Source: a virus
DNA length: 36,869 nt
IMG/VR virus record: IMGVR_UViG_3300009593_003648
Coordinates: 1 to 36,869 of that record
Strand: one strand, 5' to 3'
In this document: in pieces, positions 1 through 36,869 of the stretch
How positions within the stretch are numbered: position 1 is the first letter of the stretch
How the letters are laid out: each line of letters opens with the position of its first letter
Notes under the pieces: model-generated
What the model saw: only the letters and a program-made list of their open reading frames with translations
The model's database searches: none
Told to the model about the DNA's origin: nothing
Program-made: the position numbers and the translations under genes

Positions 1-50
1 CAATACAATTAAAGGTTGCTATTAAGATAAATATGTCGTACAATCCGGAG

Positions 51-70
51 CGATTGTCGGCCGGCAATCG
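51..70. repeat. 20-bp near-perfect palindrome upstream of the exported protein gene
   Basis: CGATTGTCGG is followed directly by CCGGCAATCG; the arms are fully complementary if one G-U pair is allowed. No T-run follows, so it is not a convincing terminator. It lies about 40 bases before the chosen start at 108, so it could be an operator or a leader hairpin. Function is inferred only. Confidence 0.5.
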
Positions 71-107
71 CATTATCATAATAAATCGAAAGAAGGGAGA
101 TAAAAGG

Positions 108-476
108 ATGAAAATGACAAAGAAACAAATGGGCCTGGGTGTGGCAATAATTGCGGCACTTGTAATATTATGGTCTGTATTCAAACCTGCACCGGCAGAA
201 GCGGCTGACGTCGACTTCACATTTGGAGCAGAAAGAAAAGTAGAGGCTGAAACTAATGCCATGTACTTGGACTCACACGTGGATCTATGGGCAGGCATCG
301 GCGCTACATCTGGTCTGAATTATGATGTTGACGACAATATGAATGCAACATTTAATAGTTTTGAACTTGACTTTGACAAGGACATTGGCGAGAGAGCCTC
401 TGTCTATGTTAATAACGATTTTGATGTGAACTTAGATCACACTGAAACTGTTATTGGCTTTAAATTAAAATTCTAA
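108..476 (+). CDS. Small exported protein, probable outer-membrane beta-strand type
   Basis: The product is 122 residues. It begins with a basic N-terminus and a hydrophobic stretch (about residues 10-26) followed by PAPAEAAD, which reads as a signal peptide cleaved after AEA. The mature part alternates polar and hydrophobic residues and ends GFKLKF; a C-terminal phenylalanine is typical of proteins recognised by the outer-membrane BAM machinery. The reading frame is open to 33, but the ATG at 108 is preferred because AGGGAG/AAGG lies just upstream and because it gives a normal signal peptide. The function is unknown: it is too short for a porin and could be a barrel fragment or a small surface protein. 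The signal-peptide part resembles the 36-residue peptide encoded at 6934-7044. Confidence 0.6.
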   Translation: MKMTKKQMGLGVAIIAALVILWSVFKPAPAEAADVDFTFGAERKVEAETNAMYLDSHVDLWAGIGATSGLNYDVDDNMNATFNSFELDFDKDIGERASVYVNNDFDVNLDHTETVIGFKLKF

Positions 477-488
477 ATTTTAATTGAA

Positions 489-520
489 CACACAGGGTTG
501 GTTCCCGCCTGCCCTGTGTG
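489..520. terminator. Hairpin after the exported protein gene
   Basis: CACACAGGG (489-497) pairs perfectly with CCCTGTGTG (512-520) around a 14-base loop. The 9-bp stem starts 12 bases after the stop codon at 476. No T-tract follows, so termination may be weak or the hairpin may only protect the 3' end of the transcript. Confidence 0.5.
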
Positions 521-551
521 ACACACTCCCAAATTAAATTACCAAACATCA

Positions 552-579
552 TTGACAACTATTGTGCATATGCTATAAT
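552..579 (+). promoter_or_regulatory. Sigma70-type promoter for the membrane peptide and dnaK
   Basis: TTGACA (552-557), a 16-base spacer, then TATAAT (574-579) preceded by TG in extended -10 position. Expected initiation near 586 is only about three bases before the ATG at 589, giving an almost leaderless transcript. Confidence 0.8.
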
Positions 580-588
580 ATCAGTACT

Positions 589-783
589 ATGGGCAAGAAA
601 ACATATCAGTTCTATCCGGAATATCAGTTCAGTGGATGGGTGTTGAATGTTATCAGGGTGATCGTCAGCATAATAGCCTGTGTGTTGTGTTTCTTCATAA
701 TACTGCCGTTGGCTATGTTGATACTGGGCACAAGATGGATTGTGAAAAAAGTTTACCAAATGCTCTTGTATTTTAAAAAATAA
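589..783 (+). CDS. Small membrane protein upstream of dnaK
   Basis: The product is 64 residues with a long hydrophobic segment (about residues 17-50: [19 protein letters not shown] and onwards) able to form one long or two short membrane helices, followed by a basic tail ([13 protein letters not shown]). The frame could begin at a TTG at 562, but that codon lies inside the promoter at 552-579, so the ATG at 589 is chosen. It is 16 bases upstream of dnaK and probably shares its transcript. Function is not recognised; a holin-like or membrane-stress role would be speculation. Confidence 0.55.
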
Positions 784-799
784 TGTTTATATAGAAGTT

Positions 800-2680
800 A
801 TGACAAAGATTATAGGAATAGATTTAGGAACAACCAACTCTTGCGTTTCCGTCATGGAAGGTAGCGGAGCGAAGGTTATTGAGAACGCAGAAGGAAACAG
901 AACCACACCATCAGTAGTGGGTTTTGGAGACGAGCATCTGGTGGGGATGCCTGCCAAAAGGAACGCAGTGACCAATCCCACAAACACAATATTTGCGGCC
1001 AAGAGATTGATAGGTAGAAAATTTGACGGCGACTCTGTGCAGAAAGACATCTTGACTTCCCCTTTCAAGATAGTTAAAGCAGACAACGGAGACGCTTGGG
1101 TAGAAGCAAAAGGCGAGAAGTATTCGCCATCGCAGATATCTGCATTCGTTTTACAGAAGATGAAAGAGACAGCAGAGAAGTATCTAGGACAAGCAGTGAC
1201 CAAAGCGGTCATCACTGTGCCTGCGTATTTCAATGACTCACAGAGACAAGCAACCAAGGACGCAGGTAAGATCGCAGGACTTGAAGTTGAACGTATAGTG
1301 AACGAACCAACAGCGGCCGCTCTCGCATATGGCCTTGACAAGAAGAAGTCAGGCACAGTTGCAGTGTACGACCTAGGTGGTGGTACGTTTGATATATCCA
1401 TATTAGAAATAGGTGACGGAGTATTTGAAGTTAAGTCCACAAACGGTGACACATCATTGGGTGGTGAAGACTTTGACAATGTTATTGTTGATTACCTATT
1501 AACAGAATTCAAGAAAGACAACGGAGTCGATCTAAAATCGGACAACCTTGCTCTGCAGAGGGTCAAGGAAGCGGCGGAGAAGGCCAAGATAGAACTATCA
1601 TCTGCGGCACAGACAGAGATCAATCTACCTTTCATCACTGCTGACAAAACAGGACCAAAGCATTTGAATATCAAGATGACTAGAGCAAAACTAGAAGCAC
1701 TAGTCGAAGACCTAGTAATGAAAACACTAGCACCTTGCAAACAAGCATTGAAGGATGCCGAACTACAGGCCAGCGACATAACAGAGATAGTGCTTGTTGG
1801 TGGTATGACTCGTATGCCAAAAGTTACGGAAACAGTCAAAGAGTTCTTTGGCAAAGAACCTCACACAGGAGTTAACCCAGACGAAGTTGTAGCGATCGGA
1901 GCCGCAATACAGGCCGGAGTACTACAAGGTGACGTTAAAGATGTATTACTTTTAGATGTAACTCCTTTATCATTGGGTATTGAAACACTAGGCGGTGTCG
2001 CAACTAAACTTATTGAAAAGAACACAACCATTCCCACAAAGAAAAGCCAAGTATTCTCAACAGCAGAAGACAATCAAGCGGCAGTTACAATCAGAGTTGT
2101 ACAGGGTGAAAGAGAGATGGCGGCAGACAACAAGGCATTAGGTAACTTCAATCTAGAAGGCATCGCACCTGCTCCACGTGGAATACCTCAGATAGAGGTT
2201 GCATTTGACATAGACGCAAATGGTATTGTCAGTGTAAGTGCAAAAGACAAAGGCACAGGCAAAGAACAAAAAATTACAATACAAGCATCAGGCGGACTAT
2301 CAGATGACGAGATAGATAAGATGGTAAAAGAAGCAGAAGCAAACAAAGAAGCGGACAAACAAAAGAGAGAAGCAGTTGATGTAAAGAATCAGGGAGATAC
2401 CCTAGCACACCAATTGGACAAGCAGTTGAAAGAACACGGTGATAAACTGTCGGCAGAAGACAAAGCCAAAGTTGAAACAGATGTCAATGCCCTCAAAGAA
2501 GCATTAAAAACAACTGATACAGATGCAATCAGGAATAAGATCAAAGATCTAACAGAATCGGCTATGAAATTGGGAGAAGCAGTATACAAAGAACAGCAAG
2601 AGCAGAAGCCTGCAGAAGAAAAACCCAAGGACGATAATGTTGTAGACGCAGACTTTGAAGAAGTCAAAAAAGACAAATAA
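800..2680 (+). CDS. dnaK: Molecular chaperone DnaK (Hsp70)
   Basis: This is a full-length Hsp70 of 626 residues, close to the bacterial norm of about 640. The ATPase domain opens with the phosphate-1 motif [12 protein letters not shown] and carries the phosphate-2 motif ([12 protein letters not shown], about residues 189-200) and the adenosine motif [10 protein letters not shown]. The linker [16 protein letters not shown] and the substrate-binding domain follow, then a helical lid and an acidic end ([14 protein letters not shown]) like that of proteobacterial DnaK. It should bind and refold unfolded proteins in the cytoplasm in an ATP cycle. No DnaJ or GrpE gene is seen in the window, so it presumably uses host partners. 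The gene looks intact. Complete DnaK is rare in phages; I infer acquisition from an alphaproteobacterium-like host. No strong ribosome-binding site precedes it, so translation may depend on the upstream membrane-peptide gene. Confidence 0.97.
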
Positions 2681-2709
2681 CACTTATCATACGAACACAT
2701 AGCACAACA

Positions 2710-2737
2710 TATAAATACAACTGTGTTTTAATAAATA
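2710..2737 (+). promoter_or_regulatory. Two T4-late-like boxes
   Basis: TATAAATA at 2710-2717 matches the T4 late-promoter consensus exactly, and a second AATAAATA box ends at 2737. Both precede the gene at 2763, which also has AAGGA at 2748-2752. Unlike most genes here, this one therefore has a real leader of roughly 20-40 bases. Confidence 0.6.
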
Positions 2738-2762
2738 CAAGCATTAAAAGGAACTAAAAACT

Positions 2763-3101
2763 ATGGCAATAGAAGTAGCAAAAACATTTACAAGACCAAA
2801 CAACTCCAAAGGTTGGTTCTCTGATACTCAAGCAGGTAAAACTGCGGCTGAATCAGTTGCAACTCACATGGCAAACACTTATCTTGACAACGGACAAATG
2901 AAAAGAAAAGTAGAATACCTAAGTGAGAATCAAATCAGAGTAACAGCACGTTGGGTTAACCAATCAGTTAAAGATGCTTACGAAAGCGATGCGGCACTAG
3001 CCGACATCAAAGCAAAAAGAATCGCTCATTGTGAAGCAAATCTAATCACAATAGCAACAGGATCAGCAACTGAAGTTAACAGTGTTAGTTTTGGTAGTTA
3101 A
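2763..3101 (+). CDS. Small soluble protein, probably made late and abundantly
   Basis: The product is 112 residues with no signal peptide or membrane segment, beginning MAIEVAKTFTRPNNSKGWFS. I do not recognise the family. The late-type boxes, a good ribosome-binding site (AAGGA, 10 bases before ATG) and an isolated position between two hairpins suggest strong late expression, which would suit a virion or abundant accessory protein. That is inference. It ends with a serine/glycine-rich tail (VSFGS). Confidence 0.6.
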   Translation: MAIEVAKTFTRPNNSKGWFSDTQAGKTAAESVATHMANTYLDNGQMKRKVEYLSENQIRVTARWVNQSVKDAYESDAALADIKAKRIAHCEANLITIATGSATEVNSVSFGS

Positions 3102-3124
3102 TACAAAATAGTATTAAAACTAAT

Positions 3125-3149
3125 ACGCAAGGATTCTAACCTTGTGCGT
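3125..3149. terminator. Hairpin after the 2763-3101 gene
   Basis: ACGCAAGG (3125-3132) pairs with CCTTGTGCGT (3140-3149) with a two-base bulge and a 7-base loop. There is no strong T-run after it. It separates the late-type gene from the promoter at 3170, so a terminator or mRNA-end hairpin is likely. Confidence 0.45.
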
Positions 3150-3169
3150 TCCTCATATCCTAAAACTAT

Positions 3170-3198
3170 TTGACCTAAACATCAAATCATTATATAAT
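3170..3198 (+). promoter_or_regulatory. Sigma70-type promoter for the structured leader
   Basis: TTGACC (3170-3175), a 17-base spacer and a perfect TATAAT (3193-3198). Initiation is expected near 3205, about 147 bases before the coding start at 3352, leaving a long untranslated leader. Confidence 0.8.
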
Positions 3199-3204
3199 AT
3201 CAAT

Positions 3205-3345
3205 GTATCCATGGTGAAAGTATAGACACCCATTGAGTCAGGCGAGAGTCAAATCAACTGGAGTTTCCTGTATGCAAGAGCAGGTGGATGCACAAAACGG
3301 TCTGAAGAACCACCCGGTGTTGTCTTCAGCAATACCGGGGATATA
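3205..3345 (+). ncRNA. Pseudoknot-capable structured 5' leader, possible riboswitch
   Basis: The leader can form a 5' hairpin (ATGGTG 3211-3216 with CACC 3227-3230 and AT 3232-3233, bulged C), a middle hairpin (CCTG 3267-3270 with CAGG 3281-3284), and an H-type pseudoknot at the 3' end. In the pseudoknot CTGAAGA (3302-3308) pairs with TCTTCAG (3323-3329), and CCCGGT (3313-3318) pairs with ACCGGG (3334-3339); the three connecting loops are four bases each. The last strand runs into GGGG (3337-3340), the only purine-rich site before the ATG at 3352, so folding would hide the ribosome-binding region. This architecture fits a cis-regulatory RNA of the translation-control type. Marine phages are known to carry leader motifs such as manA and wcaG RNAs ahead of sugar genes; I cannot confirm either from memory. 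Confidence 0.6.
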
Positions 3346-3351
3346 AAAAAT

Positions 3352-4107
3352 ATGTTTAATAATGTAAAAGGTAATTGGCCAAGCGAAAAAAGGTTCATAC
3401 TTTGTTCTTGTGACGAAAAATACTTTAAAGTTTATTTCAAAAGATTTTACGACACATTTACTGAACTATGGCAGTTGCCGGTACACATTCACATAATTGA
3501 TCCCAGCGAACAATCTCTTAAATGGTTGGAGAGCAAACAAATATCTCATACACACTGCAACACAAACGATTACAATTGGAAAGTGGCAGTAGACAAATTT
3601 CGAATAGCAACGGAAAGAACCAATGAAGATAGTGTTATAAAAAAATGGATATACGAAAGTTATACACAATGCCAACGTTTTGTTTTGTTAGGATACAATA
3701 TGAGATCCGATCAATCGATAATTGTTGCAGATGTTGATGCATATGCACAACTAGTACCGAACAGGAGATCCAGAAAAAATTTATTCAGACAAACAGCATT
3801 CTCAAAACACAGAGGCAGAATAATGGCAACGTTCTGCCATTTACATCCAAACGATTTATCTAAAATTAGAAATGTCGCTGAAGACATTGTACACACAGCA
3901 AACAACGATCATTTCCAAATTGGATTGGATCAAAAGGCATTGTTAAAAGTTTTTAATCAAGAAGCCTGGACGAAACTAGATCAAAGTTGGATTAGACACT
4001 TTGATGTTAAAGATAAAACAGACATGGATCGTCATTCACGTTGTTACATATATCATGAAAAAGGTTTACGTGGTAAAGACTTTAACGTCAAATGGACATC
4101 TTGGTAG
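3352..4107 (+). CDS. Glycosyltransferase-like protein (GT-A type) behind a structured leader
   Basis: The product is 251 residues. Features of a GT-A sugar-nucleotide-dependent transferase are visible: an N-terminal strand (KRFILCSCDEKYF) suited to nucleotide binding, a DxD-type metal motif in IIVADVDAYAQ (about residues 123-133), a later GLDQKALLKVF segment and a C-terminal HEKG, an order common in GT-A enzymes. Donor and acceptor are unknown. It stands alone between the structured leader and the clpP promoter, far from the main glycan block at 31-37 kb, and appears to be controlled separately by its leader. A degenerate, non-catalytic relative is possible. Confidence 0.5.
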   Translation: MFNNVKGNWPSEKRFILCSCDEKYFKVYFKRFYDTFTELWQLPVHIHIIDPSEQSLKWLESKQISHTHCNTNDYNWKVAVDKFRIATERTNEDSVIKKWIYESYTQCQRFVLLGYNMRSDQSIIVADVDAYAQLVPNRRSRKNLFRQTAFSKHRGRIMATFCHLHPNDLSKIRNVAEDIVHTANNDHFQIGLDQKALLKVFNQEAWTKLDQSWIRHFDVKDKTDMDRHSRCYIYHEKGLRGKDFNVKWTSW

Positions 4108-4110
4108 TGG

Positions 4111-4139
4111 TTGACATTGATAACATTTTAAAGTAATAT
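4111..4139 (+). promoter_or_regulatory. Sigma70-type promoter for clpP
   Basis: TTGACA (4111-4116), a 17-base spacer and TAATAT (4134-4139). Initiation is expected around 4146, which is the A of the clpP start codon, so the message should be leaderless. Confidence 0.75.
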
Positions 4140-4145
4140 TAATTT

Positions 4146-4745
4146 ATGAGCTCACTTGTACCAATAGTTATAGAACAGACTAGTAAAGGAGAGAGAAGTT
4201 ACGATATATTTTCTCGTTTGCTGAAAGACAGAATTATAATGCTTGAAGGACCAATCGGTGAACACACTGCATCAGTTCTTTGTGCCCAGTTATTATTTTT
4301 AGAATCACAATCTCCATCGAAAGATATTACGATATACATAAACTCTCCGGGTGGATTAGTTACAGCAGGTATGGCAATTTATGATACTATGCAATATGTT
4401 AACTGTCCTATACAGACTATTGTAACAGGACAAGCCTGCTCAATGGGATCACTACTTGCATCAGCAGGTACAAAAGGAAAAAGATTGATGCTACCTCATT
4501 CAAGACATATGATACACCAACCTTTAGGTGGTGCTCGAGGACAAGCAACCGATGTTGAGATACAAGCGAACGAACTGTTAAGATGGAAGAAAGAGCTTAC
4601 AAAAATTTACGAGAAGACAACAGGACAACCATACGATAAATTAAAAGACGATATGGAAAGAGATAAGTTTATGACTTCGGAAGAAGCAGTGGCTTACGGA
4701 CTAGCAGATAAAATTGTATCTTCGAGAGCAGAAGATAACAAGTAA
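4146..4745 (+). CDS. clpP: ATP-dependent Clp protease proteolytic subunit
   Basis: The product is 199 residues, the usual size of mature ClpP. The full Ser-His-Asp triad is present: Ser99 in [13 protein letters not shown], His124 in [10 protein letters not shown] and Asp173 in [12 protein letters not shown]. The INSPGG motif (about 65-70) that helps form the oxyanion hole is also intact. ClpP forms a double-ring barrel that degrades proteins fed to it by ClpA/ClpX-type ATPases; none is encoded in this window, so host unfoldases are the likely partners. There is no propeptide, and the expected transcript starts at the ATG itself. Together with DnaK it gives the phage two parts of a proteostasis system. 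Confidence 0.97.
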
Positions 4746-4746
4746 G

Positions 4747-4920
4747 ATGTTTAAAAAGCCTGCTAACACTAAAGTATGGCGAATTTTAAAAAATAATACA
4801 ATAGATCCTGCTAAACATTTAGAAAATTTTGTAAATAAAATCTATAAAGAAGATTGGATAACTGGATATAGAAGATGGCAAAAGACAAACCAAAAACGAA
4901 AAAACCATACGCAAAAGTAA
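4747..4920 (+). CDS. Small basic protein between clpP and bL33-like gene
   Basis: The product is 57 residues, rich in lysine and asparagine. The ATG at 4747 is one base after the clpP stop, which fits translational coupling. Its 3' part overlaps the bL33-like gene by 46 bases in another frame. No domain is recognised and it is moderately likely to be a real gene. Confidence 0.5.
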   Translation: MFKKPANTKVWRILKNNTIDPAKHLENFVNKIYKEDWITGYRRWQKTNQKRKNHTQK

Positions 4921-5090
4921 GATTGGTTCCTGAAGATTCAAAAATGAAGGACCATGGCTTTTATTACTATGCTATGAAACCCACTAAAGGTGAAAAGAAA
5001 AACCAAAAACTCAGGGTTAGAAAATACGACCCAATCACTAGAAAGCATATATGGTGGGTAGAAAAAAAATTACCACCACACTCTAAATAA
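4875..5090 (+). CDS. rpmG: Large-subunit ribosomal protein bL33-like
   Basis: The product is 71 residues. The segment from KVRLVPED through HGFYYYAMKP to the diagnostic RKYDPITRKHIWWVEKKL follows the bL33 pattern (beta strand, FY turn, KYDP-x-x-RKH-x-x-x-x-E-x-K). Compared with typical bL33 of about 55 residues it has a short basic N-terminal extension and a few extra residues in the first loop. It has no zinc-binding cysteines, as in the cysteine-free form. bL33 sits near the tRNA E-site of the large subunit. Phage copies of some ribosomal proteins are known; the inferred role is to replace or top up the host protein. It overlaps the upstream small ORF and probably shares the clpP transcript. 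Confidence 0.75.
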   Translation: MAKDKPKTKKPYAKVRLVPEDSKMKDHGFYYYAMKPTKGEKKNQKLRVRKYDPITRKHIWWVEKKLPPHSK

Positions 5091-5093
5091 TAG

Positions 5094-5122
5094 TTGACTA
5101 GTTCAACAATTAGCATTATTAT
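5094..5122 (+). promoter_or_regulatory. Sigma70-type promoter for the 78-residue ORF
   Basis: TTGACT (5094-5099), a 17-base spacer and TATTAT (5117-5122). Initiation at about 5129 coincides with the ATG, predicting a leaderless message. An overlapping TATAAT at 5123-5128 lacks a well-placed -35. Confidence 0.65.
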
Positions 5123-5128
5123 TATAAT

Positions 5129-5365
5129 ATGTCAGAATCAAAAAGAACATACGACGATCATAAAGAACACGGCAACGATATGACCTACGAAAACGAAGGG
5201 TCACGTGATCTTTCACCAATGGTACAAATCTCTTTGAAAGAATACGACAAGTTAAAAGACAGAGCAAAATATATCACAGATAAAGATATGATTGCTTGTA
5301 TAGATAAAATTGAAGAACTTGTTAGAGCATTGAGAAAACACATCGTTAGAACAGATCTAGATTAA
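5129..5365 (+). CDS. Small charged soluble protein
   Basis: The product is 78 residues: a polar N-terminal third, then VQISLKEYDKLKDRA, and a predicted helical, coiled-coil-like C-terminal half (CIDKIEELVRALRKHIV). No family is recognised. The helix suggests oligomerisation or protein binding. The gene has its own promoter and is followed by another small ORF. An internal ATG at 5180 is an alternative start. Confidence 0.6.
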   Translation: MSESKRTYDDHKEHGNDMTYENEGSRDLSPMVQISLKEYDKLKDRAKYITDKDMIACIDKIEELVRALRKHIVRTDLD

Positions 5366-5445
5366 TATCTACGCATATTATTTTGAATGTAAGAATTCTA
5401 AATAATTGTGTGTACACTCTTGAAAAACGAAAACTAATTTATATC

Positions 5446-5661
5446 ATGACTCGTAAAATGGTCTGGAGGCATACTCATTGTCTCACTCCAGGACCTGGCA
5501 CACCTTTATGGTTTGACCCAACCTGGGTAATTGATAAATGTGAATTATGCAGTATGGATATCGATAGCCAAGACTGGTTCAATAATTGTTCTTACAATCA
5601 ATCACAAAAAAGATTATTCGATAATATTGATCTCGACAGGAAGTACTGGCACCGCCATTAA
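5446..5661 (+). CDS. Small protein with a CxxC motif
   Basis: The product is 71 residues from the ATG at 5446 (a second ATG is at 5458). It is rich in tryptophan, histidine and cysteine, with CELC and further cysteines and histidines that could bind a metal. TTGAAA (5420-5425) and TATCAT (5442-5447) form a possible promoter that would favour the 5458 start. The last 48 bases overlap the convergent lipoprotein gene. Function is unknown. Confidence 0.45.
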   Translation: MTRKMVWRHTHCLTPGPGTPLWFDPTWVIDKCELCSMDIDSQDWFNNCSYNQSQKRLFDNIDLDRKYWHRH

Positions 5662-5799
5662 TACTTTACGTTCTTCAGGATAAGTTATTGCTGTAGGCAT
5701 TACAAACGTTTGATTGGTTGTAGCACAACCAGACAAAACTACCAAACATAGATACCCAAATATATAGCAACGCCAATTATAATTAACCATGTTAACCAT
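5614..5799 (-). CDS. Small lipoprotein, possible outer spanin
   Basis: The product is 61 residues with a hydrophobic N-terminus and a clear lipobox (LSGC, Cys about residue 25), so the mature lipid-anchored part is only some 37 residues. Size and proline content resemble outer-spanin (Rz1-type) lipoproteins of phage lysis systems. The membrane/coiled-coil protein at 6017-6460, two genes upstream, would be a candidate inner partner. That pairing is inference. The gene overlaps the convergent ORF at 5446-5661. Confidence 0.55.
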   Translation of the reverse strand: MVNMVNYNWRCYIFGYLCLVVLSGCATTNQTFVMPTAITYPEERKVLMAVPVLPVEINIIE

Positions 5800-5806
5800 T
5801 GACTCA

Positions 5807-6016
5807 TTAATCTAATATTATTGCTTTAATTGATTTTTGCCCCATGTAAATTTCTGTTTTGCCTTTGCCTTTCCAACATTGATATTTTACACTTTCGCTA
5901 TACTGTCTCTCGGCTTGTCTTTTACCTCTAAGGCATTTGGCCATGTTCTCTTGAATTCTATGTTCTTTGATTTCACCATTAACGAACATTAACAAGGCAA
6001 CAACTGTTTCAATCAT
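5807..6016 (-). CDS. Small protein with N-terminal hydrophobic segment
   Basis: The product is 69 residues. It starts MIETVVALLMFVNGEIKEHR, a short hydrophobic helix or signal, followed by a basic domain with two cysteines (KCLRGKR and YQCWKGK) that could form a disulfide if exported. The start directly follows the stop of the upstream gene (TAAATG), so translation is probably coupled. Function is not recognised. Confidence 0.6.
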   Translation of the reverse strand: MIETVVALLMFVNGEIKEHRIQENMAKCLRGKRQAERQYSESVKYQCWKGKGKTEIYMGQKSIKAIILD

Positions 6017-6460
6017 TTAGTGTGTTCCGTTTCCGTTTTTGTAAACTATTTCTCTGTCAGCGTCTTTCAACTTCTCAATATGTGTTTGAGCTTTTTCCAT
6101 CTGTTCCTTTAGGAACTCAATGTTTACTTTATTGTTAGCCATGTCATCTAGATGCTTCTGCATTCTATCCACAGTTTTGTAAAGGTCTTCAATCAACATG
6201 AATTGTTCTATGTCCTGTGAACTTTGACCTAACTCACCTCTTGGATATTTGATCCTAAATTCTGTATTCTGTTTGACTTCGTTGTGTAGTCTTTCGTCCT
6301 CGGCACTCATGTCTTTCTCAATTAAGACTGTATTTGTTTCTAACTTGTTGAGTCTTTCTATTACACCAAAATATGCCCACACTCCAACTGCTACTGCGGC
6401 CACGATGGACAACAGATTCCGCATTGGCATTGATATTGCTGTTGAATCGCTGATTTTCAT
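6017..6460 (-). CDS. Membrane-anchored coiled-coil protein
   Basis: The product is 147 residues. A single membrane helix (about residues 14-33, LLSIVAAVAVGVWAYFGVI) follows a short N-terminus, and most of the remainder is predicted helix with heptad-like repeats (RLNKLETNTVLIEKD and later EFLKEQMEKAQTHIEKLKD). An anchored, elongated periplasmic coil fits an inner-spanin-like or membrane-tethering protein. A TAAATA box (6474-6469) lies eight bases before the ATG, suggesting late expression with a very short leader. It heads a three-gene run ending in the lipoprotein at 5614. Confidence 0.6.
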   Translation of the reverse strand: MKISDSTAISMPMRNLLSIVAAVAVGVWAYFGVIERLNKLETNTVLIEKDMSAEDERLHNEVKQNTEFRIKYPRGELGQSSQDIEQFMLIEDLYKTVDRMQKHLDDMANNKVNIEFLKEQMEKAQTHIEKLKDADREIVYKNGNGTH

Positions 6461-6483
6461 TATAATAGTATTTATTAGATATG

Positions 6484-6630
6484 CTATTTGCTTTTTCGTG
6501 TAGTCACACGTTTTTTAAGCACGTACTTCTTTCCTTTAATACGATACACTTTTCGGCTCTTTTTAACGGGCTGATCATCAAGGATATCCTCGTACCCTAG
6601 GAGACAAACCTTTTTAATCCAGTTCCACAT
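6484..6630 (-). CDS. 48-residue basic peptide
   Basis: The ORF begins MWNWIKKVCLLGYEDILDD and ends in a strongly basic tail (VLKKRVTTRKSK). AGGGGG sits a few bases before the ATG as a ribosome-binding site. It is the last of a string of tiny minus-strand ORFs. The mix of an amphipathic N-terminus and a basic end would suit membrane or nucleic-acid contact; no family is recognised. Confidence 0.5.
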   Translation of the reverse strand: MWNWIKKVCLLGYEDILDDQPVKKSRKVYRIKGKKYVLKKRVTTRKSK

Positions 6631-6653
6631 AGTAGAACCCCCTACTTAAAATG

Positions 6654-6809
6654 TTACTTTTTAAATGGATTTAAACTTTTAATACCTTTAGTCGCACCTT
6701 TTGTTGTTGACTTAACACCGTCACCTACTTTTTTAGTAAGGTCCTTTGCTTTACCAACAACATCAGGCATTTTAACTTTGGGTAATTTTATTTTTGGTAG
6801 TTTAAACAT
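6654..6809 (-). CDS. 51-residue lysine-rich peptide
   Basis: The peptide is built largely from alternating lysine and small hydrophobic residues, with a repeated pattern at the start (LPKIKLPKVKMPDVV) and KKVGDGVKSTTKGATKGIK later. Its ATG overlaps the stop of the upstream gene (TAATG), showing tight coupling. It is likely to be an amphipathic or nucleic-acid-contacting peptide, but the function is unknown. Confidence 0.55.
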   Translation of the reverse strand: MFKLPKIKLPKVKMPDVVGKAKDLTKKVGDGVKSTTKGATKGIKSLNPFKK

Positions 6810-6919
6810 TACTTCTTCCACCACATTAGTTTCTTACTCATTGCACCTAGGTCTTCGAATTTTTCATTCACATACCAACCTGCAACAAAACCAATGATAA
6901 AGGCTATTGTTAAAAACAT
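6809..6919 (-). CDS. 36-residue single-pass membrane peptide
   Basis: The peptide consists of a hydrophobic helix (FLTIAFIIGFVAGWYV) and a short charged tail ending MWWKK. The frame extends further upstream to 7015, but the ATG at 6919 is preferred because AAGGAGAGG lies directly before it. It is translationally coupled to the next ORF through a one-base overlap. Function is unknown. Confidence 0.6.
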   Translation of the reverse strand: MFLTIAFIIGFVAGWYVNEKFEDLGAMSKKLMWWKK

Positions 6920-6933
6920 ATTACCTCTCCTTA

Positions 6934-7044
6934 TTACTGAGCTTCCACTGGAGCCGGTTGTCCTGACCAAAGCACCCAAGCGAATATGATTACCACTACT
7001 GCGGCACCAACCCATACTTTTTTGTTTTTTAGAAAATCTTTCAT
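6934..7044 (-). CDS. 36-residue signal-peptide-like membrane peptide
   Basis: The peptide has a basic start (MKDFLKNKK), one hydrophobic helix (VGAAVVVIIFAWVLW) and ends SGQPAPVEAQ. Its layout and end closely parallel the signal peptide of the exported protein at 108-476 (LWS, then PAPAEAA), but here the protein stops at the would-be cleavage site. AAGGAG overlaps the stop of the upstream gene and serves as ribosome-binding site. It may be a free membrane peptide. Confidence 0.6.
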   Translation of the reverse strand: MKDFLKNKKVWVGAAVVVIIFAWVLWSGQPAPVEAQ

Positions 7045-7055
7045 TTTAAATCTCC

Positions 7056-7163
7056 TTATTTCCTACATTTTGTACAACCACAATCAGGACAGTCTCGACA
7101 TTCTGTACAAGAACGTTTACAGTGCTGTTCACAACCGCAGTCATCACAAATATATTTTATCAT
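7056..7163 (-). CDS. 35-residue cysteine-rich peptide, probable metal binder
   Basis: Ten of 35 residues are cysteine, in the spacing CDDCGC, CKRSC, CRDC, CGC and KC, with one histidine. This density is typical of metallothionein-like or zinc-knuckle peptides. A TAAATA box (7174-7169) stands five bases before the ATG, so the transcript may be leaderless. It heads the minus-strand run of membrane peptides. No family is recognised. Confidence 0.6.
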   Translation of the reverse strand: MIKYICDDCGCEQHCKRSCTECRDCPDCGCTKCRK

Positions 7164-7168
7164 ACCTA

Positions 7169-7237
7169 TATTTACCTAGGTTGACGTATCGAAAATTATA
7201 CACTATTATATATTAAGTACGCATATAAAGGTAAATA
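7169..7237. promoter_or_regulatory. Divergent late-type boxes between minus and plus runs
   Basis: TAAATA on the minus strand (7174-7169) and on the plus strand (7232-7237) lie five and six bases before the divergent start codons at 7163 and 7244. A TTGACG at 7191-7196 on the plus strand has no well-matched -10. Confidence 0.55.
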
Positions 7238-7243
7238 CGTCAT

Positions 7244-7435
7244 ATGAAGAACATAGGAATTATATTAACAGCATTATTATTATTTGGTTGTTCTGTACCA
7301 AAAAGTCCAAAACTTTCTTTTGGCAAAAAGTGTGCAGTTCAAGGTGATCAAGTTGTTTGGTCACACGTTTGGATTTACGGTAAAGATACTGGTCTAAATG
7401 CAGACAAAGAAACTTGCAAACTTATTGAAAAATAA
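7244..7435 (+). CDS. Small lipoprotein
   Basis: The product is 63 residues: a signal peptide ending in the lipobox LFGCS (Cys about residue 16), then a short mature part with two cysteines (KKCAVQGDQ and ETCKLIEK). It should be lipid-anchored in an envelope membrane. The late-type box six bases upstream predicts a leaderless transcript. It begins a five-gene plus-strand run. Function is unknown. Confidence 0.65.
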   Translation: MKNIGIILTALLLFGCSVPKSPKLSFGKKCAVQGDQVVWSHVWIYGKDTGLNADKETCKLIEK

Positions 7436-7445
7436 AATTAACACT

Positions 7446-7661
7446 ATGAAGAATATTTTCGGAATAGTAACAATAACAATTTTATTAAATGGCTGTTCAC
7501 TGCCATTGATCGGCAGTCTGTCGACAAGCACAGTAACAGGTGCGGCAACAGGAAACTATCAAAAAAGTGCATTGTCCAGTGGACTGGATCTTGCTGTACA
7601 TAGTTCCACAGGTAAAACTCCGAGCCAACATTTGTTAGAGTGGCATAAAGAAAGACGATGA
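7446..7661 (+). CDS. Small lipoprotein, glycine/serine-rich
   Basis: The product is 71 residues with signal peptide and lipobox LLNGCS (Cys about residue 17), followed by a small-residue stretch (TSTVTGAATGNY). The frame is open upstream to 7398, but the ATG at 7446 gives the proper signal peptide. The stop overlaps the next ATG (ATGA). Function is unknown; its size is compatible with an outer-spanin-type lipoprotein. Confidence 0.65.
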   Translation: MKNIFGIVTITILLNGCSLPLIGSLSTSTVTGAATGNYQKSALSSGLDLAVHSSTGKTPSQHLLEWHKERR

Positions 7662-7750
7662 ATTTAATATATACCACAGCAGGAGTTTTAGCAGTTTCAA
7701 TGATAATAGGTGGTACTGCATTTTTTCTTATAAGATTGGTATTATTGTAA
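7658..7750 (+). CDS. 30-residue membrane peptide
   Basis: The peptide is almost entirely one membrane helix (about residues 7-30, GVLAVSMIIGGTAFFLIRLVLL). Both ends overlap neighbours: its ATG overlaps the upstream stop and its stop overlaps the next ATG by one base. That coupling is the best evidence that it is a gene. Confidence 0.55.
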   Translation: MNLIYTTAGVLAVSMIIGGTAFFLIRLVLL

Positions 7751-8064
7751 TGTATAAAATTTTAATTCTGGCTTATCTTATCACACAAGATCCTATTGCT
7801 ACCCAACAAACATTTCAAATGGAAAGAACTTTCGACACAATGGAAGATTGCAAAAAAGAATTATTGTTGCAATCAAGAAACAACGGAACATATGATGTAT
7901 TGTGGGAATTCGTAGAAGACGGAAACTTCAAATGGGATTGGCTGTTGGCAGGATGCAAGAATGATGCTACCGGTGAAGAGTTCACAATCGAGCCATCATA
8001 TCCAAAAGGAAAACCAAAAGAACTTGAAGGATTAGACTTCACGGATCAACGTCTAGAGGTTTAA
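7750..8064 (+). CDS. Small possibly exported protein
   Basis: The product is 104 residues. A short hydrophobic start (MYKILILAYLI) may act as a signal or anchor, followed by a polar domain with two cysteines (DCKKELL and LAGCKND) and several tryptophans. It resembles in plan the small proteins at 5807-6016 and 12627-12830: short hydrophobic start, then a two-cysteine polar domain. They may be a loose family of exported phage proteins, but I cannot show homology. Confidence 0.6.
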   Translation: MYKILILAYLITQDPIATQQTFQMERTFDTMEDCKKELLLQSRNNGTYDVLWEFVEDGNFKWDWLLAGCKNDATGEEFTIEPSYPKGKPKELEGLDFTDQRLEV

Positions 8065-8065
8065 G

Positions 8066-8689
8066 ATGTATACAAGTGGCGGTGAGACTTGTTCAGTCAA
8101 ATGTTACCCAAAAGAAAATTACGTTATCAAACAATTCAAACCAAGAAAGCCAAAGTACGGTTGGGAAGTTGAACCTTTAAGACAAACATTAGATCTTTGT
8201 GTGCAACGAGAAATAATCTGTTTAGAAAGATTACAAAACGAAAAAGGATTTCCAAAAATACTAGACTACAACGAAAAAGAGAAATGGATCAAAATGACTT
8301 GGGCAGGTTTGCCTTTTGTACATTTTGCATTACCTGACAGAGAAAAGTATGTTGAACAGGCAGATGCTTTAATTGATAGTTTAGAAAAACATAATATTCA
8401 AGTTGCGTATGATTTTCATATACAATGGAGCAAGGTGATAGATGTAAAAGGAAAGTCTGTGAGAAAAACAGGATACTGCAAAAGTATGATGATGGTAAAG
8501 GAGTACGAGTTAAGTTTGATAGATTTCGAAAGAGCCTGGCCATTAGGTTGCGAACAAGAAGCAATCTTTAACGACACCTTTAGAGATAGTTTTGCTTTAC
8601 ACGACAATAATGAATTTAGGAGAACACTGAAACACACCATAAGAGAAACAATAATAGAGGAACCCCAACAAGACTATGAAATTGAGTGA
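8066..8689 (+). CDS. Protein-kinase-fold protein
   Basis: The product is 207 residues with the landmarks of a small kinase-like (APH/RIO-type) fold. A glycine-containing start (YTSGGETCSVKCY) is followed by VIKQF with the candidate ATP lysine at 22, REI with the partner glutamate at 49, a catalytic-loop-like YDFHIQWSKVI (115-125) and LIDFERAW (151-158) in the place of the metal-binding DFG/DxE motif. It probably binds ATP and may phosphorylate a protein or small molecule. The gap between the landmarks is short, so it is reduced relative to normal kinases. It overlaps the methyltransferase gene downstream by 14 bases. Confidence 0.6.
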   Translation: MYTSGGETCSVKCYPKENYVIKQFKPRKPKYGWEVEPLRQTLDLCVQREIICLERLQNEKGFPKILDYNEKEKWIKMTWAGLPFVHFALPDREKYVEQADALIDSLEKHNIQVAYDFHIQWSKVIDVKGKSVRKTGYCKSMMMVKEYELSLIDFERAWPLGCEQEAIFNDTFRDSFALHDNNEFRRTLKHTIRETIIEEPQQDYEIE

Positions 8690-9236
8690 AGCAGAAAATC
8701 TAAACGCCTGGGATCAATATCAACATAGTAAAATTGGAAACAATGTTGAGGAAAGAATTAGGTTATTTGATTTAGAAAAATATAGCGGAAAAGATCTAAC
8801 TTTGTTAGACACAGGAGCCAACAATGGAAAATTTACAGCACAACTGGCACACCTATTCAAACACGTCACTGGTGTAGAGCCGTATGCAGAACCAGTGGCA
8901 CAACCGGATAACGTTACTTGGTACAAAACAGGATTTAAAAATTTTTGGGAAACATATGCTCTGAAGTTTGATGTTGTTTATAGTTTTGCTTGTACAATAC
9001 AGATTGAAGATATTGATCTTGTAGACACAGACACTATCGCAAAAATGTATTTTGATGTTACAGCCAATAACGGAATTTTGATATACGAAAGTCAAAAATT
9101 AAACAGAGACAGACACAAACAACACGCACAAAGAATGATTGCTTCATTTCGGAAAGTATTTGGCAACGAGTTCGAACTCAAAGCAGGAAGAAGCAGGGAT
9201 CAAAGAACAGTACACTATTACAGAAAGAAATTATAA
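8676..9236 (+). CDS. Class I SAM-dependent methyltransferase
   Basis: The product is 186 residues. LTLLDTGANNGKFTAQLA (41-58) is the SAM-binding motif I, VTGVEPYAEPV the motif II region with its acidic residue, and FDVVYSFACTIQIED the motif IV region. The rest fits a compact Rossmann-fold methyltransferase. The target is unknown. It is translationally coupled to the kinase-like gene (14-base overlap), which suggests a joint task. Its 3' end overlaps the convergent gene by 6 bases. Confidence 0.75.
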   Translation: MKLSEAENLNAWDQYQHSKIGNNVEERIRLFDLEKYSGKDLTLLDTGANNGKFTAQLAHLFKHVTGVEPYAEPVAQPDNVTWYKTGFKNFWETYALKFDVVYSFACTIQIEDIDLVDTDTIAKMYFDVTANNGILIYESQKLNRDRHKQHAQRMIASFRKVFGNEFELKAGRSRDQRTVHYYRKKL

Positions 9237-9512
9237 CCATTTCCTTTTTAGTTGGTGCATTATAAACATTTCTATAAAACCCATTTTACCTGTAAAGACT
9301 TTGCCAAATTTTAGTTTAGCAATCATTAGATGTTTCTCGTCGGCATACAGATCTATGCAGTTACGAGATTTTATATGACGTATTTTTAATACTTTCTTTT
9401 TGTGTAGGTATTCTACAAAAGGTGATTCTGTTACAATTAAATTTTTAGCAAGTTCGAGTGGAACATTTTCATTCCAACCTTGTTTTAGTTTCATTGAAAA
9501 GAATTTTTTCAT
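9231..9512 (-). CDS. Small basic protein of unknown function
   Basis: The product is 93 residues, basic, with no signal peptide or clear membrane helix, and several predicted short strands (KKVLKIRHIKSRNCIDLYADE). It ends MHQLKRKWL. It follows the oxygenase-like gene by 8 bases on the same strand and is probably co-transcribed. No family is recognised. Confidence 0.5.
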   Translation of the reverse strand: MKKFFSMKLKQGWNENVPLELAKNLIVTESPFVEYLHKKKVLKIRHIKSRNCIDLYADEKHLMIAKLKFGKVFTGKMGFIEMFIMHQLKRKWL

Positions 9513-9520
9513 AGCAATAC

Positions 9521-10384
9521 TTACTCATTATGGGCGACCCAAATTGTGAATCCTATTTTGCCTGCACTACAATAACCGCTCATATGTAGTTGTGCAGAAT
9601 CGAACATAAATGCAGAACCAACTTTCCAATCGAAAACATTTTCAATACTCAACCCGTGTAGTTCCTTCTTGTCATATCTAATGTGTCTTAAACAACTATC
9701 AAACTGTTCTTGTGTAATTGACATCTTGTCTGTCATATATTCGATATTATCACTGTTCCAATTATACCAACCGGTTAACTTTTCTCCACTGTAATCGTAT
9801 TGATCAAACGTAACTGTGGTCGCTTCTCCAGGACACCATAAAGGAACAATAATTGTTTTCCAAGATGGAATGACATACTGCGGATTTTTAGTTGCCCAAT
9901 CTCTAAATTCTTTTCCATTACCAGTAGGAGATCCTTCTCTTGATGCACGTTCTACCTCTTCCGGACATCCTAGGCCTTCCCAAACTTCTTTGAGATCTTT
10001 TGCTCTTTGACTTTCGTACAACGAAACATCAGTATGCACTGTGTCCCAGACATAATCTTCAGGAATATAATAAAACTTTCCAGGTAACGCACGAAAGTTA
10101 TCTGTTCCGAGTGCTTTTTGAATTTTAGGTTGTAATATCTCTTTAAGTTCTTCGTAAGCATATGAATATCTCAAATTACCAAGAGATGTTCCTTTTGGAA
10201 CTTGTCCGCTTTTCATTTGACTAATATCACCCTTGGCCTTTTCTCTATGCCTATGATCCTGCCACCATTTGTAAAAATATTGTATCTCTTCTGTGCTTAA
10301 AAAATTATCGATCACAGAGCTACTGCTCTTATTATCTTTCATAAGTTTGTAGTGCTTGGCAGATCTATAAGGGGGTAGTTTCAT
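9521..10384 (-). CDS. 2-oxoglutarate/Fe(II)-dependent oxygenase-like protein
   Basis: The product is 287 residues. The N-terminus contains SSVIDNFLSTEEIQYFYKWW, typical of the lead-in helix of prolyl-hydroxylase-like enzymes. An HTD motif (VHTDVSLY, about residue 117) can supply two iron ligands, and AQLHMSGYCSAGKIGFTIWV near the end has the third histidine and a basic residue that could hold 2-oxoglutarate. A 2OG oxygenase is thus likely; the substrate is unknown. TAAATA (10396-10391) is six bases before the ATG. It lies directly downstream of the tRNA cluster. Confidence 0.6.
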   Translation of the reverse strand: MKLPPYRSAKHYKLMKDNKSSSSVIDNFLSTEEIQYFYKWWQDHRHREKAKGDISQMKSGQVPKGTSLGNLRYSYAYEELKEILQPKIQKALGTDNFRALPGKFYYIPEDYVWDTVHTDVSLYESQRAKDLKEVWEGLGCPEEVERASREGSPTGNGKEFRDWATKNPQYVIPSWKTIIVPLWCPGEATTVTFDQYDYSGEKLTGWYNWNSDNIEYMTDKMSITQEQFDSCLRHIRYDKKELHGLSIENVFDWKVGSAFMFDSAQLHMSGYCSAGKIGFTIWVAHNE

Positions 10385-10403
10385 TATTACTATTTAAATT
10401 TTT

Positions 10404-10479
10404 TGGTGGAGGATACTGGACTCGAACCAGCCACCTCCTGAATGCAAATCAGGCGCTCTCCCAGATGAGCTAATCCCCC
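10404..10479 (-). tRNA. tRNA-Ala (TGC)
   Basis: A 76-base cloverleaf on the minus strand. The acceptor strands GGGGGAT and ATCCTCC pair with one G-U, the anticodon stem CCTGA/TCAGG encloses loop TTTGCAT (anticodon TGC), and the T-loop reads TTCGAGT. Discriminator A and an encoded CCA are present. It is the last tRNA of the cluster. Confidence 0.95.
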
Positions 10480-10496
10480 TACACGTAATTATAATC

Positions 10497-10571
10497 TGGT
10501 AGTCCCTAGGAGAATCGAACTCCTCTTTGCGGTATGAAAAACCGCTGTCCTAACCGATAGACGAAGGGACC
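10497..10571 (-). tRNA. tRNA-Glu (TTC)
   Basis: A 75-base cloverleaf with anticodon stem GCGGT/ACCGC around TTTTCAT (anticodon TTC) and T-arm AGGAG/CTCCT with loop TTCGATT. The acceptor GGTCCCT/AGGGACT ends in a G-U pair at position 1-72, a small departure from the usual G-C. Discriminator A and CCA are encoded. Confidence 0.93.
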
Positions 10572-10574
10572 ACG

Positions 10575-10650
10575 TGGCGGAGCATACGGGAATCGAACCC
10601 GTGGTCTTCGCCGTGACAGGGCGACGTGTTAACCGCTACACTAATGCTCC
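10575..10650 (-). tRNA. tRNA-Asp (GTC)
   Basis: A 76-base cloverleaf with acceptor GGAGCAT/ATGCTCC, anticodon stem TCGCC/GGCGA around CTGTCAC (anticodon GTC), discriminator G as expected for aspartate, and an encoded CCA. Confidence 0.95.
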
Positions 10651-10655
10651 GTGAG

Positions 10656-10745
10656 TGGCGGAAGGACTGAGATTCGAACTCAGGAAAGAGTTGCCCCTTT
10701 GCCGGTTTTCAAGACCGGTGCATTCAACCACTCTGCCATCCTTCC
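10656..10745 (-). tRNA. tRNA-Ser (TGA)
   Basis: A 90-base class II tRNA with acceptor GGAAGGA/TCCTTCC, anticodon stem CCGGT/ACCGG around CTTGAAA (anticodon TGA) and the long variable arm required for serine. Discriminator G and CCA are encoded. Confidence 0.95.
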
Positions 10746-10813
10746 AAACCAAAATACTCCAAAATTACCAATATCGCCAAAAATACCAAATTAGGTGCGT
10801 TACTATGTAATGA

Positions 10814-10889
10814 TGGTGCCGCTTCACGGATTCGAACCGCGGACCTACTGATTACAAATCAGTTGCTCTACCAACTGAGCTAAAGCGGC
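10814..10889 (-). tRNA. tRNA-Thr (TGT)
   Basis: A 76-base cloverleaf with acceptor GCCGCTT/AAGCGGC, anticodon stem ACTGA/TCAGT around TTTGTAA (anticodon TGT), discriminator A and an encoded CCA. It is the first tRNA of the cluster; 68 bases with no visible gene separate it from tRNA-Ser. Confidence 0.95.
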
Positions 10890-10901
10890 ACTACACTTAA
10901 T

Positions 10902-10930
10902 ATAGTACACTATAAACCACCTTAAGTCTA
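10902..10930 (-). promoter_or_regulatory. Candidate promoter for the tRNA cluster
   Basis: On the minus strand TAGACT (10930-10925), a 17-base spacer and TACTAT (10907-10902). Initiation near 10895 would start the precursor about six bases before tRNA-Thr. Confidence 0.45.
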
Positions 10931-10963
10931 CCTTTTAAACGCACATAGAAGCACGTATACGCA

Positions 10964-11009
10964 TGGTAAAGTGTATCCTGGAGTAGTTATACATCCAGTT
11001 AAGTTACCA
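10964..11009 (+). other. Nested hairpin of unknown role
   Basis: TGGTAA (10964-10969) pairs with TTACCA (11004-11009), and inside it CTGGA (10978-10982) pairs with TCCAG (10994-10998), separated by an internal loop. It lies between the tRNA promoter and the riboswitch promoter. It could be a terminator, operator or small structured RNA; the strand is not certain. Confidence 0.35.
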
Positions 11010-11019
11010 GTCATATATG

Positions 11020-11058
11020 TTGTATTTGCAGGTCTGCTATGCTATTATCGTATAAATA
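11020..11058 (+). promoter_or_regulatory. Double promoter before the glutamine riboswitch
   Basis: A sigma70-type promoter TTGTAT (11020-11025), 17-base spacer and TATTAT (11043-11048) with TG extended -10 would start near 11055. A perfect T4-late box TATAAATA (11051-11058) would start near 11064, just before the riboswitch begins. The leader could thus be made both early and late. Confidence 0.65.
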
Positions 11059-11067
11059 ATTTTTTAA

Positions 11068-11114
11068 CGTTCATCCTAATTAGGACGGAAGTAGGCATTA
11101 TGCCGAAGGAACGC
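11068..11114 (+). ncRNA. Glutamine riboswitch (glnA / Downstream-peptide class)
   Basis: The element matches the glutamine-riboswitch three-stem junction. P1 is CGTTC (11068-11072) with GAACG (11109-11113). P2 is TCCT (11074-11077) with AGGA (11082-11085). P3 is GGCA (11094-11097) with TGCC (11101-11104). The conserved joining segments GACGGAAGTAGG and CCGAAGGAACGC are present. Known members bind L-glutamine and in cyanobacteria and marine DNA control nitrogen genes or a short downstream peptide. Here a 65-residue ORF follows 25 bases later, as in the Downstream-peptide arrangement. Confidence 0.9.
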
Positions 11115-11138
11115 ACCTAACTTAAAAAGGAGGGTGTC

Positions 11139-11336
11139 ATGGGACGATTCGATCATTTACACAAAAAATTCCGTGAGCAAAGACTGAAAGAAAGAGCTAA
11201 TCACTCTTTAGCAAGTTCGAGACCAGTAGTTGCCGTAAATGGAAATGGTACATCAGGATATAGAATCAAGCAAGGTCCAAACAAGGACAAAGTTGCCGGT
11301 CATATGTCTGTGATCCACAAGAACAGCAAGATATAG
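11139..11336 (+). CDS. 65-residue basic protein under glutamine-riboswitch control
   Basis: The product is 65 residues and very basic in its first third (RFDHLHKKFREQRLKERAN), with a glycine-containing middle and a lysine-rich end; it has no membrane segment. AAGGAGG (11127-11133) five bases before the ATG is among the strongest ribosome-binding sites in the window. Position directly behind the riboswitch indicates that its synthesis follows the cell's glutamine level. By analogy with small peptides behind cyanobacterial glutamine riboswitches it might tune nitrogen metabolism, but sequence alone does not show this, and homology to those peptides is not claimed. Confidence 0.75.
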   Translation: MGRFDHLHKKFREQRLKERANHSLASSRPVVAVNGNGTSGYRIKQGPNKDKVAGHMSVIHKNSKI

Positions 11337-11345
11337 TACCAAAGG

Positions 11346-11401
11346 TTGCATTAACTAAAAGCATATAGTATAGTATTATCCAACGACTAAAAATTTAAAT
11401 A
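11346..11401 (+). promoter_or_regulatory. Sigma70-type and late-type promoter elements
   Basis: TTGCAT (11346-11351), 17-base spacer and TATAGT (11369-11374) form a sigma70-like promoter; a TAAATA box (11396-11401) sits six bases before the ATG at 11408. The next genes could be expressed in both phases. Confidence 0.55.
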
Positions 11402-11407
11402 AGTGTG

Positions 11408-11581
11408 ATGAAAAGATTATTATCTATACTAAAAACGATCATGAATTGGAAAATTTCTATTATAAGGAAGTATCCGGTGCTGTGTTCTATAATTGCTTGG
11501 TTAGAAGGAATTATTATTGGATTAATAATCTATCATTACTTTTTTCAAGTAAGATATAGTTGTTGTGTGGAATTAGGATAA
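11408..11581 (+). CDS. 57-residue membrane protein
   Basis: A basic N-terminus (MKRLLSILKTIMNWKISIIRK) is followed by one membrane helix (about residues 27-46, SIIAWLEGIIIGLIIYHYFF) and a short tail with adjacent cysteines (YSCCVELG). The ORF stops one base before the next start, so the two form a pair. Function is unknown. Confidence 0.6.
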   Translation: MKRLLSILKTIMNWKISIIRKYPVLCSIIAWLEGIIIGLIIYHYFFQVRYSCCVELG

Positions 11582-11582
11582 T

Positions 11583-11840
11583 ATGGAATTTTTTAACTCA
11601 AAAAAATTTATTTGGATCATAATAATAATGATAGTTTGCCTAGGAATGCTTGGTTGTGCAAAACCAAAAGTAAATGCAGACCCAAAAAAACATACTACAA
11701 TTGATACAATTGGTAAACTAGATTCTATAGCAAATATACTAGGTTGTATGTTTGGTTCATCGGATCCTATCTGCGATAAGAAAAATTCTACTCAGGATAA
11801 CGATGAAGAGTGGAACGATCTAGATTCTAATCAGAAATAA
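11583..11840 (+). CDS. Lipoprotein of 85 residues
   Basis: A hydrophobic signal (FIWIIIIMIVCLGMLGC) ends in the lipobox GMLGC (Cys about residue 25), and the mature part is polar and acidic with two further cysteines. It should be membrane-anchored through lipid. It is coupled to the membrane protein just upstream, and its last 14 bases overlap the convergent SGNH-like gene. Confidence 0.65.
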   Translation: MEFFNSKKFIWIIIIMIVCLGMLGCAKPKVNADPKKHTTIDTIGKLDSIANILGCMFGSSDPICDKKNSTQDNDEEWNDLDSNQK

Positions 11841-12606
11841 TATTATTATCATCTACAAAATTTTTTAACAAGTACGCCCATTTGTGATGTCCTAGTTTGT
11901 TAGGATGGGCATCGTTGTATGATTTTCTCAAACCTTGTTGTGCCACATATTCAAAATGTGATTGCACATAGTCCTTGTTTGGAACTTCCACTGTTTTATG
12001 AGACCGATGATATTGAGAATTCATCGAATTATATATTTTAATATTTTCTTTAACGTGTTCCGAAGTTTCAAAATTAAAAAAATGTTTTTTATCGACAGCA
12101 TCTTTTAATAGTTTTAGATCTCCGTCTTCTGGTAAATCGTTTGTTAATGCCCAATACATCACGTAAGGAATATTATGTAATTTAAAAAAATTTTGTAAAG
12201 TGAGAATATTTGTATACATTCTTATCGCAGATGACATATCTATATCCACATCTTTATCACGTGCGATCCATTCTTCTTCCCACAGTCTCCATGTCCCCCA
12301 TTGAAATGAAAATTTTGCTATTTCGCCTTTGATCCCTTTCATACCTTCTTTTGTTGGGCCTGATACAAAATCCCACCTGTGCGAAGAAGACCAACCTATA
12401 CTAACAAAGGTGTCTTTCATACGTTCAGGATTTTTTAAGAACCAATGCATTGTGGTTGCAACACATCTGTCGTTACCTCTACCACCTTTGGCTAGATTGA
12501 CTGTTGGATTTAGTTGTAAAAGTTCACCCAGTTTTTGATGGCAACTCAAAAATACTTTCTTGGTGCTGAAACTACAACCATTACTTAAATGATGTGTGAT
12601 TTTCAT
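11827..12606 (-). CDS. SGNH/GDSL-hydrolase-like protein
   Basis: The product is 259 residues. The N-terminal NGCSFS (9-14, candidate nucleophile Ser12), the GGRGNDR segment (about 41-47) with block-III-type Gly and Asn, and the C-terminal DAHPNKLGHHKWA with its DxxH pair are the landmarks of SGNH esterases. Such enzymes remove acyl groups from sugars, lipids or peptidoglycan. In phages with glycan genes, O-acetyl removal or transfer on polysaccharide is a reasonable guess but is not shown. The late-type TAAATA (12618-12613) is six bases before the ATG. Confidence 0.6.
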   Translation of the reverse strand: MKITHHLSNGCSFSTKKVFLSCHQKLGELLQLNPTVNLAKGGRGNDRCVATTMHWFLKNPERMKDTFVSIGWSSSHRWDFVSGPTKEGMKGIKGEIAKFSFQWGTWRLWEEEWIARDKDVDIDMSSAIRMYTNILTLQNFFKLHNIPYVMYWALTNDLPEDGDLKLLKDAVDKKHFFNFETSEHVKENIKIYNSMNSQYHRSHKTVEVPNKDYVQSHFEYVAQQGLRKSYNDAHPNKLGHHKWAYLLKNFVDDNNIISD

Positions 12607-12626
12607 ATATGATATTTATTTGGTTT

Positions 12627-12830
12627 TTAGTCCTCTAAAATTTCTTCGCAACTGGCTCTAATAAAGTCTTTGTTTACACTTTCCATAAAATCCCATTGTG
12701 CCTGTATGCAAGATTCAACGTTAGGATGTACAATACGATACCAACCGTGTCGGCCCAGTTCCTCGGCAGTTTTCCAACCACCATCAGGTCCGCAACATAC
12801 AAAAAAATAAACAACCAAAGCCCATTTCAT
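12627..12830 (-). CDS. Small exported or anchored protein
   Basis: The product is 67 residues: a short hydrophobic start (MKWALVVYFFVCC) and a polar domain with two further cysteines (ESCIQAQ and ASCEEIL). It has a late-type TAAATA (12843-12838) seven bases upstream. It shares its general plan with the proteins at 5807-6016 and 7750-8064. Function is unknown. Confidence 0.55.
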   Translation of the reverse strand: MKWALVVYFFVCCGPDGGWKTAEELGRHGWYRIVHPNVESCIQAQWDFMESVNKDFIRASCEEILED

Positions 12831-12836
12831 ATTGTA

Positions 12837-13034
12837 CTATTTACGATCGGGATTGGTAAGATGATCTAGTGTGATTACTTCAGTTTCGGGAAAAGTAAGA
12901 GTGTTATTTTTATCTTGTTCTGATTGTTTTTTGAACTTACGGGCGTTAGAACGTCTCTGTCTCTCTTCTTGTCTTTGTTGTTTCTTGAGAGATCGTTCTC
13001 CTCTTTGAGCTTTGTATGTGTAGTGTATTCCCAT
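12837..13034 (-). CDS. Highly charged small protein
   Basis: The product is 65 residues, dominated by Lys, Arg, Gln and Glu (LKKQQRQEERQRRSNARKFKKQ), predicted to be a single charged helix with a less charged tail. A +1-frame ORF covers much of the same DNA, but this frame has the ATG start and the cleaner position between neighbours. RNA or DNA contact is a possible role. Confidence 0.5.
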   Translation of the reverse strand: MGIHYTYKAQRGERSLKKQQRQEERQRRSNARKFKKQSEQDKNNTLTFPETEVITLDHLTNPDRK

Positions 13035-13055
13035 ATCTTTGTCCTAACATTGGCA

Positions 13056-13784
13056 TTACTTATCAACAAATGCTTTCTCGTAAACAAAGTTTCCTTGCTG
13101 ACTTAAACTACCACCTTGCCAACCGTTCTCTTTTAACATTTCTATCATCTCTGAATTAAAGTCAGGCGATCCGCATAACATCACAGAATCATTCTCTGGA
13201 GTCATTGGTGGTACTTCTAGTTTAGAAAATACCTCTCCTGTTTTAATATGATCAGTGATCCTTCCTTTGTTTACCCACTCTTCTCTAGTTACTGTTGGAT
13301 AATACTGAATAAATTCTTGCACGGCTAAATTAAAAAAATAATCATAGTATGCAAGTTCTTTTACTGTACGAACTGTATGACACACTATAACTTTTTTAAA
13401 TTTTAGATATGTGTCTGCATCTCTGCAAATACTAACAAAAGGTGCTATTCCGGTTCCTGTACCAATTAACCAAAGTGTTGTATCTTTCTTTAAAGAATCA
13501 CAAAGTAAAGTTCCAACCGGTTTAGGTCCTATTAAAACTTCGTCACCTTGTTTTATATCTTTTAGTTGAGATGTTAATGGACCATCTGGAACAACAATAG
13601 ATAAAAATTCTAAATAGTCTTCTCCTGGACCACTTACTATAGAATAGGCTCTCATAGTTTTGTTATCCAATCCTATCATTGTAAACTGTCCAGCCTCAAA
13701 TCTTAAACCTGCGTTACGTGTTGTTTTAAATGAAAATAATTTGTCTGAATAATGTTTTGTTGATATTACTTTTTCTTTGTGCAT
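13056..13784 (-). CDS. fpr: Ferredoxin/flavodoxin-NADP(+) reductase
   Basis: The product is 242 residues, near the size of bacterial Fpr (about 250). The FAD-binding RAYS motif (45-48), the NADP-binding LIGTGTGIAPF (106-116), the LCGSPDFN motif and a C-terminal end FVYEKAFVDK, like alphaproteobacterial Fpr, are all present. The enzyme passes electrons between NADPH and ferredoxin or flavodoxin. It is the last gene of the radical SAM operon and starts five bases after the upstream stop, with a late-type TAAATA (13795-13790) just before its ATG. The context suggests that it feeds electrons, through a host ferredoxin or flavodoxin, to the two radical SAM enzymes; this is inference. Confidence 0.9.
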   Translation of the reverse strand: MHKEKVISTKHYSDKLFSFKTTRNAGLRFEAGQFTMIGLDNKTMRAYSIVSGPGEDYLEFLSIVVPDGPLTSQLKDIKQGDEVLIGPKPVGTLLCDSLKKDTTLWLIGTGTGIAPFVSICRDADTYLKFKKVIVCHTVRTVKELAYYDYFFNLAVQEFIQYYPTVTREEWVNKGRITDHIKTGEVFSKLEVPPMTPENDSVMLCGSPDFNSEMIEMLKENGWQGGSLSQQGNFVYEKAFVDK

Positions 13785-13788
13785 ACGA

Positions 13789-14721
13789 CTATTTAAACTT
13801 GGTCGCTAATTGGTCGAAGCCATTCCGGCACACGTCCAAATCACACTTGATAGCCTTTTGAAGCCATTGCACATCTCTTAGAAGAACGTTTCCTAATCTT
13901 TCTCCTTGTCCACACCAGCCACGTCTTACGTTTCCTCTTTTATCAACAATAAATTGATCAACACCGGCGTTGCATCTCCAACCTTTATAATTCCAGTTGT
14001 TTTTTATTCTTCCATCTTTTTTATCTACAAATTCTCTATTCATGTCATGCCTTGCGTGAGTGTGTCCATCATATTTTAAATTTCCAGTATACATTGTTTG
14101 TTCTGGATCCCAGTCTTGTCCTTTCTCTTCAAAATAATATTTTAACTGATATGTTTTGTAAGGATAAAATTGAAAACCTTTGGTAAAGTTAGAAAACAAA
14201 AGTTTTAATTCTGTTTTGTATCCTTTGTTTTTAAGTATTTGATAAACGTGTATTGCTTTGTTCCATTGGTCATCGAGATGTGTACAATGAACCATTACTT
14301 TAACTGCAAGTTTTTTTTCAATCAAAAAATCAATTACTTTTTCGATATGTTCTAGATTTGCAAATTCTGTGTGATAACTTATTTCAACTTGTGAAAAATA
14401 AACGTAATATTCTTCCCACCATTCTATGCTGGCACTTCCGTTTGTGGTTAACTTGTTGCTTAATTTTTGATTACCCATACGTTGACAAATAGCCAACAGT
14501 CCTGGATTCAACGTTGGCTCACCTCCTACAAATTCAAAGGACGGTTTTCTATCTAACATTCTCAAAGAAGAAACTGTGTATTGAACTGCGTTTGCGATGA
14601 TATCAGGATCATCGAATTTAGAATCATTAGAATGTAAAATTGTTGGACAATACGAACAATCGTAGTTGCACATATTTCCAAACAGCCATTGTATGCGATT
14701 TATTTTAGGTTGCTGTTCCAT
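13789..14721 (-). CDS. Radical SAM enzyme with C-terminal cysteine-rich (SPASM/twitch-like) region
   Basis: The product is 310 residues. The CxxxCxxC iron-sulfur motif is Cys18-Cys22-Cys25 (MCNYDCSYC), followed by FVGGEPTLNP, the GGE motif that holds the methionine of SAM. The C-terminal quarter adds cysteines in WRCNAGVDQF, RRGWCGQG and CDLDVC, the layout of an auxiliary-cluster twitch/SPASM region. The substrate is unknown; SPASM enzymes often modify peptides or small carbon-based molecules. It overlaps the PLP-enzyme gene upstream by 17 bases and lies just before fpr. Confidence 0.85.
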   Translation of the reverse strand: MEQQPKINRIQWLFGNMCNYDCSYCPTILHSNDSKFDDPDIIANAVQYTVSSLRMLDRKPSFEFVGGEPTLNPGLLAICQRMGNQKLSNKLTTNGSASIEWWEEYYVYFSQVEISYHTEFANLEHIEKVIDFLIEKKLAVKVMVHCTHLDDQWNKAIHVYQILKNKGYKTELKLLFSNFTKGFQFYPYKTYQLKYYFEEKGQDWDPEQTMYTGNLKYDGHTHARHDMNREFVDKKDGRIKNNWNYKGWRCNAGVDQFIVDKRGNVRRGWCGQGERLGNVLLRDVQWLQKAIKCDLDVCRNGFDQLATKFK

Positions 14722-15583
14722 TGTTATACGTATTTAAGTACAACAATGCTTCCTTCATTGGCACCGCTTTTACAATGTTTCCATTGTCGTCGGTAGAAAA
14801 TGCAACGTGAATTGCAGGACTGGGTGCTAAATTTTTACAGTGTTCTAAAATATAATCATAATGGTCACCGTATTTTGTCCACAAATAATCTGGACCAAAT
14901 TTATCCATAAACTTAATACCCGTCCAAAAATTTTGTTTGCAAGGTATAGAATCGTTATCGGTCATCCAAGTAACATATCCTGGCATGGGTGCTCTAGAAT
15001 ATCTCACACCGGATCTGTGTTCGCTGATTCCATATGCTTTTGTCAAACTGCAACTTACTGATTGTATTGCAGGATGATCTAAATCAAAAGTTATTCCGCG
15101 ACTGCACGGATACCATGCCGCGTCTACGTGTACAGGAATATTTTCATATAAACATTTTTCTAATATTTCAGGCATCTTTGGATGAACTCCGTAATTCTCT
15201 CCACAGAATGGCATTGATATCAACAGAATGTCTCCGTTCTTTAAAGTATCCAACGTCTTTATCTTTATATTTGGAAAAAGTTGATTATGATAAAAAAATT
15301 CTCCTTCCAGTATAACTACCCTGTTAGGATACATCATGTATAGGTCGTTTATGGCCTGAGTAACGCCAAGTATTATTCGCCTGTCAGGAAAAGCATCTAG
15401 GTTTAGCAATTTATTTGTTTTGTGAGCCTGCAACCAATCCGTAAAATTTTTTATATAATGATCAATTGGATAATCCCAAGTGTAATCAATAGTTTTTAGG
15501 TATGTACGCATCTCTTGATCGTAAATAGGACGTTTCCTTTTTGCTGTCCTGTCTATCAACGATTCTAATTTTTCAATATCCAT
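14705..15583 (-). CDS. Fold-type I PLP-dependent enzyme (aminotransferase-like)
   Basis: The product is 292 residues, roughly 100 short of a normal class I/V aminotransferase. HVDAAWYPCSRG carries the aspartate (Asp154) expected to contact the PLP ring, and SVSCSLTKAYG carries the candidate Schiff-base Lys182. ILGVTQAINDLY fits the phosphate-binding helix. The small C-terminal domain looks reduced. The start overlaps the stop of the upstream radical SAM gene (TAATG), and the end overlaps the next radical SAM gene, so all three are probably translated together. It could be a transaminase, a desulfurase-like enzyme or a decarboxylase. Confidence 0.75.
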   Translation of the reverse strand: MDIEKLESLIDRTAKRKRPIYDQEMRTYLKTIDYTWDYPIDHYIKNFTDWLQAHKTNKLLNLDAFPDRRIILGVTQAINDLYMMYPNRVVILEGEFFYHNQLFPNIKIKTLDTLKNGDILLISMPFCGENYGVHPKMPEILEKCLYENIPVHVDAAWYPCSRGITFDLDHPAIQSVSCSLTKAYGISEHRSGVRYSRAPMPGYVTWMTDNDSIPCKQNFWTGIKFMDKFGPDYLWTKYGDHYDYILEHCKNLAPSPAIHVAFSTDDNGNIVKAVPMKEALLYLNTYNNGTAT

Positions 15584-16785
15584 TACATTAATTCTTTCAA
15601 ATAATTTGCTTCGTCTTGTATTTGTATGCCTCTAATTGTGTTTAGCCAATTGGTATAATCTCGAAAAACTTTTTGAGTTTTATCCATTGTTGTTATCAAA
15701 GCACCTTGAAGAGTGTCATATTTTTTGGAAACATAATTTTCGTATGAATCAATTTGGTCGTCTGGAACACAACCAAGTGCTTTCAATTCTGGAACCATCT
15801 CATTAATTATTTTATCTTTATGAGTATCTGGCAACAAAGTCAATGCAGACATATAAGGTTCCCAAACAAAATTAAAACTGCAAGAAAATTTGCTAGACGA
15901 TAGGTCTTTAAAATATCTTATTGTGTCAACAACATTGAACACGTTGTAGATACTTACAGTAATGTTTACGCATATAGCATATAAGTTCAAATTAATAATT
16001 TTTTTATAATTACTTACTACCTTGTCAAATGAATATCCCCTTATCCATTCGTATATTTTTCCTGTGCCATCGATGCTTACGTTCAACTGCACGTTGGTGA
16101 GTTTGGATAATGTATCCAAAGTTTTTTGAGGTATGTGTGTAATGTTGCTGACCAACACTATTTTAAGATTGGGTTTAATTTCACTAATACGATCCAGTAA
16201 GTTCAAACAATTTTTATCGTACAATGGTTCTCCTCCCTTGATCATTAGTACCTCTAGTGTGTCCAAACGATCCATTATGCTATTAACAAACTTTTTGGAT
16301 AATGAAAAATACTTGTAGGGTTTGGATGGCCAATTTTTATTGAGTTCCATATCTTTCCTCAGAGACTCAGGCAAAGATTTTTCTTGTTGATACCATCCAG
16401 AACTATGGTTGTGGTTGCACATAGCACACGCCAGGTTACACTGATTACTGAAATTAATTTCGATCTGTTTAAGATGATGTATATCTTCCTTTGATCTATA
16501 TCTGTTGTATCTAAGCCTCTGGCTGTCCATCTTGGCACGTTCTCTTCTGTGGCAAGAACCACAAGCCGACACAACTTCATTGTTGGTCATCTGTTCTCGC
16601 ATTTTCATTATGGGTGCTGAATTAAAAATTTCGTCTATAGTAACTTCTTTTTGATTTAGGTCTGCTATTGGAAATTTGTCTGACATATTCCACACAGGAC
16701 AAGGTTGTGCGTTTCCATCTGCTGTTATAGTCAGTGTTTCAAATGGATGATAGCAAAAATACTTGTCCTTTGATAAATCTCTCAT
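15583..16785 (-). CDS. Radical SAM enzyme with N-terminal twitch domain
   Basis: The product is 400 residues. An N-terminal cysteine-rich module (Cys11, Cys29, Cys75 and Cys78: FCYHPF, QPCPVW, ACGSC) precedes the radical SAM core, which has Cys116-Cys120-Cys123 (QCNLACAMC) and the SAM-binding MIKGGEPLYD. Having the auxiliary-cluster twitch module in front of the core rather than behind it is a form I associate with marine phages. Its product is unknown. It is the first gene of the four-gene operon, with TAAATA (16797-16792) six bases before the ATG, and is divergent from the gene at 16813. Confidence 0.85.
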   Translation of the reverse strand: MRDLSKDKYFCYHPFETLTITADGNAQPCPVWNMSDKFPIADLNQKEVTIDEIFNSAPIMKMREQMTNNEVVSACGSCHRRERAKMDSQRLRYNRYRSKEDIHHLKQIEINFSNQCNLACAMCNHNHSSGWYQQEKSLPESLRKDMELNKNWPSKPYKYFSLSKKFVNSIMDRLDTLEVLMIKGGEPLYDKNCLNLLDRISEIKPNLKIVLVSNITHIPQKTLDTLSKLTNVQLNVSIDGTGKIYEWIRGYSFDKVVSNYKKIINLNLYAICVNITVSIYNVFNVVDTIRYFKDLSSSKFSCSFNFVWEPYMSALTLLPDTHKDKIINEMVPELKALGCVPDDQIDSYENYVSKKYDTLQGALITTMDKTQKVFRDYTNWLNTIRGIQIQDEANYLKELM

Positions 16786-16791
16786 GGTAAT

Positions 16792-16807
16792 TATTTAATG
16801 TTAAATA
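16792..16807. promoter_or_regulatory. Overlapping divergent late-type boxes
   Basis: TAAATA on the minus strand (16797-16792) and on the plus strand (16802-16807) are four bases apart and face the radical SAM operon and the ATE/GNAT-like gene respectively. They sit six and five bases from the two start codons. Confidence 0.6.
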
Positions 16808-16812
16808 TGCAT

Positions 16813-17598
16813 ATGAAACTTGTATTTGATCATACAGTGGGCAAACAAGAGGATCAAGACCTTGTGTTATGCAGACCACTTGCAATAGTAGAACCAGAAG
16901 AAGAAGCAGAAGCAATAGAACAAGGCTGGTTGGCATTGGATTATCCTTTAAACGAGCAAGAAGTATTTTATCAATCTCGTTCAACCAGAATAACACTAGA
17001 AGATTGGGAACCAAAATTCAAAACGTGGAAAATTGACAACGAGGAAATTCGTTTAAAACATATCGAGGCAAATCACCTTGTTAAACTTTTAGGATTGCCA
17101 AACATCTACAAACAATACATGAAGCGAAAAGGATTTAAAATGGACTATGATCCATTTACACATATGCACAAACGAGACAGTTTCTTAATTTTTTATGTTA
17201 AAGAAATGGACAACATAGTTGGCTTCACAAAACTTAAATCATATATGTATCAGGAAGATGCATTTGGACGTTACACTAACCAACTGGGAGATGATCTCGA
17301 TGAAATTACTTTTGCCGCATATGAATCTTGCCTGCACTGTAATACACATCCAATATCACAGATTACTTTAGATATGGAAATTAAATGGGCAAAAGATAGA
17401 GATGCCCATCATTATTATTTAGGTTCCGGATATGAAAACTCTTCGTCATACAAAAGCAAACAGAAAAACTTTGAATGGTGGACAGGCACCTACTGGTCTA
17501 AATCGAAAAAACAATATCAAAAATTATGCAGAAGCGATTCTCGGACAACTACTTTGCAGGACGTCTCCAAGGTCCCGTCACTTCTTTTTCGTAGTTAG
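16813..17598 (+). CDS. ATE/GNAT-fold transferase-like protein
   Basis: The product is 261 residues from the ATG at 16813, chosen because TAAATA ends five bases before it; ATGs at 16798 and 16807 are alternatives. The central and C-terminal part has IFYVKEMDNIVGFTKLKSY and then HYYLGSGYENSSSYKSKQKNFEWWTG, a strand-turn-helix order like the acyl-transferase core of arginyl-tRNA-protein transferases and related GNAT proteins (YxYLGxYI...Y K). It may therefore transfer an amino-acyl or acyl group to an amine. Assignment is tentative. It faces the radical SAM operon across a very short shared promoter region. The last 50 bases overlap the convergent gene. Confidence 0.5.
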   Translation: MKLVFDHTVGKQEDQDLVLCRPLAIVEPEEEAEAIEQGWLALDYPLNEQEVFYQSRSTRITLEDWEPKFKTWKIDNEEIRLKHIEANHLVKLLGLPNIYKQYMKRKGFKMDYDPFTHMHKRDSFLIFYVKEMDNIVGFTKLKSYMYQEDAFGRYTNQLGDDLDEITFAAYESCLHCNTHPISQITLDMEIKWAKDRDAHHYYLGSGYENSSSYKSKQKNFEWWTGTYWSKSKKQYQKLCRSDSRTTTLQDVSKVPSLLFRS

Positions 17599-18052
17599 GA
17601 TCCCAATTTTTATAATAGTCAGTAGTATTACGTAATATATCTGAGAACTTGTTCAGTTTAGTTAGACTTTGTACAAGGAACAGAATATAAGTTCCGTTGT
17701 TTAATTGTATGTCTTTCACAGATTCTTTTATGTCAGGGTGATCTTCCAGTACCACAATGTCATGTCGCATAAAATATCCGTTGAGATCTTCTGCAAGTTT
17801 TACAGTTTCGTCTGCTGTGAATTGATCCGGTTGTGCTATCATGCACAGCACATCTTTTTCTTCAAAATCAAAATTAAAAATGTGTCCGTACAGTGTGGCA
17901 TAATCGGCCACTCCGTCCAGTTCCAAAAACTCGACTTTGTCTTCAAGTATGGCTTTTTGAGCAAAAGGACACGGTGGTAAGTTTCCAAACACAGGATTAG
18001 GTTTGGTAACAAATTCACTGATCCATTTTTTCACGTCATCGGTTGCTGTCAT
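17549..18052 (-). CDS. Conserved-looking protein of unknown function
   Basis: The product is 167 residues, soluble, beginning MTATDDVKKWISEFVTKPNP with a PCPFAQKA segment (about 27-34) followed by alternating strands and helices. The proline-cysteine-proline N-terminal motif and mixed alpha/beta layout suggest a small enzyme or binding domain. I recall similar N-terminal motifs in other marine phage hypotheticals but cannot name the family. It is divergent from the DUF6614-like gene. Confidence 0.6.
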   Translation of the reverse strand: MTATDDVKKWISEFVTKPNPVFGNLPPCPFAQKAILEDKVEFLELDGVADYATLYGHIFNFDFEEKDVLCMIAQPDQFTADETVKLAEDLNGYFMRHDIVVLEDHPDIKESVKDIQLNNGTYILFLVQSLTKLNKFSDILRNTTDYYKNWDPNYEKEVTGPWRRPAK

Positions 18053-18071
18053 TAAATATCTCTGTTATAAT
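18043..18071 (+). promoter_or_regulatory. Sigma70-type promoter for the amidinotransferase pair
   Basis: TTGCTG (18043-18048), 17-base spacer and perfect TATAAT (18066-18071). Initiation near 18078 gives a leader of about nine bases to the ATG at 18087. Its -35 lies inside the start of the divergent gene. Confidence 0.65.
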
Positions 18072-18086
18072 ATATTTAAAGGACAC

Positions 18087-18422
18087 ATGGCAGATATCTA
18101 TCACATTTGGGCAGACCATCACAAGGACGTAGACGCATACGATTTTGCAAAGAAGATGCGTAAGTTTCTGGACGGTTTGGTTGATTTGGGCAGGATGAAG
18201 AGTTATCGTTTGACTCGAGCCAAGTTGGGTTTTAGGTCAATGGATCTACCAGAGTTTCACATCATGATGGAATTTGAAAATATGCAACAACTGGATGACG
18301 CAATGACTTCCGTGTTGCGTAATGAGAAAAACATAGACGAAGCACACGTGTCTTTCAATCAACTTGTGGACAAGGACACCATACAGCATTTCTTATACAG
18401 AGACTTTCCTGATGACATATAA
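18087..18422 (+). CDS. DUF6614-like small protein
   Basis: The product is 111 residues. MADIYHIWADHHKDVDAYDFAKKM, the RLTRAKLGF segment, EFHIMMEFENMQQLDDAM and the C-terminal YRDFPDD match the pattern I know from DUF6614, a family common in alphaproteobacteria, with a predicted ferredoxin-like (dimeric alpha/beta barrel) fold. The start is preferred at 18087 over upstream codons because of AAAGGA and the promoter. Its stop overlaps the amidinotransferase start by 11 bases, so the two are translationally coupled and probably functionally linked. Biochemical role unknown. Confidence 0.65.
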   Translation: MADIYHIWADHHKDVDAYDFAKKMRKFLDGLVDLGRMKSYRLTRAKLGFRSMDLPEFHIMMEFENMQQLDDAMTSVLRNEKNIDEAHVSFNQLVDKDTIQHFLYRDFPDDI

Positions 18423-19614
18423 AGTAAACAGTTGGGACGAGTTCTCTCCACTCAAAACATTAATACTTGGTAGTGTGTTTGACACAACATTTTTTGACGC
18501 AATCAAAAATCAAAAGATACAGTATGCATTAAAGAAAGTGTTTGAAGAAACACAAGAAGATCTAGAAGCATTCCGGACACAGATGCAATCACATGGTATC
18601 AAAGTATTCCAAGCACAGCCAACAGAAATGGGATACAAAACTTCCATAATGGACTACATCGACGAGGAAGGTCGCATAGGATACACACAGAAATCAGAAA
18701 AAACCAGAACCAATCTAGTACCGGCTCCCCCTTTGCAGGTCAGAGATGAAACAATAGTGATGGGCAACAAAGTGTTTGTCACTGAACACGCATTCACCGT
18801 AGAGATGTTGAGACCTTATTACACAGAATGGTTTGGAGAGGACAACTGTAACTTTAGGGTGTTGGATGGCCATATAACCGGTAGAAGAACCAACCAGAGT
18901 ATCAGCAGTTGGCTCAAACGTTACGGCAAAGAAAGAGGGTTTGGCAACAAAACAGATTACAAGCAACTGACCACAGAAGAATTAGAAAAAATAAATGAAC
19001 AGCACAGGGTACCAGGATTCTGTGCACCAAACATAACTCGTATAGGCAAACACTGTCTTGTGGACGTGTGGCAAACACCAGACATAAAAGAAATAATGTC
19101 CATGGAATATCCTCAGTTTAATTACAACGAAATTAGTCTCGGAGGACACAACGACAGCATATTCTCTGTGCTGAAACCCGGTGTTGTCATTGCCGCAGAT
19201 TGGGTAAGGGAAAACAATCTACAAGCATCATTTCCTAATTGGGAAATTGAATATTTTGCCGATCCCAACTGGAACTCTGTTAACAAATGGTTACAACTCA
19301 AAGAAGTCAACAAAGGTGCTTGGTGGGTACCCGGACAAGAGGATAACTCACAGTTCACACATTTTGTTGAACAATACCTAGGAAACATGACAGGCGAAGT
19401 GGAAGAAACAGTGTTTGATGTCAACTGTCTAGTGCTGGACGACAAGCACGTTGTAGTTAATAGTGATAATCCACAACTAACCGCCTATCTGCGTAAGCAC
19501 AATTTAGAGCCAATATTTTCTCCGTTCAGAAATAGATTCTTCTTCGACGGTGGGTGGCATTGTTTAACATTAGATATAGAACGGGTAGGAATTCAAAAAG
19601 ACTACGGTCTGTAG
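18412..19614 (+). CDS. Amidinotransferase (GATM/StrB-like)
   Basis: The product is 400 residues, close to glycine amidinotransferase size. The catalytic cysteine is Cys384 in FFDGGWHCLTLDIER, the classic GG-x-HC pattern. The histidine/aspartate pair probably lies in SLGGHNDSIFSVLKPGVVI, and VNCLVLDDKHVVV corresponds to the conserved strand before the active-site loop. Family members move an amidino group from arginine to an amine (glycine, inosamine phosphates); arginine deiminases are relatives. The acceptor here is unknown. It follows the DUF6614-like gene in an overlapping pair and is succeeded by a hairpin at 19627-19649. I know of few phage examples. Confidence 0.85.
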   Translation: MTYKVNSWDEFSPLKTLILGSVFDTTFFDAIKNQKIQYALKKVFEETQEDLEAFRTQMQSHGIKVFQAQPTEMGYKTSIMDYIDEEGRIGYTQKSEKTRTNLVPAPPLQVRDETIVMGNKVFVTEHAFTVEMLRPYYTEWFGEDNCNFRVLDGHITGRRTNQSISSWLKRYGKERGFGNKTDYKQLTTEELEKINEQHRVPGFCAPNITRIGKHCLVDVWQTPDIKEIMSMEYPQFNYNEISLGGHNDSIFSVLKPGVVIAADWVRENNLQASFPNWEIEYFADPNWNSVNKWLQLKEVNKGAWWVPGQEDNSQFTHFVEQYLGNMTGEVEETVFDVNCLVLDDKHVVVNSDNPQLTAYLRKHNLEPIFSPFRNRFFFDGGWHCLTLDIERVGIQKDYGL

Positions 19615-19619
19615 ACCAT

Positions 19620-19681
19620 TTTACGCAAAAAGACGCTTTCGCTTTTTTTAAATTTACGCAAATAAAAATTTACGCTTACGC
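19620..19681 (+). repeat. Short TTTACGC repeats
   Basis: TTTACGC occurs at 19620-19626, 19653-19659 and 19669-19675, with a fourth TTACGC at 19676-19681. They flank the hairpin at 19627 and lie before the gene at 19706. They may be a binding site or a degraded repeat. Confidence 0.5.
19627..19649 (+). terminator. Hairpin with T-run after the amidinotransferase
   Basis: AAAAAG (19627-19632) and CG pair with CG and CTTTTT (19640-19647) around a CTTT loop with one bulged A, followed by more T. This is the most typical intrinsic-terminator layout in the window. Confidence 0.6.
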
Positions 19682-19705
19682 CTGCACATCTGTAAATAAT
19701 TGGTG

Positions 19706-20839
19706 ATGCAATATTCTTTAGTAATAATAAAAAATTACGATCTAATGGATTGCGTCAGAGACTATTTCTATCAATCCTTGATGCCCCATGGTTTCCACAG
19801 CACTTCTGTTTGTGACAAAGAACAAATAGATTTGACTTTGAGGGAACTTAAAACAAGCCACGCAGTTGTTATAGAAGAGGGTATGTTTTTCAAAAATAAC
19901 CTAATGCCTCCCAAACACACTGATTACGATCTTGTAGGACATATACTTGATCGAAAAGAGAAATATTATGAACTACACAGACAGCATTTTATCATCAATG
20001 TGGAAAAATGGAAGGAGTTAAGGGCACCAGCATTCATCACACAAGAAGTTGGATCAGTCACTGAAGTGAAAAGGTCACAAGATAACTTCCACGACGATTA
20101 CACACCTACTTGGATCGAAACTAAAAATGTACAAAATATAAAAAAAACAAAGTTGAGGCACGGCGGCCACGTAATAAGTGAATTCTTAAAAGCGGGTCTT
20201 AGAGTGAGACCATTTGACAAGGAAGAGAGATCGTCTAAAAACTTTGTGTATTACGATGAGTCAGAACAGATCAGTAATGCATTGTCTATTGCACAACTAT
20301 CTCGACCGAATTCTTTCTATTATCCAAAAGCAACTTCATACAACGAAAAAATATTTTGGAGATGTTATCCAACTTACGTTTCTGTCGCTAACGGAGTTGA
20401 AAGCCTATATAAGATTAAAAATGTCTATCCATGGATCAACGAAATAATCTTTTATGATGTATCTCTTCCTGCGTTGATTTTTACAGAGCTCTTGATAAAA
20501 AAATACACAAAAGATTATAAAAGTTTTGTGCAGGAATACGAAAAAGAGACCGGTGCAAGTCAATACAACAAGTCTTATGATTCCATTGATTGCCTTGACG
20601 ATTATACCAATCCAGAAGAAATTTTACCTGTGTTGGAACATATCAGGAAAAATGTAAAAGTTCAATATTGTTTTGGCGACATAACACGCACATCTGTTAT
20701 TGAAGAATTGCAAACTGACACTCTTATAAATTTAAGTAATGTGTTTCAATATAAATTTAATATATTAAGGGCACACGAACAAGAATATTGGAATAGGAAG
20801 ATCGAAGAATTAAGTGTCAAAACTGAAATTTTGACCTAA
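19706..20839 (+). CDS. Large protein of unknown function
   Basis: The product is 377 residues and soluble. The start at 19706 is seven bases after a TAAATA box (19693-19698). The N-terminal half has strands and an acidic stretch (SHAVVIEEGMFFKNN), and INVEKWKELRAPAF around residue 96 is reminiscent of sugar-transferase proteins. The C-terminal half has YVSVANGVESLY and NEIIFYDVSLPALIFTELL, a Rossmann-like pattern. A two-domain glycan enzyme or methyltransferase is possible but not established. Its last 30 bases overlap the convergent hydroxylase-like gene. Confidence 0.5.
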   Translation: MQYSLVIIKNYDLMDCVRDYFYQSLMPHGFHSTSVCDKEQIDLTLRELKTSHAVVIEEGMFFKNNLMPPKHTDYDLVGHILDRKEKYYELHRQHFIINVEKWKELRAPAFITQEVGSVTEVKRSQDNFHDDYTPTWIETKNVQNIKKTKLRHGGHVISEFLKAGLRVRPFDKEERSSKNFVYYDESEQISNALSIAQLSRPNSFYYPKATSYNEKIFWRCYPTYVSVANGVESLYKIKNVYPWINEIIFYDVSLPALIFTELLIKKYTKDYKSFVQEYEKETGASQYNKSYDSIDCLDDYTNPEEILPVLEHIRKNVKVQYCFGDITRTSVIEELQTDTLINLSNVFQYKFNILRAHEQEYWNRKIEELSVKTEILT

Positions 20840-21478
20840 CCAACTTCTTTCTAGTAAAGGTAAAAATCTTTTCATATCCTTTGTACCAGATGCAATTATG
20901 TGCAGTCTCGCTTCATTGCTTCTATTCCAAACTGAATGTTGTTGTCCTATATCAACAACGAATGCACTGCCGTTTGTGAAAGGTATGGTTCCGTGATTTT
21001 TATATCTGAATTCACAACCTTTGGGATTGTAGATTGACACATTAACAGGACCTAAACATCTTTTATCCTCGTCTTGATGAGGTAGTATATATCCGTCTGG
21101 CTCTATCCACATGAATCTCAATCGACTGTATGATTTGTAAGGAAATACATTTTTAAAAAAATTGGTAGTGACAGGACATCTGTCCGCTACCCAGGTCCAT
21201 TTGTATTCTGGTTCCTTGTCAAATTCATTATAATACATCCAGTCGTTTGTGTATTGTGCATCTACTCCATGGATGCAAAGGCTTTTCCAAGTACCTCCGC
21301 CTTCGTGTTCTCTATGCACAACAAATTTATCTTTGATTGCCAATGCTTCTTGGTGTATCTCTTCCCATGGGATCTGCAAATCTAATCTCACATACGGAAC
21401 AGTGGTATCCTCTTGTAGCCAGGTGAAGATGTCTTTGTTGTTGTAATCAGGTGTAAAATGTTTTTCAAGTTTATCCAT
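20810..21478 (-). CDS. Aspartyl/asparaginyl beta-hydroxylase-like oxygenase
   Basis: The product is 222 residues. The double-stranded beta-helix core has LPHQDED with the HxD iron pair, GPVNVSIYNPKGCEFRY, and VVDIGQQHSVWNRSNEARLHII with the third histidine and the arginine that binds 2-oxoglutarate. This order is typical of the Asp/Asn hydroxylase family. It should hydroxylate a side chain or a related small molecule using Fe(II), O2 and 2-oxoglutarate. Substrate unknown. TAAATA (21490-21485) lies six bases before the ATG. It is the second 2OG-oxygenase-type gene in the window. Confidence 0.75.
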   Translation of the reverse strand: MDKLEKHFTPDYNNKDIFTWLQEDTTVPYVRLDLQIPWEEIHQEALAIKDKFVVHREHEGGGTWKSLCIHGVDAQYTNDWMYYNEFDKEPEYKWTWVADRCPVTTNFFKNVFPYKSYSRLRFMWIEPDGYILPHQDEDKRCLGPVNVSIYNPKGCEFRYKNHGTIPFTNGSAFVVDIGQQHSVWNRSNEARLHIIASGTKDMKRFLPLLERSWLGQNFSFDT

Positions 21479-21508
21479 GATAGATATTTACATCTATGAC
21501 TCGTTGAA

Positions 21509-22948
21509 TTACTGCTCTTCGTCTGAATGGAGTTCGTTAAGCAGTTGTCTTAATTTATTGCTTTGAACATCTGCTTTAACTTTACCAGTGATGTTATCAC
21601 CTTTAGTTGGATCAGGTTCAGATGGTTGTGCATCTTTTGGTGTTGATGGTGTTACTTTGGATTTTTGTTTAAGTTGATCAAATACAGCACCCGATTGTTT
21701 AGTAACATAATTGTTTGATTCATCTTCTTCTAAACTTCTAATTCTTAATGTATCGATATCAAATTCTAAATCAACCTTTTGTCCAACACCCGAACTTGAT
21801 CTAGTTTTCATAAACTGAATTTGGTATCTGCCACGTTCCCTCATCGCTCTACTTGTGAATATACCAATTACGTTATCTGCTGTTTGTATTTTAGACAATC
21901 CTCCTGCTATATGCGAATGATCAAATTCTATTTCTTCAACACTTGCTCTGTTCAACTGTGATGCCGTTGCAAGTAAACATTGTGATTCAACTGCAAAATT
22001 TCTTAACTCTTCTGAAACATATTTGTCTTTAATAAACAAATCTGCAGGCGATACCTTTTTGCTTTTTGGCATCATTAAGTCAAGATAATCTATCAGTACT
22101 GCATCAATTTTCTTTTTATTTTTTAGTTCTAATTCTTTAATATAAGTTTTTACATCTAAAATATTACAACCACTTGGCAAGTATTTTAACTGTAAATTAC
22201 CTGCTTTTTTCTTTAACATCTTAACTTTCATTTCAACATCGTCCATTGATTTCATTACTTGTTTTGTTGGAATGTTAGTTGTCATTGCGTCTATTCTCAT
22301 AGCCGCAAGTGTTTCTGATAATTCAAAAGATATGTACACAACGTTCAAGCCAGCCAGTGCCCAGTTAACTGCAAGATTCTGTAAGAACAAACTTTTTCCA
22401 GCACCTGATCCGCCTGCAAAAATGTTTAGTTCTCCTCGGTTAAATCCACCGAACAGTTTCTTATCAAGATTAGCCCAACCTGTGCTGACTTGTCCGTTTG
22501 AACTTTTTAAAAGTTCTAATCTACCTTTTGGATCTTCAAAGTAGTCTGTACCAATATCACGAGTCAATCCTATGTTGACTGCACTTTTAACCATGTCCTC
22601 TACTGGAGCATAATCACCTCTTTCGAGTAAGTCAGCCGATTGAAGTATTGCACTTTCTAGTGCCTTGTGTCTGGAAAACGTTTCAAACTCATCTAGTAAC
22701 CAATTGAAATGAGAGGCATCTATATCGTTTGTGCCTTTTAATTTAATATCGTGTTTTGCATTTACTTGTTCAACCTCTGGCATAATTTTATATTCTTCGA
22801 CATAGTCTTTTATAAATTTTGCAATTGGTTGTAGTTTTCTATCAAAACTGTTTGGATTAAAAATGTTAGATGCTCTTGCAAATGCTTCAGCATCTGCTAA
22901 AAACATTTCTAAATACAACTTCTGAACATCAAAACTATACTCTGCCAT
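21509..22948 (-). CDS. gp41: Replicative DNA helicase, T4 gp41-like
   Basis: The product is 479 residues, the size of T4 gp41 (475). The N-terminal domain is helical and the C-terminal RecA-like ATPase has Walker A GGSGAGKS (179-186), Walker B LIDYLDLM (285-292), then SQLNRASVEE and a KTRSSSGVG arginine-finger/loop region of DnaB-type hexamers. It unwinds the fork and carries the primase. Its start overlaps the end of the primase gene by 14 bases, so helicase and primase are made together. The C-terminal 60 residues are polar and less conserved. Confidence 0.9.
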   Translation of the reverse strand: MAEYSFDVQKLYLEMFLADAEAFARASNIFNPNSFDRKLQPIAKFIKDYVEEYKIMPEVEQVNAKHDIKLKGTNDIDASHFNWLLDEFETFSRHKALESAILQSADLLERGDYAPVEDMVKSAVNIGLTRDIGTDYFEDPKGRLELLKSSNGQVSTGWANLDKKLFGGFNRGELNIFAGGSGAGKSLFLQNLAVNWALAGLNVVYISFELSETLAAMRIDAMTTNIPTKQVMKSMDDVEMKVKMLKKKAGNLQLKYLPSGCNILDVKTYIKELELKNKKKIDAVLIDYLDLMMPKSKKVSPADLFIKDKYVSEELRNFAVESQCLLATASQLNRASVEEIEFDHSHIAGGLSKIQTADNVIGIFTSRAMRERGRYQIQFMKTRSSSGVGQKVDLEFDIDTLRIRSLEEDESNNYVTKQSGAVFDQLKQKSKVTPSTPKDAQPSEPDPTKGDNITGKVKADVQSNKLRQLLNELHSDEEQ

Positions 22949-23960
22949 ACATCTTTCTCTTTAAATCTATTTTAAGTCTATTCGACTCTGTTGATTTTAA
23001 TATTGATTGTATTGTAAACAATCTTCCATATTTTAACACAGCATCGGCGACATCGTCAACTCCTTGTCCCCATTCTGGAAAAGCAACGGACCATCTATAT
23101 TCTATTGCTTGTTCAATAAGTTTAGACCCTGCTTTATCTTTATCTGGAACTACAATTACCTTTCTGTTTAGGTTATTAATAAGTTCTCTTTGTGTATCAT
23201 TTACCTCTGATCCGAGTATACTGACTCCAGAAATGGAAATAGCATCAAATGGTCCTTCGGTTACAATTACAAATTGTCTTGACCAATCTTGTACATCCAT
23301 ATTGAACACATAGCCTGGTTGTACATCTGTGTAGTATTTTAGTTTGTCAATTTTTTCAAATAGTCTTCCTGTATAACCAACCACGTCACCTTTCCAGTAA
23401 AAAGGTATAATAATTCTTTTGTTAATATCAAATGTCATATCGGGTGAATACATAAAATTATACCAATCAGGACCAATGCCTCTGTCCTTAAGATAGTTTA
23501 ACAATAAATCAATATATCTATGTTGTTTGTCGGTTAGATCTTTCTTAAGATATTTTTCTAGCCAAATGTCAAGTTTGTGTGAATTTTTTGGCAAAGATTT
23601 TTTATTAAACGAAATAAATTTTTTCTTTTCAACTCCTGCTGTTTTATCTGCTTCCTCTAAACGCATAGCCTCAATGACCATTTTCTTAATAGTGTTATCG
23701 TCTATGCCCAACCAGGCCATCCACTTTTTAGTTTTTAAAGATATTTTTCTACCCGGTGTATATGAAGTTTTAAATCCACAATTAAAACAGTGAAAAGAAA
23801 GTGTACCATCTGGACTGTTCATTATGCCTCCTCGTTTTCTTCTGTCAGCATTTTCTCCGTTGTGTATACAACAAGGGGCATTAAAGGCAATCCATCCCGA
23901 AGGAGTTTTCTTTTTACCCGCAGGTAAGGATGTCAGAATAGTCGACTGGATCAGGTTCAT
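22935..23960 (-). CDS. gp61: DNA primase, T4 gp61-like
   Basis: The product is 341 residues, matching T4 gp61 (342). The N-terminal zinc site is formed by Cys30/Cys31, His33, Cys58 and Cys61 (APCCIHNGE and HCFNCGF). The TOPRIM catalytic motifs are TEGPFDA (234-240) and VPDKDKAG (271-278). It makes the RNA primers for lagging-strand synthesis together with the helicase. The gene ends inside the helicase gene start and is part of the minus-strand replication block. Confidence 0.9.
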   Translation of the reverse strand: MNLIQSTILTSLPAGKKKTPSGWIAFNAPCCIHNGENADRRKRGGIMNSPDGTLSFHCFNCGFKTSYTPGRKISLKTKKWMAWLGIDDNTIKKMVIEAMRLEEADKTAGVEKKKFISFNKKSLPKNSHKLDIWLEKYLKKDLTDKQHRYIDLLLNYLKDRGIGPDWYNFMYSPDMTFDINKRIIIPFYWKGDVVGYTGRLFEKIDKLKYYTDVQPGYVFNMDVQDWSRQFVIVTEGPFDAISISGVSILGSEVNDTQRELINNLNRKVIVVPDKDKAGSKLIEQAIEYRWSVAFPEWGQGVDDVADAVLKYGRLFTIQSILKSTESNRLKIDLKRKMYGRV

Positions 23961-23970
23961 AAACTATATT

Positions 23971-24753
23971 TTAATGTCTATAAAGTATTTTGTCAACGGT
24001 TCCAGAATTACCAGATGCATTATCGTACGAGAATCTTACGTAAGTGTAGACACCGTTAAAGTTATAGTAGGTAATACCGGATAGGTCTGTAATGGAGTTA
24101 TTTGATATAGTACTCCAATCAGCATCTGTTGTAGGTGTTGTCACCAACGAGCCTTGTATTTTAAAATTACCAGTAAAGCCTGTACCATAAACTGCAACAG
24201 TATGCAAAGCAGAATTACTATTTCTTCCTGGATATGCATAAACAGAACTTGATGTTTTTCTTGTTCCTGATGCTGTTAATAATCCTGTAACATCAGTACT
24301 AGCCACAAAACTTGGAAATGCTTCACCAGATACTTCTACAGTACCAGAAGCATTATATCCTGTGTCGGTATATGTTACCTCACGTGAGTTGTCGCTTTTT
24401 ACTTCTCTAATTGCATAGTTGTAAAATTTTGCATCTAACGTTAGAAGATCACCTTCAGTGATAGTAACTGATGCTTGTCCTTTAGTTGATGTAGTACTTC
24501 CATCATCTAGTACAGTTAAATTTCTAGTTAAAACAGATTCATGACTTTCTGTATCAATTAAATTGAACTCATAGGTTTTGCTTGTGATAGTTTGAGCTTT
24601 TTGGTCCTCGTTTTTGAACGTAAAAGTTATAGGATTAGATGCTCCTTTGAATATTCTTAGCCTGCGATCGTACACCTTAGAGTTCCTTCCGTGATAACCA
24701 CTTATAGTGGCGTTTACCAAATTGGTTATTAAATACCTTGATACTGTTTGCAT
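23971..24753 (-). CDS. Beta-rich virion-type protein, BppU-N-like
   Basis: The product is 260 residues, rich in threonine, serine and glycine, with alternating strands and few helices. The segment RIFKGASNPITFTFKNEDQ followed by a TYEFNLIDT strand and ASVTITEGDLLTL resembles the N-terminal baseplate-attachment domain of BppU-type proteins; the C-terminal part is a second beta domain ending YVRFSYDNASGNSG. It is probably a fibre, baseplate or decoration component. Its presence among replication genes is unusual. TAAATA (24765-24760) six bases before the ATG supports late expression. Confidence 0.55.
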   Translation of the reverse strand: MQTVSRYLITNLVNATISGYHGRNSKVYDRRLRIFKGASNPITFTFKNEDQKAQTITSKTYEFNLIDTESHESVLTRNLTVLDDGSTTSTKGQASVTITEGDLLTLDAKFYNYAIREVKSDNSREVTYTDTGYNASGTVEVSGEAFPSFVASTDVTGLLTASGTRKTSSSVYAYPGRNSNSALHTVAVYGTGFTGNFKIQGSLVTTPTTDADWSTISNNSITDLSGITYYNFNGVYTYVRFSYDNASGNSGTVDKILYRH

Positions 24754-24785
24754 AATACATATTTAACAGTATTTATTGATAGACT

Positions 24786-25160
24786 ATGAATGACATTTTT
24801 GAAAAATTAGGTAAAAAATTCCCCTTTTTATCGCTTGTACAAAAGGGTGAGTTTGAATATGTTGGTATTATACAGAATCAAGATATCAATGTAATCAGCC
24901 TATATGACTACAACAGACTTACTGATGCTAATCACAAGGAAGAGTTTTTGCGTTTGGGTGAAGTTTGGTGGTGGGAATCCAATAGAAAATTGCCAATAAA
25001 CATTTTCTTGAAACAAGATTTCAAAGCATTCAAATATGCATTGACGACTCTAAATGGAAAAGATGTTAAAATATCACATGGTCCAACTGTGCGACTCTCA
25101 GATATTTCAAAGAAACGGGTAAAGAGACGTACTATTCAATTAATGCGGAAACCTACCTAG
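24786..25160 (+). CDS. Conserved-type phage protein of unknown function
   Basis: The product is 124 residues, soluble, with mixed alpha/beta character and an aromatic cluster (LGEVWWWESNRKLP). I recall similar proteins near replication genes in T4-like marine phages but no function. It is the only plus-strand gene inside the replication block and is divergent from the beta-rich protein. The end is basic (KKRVKRRTIQLMRK). It overlaps the convergent 52-residue ORF by 8 bases. Confidence 0.55.
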   Translation: MNDIFEKLGKKFPFLSLVQKGEFEYVGIIQNQDINVISLYDYNRLTDANHKEEFLRLGEVWWWESNRKLPINIFLKQDFKAFKYALTTLNGKDVKISHGPTVRLSDISKKRVKRRTIQLMRKPT

Positions 25161-25311
25161 TCTTCTTTATTTCAGGAAGTATAGCACCTGTTGTAAGATA
25201 GTGTTGTGTTAAGGGACTATCTGGCTGGTAGCCATATGGATCTTTTTTTGAAGCGGAGTTTCTTTTAGTACGTGTTTTGGATTTTTTCTTTCTAGTTTTC
25301 TGATATTGCAT
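25153..25311 (-). CDS. 52-residue basic protein
   Basis: The ORF encodes a lysine/arginine-rich start (MQYQKTRKKKSKTRTKRNSA) followed by DPYGYQPDSPLTQHYLTTG. Its start lies within the last 20 bases of the DnaE-like gene, as is common for real neighbours here. Function unknown; nucleic-acid binding is likely from the charge. Confidence 0.5.
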   Translation of the reverse strand: MQYQKTRKKKSKTRTKRNSASKKDPYGYQPDSPLTQHYLTTGAILPEIKKTR

Positions 25312-25882
25312 CAAAACTATATTTATCACGTGCTATCAAATTTAACTGGACAACGATTGCGTGAGCATAGGCTATTGCGTGTGACTTCTTAAAAAAATAT
25401 GATCCATCGGACGGCCTTGTCCATACTTCTTTTAATATATCTAGCCAATCCTTATACATCAAATGTCTTTTGGCAGGACGTATGATTGCTAATACAGCCG
25501 CAAGTTGTTCAATGTTTTTAGGTTCGAGTTTTGATACAATATTATAATGGCCATTTAGGTGAAAAAGGTTTTCTACTATTTTGGGATCTTTCAACATATC
25601 CCAATCTGGTTCTTGTATCATTAGTTCAACAAGTTCTTTTTCTGATTTAATATCTTTGTAGATGTTAACATTCAATAAATCAATTTTAAAATATCCTCGT
25701 TCGTCTGCTTTTTTATAATCTAAACTTGAATGTTTTGTAGATGGATTAACTGGAATGTCATGGAAGTAAATTCCAGTTTTATGTTTTTCGTGCATTTCAT
25801 CTTTTACAATAGTTGCCGGAGTATGTTTAAACAATGATAATACTCCATCTCTATCGTAAAAATCTATATCTACATCAGGCAT
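25292..25882 (-). CDS. Miniature DnaE-derived protein
   Basis: The product is 196 residues and joins three pieces recognisable from DNA polymerase III alpha (DnaE, about 1100 residues): PDVDIDF (2-8), matching the catalytic-aspartate motif PDxDxDF; LFHLNGHYNIVSKLEPKNIEQLAAVLAIIRP (106-136), matching the fingers-region helix; and FFKKSHAIAYAHAIV (163-177), matching the KSHAAAYA motif. The PHP domain, most of the palm and the whole C-terminal region are gone, so processive polymerase activity is not expected. I believe similar short proteins occur in T4-like marine phages. A regulator of host Pol III or a repurposed nucleotide-binding protein are possibilities. It starts on the stop of the upstream gene (TAATG). 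Confidence 0.75.
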   Translation of the reverse strand: MPDVDIDFYDRDGVLSLFKHTPATIVKDEMHEKHKTGIYFHDIPVNPSTKHSSLDYKKADERGYFKIDLLNVNIYKDIKSEKELVELMIQEPDWDMLKDPKIVENLFHLNGHYNIVSKLEPKNIEQLAAVLAIIRPAKRHLMYKDWLDILKEVWTRPSDGSYFFKKSHAIAYAHAIVVQLNLIARDKYSFDAISEN

Positions 25883-26124
25883 TAGTGTATGCTACCTTTC
25901 AATTTCTTTTCATTCCATTTAATAAATTCTTCTTTTGTGCCAGGTTTTAAAATTTCTAATACTTGAAGTAATTTGTGATAGCCAACACTATTTTTTACTT
26001 TTGGATTCATGTCAGGCATACAAACTTTTCCAATGTCGCCATTGTGTTTAATGTGTAGTATCATATCTCCATCTTCAAGATCAAAATCTAATTCATCGTC
26101 TATTTCAACTTTTACTCTACTCAA
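25882..26124 (-). CDS. Small acidic protein, TTG start
   Basis: The product is 80 residues, with an acidic cluster (DDELDFDLEDGDM) and a lysine-rich end. The frame is open from 26154, also at TTG, but the TTG at 26124 is preferred because AAAGGAG lies at the right distance upstream, overlapping the end of the zinc-finger-like gene. Its stop overlaps the DnaE-like start. No family is recognised. Confidence 0.55.
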   Translation of the reverse strand: MSRVKVEIDDELDFDLEDGDMILHIKHNGDIGKVCMPDMNPKVKNSVGYHKLLQVLEILKPGTKEEFIKWNEKKLKGSIH

Positions 26125-26803
26125 TTTTTGCTCCTTTAACTGTTTCCTGTACAAATAAATGATCAGCAGGATATTGTTTAAATTTTATTTTCCAATAGTC
26201 GGGTTTAATAAATCTTTCAACCATATCTAATTGTTCGTCACTAAACGATTGTAACATTTTTTGACCTGCAACACAACCAAGAACAAGCCACGGAGACATT
26301 TTTCCGTTCTGAATATGTTGAACTGCTCTCGTTGTGTTTACTAATCTAAAGTAATCAGACCATTGTGCATTTTGTTCGTCTGCCCAATCCATCATTGTTG
26401 TAATTGATCTTTGTATAGCAGATTCAACAGGTTCAACTTTTAGTGTGTCAACAAGATAAGCCTCATACAAATCTTCTCTGGCCCAGTGATCTAATTTAAT
26501 CTTTGATAGTATAACGTAATCAATATATTTTTCAGGATATATTGGATTTATATGCATCATAAATCTGCCAAACTTTACAAATGCATTATAAAAAGCAGAT
26601 TTACAAAATTCATCATATGTTTTAGTTTTATGATTTTTTTGATGTATTTCATAAAATCGTTGAAATACTATAAAGCCATTCTGTACCCATTTCTCATTTT
26701 TTTGTAGATGTCTTCTTTTAGGTTCACACATATGAACCTGTAATGTTCTTTCTCTTGTGAATTCCTTACCACAGTAAGGACATTTAAATTTAATTGATTC
26801 CAT
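26117..26803 (-). CDS. Replication-block protein with C2H2-type zinc finger
   Basis: The product is 228 residues. The N-terminus is a C2H2-like finger (CPYCGKEF with cysteines at 9 and 12, then HMCEPKRRH); the remaining 190 residues are helical with aromatic patches and no enzymatic motif that I recognise. It sits between the DnaE-like region and the possible clamp-loader gene, with which it overlaps by 14 bases, so a role in replication or late transcription is likely. I cannot name the T4 counterpart. Confidence 0.6.
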   Translation of the reverse strand: MESIKFKCPYCGKEFTRERTLQVHMCEPKRRHLQKNEKWVQNGFIVFQRFYEIHQKNHKTKTYDEFCKSAFYNAFVKFGRFMMHINPIYPEKYIDYVILSKIKLDHWAREDLYEAYLVDTLKVEPVESAIQRSITTMMDWADEQNAQWSDYFRLVNTTRAVQHIQNGKMSPWLVLGCVAGQKMLQSFSDEQLDMVERFIKPDYWKIKFKQYPADHLFVQETVKGAKIE

Positions 26804-27248
26804 GCTCTTCTAATAGTTCTTCAAATTCTTTATCGGTTATAATCTTATCGAGTGTTTCGAGATCCGATTCTTTCATATTTGGATATATTGTGAGCAACTG
26901 TTTTAATGTTTTATTTTGTACCCTTTTCATTGGTTTGATCCAAGGATGGAATTGTTGCTGTAATGCACCACACATTGACGTTAGTATCCAACATAATTTT
27001 TTATGTTTACTTGATAATGTGAAAAGATTTTTATTCACACATTCATTAATCATCTCTACGTAGTGTTCAACAAAAAATTGATCTTTTGAGGATACACTTG
27101 AAGCATATCTCATAAGCATAAAAGGAGAATACAATGATCGTTCATGGTCATCTATTCTGTCATAGTAATCTTTGTTTCGGAAATCGACTGCTTTGAGTCC
27201 GTTCCTAAGTTCAAAAAATTTCTTCTTCTGTTTCGTTTCTTTGTTCAT
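26790..27248 (-). CDS. Possible clamp-loader small subunit, gp62-like
   Basis: The product is 152 residues and mostly helical. YSPFMLMRYASSVSSKDQFFVEHYVEMIN resembles the SKFMVENAL part of T4 gp62 (187 residues), and KPMKRVQNKTLKQLLTIYPNMKESDLETL fits its later helical part. gp62 pairs with gp44 to load the sliding clamp, and the location among replication genes supports this. Neither gp44 nor gp45 is in the window. The match is from memory and weak. Confidence 0.45.
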   Translation of the reverse strand: MNKETKQKKKFFELRNGLKAVDFRNKDYYDRIDDHERSLYSPFMLMRYASSVSSKDQFFVEHYVEMINECVNKNLFTLSSKHKKLCWILTSMCGALQQQFHPWIKPMKRVQNKTLKQLLTIYPNMKESDLETLDKIITDKEFEELLEEHGIN

Positions 27249-27480
27249 AAGTTAGTAAAAATAGTATAGCATGATTTCTATTGTTAAAGCGAATGGTAAT
27301 TTCTCCTTCTTTAATTATTGTTTTATAGACATCGTAATTATGGTTGTGAAAATGTTCTAATAAATCCTGATACCATTGTCCTCTATCAAGCCAAACCGGA
27401 ACCTTTCTATCAGCATGATTAGGAATAATACAGCAAGGAGCAGGTATAGTAACAGACTGTCCTTTGCGTGTTCCTACCAT
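27211..27480 (-). CDS. Small unknown protein
   Basis: The product is 89 residues with PAPCCIIPNHADRK, a segment with two cysteines and a histidine that resembles the zinc-site opening of the primase at 23.9 kb (APCCIHNGE). It lacks the second cysteine pair, so metal binding is uncertain. It overlaps the next gene by 38 bases and the preceding one by 7. Confidence 0.5.
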   Translation of the reverse strand: MVGTRKGQSVTIPAPCCIIPNHADRKVPVWLDRGQWYQDLLEHFHNHNYDVYKTIIKEGEITIRFNNRNHAILFLLTYEQRNETEEEIF

Positions 27481-27977
27481 ACTGCACTGTAATCAATAAG
27501 TTCACACTGCCTAGAAATATCTTTTACAAAATATGCACACTGTGGTTTAGGTTTATTTTCTAAAGGTACACATAATATTTGTCCAGATTTAATTTTTGGA
27601 AAGTACCATTTTACTTCTTGATAGATATCTATAATATCAACGTTATTAAATTCGGGTTTACCGCTTGATAGTGGATTGAACAAGAATGCATCAAAGCCTC
27701 TGTCATTTAAACTCGTTATAGGCAGTACGTGAAGTTCACCTTGCTCTGCCTCACCAACAACCATTTTCCAATCCAATGGCATCTTAATTTTGTATTTGCC
27801 TATTTGCAATACTGCCGCTGGAGCATTGAAACTTTCTAAAAATATAAGTGGTATAAAAAAATGATCTGGATCCTCAGGATTTGAATTATCAAGTACAGAG
27901 AATCTTAAAGAATCGTCAACATATTCAGGTATCTTTTCTATATTATAAGATATATTATCTAGTGTAAGGATTTTCAT
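27474..27977 (-). CDS. Conserved-looking beta-rich protein of unknown function
   Basis: The product is 167 residues of mixed strands with no signal or membrane segment. IFLESFNAPAAVLQIGKYKIKMPLDWKMVVGE and YFPKIKSGQILCVPLENKPKPQCAYFVKD are suggestive of a compact beta domain. Its first 23 bases overlap the end of the uvsW-like gene, placing it in the same transcript. I recall no function. Confidence 0.6.
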   Translation of the reverse strand: MKILTLDNISYNIEKIPEYVDDSLRFSVLDNSNPEDPDHFFIPLIFLESFNAPAAVLQIGKYKIKMPLDWKMVVGEAEQGELHVLPITSLNDRGFDAFLFNPLSSGKPEFNNVDIIDIYQEVKWYFPKIKSGQILCVPLENKPKPQCAYFVKDISRQCELIDYSAVW

Positions 27978-29421
27978 AATCTATTTTTTCTATATTATAC
28001 GGATAATTTGCCTCTTTGTAAAACTTTTTTCTTTGTGTTAGATGTCTTTTTGCAAACTTACAACTGCTTGTAATATCCCAGATTTGTACGTGATCTTTGT
28101 CTTCTGCTTTACGTATGCCTCTTCCTATACTTTGTATCACACGAACAAAGGACTTACCAGGTTCAATAAGAACAAGATTGAATATCCTAGGAATGTTAAT
28201 ACCAACAGATGCAACGCCATATGTGGCAATAATAATTTTACTTTGTGCTGTAGACACTTCATCGTAATGCTCTTTCCTTTCTGTATTTTTAGTTGACCCT
28301 GATATAAACACAGAGTCTTTAAGTTTTTTTTGTAATATTTGTCCAGCCGATATTCTATCAACTAGTATAAGTGTATTTCCTGAACTTGAAATATCTTTTA
28401 TTGTTTGTGCTATCCAAGTCATTCTGTTGCTGTCCGTAGTTAGCCATTTCAATTCTTCTTGATAATTTTTAAACATAGGATGATCCTGTGTCTGTAAAAC
28501 ATTTACGTTACATTGTGCAAGTACTCCTTTGTCTTGTAAATCCTTTGCAGGTATTTTATTTGTAACTTCTCCAAGTGAACATTTGATTCCCATAAATTCA
28601 TATTCTTCTTTTGGTACTGTACCTGTAAGTCCCCAACGTATACCACAATGTGCAAAAGCACCTGTTAATAATCTTTTTAAAACATCTGCCTTCGCCATAT
28701 GTACTTCGTCAATGATGATTGTATTAATACCTTCGCAAAATTCTTTGAACTCTGTGCTATGTTCGTTCTTTGCTCTCTTTTCTAATACATTTAAACTTTG
28801 CCAAGTTGCTATTGTATTATATCTTCCAACTTCTTTTCGGTCACCGTAATATACACCTGTGTCTAGATTACAAGCAAGAAAGTCTTCTTCTGTTTGTGTA
28901 ACAAGACTTTTATTTGGAACAATAGTCAGTGTGCGTCCATATGGTTCGACCAATTGGCACAGTGCCGCAGTTATGATGGTCTTACCTGCACCTGTGGCAA
29001 TCTCTTGTATGCTTTGTGGGTTTTCAATAAATTTGTTTATTGTTTCCACTTGATAATCTCTTAATTCTATTGGTTGTCCTGCCATAGGATGATTAGTAGG
29101 CCAATTAAGATTTGATAGATAATTTTTATCAATAGAATTAAATTCAAAATTATGTTTAGTTCTTCTATCCTCTAATTCAACATATACTCCACCCGCTTCG
29201 AGTATTGGTAATATTTCATTTACTAGATTGAGATATGTTGACCCTCCCATTTGAAAGAATGCAATTTTGCCGTCCCATCTTCCTAATTTAACCGCAGGTA
29301 GATGATATGCATATGGTATTTGATACTTAAATTTATTAACTAACTTTTGTCGCCATTTTAAATCTAAGTTTTCAAACTTCACATTTACTTCGTCTTTTAT
29401 TACCAATTTACAAGAACTCAT
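27955..29421 (-). CDS. uvsW: Superfamily 2 helicase, UvsW-like
   Basis: The product is 488 residues (T4 UvsW 502). The first 110 residues form the small N-terminal domain; then come RDYQVETI (Q-motif region), Walker A ATGAGKT (142-148), the DEVH box (238-241), LTGTVP (motif III), and C-terminal QSIGRGIRK (motif VI). UvsW unwinds and anneals branched DNA and R-loops and helps T4 switch from origin-dependent to recombination-dependent replication. The whole set of motifs is intact. Confidence 0.92.
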   Translation of the reverse strand: MSSCKLVIKDEVNVKFENLDLKWRQKLVNKFKYQIPYAYHLPAVKLGRWDGKIAFFQMGGSTYLNLVNEILPILEAGGVYVELEDRRTKHNFEFNSIDKNYLSNLNWPTNHPMAGQPIELRDYQVETINKFIENPQSIQEIATGAGKTIITAALCQLVEPYGRTLTIVPNKSLVTQTEEDFLACNLDTGVYYGDRKEVGRYNTIATWQSLNVLEKRAKNEHSTEFKEFCEGINTIIIDEVHMAKADVLKRLLTGAFAHCGIRWGLTGTVPKEEYEFMGIKCSLGEVTNKIPAKDLQDKGVLAQCNVNVLQTQDHPMFKNYQEELKWLTTDSNRMTWIAQTIKDISSSGNTLILVDRISAGQILQKKLKDSVFISGSTKNTERKEHYDEVSTAQSKIIIATYGVASVGINIPRIFNLVLIEPGKSFVRVIQSIGRGIRKAEDKDHVQIWDITSSCKFAKRHLTQRKKFYKEANYPYNIEKIDYENPYTR

Positions 29422-29437
29422 GATATGTTATATTTTA

Positions 29438-30781
29438 CTAGAATAATGTCTCAAAGTCTAGTGTATTTCTTCTCGGACTACTACTATAATTCAATGTTCT
29501 TGGCAAATACTCAAGTGTTCTGTGTATTGTTTCGCCACCCATTCTTACTCCATCGATAGTCCATAAGCCAAGTTTAGCCTTGATATTTGATTTTAAATAT
29601 GATCTTGGTAGTTTATTTTTAACAAATAAAACTTTAGTTTTTTTATCTATATATTTAAATTGTTTACTCATCTGATGTAGTTCAAACATTATTTCAAACA
29701 CATCATCGCTAATTCGTGGAACTAAAAAATCATGAGATTGATCCATATCATCAATATTAGATACTCTAATTGGTTGTTTAATATCAAAACCAAAAGATAA
29801 TTCTCCCCATTCATCAATACCTATTTTTTTAAATGCTTGTACCCAATTCCATAGTTCGTGTGTGTCTTCTGTGGATGAAATTATTTCTCCAGACACAGGA
29901 AATATAATTGGCCAAGCATTTAATTCATTGATACCTTGTATTACTTGCTCTCTGTTATATTTTTCTTTATTAATCCAAATTTTTCTTTCCGAACTATGTG
30001 CAATTTTATTTGCAACAGGTGTTTCTGCTTCTACTTTTATATTATGAGTAGTGAATAAAAATTCTTTCAAAGAATCTACTTGTTGAAGTAACGATTTATT
30101 ATTAATGTTTTCTCTCCAATATTCTTCGAATGGTTCTGATACGTTTTTAAATTTTAATTTATTATTTTCTAAGGATACTGAAGGATTTTTATACGTCAAT
30201 TTTTCTTTTTTAACTTCTAAATAATCTTCAAATAAACTTTTATCAACGAATTTAAAATCGTATCTGATAGCAATCAGTGTCAAATAATATGTTGTCACTT
30301 CAGTTTGTTTACAAGTCCAGTGTTTATCTTCTGGATTGTATACCATATACCTTTCCGGCATACCTTTATTATTTTTAAGACATCTAATTAAGTTAATAAT
30401 TTTTTTATTATATGGAAATTTTATTTCAATTTGAGATTCGTTCTCCTCGTCAACAAATTTTTCAATACTTTTTTCCCAATCAATCACTCTAAACGGATGC
30501 TCATATTTTGGCTTTTCTAATAACTCCTTAATATCTAAACCGTGTTTTTGGAATCTAGTAAGATATCTTTTAAGAATTATGACAGCCAATTTGGCTTGTT
30601 TTTCAGTCCAGGCATAATGTGAATTTGCCAGTGATGTTACAGTTTCCTGATCTTTTGGATGCGGCCTGACCAGGTCGTTTTTTAGTTTTGGTCCTGTGTG
30701 ATAAAAAAAGTCATTATATGCTAATATATTAATCGCTTCGTTAATTGTTATCGGCAAATCTGTGTGTTTTTGCATATTCAT
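29438..30781 (-). CDS. Large protein of unknown function beside uvsW
   Basis: The product is 447 residues. IEIKFPYNKKIINLIRCLK and MVYNPEDKHWTCKQTEVTTYYLTLIAIRYDFKF (about 127-185) resemble the substrate-recognition (HARP-type) segment seen in annealing helicases: hydrophobic strand, RxYxPxxKxW turn, then helix. No Walker A or DExx box is present, so it is not itself a normal helicase. It starts the replication block and is 16 bases from uvsW. A DNA-structure-recognition partner of UvsW is a reasonable inference only. Its promoter is at 30805-30832. Confidence 0.55.
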   Translation of the reverse strand: MNMQKHTDLPITINEAINILAYNDFFYHTGPKLKNDLVRPHPKDQETVTSLANSHYAWTEKQAKLAVIILKRYLTRFQKHGLDIKELLEKPKYEHPFRVIDWEKSIEKFVDEENESQIEIKFPYNKKIINLIRCLKNNKGMPERYMVYNPEDKHWTCKQTEVTTYYLTLIAIRYDFKFVDKSLFEDYLEVKKEKLTYKNPSVSLENNKLKFKNVSEPFEEYWRENINNKSLLQQVDSLKEFLFTTHNIKVEAETPVANKIAHSSERKIWINKEKYNREQVIQGINELNAWPIIFPVSGEIISSTEDTHELWNWVQAFKKIGIDEWGELSFGFDIKQPIRVSNIDDMDQSHDFLVPRISDDVFEIMFELHQMSKQFKYIDKKTKVLFVKNKLPRSYLKSNIKAKLGLWTIDGVRMGGETIHRTLEYLPRTLNYSSSPRRNTLDFETLF

Positions 30782-30804
30782 AATTTTGGTTAAATATGTA
30801 TATT

Positions 30805-30832
30805 ATTGTAACATACATGGTAAAATTGTCAA
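30805..30832 (-). promoter_or_regulatory. Sigma70-type promoter of the replication block
   Basis: On the minus strand TTGACA (30832-30827), 16-base spacer and TACAAT (30810-30805) with TG in extended -10 position. Initiation near 30798 leaves about 17 bases before the ATG at 30781. This is probably an early promoter. Confidence 0.7.
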
Positions 30833-30835
30833 CCT

Positions 30836-31300
30836 ATGATTAAAAAGATAAGAAGTACTAAAAAACACTTAACAAAACAGTTCAAAAGAACTCTGGATTT
30901 GAAATCAAATGTGGCTGGTTATAAGCCAACACCGATGGTTTGTAATCATTGGTACAGAAAATTAAACACAATTTTGTTTAATAATAGACTAGGTCCTGTA
31001 ATGATAGAGATTAAAAGACTTCATAATGATTGGGGAAGATGTGTAGTTGATTGGGATAATAGAAAAACACCAAAAGGAAAGTTTGATCAAAGAGTCATTC
31101 CTTACCATATACCATGCTCATATAAGATACAACTAATAACAAAGTATCCAAAATGGCAAGATTTTATTGAAACATTAGCACACGAAATGGTACATTTATA
31201 TCAAATGACTGTACTAAAAGATCCATATAGCAATCATAATGCTAACTTTTATTCTTTTAGAAACAAATTTAAGTCTGCTGGCTTAAAACTTTACCGATAA
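30836..31300 (+). CDS. SprT-like zinc metalloprotease
   Basis: The product is 154 residues. The zinc motif HEMVH (116-120) in TLAHEMVHLYQ and a third histidine in SNHNANFYS (about 134) give the HExxH...H pattern of the SprT/Spartan family. The first 30 residues are basic. Cellular Spartan proteases clear DNA-protein crosslinks; here DNA-linked protein removal or virion/host protein processing are both possible. It begins only four bases from the -35 of the divergent replication promoter. Its 3' end overlaps the convergent gene by 32 bases. Confidence 0.75.
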   Translation: MIKKIRSTKKHLTKQFKRTLDLKSNVAGYKPTPMVCNHWYRKLNTILFNNRLGPVMIEIKRLHNDWGRCVVDWDNRKTPKGKFDQRVIPYHIPCSYKIQLITKYPKWQDFIETLAHEMVHLYQMTVLKDPYSNHNANFYSFRNKFKSAGLKLYR

Positions 31301-32057
31301 AGTCGGCATAAGACATCACACTATGATTTTCAAACGGAATTACCTGTACGTAATCAGGTGGATTGTCATGTACAACTGTAAATTTACAATACGGTCTTCG
31401 TTTACAAATACTTCTGTATTGTTGTAACCATGGTTCGAATATAGTATCACCGTGTCTAGGGCCGTAATTGTCAGTGTCCTGGTATATGTTGTTTAATTGA
31501 TCTTTACCGTATTCTCTAAAATCAAAACCAACCAAATATATATTTTTGTGTCCGTGCATACAAGCAGTCCAAAAAGCGGCAGAGCCCGAAATCCAATGTG
31601 GATTGTGAGGTATTAAATGTAGTCTTCTTTTAGATCTATTGAACTCTAAAGCAGGAGCATAACAAATACATTTCTCAAACACTTTATCATCTACAATTTT
31701 TTGAGATATAAATCTATCAACCATAAACAAATAGTCAGGAATAAAATCTCTATACAAGGCATTACAACCGTATGTCTGTCCTGTATTCTTAAGTGTATCT
31801 AAATTTAATTTATCTTTTCTCGATGGACCATTTCCAATGATGTATGCATTTCCTTTAGGCACTGCATTTACTCTATCGGGACAAAATTCTCTTTCCTCTA
31901 TTTTTTGTCCTTTTCTAATCACCATTTTCATGATAACTTCTTCGCCTTGATATGGTGTCCACTCAATTGGCTGATCTGGGTCTGGTCTTCCTATATTAAT
32001 CTTTTGCATTATTTTTTTATGTATTTCTCCTCTAGTCTTTTTCTTATTCTTGCCCAA
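31269..32057 (-). CDS. DUF115/MAF-like putative glycosyltransferase
   Basis: The product is 262 residues. AYIIGNGPSRKDKLNLDTLKN (about 71-91), TYGCNALYRDFIPDYLFMVD and SGSAAFWTACMHGHKNIYLVGFDF match the pattern of DUF115-type proteins (related to motility accessory factors and sialyltransferase-like enzymes), with the glycine-rich nucleotide-binding start and the GFDF segment. It probably attaches or handles a nonulosonic-type or other sugar. It is the last gene of the glycan block and overlaps the capsule-like gene by 49 bases. Confidence 0.6.
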   Translation of the reverse strand: MGKNKKKTRGEIHKKIMQKINIGRPDPDQPIEWTPYQGEEVIMKMVIRKGQKIEEREFCPDRVNAVPKGNAYIIGNGPSRKDKLNLDTLKNTGQTYGCNALYRDFIPDYLFMVDRFISQKIVDDKVFEKCICYAPALEFNRSKRRLHLIPHNPHWISGSAAFWTACMHGHKNIYLVGFDFREYGKDQLNNIYQDTDNYGPRHGDTIFEPWLQQYRSICKRRPYCKFTVVHDNPPDYVQVIPFENHSVMSYADFIGKVLSQQT

Positions 32058-32887
32058 GGTTTACCTTCTCTAAATTCTTCTGTAAACCATTCAGTGTATG
32101 CTAAACGATTTGCCCAATTTTGTCTAGCCGGCATTGCCGGGTGCATTATATCTGATAAATCAGTATTGCCAACATCGTGACATAAACTTTTTTCAGACAC
32201 AAATACAGGTATACCATGTATTACTGCCTCCATGGCAGGATTAGAACTATGATTTACCACAGCCCAAGTAGATTTAAGTATTTTTTTAAAATCAGTATCA
32301 TCGTAAGTACCCCAATCTCTTTTTGGCAAATTTACTCTTACGTGTTTATATTTTTCTTCAGGAAAATTATGAACAATATTTCTAGGATGTGGTCTTACAA
32401 CAATTGGCTTATCTGTATATCTACGAATTTCTTCAATGCAATTTTTGAAATATGATTTCATACCAGGATTTTCTCTCCACTGGTGACTATTGTGATGTTG
32501 TCCGCATATTACAATTACATTACCTGATTGTTTCCAAGGTAATAATTGATGATTAAACAACGGCCACCTCTTATCATCAAACGTATCATTGGCGAAATCT
32601 GCCTCTCTGTTTATTCCGTTGATACCCATCTTGAATGATGAATTTCTTCTTAGGCCACCTACTTCTAGTACTACTACAGGTCTACCTGTGCTTCTAAATT
32701 GTTCCCATACCTTCTTGTTTGCTTCCATCCTGCCTTGCCAAAGCACTGACCAAATAACGGCTACATCACAATTTCTATCTTCGTTGATAAAAACTTTTTC
32801 ACCTTTGGATTTTAAGTGTTCAATCAATGCGGCAAATACCGGTCTACCATTTAAACTAGAATATTCCGGATACAGTGCTATTCTCAT
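32009..32887 (-). CDS. Capsule/LPS polysaccharide-synthesis-like protein
   Basis: The product is 292 residues. KPIVVRPHPR (about 165-174) and AVVNHSSNPAMEAVIHGIPVFVSE (about 208-231) are the two diagnostic segments of KpsC/KpsS- and CDP-glycerol-transferase-like GT-B proteins: the RPHP stretch and the SS(N)xxxEAxxxGxPV site that contacts the donor nucleotide. It probably transfers a sugar. It overlaps the upstream epimerase gene by 4 bases. Confidence 0.65.
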   Translation of the reverse strand: MRIALYPEYSSLNGRPVFAALIEHLKSKGEKVFINEDRNCDVAVIWSVLWQGRMEANKKVWEQFRSTGRPVVVLEVGGLRRNSSFKMGINGINREADFANDTFDDKRWPLFNHQLLPWKQSGNVIVICGQHHNSHQWRENPGMKSYFKNCIEEIRRYTDKPIVVRPHPRNIVHNFPEEKYKHVRVNLPKRDWGTYDDTDFKKILKSTWAVVNHSSNPAMEAVIHGIPVFVSEKSLCHDVGNTDLSDIMHPAMPARQNWANRLAYTEWFTEEFREGKPWARIRKRLEEKYIKK

Positions 32888-33819
32888 TTGACCTGACTTT
32901 TTACATATTCAAATGTATTTTTTAAACCTTGCTCTAGTGGATAGTTTGGTTTCCAGCCAGTGAGTTTCATTATTTTTGTATTGTCTGAATTTCTTCTCAT
33001 ACATCCAGCCGGTCCTGCCGGTAGATATTTTTTCTTAATTTTTTTGCCTGATATATCGATCAACATATCTGCAAGTTGTGTCATTGTAATTGCTTCATCG
33101 GAACCCATATTGATTGGAATTTCAATATCATTCTCAATAAGTTTATCAAGACCGATCATTAAATCGTCTACATAACAAAACGATCTTATCTGTGTTCCAT
33201 CTCCCCATATTTCAATTTCTCCAGGATCGTCCGCTTGTAAAATTTTTAAACAAGTTGCCGCGACTACTTTAGAGTTATAAAAAATATCACAGTGTGGTCC
33301 ATACATAGCATGGAATATTGGTAGAGAAATTCTCATATGATAACTTTTTGCGTACTCTTGAGCAAGTTGCATATTGTAAAGTTTCTCCATACCGTAAATG
33401 TTTCCTGCCGGTTGAGCCGGCCATATGTGTTCGTCTTCGTTTAGGTCTGGACCGTTATGTCCTTGATAATCTGTGTTATAAATCATTGCCGACACGGCAT
33501 ATATAAAATGAGAATTATTTTGTGCCGCAAAATCCATTGCTTGGATTGTTTGAATTGGATTACTTCTTCCTGTCGTTAACTGTGCAGATCCTACTTGTTT
33601 TGAGTTAGGTACATCTGCAGAAAGATGGTACACTCTTTCAAAATCGTTATCTATTGTTATTCTAGATTCCATATCGTGACCTATAAACTCGTCAACAAAT
33701 ACAGGATCACCAACTTTTAGTTTCTTGTCTATTCCTACGACATAGTGTCCTTGTTTCTTTAAATGTTGTGCTAAATTTTTACCAATAAATCCCTGACAAC
33801 CTGTAATAAGTGCTTTCAT
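32884..33819 (-). CDS. NAD-dependent sugar epimerase/reductase (GDP-mannose 3,5-epimerase-like)
   Basis: The product is 311 residues, an extended SDR enzyme. It has the Rossmann GxxGxxG (GCQGFIG, 7-13), the catalytic Tyr142-x-x-x-Lys146 (YGMEK) with Ser110 in VSAMIYN, and the substrate-site segment GDGTQIRSFCYVDD. EDEHIWPAQPAGNIYGMEKL resembles the corresponding part of GDP-mannose 3,5-epimerases. ColC-type epimerase-reductases are an alternative, and the ColD-type enzyme two genes upstream makes that attractive. TAAATA (33830-33825) is five bases before the ATG. Confidence 0.75.
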   Translation of the reverse strand: MKALITGCQGFIGKNLAQHLKKQGHYVVGIDKKLKVGDPVFVDEFIGHDMESRITIDNDFERVYHLSADVPNSKQVGSAQLTTGRSNPIQTIQAMDFAAQNNSHFIYAVSAMIYNTDYQGHNGPDLNEDEHIWPAQPAGNIYGMEKLYNMQLAQEYAKSYHMRISLPIFHAMYGPHCDIFYNSKVVAATCLKILQADDPGEIEIWGDGTQIRSFCYVDDLMIGLDKLIENDIEIPINMGSDEAITMTQLADMLIDISGKKIKKKYLPAGPAGCMRRNSDNTKIMKLTGWKPNYPLEQGLKNTFEYVKSQVK

Positions 33820-33835
33820 ATCGATATTTACAAAC

Positions 33836-34708
33836 CTAATCCTTTATAGTTTTCCAATATGAGTGCTTTTGTTTTGTTGTTAAATCACTTCTTTTAGAAC
33901 TCATTCTTGATTTACGTGAGAAGCCTTTCATATGATCCATGTATTGTCCAAGTTCGGAATTTATAAAAGGATGTTTTGCTCTCCTTTTACCTGCAAATCT
34001 CCCGTCATTCAAATCTTCATTTTTAATTTTACCTGCTTGTTCCATTTCAATTCTTACAGCATCAAACGTAAATGAATCTGTATAACCTGCAATAGGAAAA
34101 TGATTTAAAAATCCTTTTTGTATATTAAAAAATAGATCCTCTGTATAATACTGTTCCCATCTTTTAAAAAACTCTTCTGCGTATTTGTGTGCTGTATTAA
34201 AAGCATAATATCCAGTTTCTGAAAATCCTTTTTTAGGTCTACCCAAATACGATGTAAAAGCAGTATCGGGAATAATATGTTCTAACCATGTCATAGGAAT
34301 TTTTTCAAACGTTAATAAATCAGCATCTAAAAACCATAACATATCAGGTTTAGTTCTTTGCCAAGCATCAATACAGGCAAAAACTTTGTAACTAAATCTA
34401 ACAGCATCGTACACATATATAGATGTGTCTTTATCAAATCCTTTTTGTTCTTCTGCGTTTTGTTTTATTCGAGGATTAAGTTCTGGATTGTTTTTGTGTC
34501 TATCAATAAACTCTTGTAATTTTGGTTGTGCTTTACACAAATCAATATATTCTGTACGTGGCAAATCTATTTTTTGCGACATATCGTCTGGATAAAATAA
34601 AATCTTTGCGTGGTCTGGCCAATTTTTAATAGTGCTTTCTATACAAGGCTTTACTGGATTGGGCCAATATTTCGTTCCCCAAGTTGTTGCAATAGTTAAT
34701 GATTTCAC
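33836..34708 (-). CDS. GT-A-like protein, paralogue 1
   Basis: The product is 290 residues. It opens SLTIATTWGTKYWPNPVKPCIESTIKNWPDHAKI and has a DxD motif in MLWFLDADLLTF (about 125-136), followed by a GYYAFNT segment and a C-terminal HMKGFSRKSRMSSKRSDL. These match the layout of the protein at 35862-36776, including the KxWPD and LDAD segments. It is probably a sugar-nucleotide glycosyltransferase. Its start overlaps the dehydratase gene end by 4 bases. Confidence 0.55.
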   Translation of the reverse strand: MKSLTIATTWGTKYWPNPVKPCIESTIKNWPDHAKILFYPDDMSQKIDLPRTEYIDLCKAQPKLQEFIDRHKNNPELNPRIKQNAEEQKGFDKDTSIYVYDAVRFSYKVFACIDAWQRTKPDMLWFLDADLLTFEKIPMTWLEHIIPDTAFTSYLGRPKKGFSETGYYAFNTAHKYAEEFFKRWEQYYTEDLFFNIQKGFLNHFPIAGYTDSFTFDAVRIEMEQAGKIKNEDLNDGRFAGKRRAKHPFINSELGQYMDHMKGFSRKSRMSSKRSDLTTKQKHSYWKTIKD

Positions 34709-35862
34709 TTTGTAAACCCTGATATTATTTCATACATTTTATTAATACCTTCTTTGATATCAATACTACCATTGCCAACAAAAAATCCGTTATCGTGTAT
34801 GTCGTTTGCGGCGTCCATTGTTCCTGAAACAATATGATCTAGATTAGGCATTACAGGTTGCTTTAAAAAGTTTCTAGATGCAAGTGGTCTATTTTGTATT
34901 CCAGCATTTGTTAGTGCATTAATTATTTCTTCTCTACGACCTTTAAGTTCTCCATCCAACACAATACCAAATGTAAACCAACTGCTTTCTCCTGTTTCGT
35001 TTTGTATTCTACACCAAGATTTATTTGCAAACAGATTTAAAAAATGTTTAGTATTTTCTAATCTAACTTTCATTATATCGTTCCATTTTTTTAGTTGTAC
35101 CGATCCTATAGCACCGCTCATTTCTAACGGTCTTAAATTATAACCTGGAGTTGCAAATATAAAATTATCATTAAATGCGTTTCCTGTCTTTTTATACAGT
35201 GATGAATTATCAGGTAAGTCTCTTACCCAACCGTGGGCTCTCATACTTCTCAAATAATCTGCATCGTCTTTGTGTTTGCAAAGCACCATACCACCTTCCA
35301 TTGTCTGTATATGATGACTGAAAAAGAAACTAAATGATCCTGCTAAACCAAATGTGCCTGTGTATTGATCGTCAAATTTTGCTCCCATTGATTCACAGTT
35401 ATCTTCAATTAAAAGCAATTTGTGTTTGAAACATATTTCTTTTATTGCTTTATAATCACAACTATTGCCTAGTAAGTTTACAGGCATAATTGCAACAGTG
35501 TTAGGCGTAATTGCTTGTTCAATTTTTGTTACGTCAATGTTCCAAGTATTTGGATCGACGTCTACAAAATTAATTTTGAATCCATTTTGTACAATAGGAA
35601 AATAAGTTGTTGCCCATCCTACTACCGGAACAATAATATCTCCTGTTAGTTTGTATTTCCACTTCAATAAACTTAACATTAAAAGATTAGCACTAGATCC
35701 AGAGTTGACCATTACTGCATTTGGTGAATTAAAGAGTTCAGCAAACTCTTGTTCAAATTGTTTTACATGGCTACCCATGGTATACATATCTGTATCAATA
35801 ACTTTTTGTATTGCATCAACTTCTTCTTTACCCCAAGTTGAATATGCTAATGGGTATATCAT
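34705..35862 (-). CDS. DegT/StrS-family PLP enzyme of the ColD 3-dehydratase type
   Basis: The product is 385 residues. It has the DegT family NSGSSANLLML phosphate site (53-63) and the PLP-ring aspartate in IEDNCESMGA (Asp154). The position that holds the Schiff-base lysine in aminotransferases is occupied by His183 in FFFSHHIQTMEGG (179-191). A His-His-Ile-x-T at this place is the mark of ColD-like GDP-4-keto-6-deoxymannose 3-dehydratases and of the RfbH/E1 group, which remove the 3-hydroxyl to make 3,6-dideoxyhexoses. The length matches ColD (388) better than RfbH/E1, and I see no iron-sulfur cysteine set. It overlaps neighbouring genes by one and four bases. Confidence 0.8.
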   Translation of the reverse strand: MIYPLAYSTWGKEEVDAIQKVIDTDMYTMGSHVKQFEQEFAELFNSPNAVMVNSGSSANLLMLSLLKWKYKLTGDIIVPVVGWATTYFPIVQNGFKINFVDVDPNTWNIDVTKIEQAITPNTVAIMPVNLLGNSCDYKAIKEICFKHKLLLIEDNCESMGAKFDDQYTGTFGLAGSFSFFFSHHIQTMEGGMVLCKHKDDADYLRSMRAHGWVRDLPDNSSLYKKTGNAFNDNFIFATPGYNLRPLEMSGAIGSVQLKKWNDIMKVRLENTKHFLNLFANKSWCRIQNETGESSWFTFGIVLDGELKGRREEIINALTNAGIQNRPLASRNFLKQPVMPNLDHIVSGTMDAANDIHDNGFFVGNGSIDIKEGINKMYEIISGFTK

Positions 35863-36776
35863 TAATTTCCTTTTTTGTCTACTTTAGATACTATATCGTT
35901 TGCTTGTTTTGGATTGAACCCTCCTTTAGCAAACGGATCATAATTTTCAACTGATTTCCAGTAGTCTTCTGTTCTGTCTGTTCGTAAATCACTAGCAGAA
36001 CTTTTTCCTTTAATTTTTCTTTTACCTTTCATATGATCAATATAAGATCCTAAAACACTGTTAATAAAAATATGATGTCCTTTTGCACCTGCACCTTTAC
36101 CAATGTCATAACCACTAGTGGGTGAAACTTGTTTTAATACTTGCCAAAAAATATAAGAATCGTGCCATTCTAAATGTTTAAAAATCTCATCGCTTTTATA
36201 TAAGTCTACCCACGTATCTATAAATCTATCCATCATTGCATGATGTAAATTATAACTTACAAAACCACATTCAGGATATTTTTCTCCTCTGCCTAAATAA
36301 TTTACAAGTTTATCCATTGGTATTAAATCAAGTATGAATTCTTTTGGAATTGGTCTAAAAGTGTATGTGTCAGCATCTAGCCATAATACAACATCGGTCT
36401 TTAAATTTTTTACTGCGTGTGCAACACAAAAAGTTTTATGAGCAAATCTAACTGCGTCCCATAGAAAAGATCCTTTACCTTTGTCATTGTGACCGGCTTC
36501 TGGTCTCCTTCTCACACCGCCTTCGATTTCATCTAACTCTCCGTTAGCGACTGGATCGTTTTTGTGTCTTTCTTTAAACGCAACTAGGTCTGGATTTACT
36601 TTTTCTAAATCAATGTATTCTATTTTTTCGTGTTTGATTGGTGGTAATTCTTTTTCGTAGTACACATAAAGTTTTACATCATTGGGCCAGTTTTCTATAA
36701 AACTTTCTATCATTCTTTTTCCGTATGCCTCCCAACGATTTGGTGGGAAAGTTGTTATAACCGCTAATGATCTCAT
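35862..36776 (-). CDS. GT-A-like protein, paralogue 2
   Basis: The product is 304 residues from the ATG at 36776; the frame is open further to 36824 but the downstream start aligns with its paralogue. MRSLAVITTFPPNRWEAYGKRMIESFIENWPNDVKL, VVLWLDADTYTFRPIP (about 133-148) and HMKGKRKIKGKSSASDLRTDRTEDYW correspond segment by segment to the protein at 33836-34708. A DxD-type glycosyltransferase is likely. The stop overlaps the dehydratase start. It heads the glycan block. Confidence 0.55.
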   Translation of the reverse strand: MRSLAVITTFPPNRWEAYGKRMIESFIENWPNDVKLYVYYEKELPPIKHEKIEYIDLEKVNPDLVAFKERHKNDPVANGELDEIEGGVRRRPEAGHNDKGKGSFLWDAVRFAHKTFCVAHAVKNLKTDVVLWLDADTYTFRPIPKEFILDLIPMDKLVNYLGRGEKYPECGFVSYNLHHAMMDRFIDTWVDLYKSDEIFKHLEWHDSYIFWQVLKQVSPTSGYDIGKGAGAKGHHIFINSVLGSYIDHMKGKRKIKGKSSASDLRTDRTEDYWKSVENYDPFAKGGFNPKQANDIVSKVDKKGN

Positions 36777-36810
36777 AGACTTTATCCTTTGATAATTATA
36801 TACATATTTA

Positions 36811-36869
36811 ATGAAAAAGATCAAGGTCCAAATATTTAGAAGAACAGTGAAAGATCGTAAAAAAGGCGA
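36811..36869 (+). CDS. Start of a basic ORF cut by the window edge
   Basis: An ATG at 36811 opens a frame of 19 codons to the end of the window with no stop, beginning MKKIKVQIFRRTVKDRKKG. It is divergent from the glycan block. The length seen is too short for any judgement on function, and it could be chance. Confidence 0.3.
   Translation, partial: MKKIKVQIFRRTVKDRKKG

Follow-up and report, generated by a model that had tools for sequence, protein, structure and literature searches.

What would a large aquatic bacterial virus do with two radical SAM enzymes, a PLP enzyme and a ferredoxin/flavodoxin-NADP reductase encoded side by side? The window, the 36,869-nt record IMGVR_UViG_3300009593_003648 to which all coordinates refer, derives from such a virus; names of the form L0xx or L1xx denote the viral loci compared with it. 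Four open reading frames lie on its minus strand in the order rSAM1-PLP-rSAM2-FNR, from 16785 down to 13056 (Table 1), next to helicase and primase genes for DNA copying. A first-pass annotation took them for one self-powered biosynthetic pathway. The tight co-directional packing that it reported is present, with overlaps of 1 base between rSAM1 and PLP and 17 bases between PLP and rSAM2; the last gap, between rSAM2 and FNR, is 4 bases long instead of five. Scans for promoters and terminators gave chance level only, and defence-system models returned a single result, a viperin-like echo of rSAM2.

The first-pass annotation had also left room for an arrangement found only here by chance. The same order occurs in the sister viruses L017 and L018 and, at 40-68% identity, in the diverged phage contig L038, and all four genes are under strong purifying selection (dN/dS 0.06-0.10 against the sister virus). 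Given this selection and the order kept in L038, the set is not a chance assembly.

Table 1. Features of the radical SAM locus and the adjoining genes.
Feature	Position	Strand	Basis
FNR, bacterial ferredoxin/flavodoxin-NADP reductase, 242 aa	13056..13784	-	PF00970, PF00175, 6rr3, motifs
rSAM2, radical SAM enzyme, viperin/QueE-like core, four C-terminal cysteines, 310 aa	13789..14721	-	PF04055, conserved Cys
Divergence break	14586..14785		against L018: upstream rSAM1-PLP 79-94% DNA identity, downstream rSAM2-FNR 95-98%
PLP, compact predicted fold-type I PLP enzyme, family seen in viral contigs only, 292 aa	14705..15583	-	AlphaFold2 model, Foldseek, invariant residues
rSAM1, N-terminal SPASM/twitch radical SAM enzyme (N_Twi_rSAM family), 400 aa	15583..16785	-	NF033640, SPASM, CX3CX2C
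ATE_C-like (arginyl-tRNA-protein-transferase-like, GNAT-type) protein	16813..17598	+	PF04377 in family, 7wfx
DUF6875-like protein, conserved in block	17549..18052	-	weak match, below Pfam cut-off
DUF6614 protein, 112 aa	18084..18422	+	PF20319, 88.5 bits against 25
AmT, pentein amidinotransferase-like, 400 aa	18412..19614	+	profile matches, conserved GGWHC motif, invariant residues
Unassigned protein; module membership uncertain	19700..20839	+	co-occurrence with OG20810 in some rSAM islands
Asp/Arg beta-hydroxylase-like, 2OG/Fe(II) type by family; module membership uncertain	20810..21478	-	PF05118, 47.3 bits against 22.6

Identity of the four enzymes

The enzyme classes read from the sequence at first pass were borne out by NF033640, PF04055, PF00970/PF00175 and an AlphaFold2 fold, as were the two different arrangements of auxiliary cysteines. 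rSAM1 is a member of the N_Twi_rSAM family (NF033640; 239.9 bits, cut-off 170, model positions 2-397 of 398), for which we know of no assigned reaction. Its N-terminal SPASM domain (residues 11-79) is followed by the Radical_SAM domain (110-277), and cysteines 11, 29, 75 and 78 stand in front of the CX3CX2C motif at 116. rSAM2 belongs to the radical SAM superfamily (PF04055; 30.2 bits, cut-off 29.5), with the CX3CX2C motif as CNYDCSYC at 18 (conserved Cys 18/22/25) and conserved cysteines behind, at 250, 270, 293 and 298. It scored below the cut-off of 180 for prokaryotic viperin (NF038283; 42.7 bits, N-terminal part only) and below those of the QueE equivalogs (27-29 bits; cut-offs 206-260).

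FNR exceeds both of its Pfam cut-offs (PF00970, 25.8 vs 21.1; PF00175, 35.1 vs 22), carries the motifs RAYSI, GTGIAPF and CGSP, and by sequence looks functional. Its closest solved relative is 6rr3 (E 1.7e-73, residues 6-257 of 257), and it is 46-51% identical to cellular Fpr-type homologues in public records; it scored 132.2 bits against the E. coli-type Fpr equivalog NF008178 (cut-off 390). It thus matches the bacterial subclass I Fpr reductases over their full length, but differs in being encoded by phages, and in every virus found to have it the gene follows rSAM2 immediately. Profiles for two carrier types, Flavodoxin_1 and Fer2, had no match in this record and 13 related records (fragments), and the carrier of FNR is therefore probably the host's. 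Of the proposed self-sufficiency in electrons, the reductase stands and the carrier does not. Fe-S A-type carriers were present in 4 of 20 radical SAM-rich viral records.

The PLP protein had no family match by sequence in Pfam, NCBIfam or PHROGs, and no significant relative in the PDB when searched alone or with its alignment. Structure prediction, recommended by the first-pass annotation, gave pLDDT 42 from three near-identical sequences; with 21 viral homologues it reached pLDDT 90.9 and pTM 0.89 and yielded a fold-type I model (Foldseek, CobD 1lc8, E 5.6e-11; VIA Z 18.7). Residues D154, S179, K182 and R190 are invariant in the 21-row alignment, and the pattern D154, S179-x-x-K182 and R190 (K+8) repeats the spacing of residues S255, K258 and R266 in AspAT. 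On this model the protein is a predicted fold-type I PLP enzyme with the pyridine-N Asp, Schiff-base Lys and phosphate Arg pattern. Its best fold matches, HisC, CobD (threonine-phosphate decarboxylase) and the MalY/PatB C-S lyases (Z about 18), share the Asp/Ser/Lys/Arg cofactor pattern, but it is about 60-100 residues shorter and 6-17% identical to them, and the likeness to CobD and HisC (11-17%) is one of general fold. Beyond residue 197 the window's protein contains no Arg, and it therefore seems to lack the C-terminal one that usually binds a carboxylate.

We collected 45 distinct viral PLP homologues, nearly all beside radical SAM genes. Twenty came from an unbiased PLP scan, in which a radical SAM gene lay within 3.1 kb of every distinct copy (20/20) and within 2 kb of 17. 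A first scan of cellular genomes gave no match, and a profile search of 369 genomes gave general PLP-enzyme echoes only (18-24 bits). The single match of a pattern scan of 84,980 genomes, the MAG contig L038, was rejected as a cellular carrier, its helicase being 87% identical to that of this virus, as in a stray phage contig. A sequence search of 50,697 phage records returned none at 1e-5 and chance matches only at 10, among them H55, rejected as antisense to annotated genes.

Two inherited couples

The rSAM1 and PLP genes overlap or abut in the window and in L016-L018, L019, L020, L021, L022, L038 and L058; in L028 a B12-type radical SAM gene splits them. rSAM1 belongs to the NF033640 family, whereas its overlap with this PLP gene is peculiar to the couple. 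rSAM2 and FNR were adjacent in 7/7 viral loci of the FNR scan, as well as in L038. The four-gene order common to L017/L018 and, in diverged form, L038 would fit a single indivisible pathway, as first annotated, but this is very improbable: rSAM1-PLP occurs without rSAM2-FNR in L019, L020 and L021, rSAM2-FNR without rSAM1-PLP in L063 and L196-L199, and the synonymous divergence of the couples differs five- to seven-fold, values of 0.14-0.17 giving way abruptly to 0.8-1.0 where PLP meets rSAM2. This break points to separate recent histories. rSAM1-PLP is thus one inherited couple and rSAM2-FNR a second. In radical SAM-rich islands, that two genes lie near each other counts for little as evidence, and independent weight for association comes from the radical SAM-poor contigs (L019-L022, L038 and the window), which represent few lineages.

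The adjoining amidinotransferase block

The unit was also drawn too small at first pass. PLP and radical SAM genes recur with a block of ATE-like, DUF6875-like, DUF6614 and AmT genes, adjacent here (16813-19614), in about 12 further distinct viruses. In a scan for AmT, PLP lay within about 8 kb in 14 of 23 loci and the rest of the block was present in most; the recurrent order is PLP-QueC-like-rSAM-rSAM-DUF6614-AmT-DUF6875-like-ATE-like. The block is absent from the sister virus L018 and is therefore inessential to the couple.

The AmT profile A5 matches HsvA 5wpi (E 7e-12), SxtG, StrB1 and AGAT. The HsvA match spans HsvA 324-386, around GGSFHC/GGWHC, and this catalytic Cys region of the pentein fold places AmT, as judged from its sequence, among putative amidinotransferases of the AGAT/StrB/HsvA kind. 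PF04377 is matched by 12 of the 16 proteins in the ATE-like family, at E 6e-6 in the best case, but not by the one encoded in the window, and the arginyltransferase 7wfx is matched at E 0.0016; the start at 16813 was set by comparison with L058. DUF6614 was found at 24 loci of the compared set and in some bacterial chromosomes, where its partner genes were absent from the short stretches around it.

Possible products and relation to known clusters

The biosynthetic character proposed for the set is supported. The module, selected, exchangeable and recurrent in dozens of other viruses, probably makes a modified amine-bearing compound. Judging from fold and family, we tentatively read it as a virus-borne biosynthetic module of exchangeable couples with an amine or guanidine product, an assignment that we hold at a little short of even confidence. 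Electrons from NADPH would pass through FNR to a flavodoxin or ferredoxin of the host, and the reduced carrier would fire the [4Fe-4S] clusters of rSAM1 and rSAM2. Both radical SAM enzymes may activate C-H bonds of one amino-acid-like substrate shared with PLP, which could carry out decarboxylation, transamination or C-X lyase chemistry on it to give an amine. In viruses that have the block, AmT might move an amidino group from arginine onto an amine of this kind, yielding a product that the ATE-like transferase might conjugate. Most likely, the end product would be a small molecule, an amine or a guanidine compound, that serves the virus itself while it infects the cell.

We favour such an amino-acid-derived compound over a modified peptide or DNA. 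SPASM/twitch architecture is common among peptide maturases, and rSAM1 has it, with a weak echo of SkfB 6efn; the radical SAM enzymes might then crosslink or oxidise a RiPP-like peptide, or a virion or host protein, with the PLP enzyme acting on the modified residue. Proteins are also the substrates of ATE-like transferases, and the search for a conserved short reading frame nearby, suggested at first pass, did find one, encoding a basic 65-aa protein (12837-13034) directly downstream of the module; its stop and the start of a different radical SAM gene overlap in about 20 related viruses. As a precursor peptide, however, this candidate was judged weak: it is conserved at both ends, without a variable core or Cys, and its position is conserved within one phage lineage. 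No other short open reading frame was found at the couple, peptide-acting PLP enzymes are uncommon, and we consider modification of a peptide or protein unlikely, if still worth serious attention.

A role in remodelling glycans or surface polysaccharides, whether by making a sugar with an amino or guanidino group or by decorating glycans of the host or virion, appears rather improbable. The window has DegT-type aminotransferase and NAD-epimerase-like genes at 32.9-35.9 kb, StrB1 is among the AmT profile matches, a cyanophage amidinotransferase lies next to KdsA/KdsB, the CP220 cluster discussed below adjoins two nucleotide-sugar-transferase-like genes, and pelagimyophage radical SAM cassettes sit in an LPS-gene-rich region (PMC7029224). 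However, the window's sugar genes lie at a distance of about 12 kb, the conserved block has no glycosyltransferase, and the PLP fold is closest to HisC, CobD and C-S lyases, not to DegT sugar aminotransferases. Published thymidine hypermodification pairs radical SAM with PLP enzymes to build side chains, and the helicase and primase beside the module and the QueC-like proteins of some related islands would suit a role in phage DNA. We nonetheless rate such a role as highly unlikely. The module profiles had no match in phage M6 between 25 and 59 kb, the part covered; the window showed no recognisable gene for hydroxymethyl-dUMP or a base kinase, and an unsystematic look recognised no FolE or QueD alongside the QueC-like genes.

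Clusters of radical SAM genes in phages have been published before, as has the combination of such genes with an amidinotransferase. Campylobacter phages CP220 and CPt10 have 11-12 radical SAM genes per genome and a swappable cluster of five with a putative glycine amidinotransferase (Timms et al., 2010; PMC2853527), phage-borne and exchangeable as here. Profile searches set CP220 apart, with no homologue of PLP, FNR, DUF6614, the ATE-like protein or the DUF6875-like protein. None of its radical SAM proteins resembles the N_Twi family, the rSAM1 profile reaching no more than 5.6 bits, and at 32 bits its amidinotransferase is a remote relative of AmT. Marine phages, too, carry many radical SAM genes together with Fe-S support genes: the T4-like ocean viral genome TARA_ERS488813_N000010 encodes an A-type Fe-S carrier besides 12 radical SAM enzymes (PMC5332604), and pelagimyophages have their radical SAM cassettes (PMC7029224). 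The portions of these two papers available mention no PLP enzyme, FNR or block, and set these phages apart by description only. The literature searched held no description of the PLP family, the rSAM1-PLP couple, the FNR or the conserved block, so the first-pass view of an undescribed system holds for this combination, but not for phage radical SAM-amidinotransferase clusters as such.

More broadly, large aquatic phages may share a pool of exchangeable radical SAM-centred couples that build virus-specific natural-product-like compounds, with a virus-evolved PLP family that has no counterpart in cells and, in some phages, an electron supply of their own; we offer this as a conjecture that is possible, if on balance doubtful. 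Reports of phages that carry a dozen radical SAM genes go back to 2010 and assign no function to them. The rSAM1-PLP couple, the reductase-bearing second couple and the conserved block turn this anonymous crowd into a few testable enzyme teams. If a viral metabolite is indeed made, it would represent new virus-made chemistry in widespread aquatic phages.

Gene families and their viral setting

The four ORFs of the first-pass annotation lie on the minus strand as described there; the overlaps of 1 and 17 bases also stand, but the last gap is 4 bases and not five. rSAM1 is a member of NF033640 (239.9 bits, cut-off 170) with a twitch domain in front. The core of rSAM2 is viperin/QueE-like, but scores far below the cut-offs of both families, and its four C-terminal cysteines are conserved. 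FNR matched bacterial-type ferredoxin-NADP reductase over its full length, with ~50% identity to the nearest cellular copies sampled. dN/dS against L018, a sister virus, was 0.06–0.10 for each of rSAM1, PLP, rSAM2 and FNR. The sequence comes from an IMG/VR virus record (36,869 bases) whose helicase has its nearest relatives in PA5oct-like and other large myovirus records (~50% identity).

Features of the window
Feature	Position	Strand	Remark
tRNA cluster	10404-10889	-	five genes: Ala, Glu, Asp, Ser, Thr
Glutamine riboswitch RF01739	11066-11117	+	63.6 bits (cut-off 35)
65-aa ORF	11139-11336		just downstream of riboswitch
Basic 65-aa protein	12837-13034	-	conserved across >30 phage contigs (L166-L192 among loci)
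FNR	13784-13056	-	
rSAM2	14721-13789	-	
PLP	15583-14705	-	
rSAM1	16785-15583	-	
Block beside rSAM1	16813-19614		ATE_C-like, DUF6875-like, DUF6614, amidinotransferase-like
Second cluster	31269-36869	-	NAD-epimerase-like gene, two glycosyltransferase-like paralogues; possibly surface-sugar genes
DegT-type aminotransferase	34705-35862	-	PHROG 3139, in second cluster

In L018, the region corresponding to the tRNA cluster holds one further N-twitch radical SAM gene. In ~20 contigs, the stop of the basic 65-aa protein gene (12837-13034 family) overlaps the start of another N-twitch radical SAM gene, and the protein is a possible accessory or substrate of that adjoining enzyme.

Two couples and a neighbouring block

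The viral records are all fragments without an assigned host, and gene starts in contigs other than the window were set mechanically. The order rSAM1-PLP-rSAM2-FNR, which the first-pass annotation proposed to search for elsewhere, was kept in L017/L018 (same virus group) and in diverged L038 (40, 61, 68 and 68% identity to the window, respectively). The proposal that the four genes form one unit found no support in that form, as the couples also occur separately. rSAM1-PLP was found without adjoining rSAM2-FNR in L019, L020, L021 and L022, although L022 carries a diverged rSAM2-like gene at a distance of several kb. rSAM2-FNR was found without rSAM1-PLP in L063/L196-L199, where rSAM2 lies ~200 bases after the helicase. 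rSAM2 was directly upstream of FNR in 7/7 loci of an FNR scan; L058/L062 have rSAM2 without FNR and a B12-type radical SAM gene between rSAM2 and PLP. An inserted gene of the same type splits rSAM1 and PLP in L028. Against L018, dS was 0.78 for rSAM1 and 1.01 for PLP, versus 0.17 for rSAM2, 0.14 for FNR and 0.15 for the helicase, and DNA identity shifts near 14.6–14.8 kb. One exchange over rSAM1-PLP, possibly including the neighbouring block, would account for both patterns.

This block encodes an ATE_C-like protein beside rSAM1 (12/16 family members match PF04377), a DUF6875-like protein, DUF6614 and a predicted pentein amidinotransferase-like protein (AmT). An amidinotransferase scan gave 23 viral loci, 14 with PLP (~12 without identical copies), and most had the rest of the block. 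Several contigs show the order PLP, QueC-like, rSAM, rSAM2-like, DUF6614, AmT, DUF6875-like, ATE-like. Since L018 lacks the block and has an SGNH-hydrolase-like gene (labelled by eye) in its place, the block is an associate and not a necessary part of the rSAM1-PLP couple.

Radical SAM genes are common in marine viruses (PMC7150976, PMC9301287); T4-like ocean genomes carrying 12 of them (PMC5332604) and pelagimyophage cassettes (PMC7029224) have also been described. In the Campylobacter phages CP220 and CPt10, five radical SAM genes and a putative glycine amidinotransferase form a swappable cluster (PMC2853527). However, the CP220 cluster has no PLP, FNR, DUF6614, ATE-like or DUF6875-like homologue, and its amidinotransferase is remotely related to AmT. 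No description of the rSAM1/PLP/rSAM2/FNR combination was found in the full-text literature, with most subscription papers and preprints outside coverage.

A compact viral PLP enzyme

The window PLP had no family match in Pfam, NCBIfam or PHROGs, and 0/21 homologues matched PHROGs. A degenerate pattern at the DNA level, encoding H[VI]DAAWYP, picked up diverged relatives, and the resulting alignment led to 23 viral loci. The AlphaFold2 model (21 members; pLDDT 90.9, pTM 0.89) was closest to CobD, Pad-1 and HisC among solved structures in Foldseek (E 5.6e-11 to ~1e-9); a second aligner ranked C-S lyases and aminotransferases together (Z 17–19, rmsd ~4.3). As its alignments of 264–273 residues span the entire chain, the enzyme, previously called shortened, is indeed compact throughout but misses no domain. 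D154, S179, K182 and R190 are invariant; the Ser at K-3 and Arg at K+8 match the spacing in aspartate aminotransferase. The window protein has no Arg beyond residue 197, which makes ordinary alpha-amino-acid transamination less likely.

The sole relative in the cellular genomes scanned was L038, whose contig had been binned with a Proteobacteria MAG. Its helicase is 87% identical to that of the window virus, so L038 is probably a phage contig; beyond it, 369 genomes of its class, searched by profile, returned just 18–24-bit echoes of ordinary PLP enzymes. Loci reached via one gene are biased towards that gene's neighbours, and part of the 45 distinct viral copies were gathered this way; the unbiased figure thus comes from the PLP scan, in which the nearest radical SAM gene lay within 2 kb for 17/20 distinct copies and within 3.1 kb for 20/20. 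Many copies sit in radical-SAM-rich islands, several records having 13–15 Radical_SAM matches each, a count that takes in distant family members. The islands at L031/L032, L023, L026, L053, L139 and L141 (~10–15 radical SAM genes) are far richer than the window, with further QueC-like, methyltransferase-like, kinase-like, nitroreductase-like, 2OG-oxygenase-like and B12-type radical SAM genes.

Proposed chemistry and electron supply

Beyond the observed families, fold, selection, couples and co-occurrence, rSAM1 and PLP would most likely work one after the other on a single amino-acid-like substrate, and the amidinotransferase, where present, may guanidinylate an amine. Candidate final targets are a free metabolite, glycan, protein or DNA. 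FNR would pass NADPH electrons to host flavodoxin or ferredoxin, which would fire the radical SAM clusters. Profiles for Flavodoxin_1 (PF00258) and Fer2 (PF00111) detected no phage carrier of these two types in 14 fragmentary records. Fe-S A-type carriers (PF01521) occurred in 4/20 rSAM-rich viral records, with one or two genes per record (those of L036, L044, L106 and L139). These carriers fit a wider tendency, suggested in PMC5332604, of phages to support the radical SAM enzymes that they encode.
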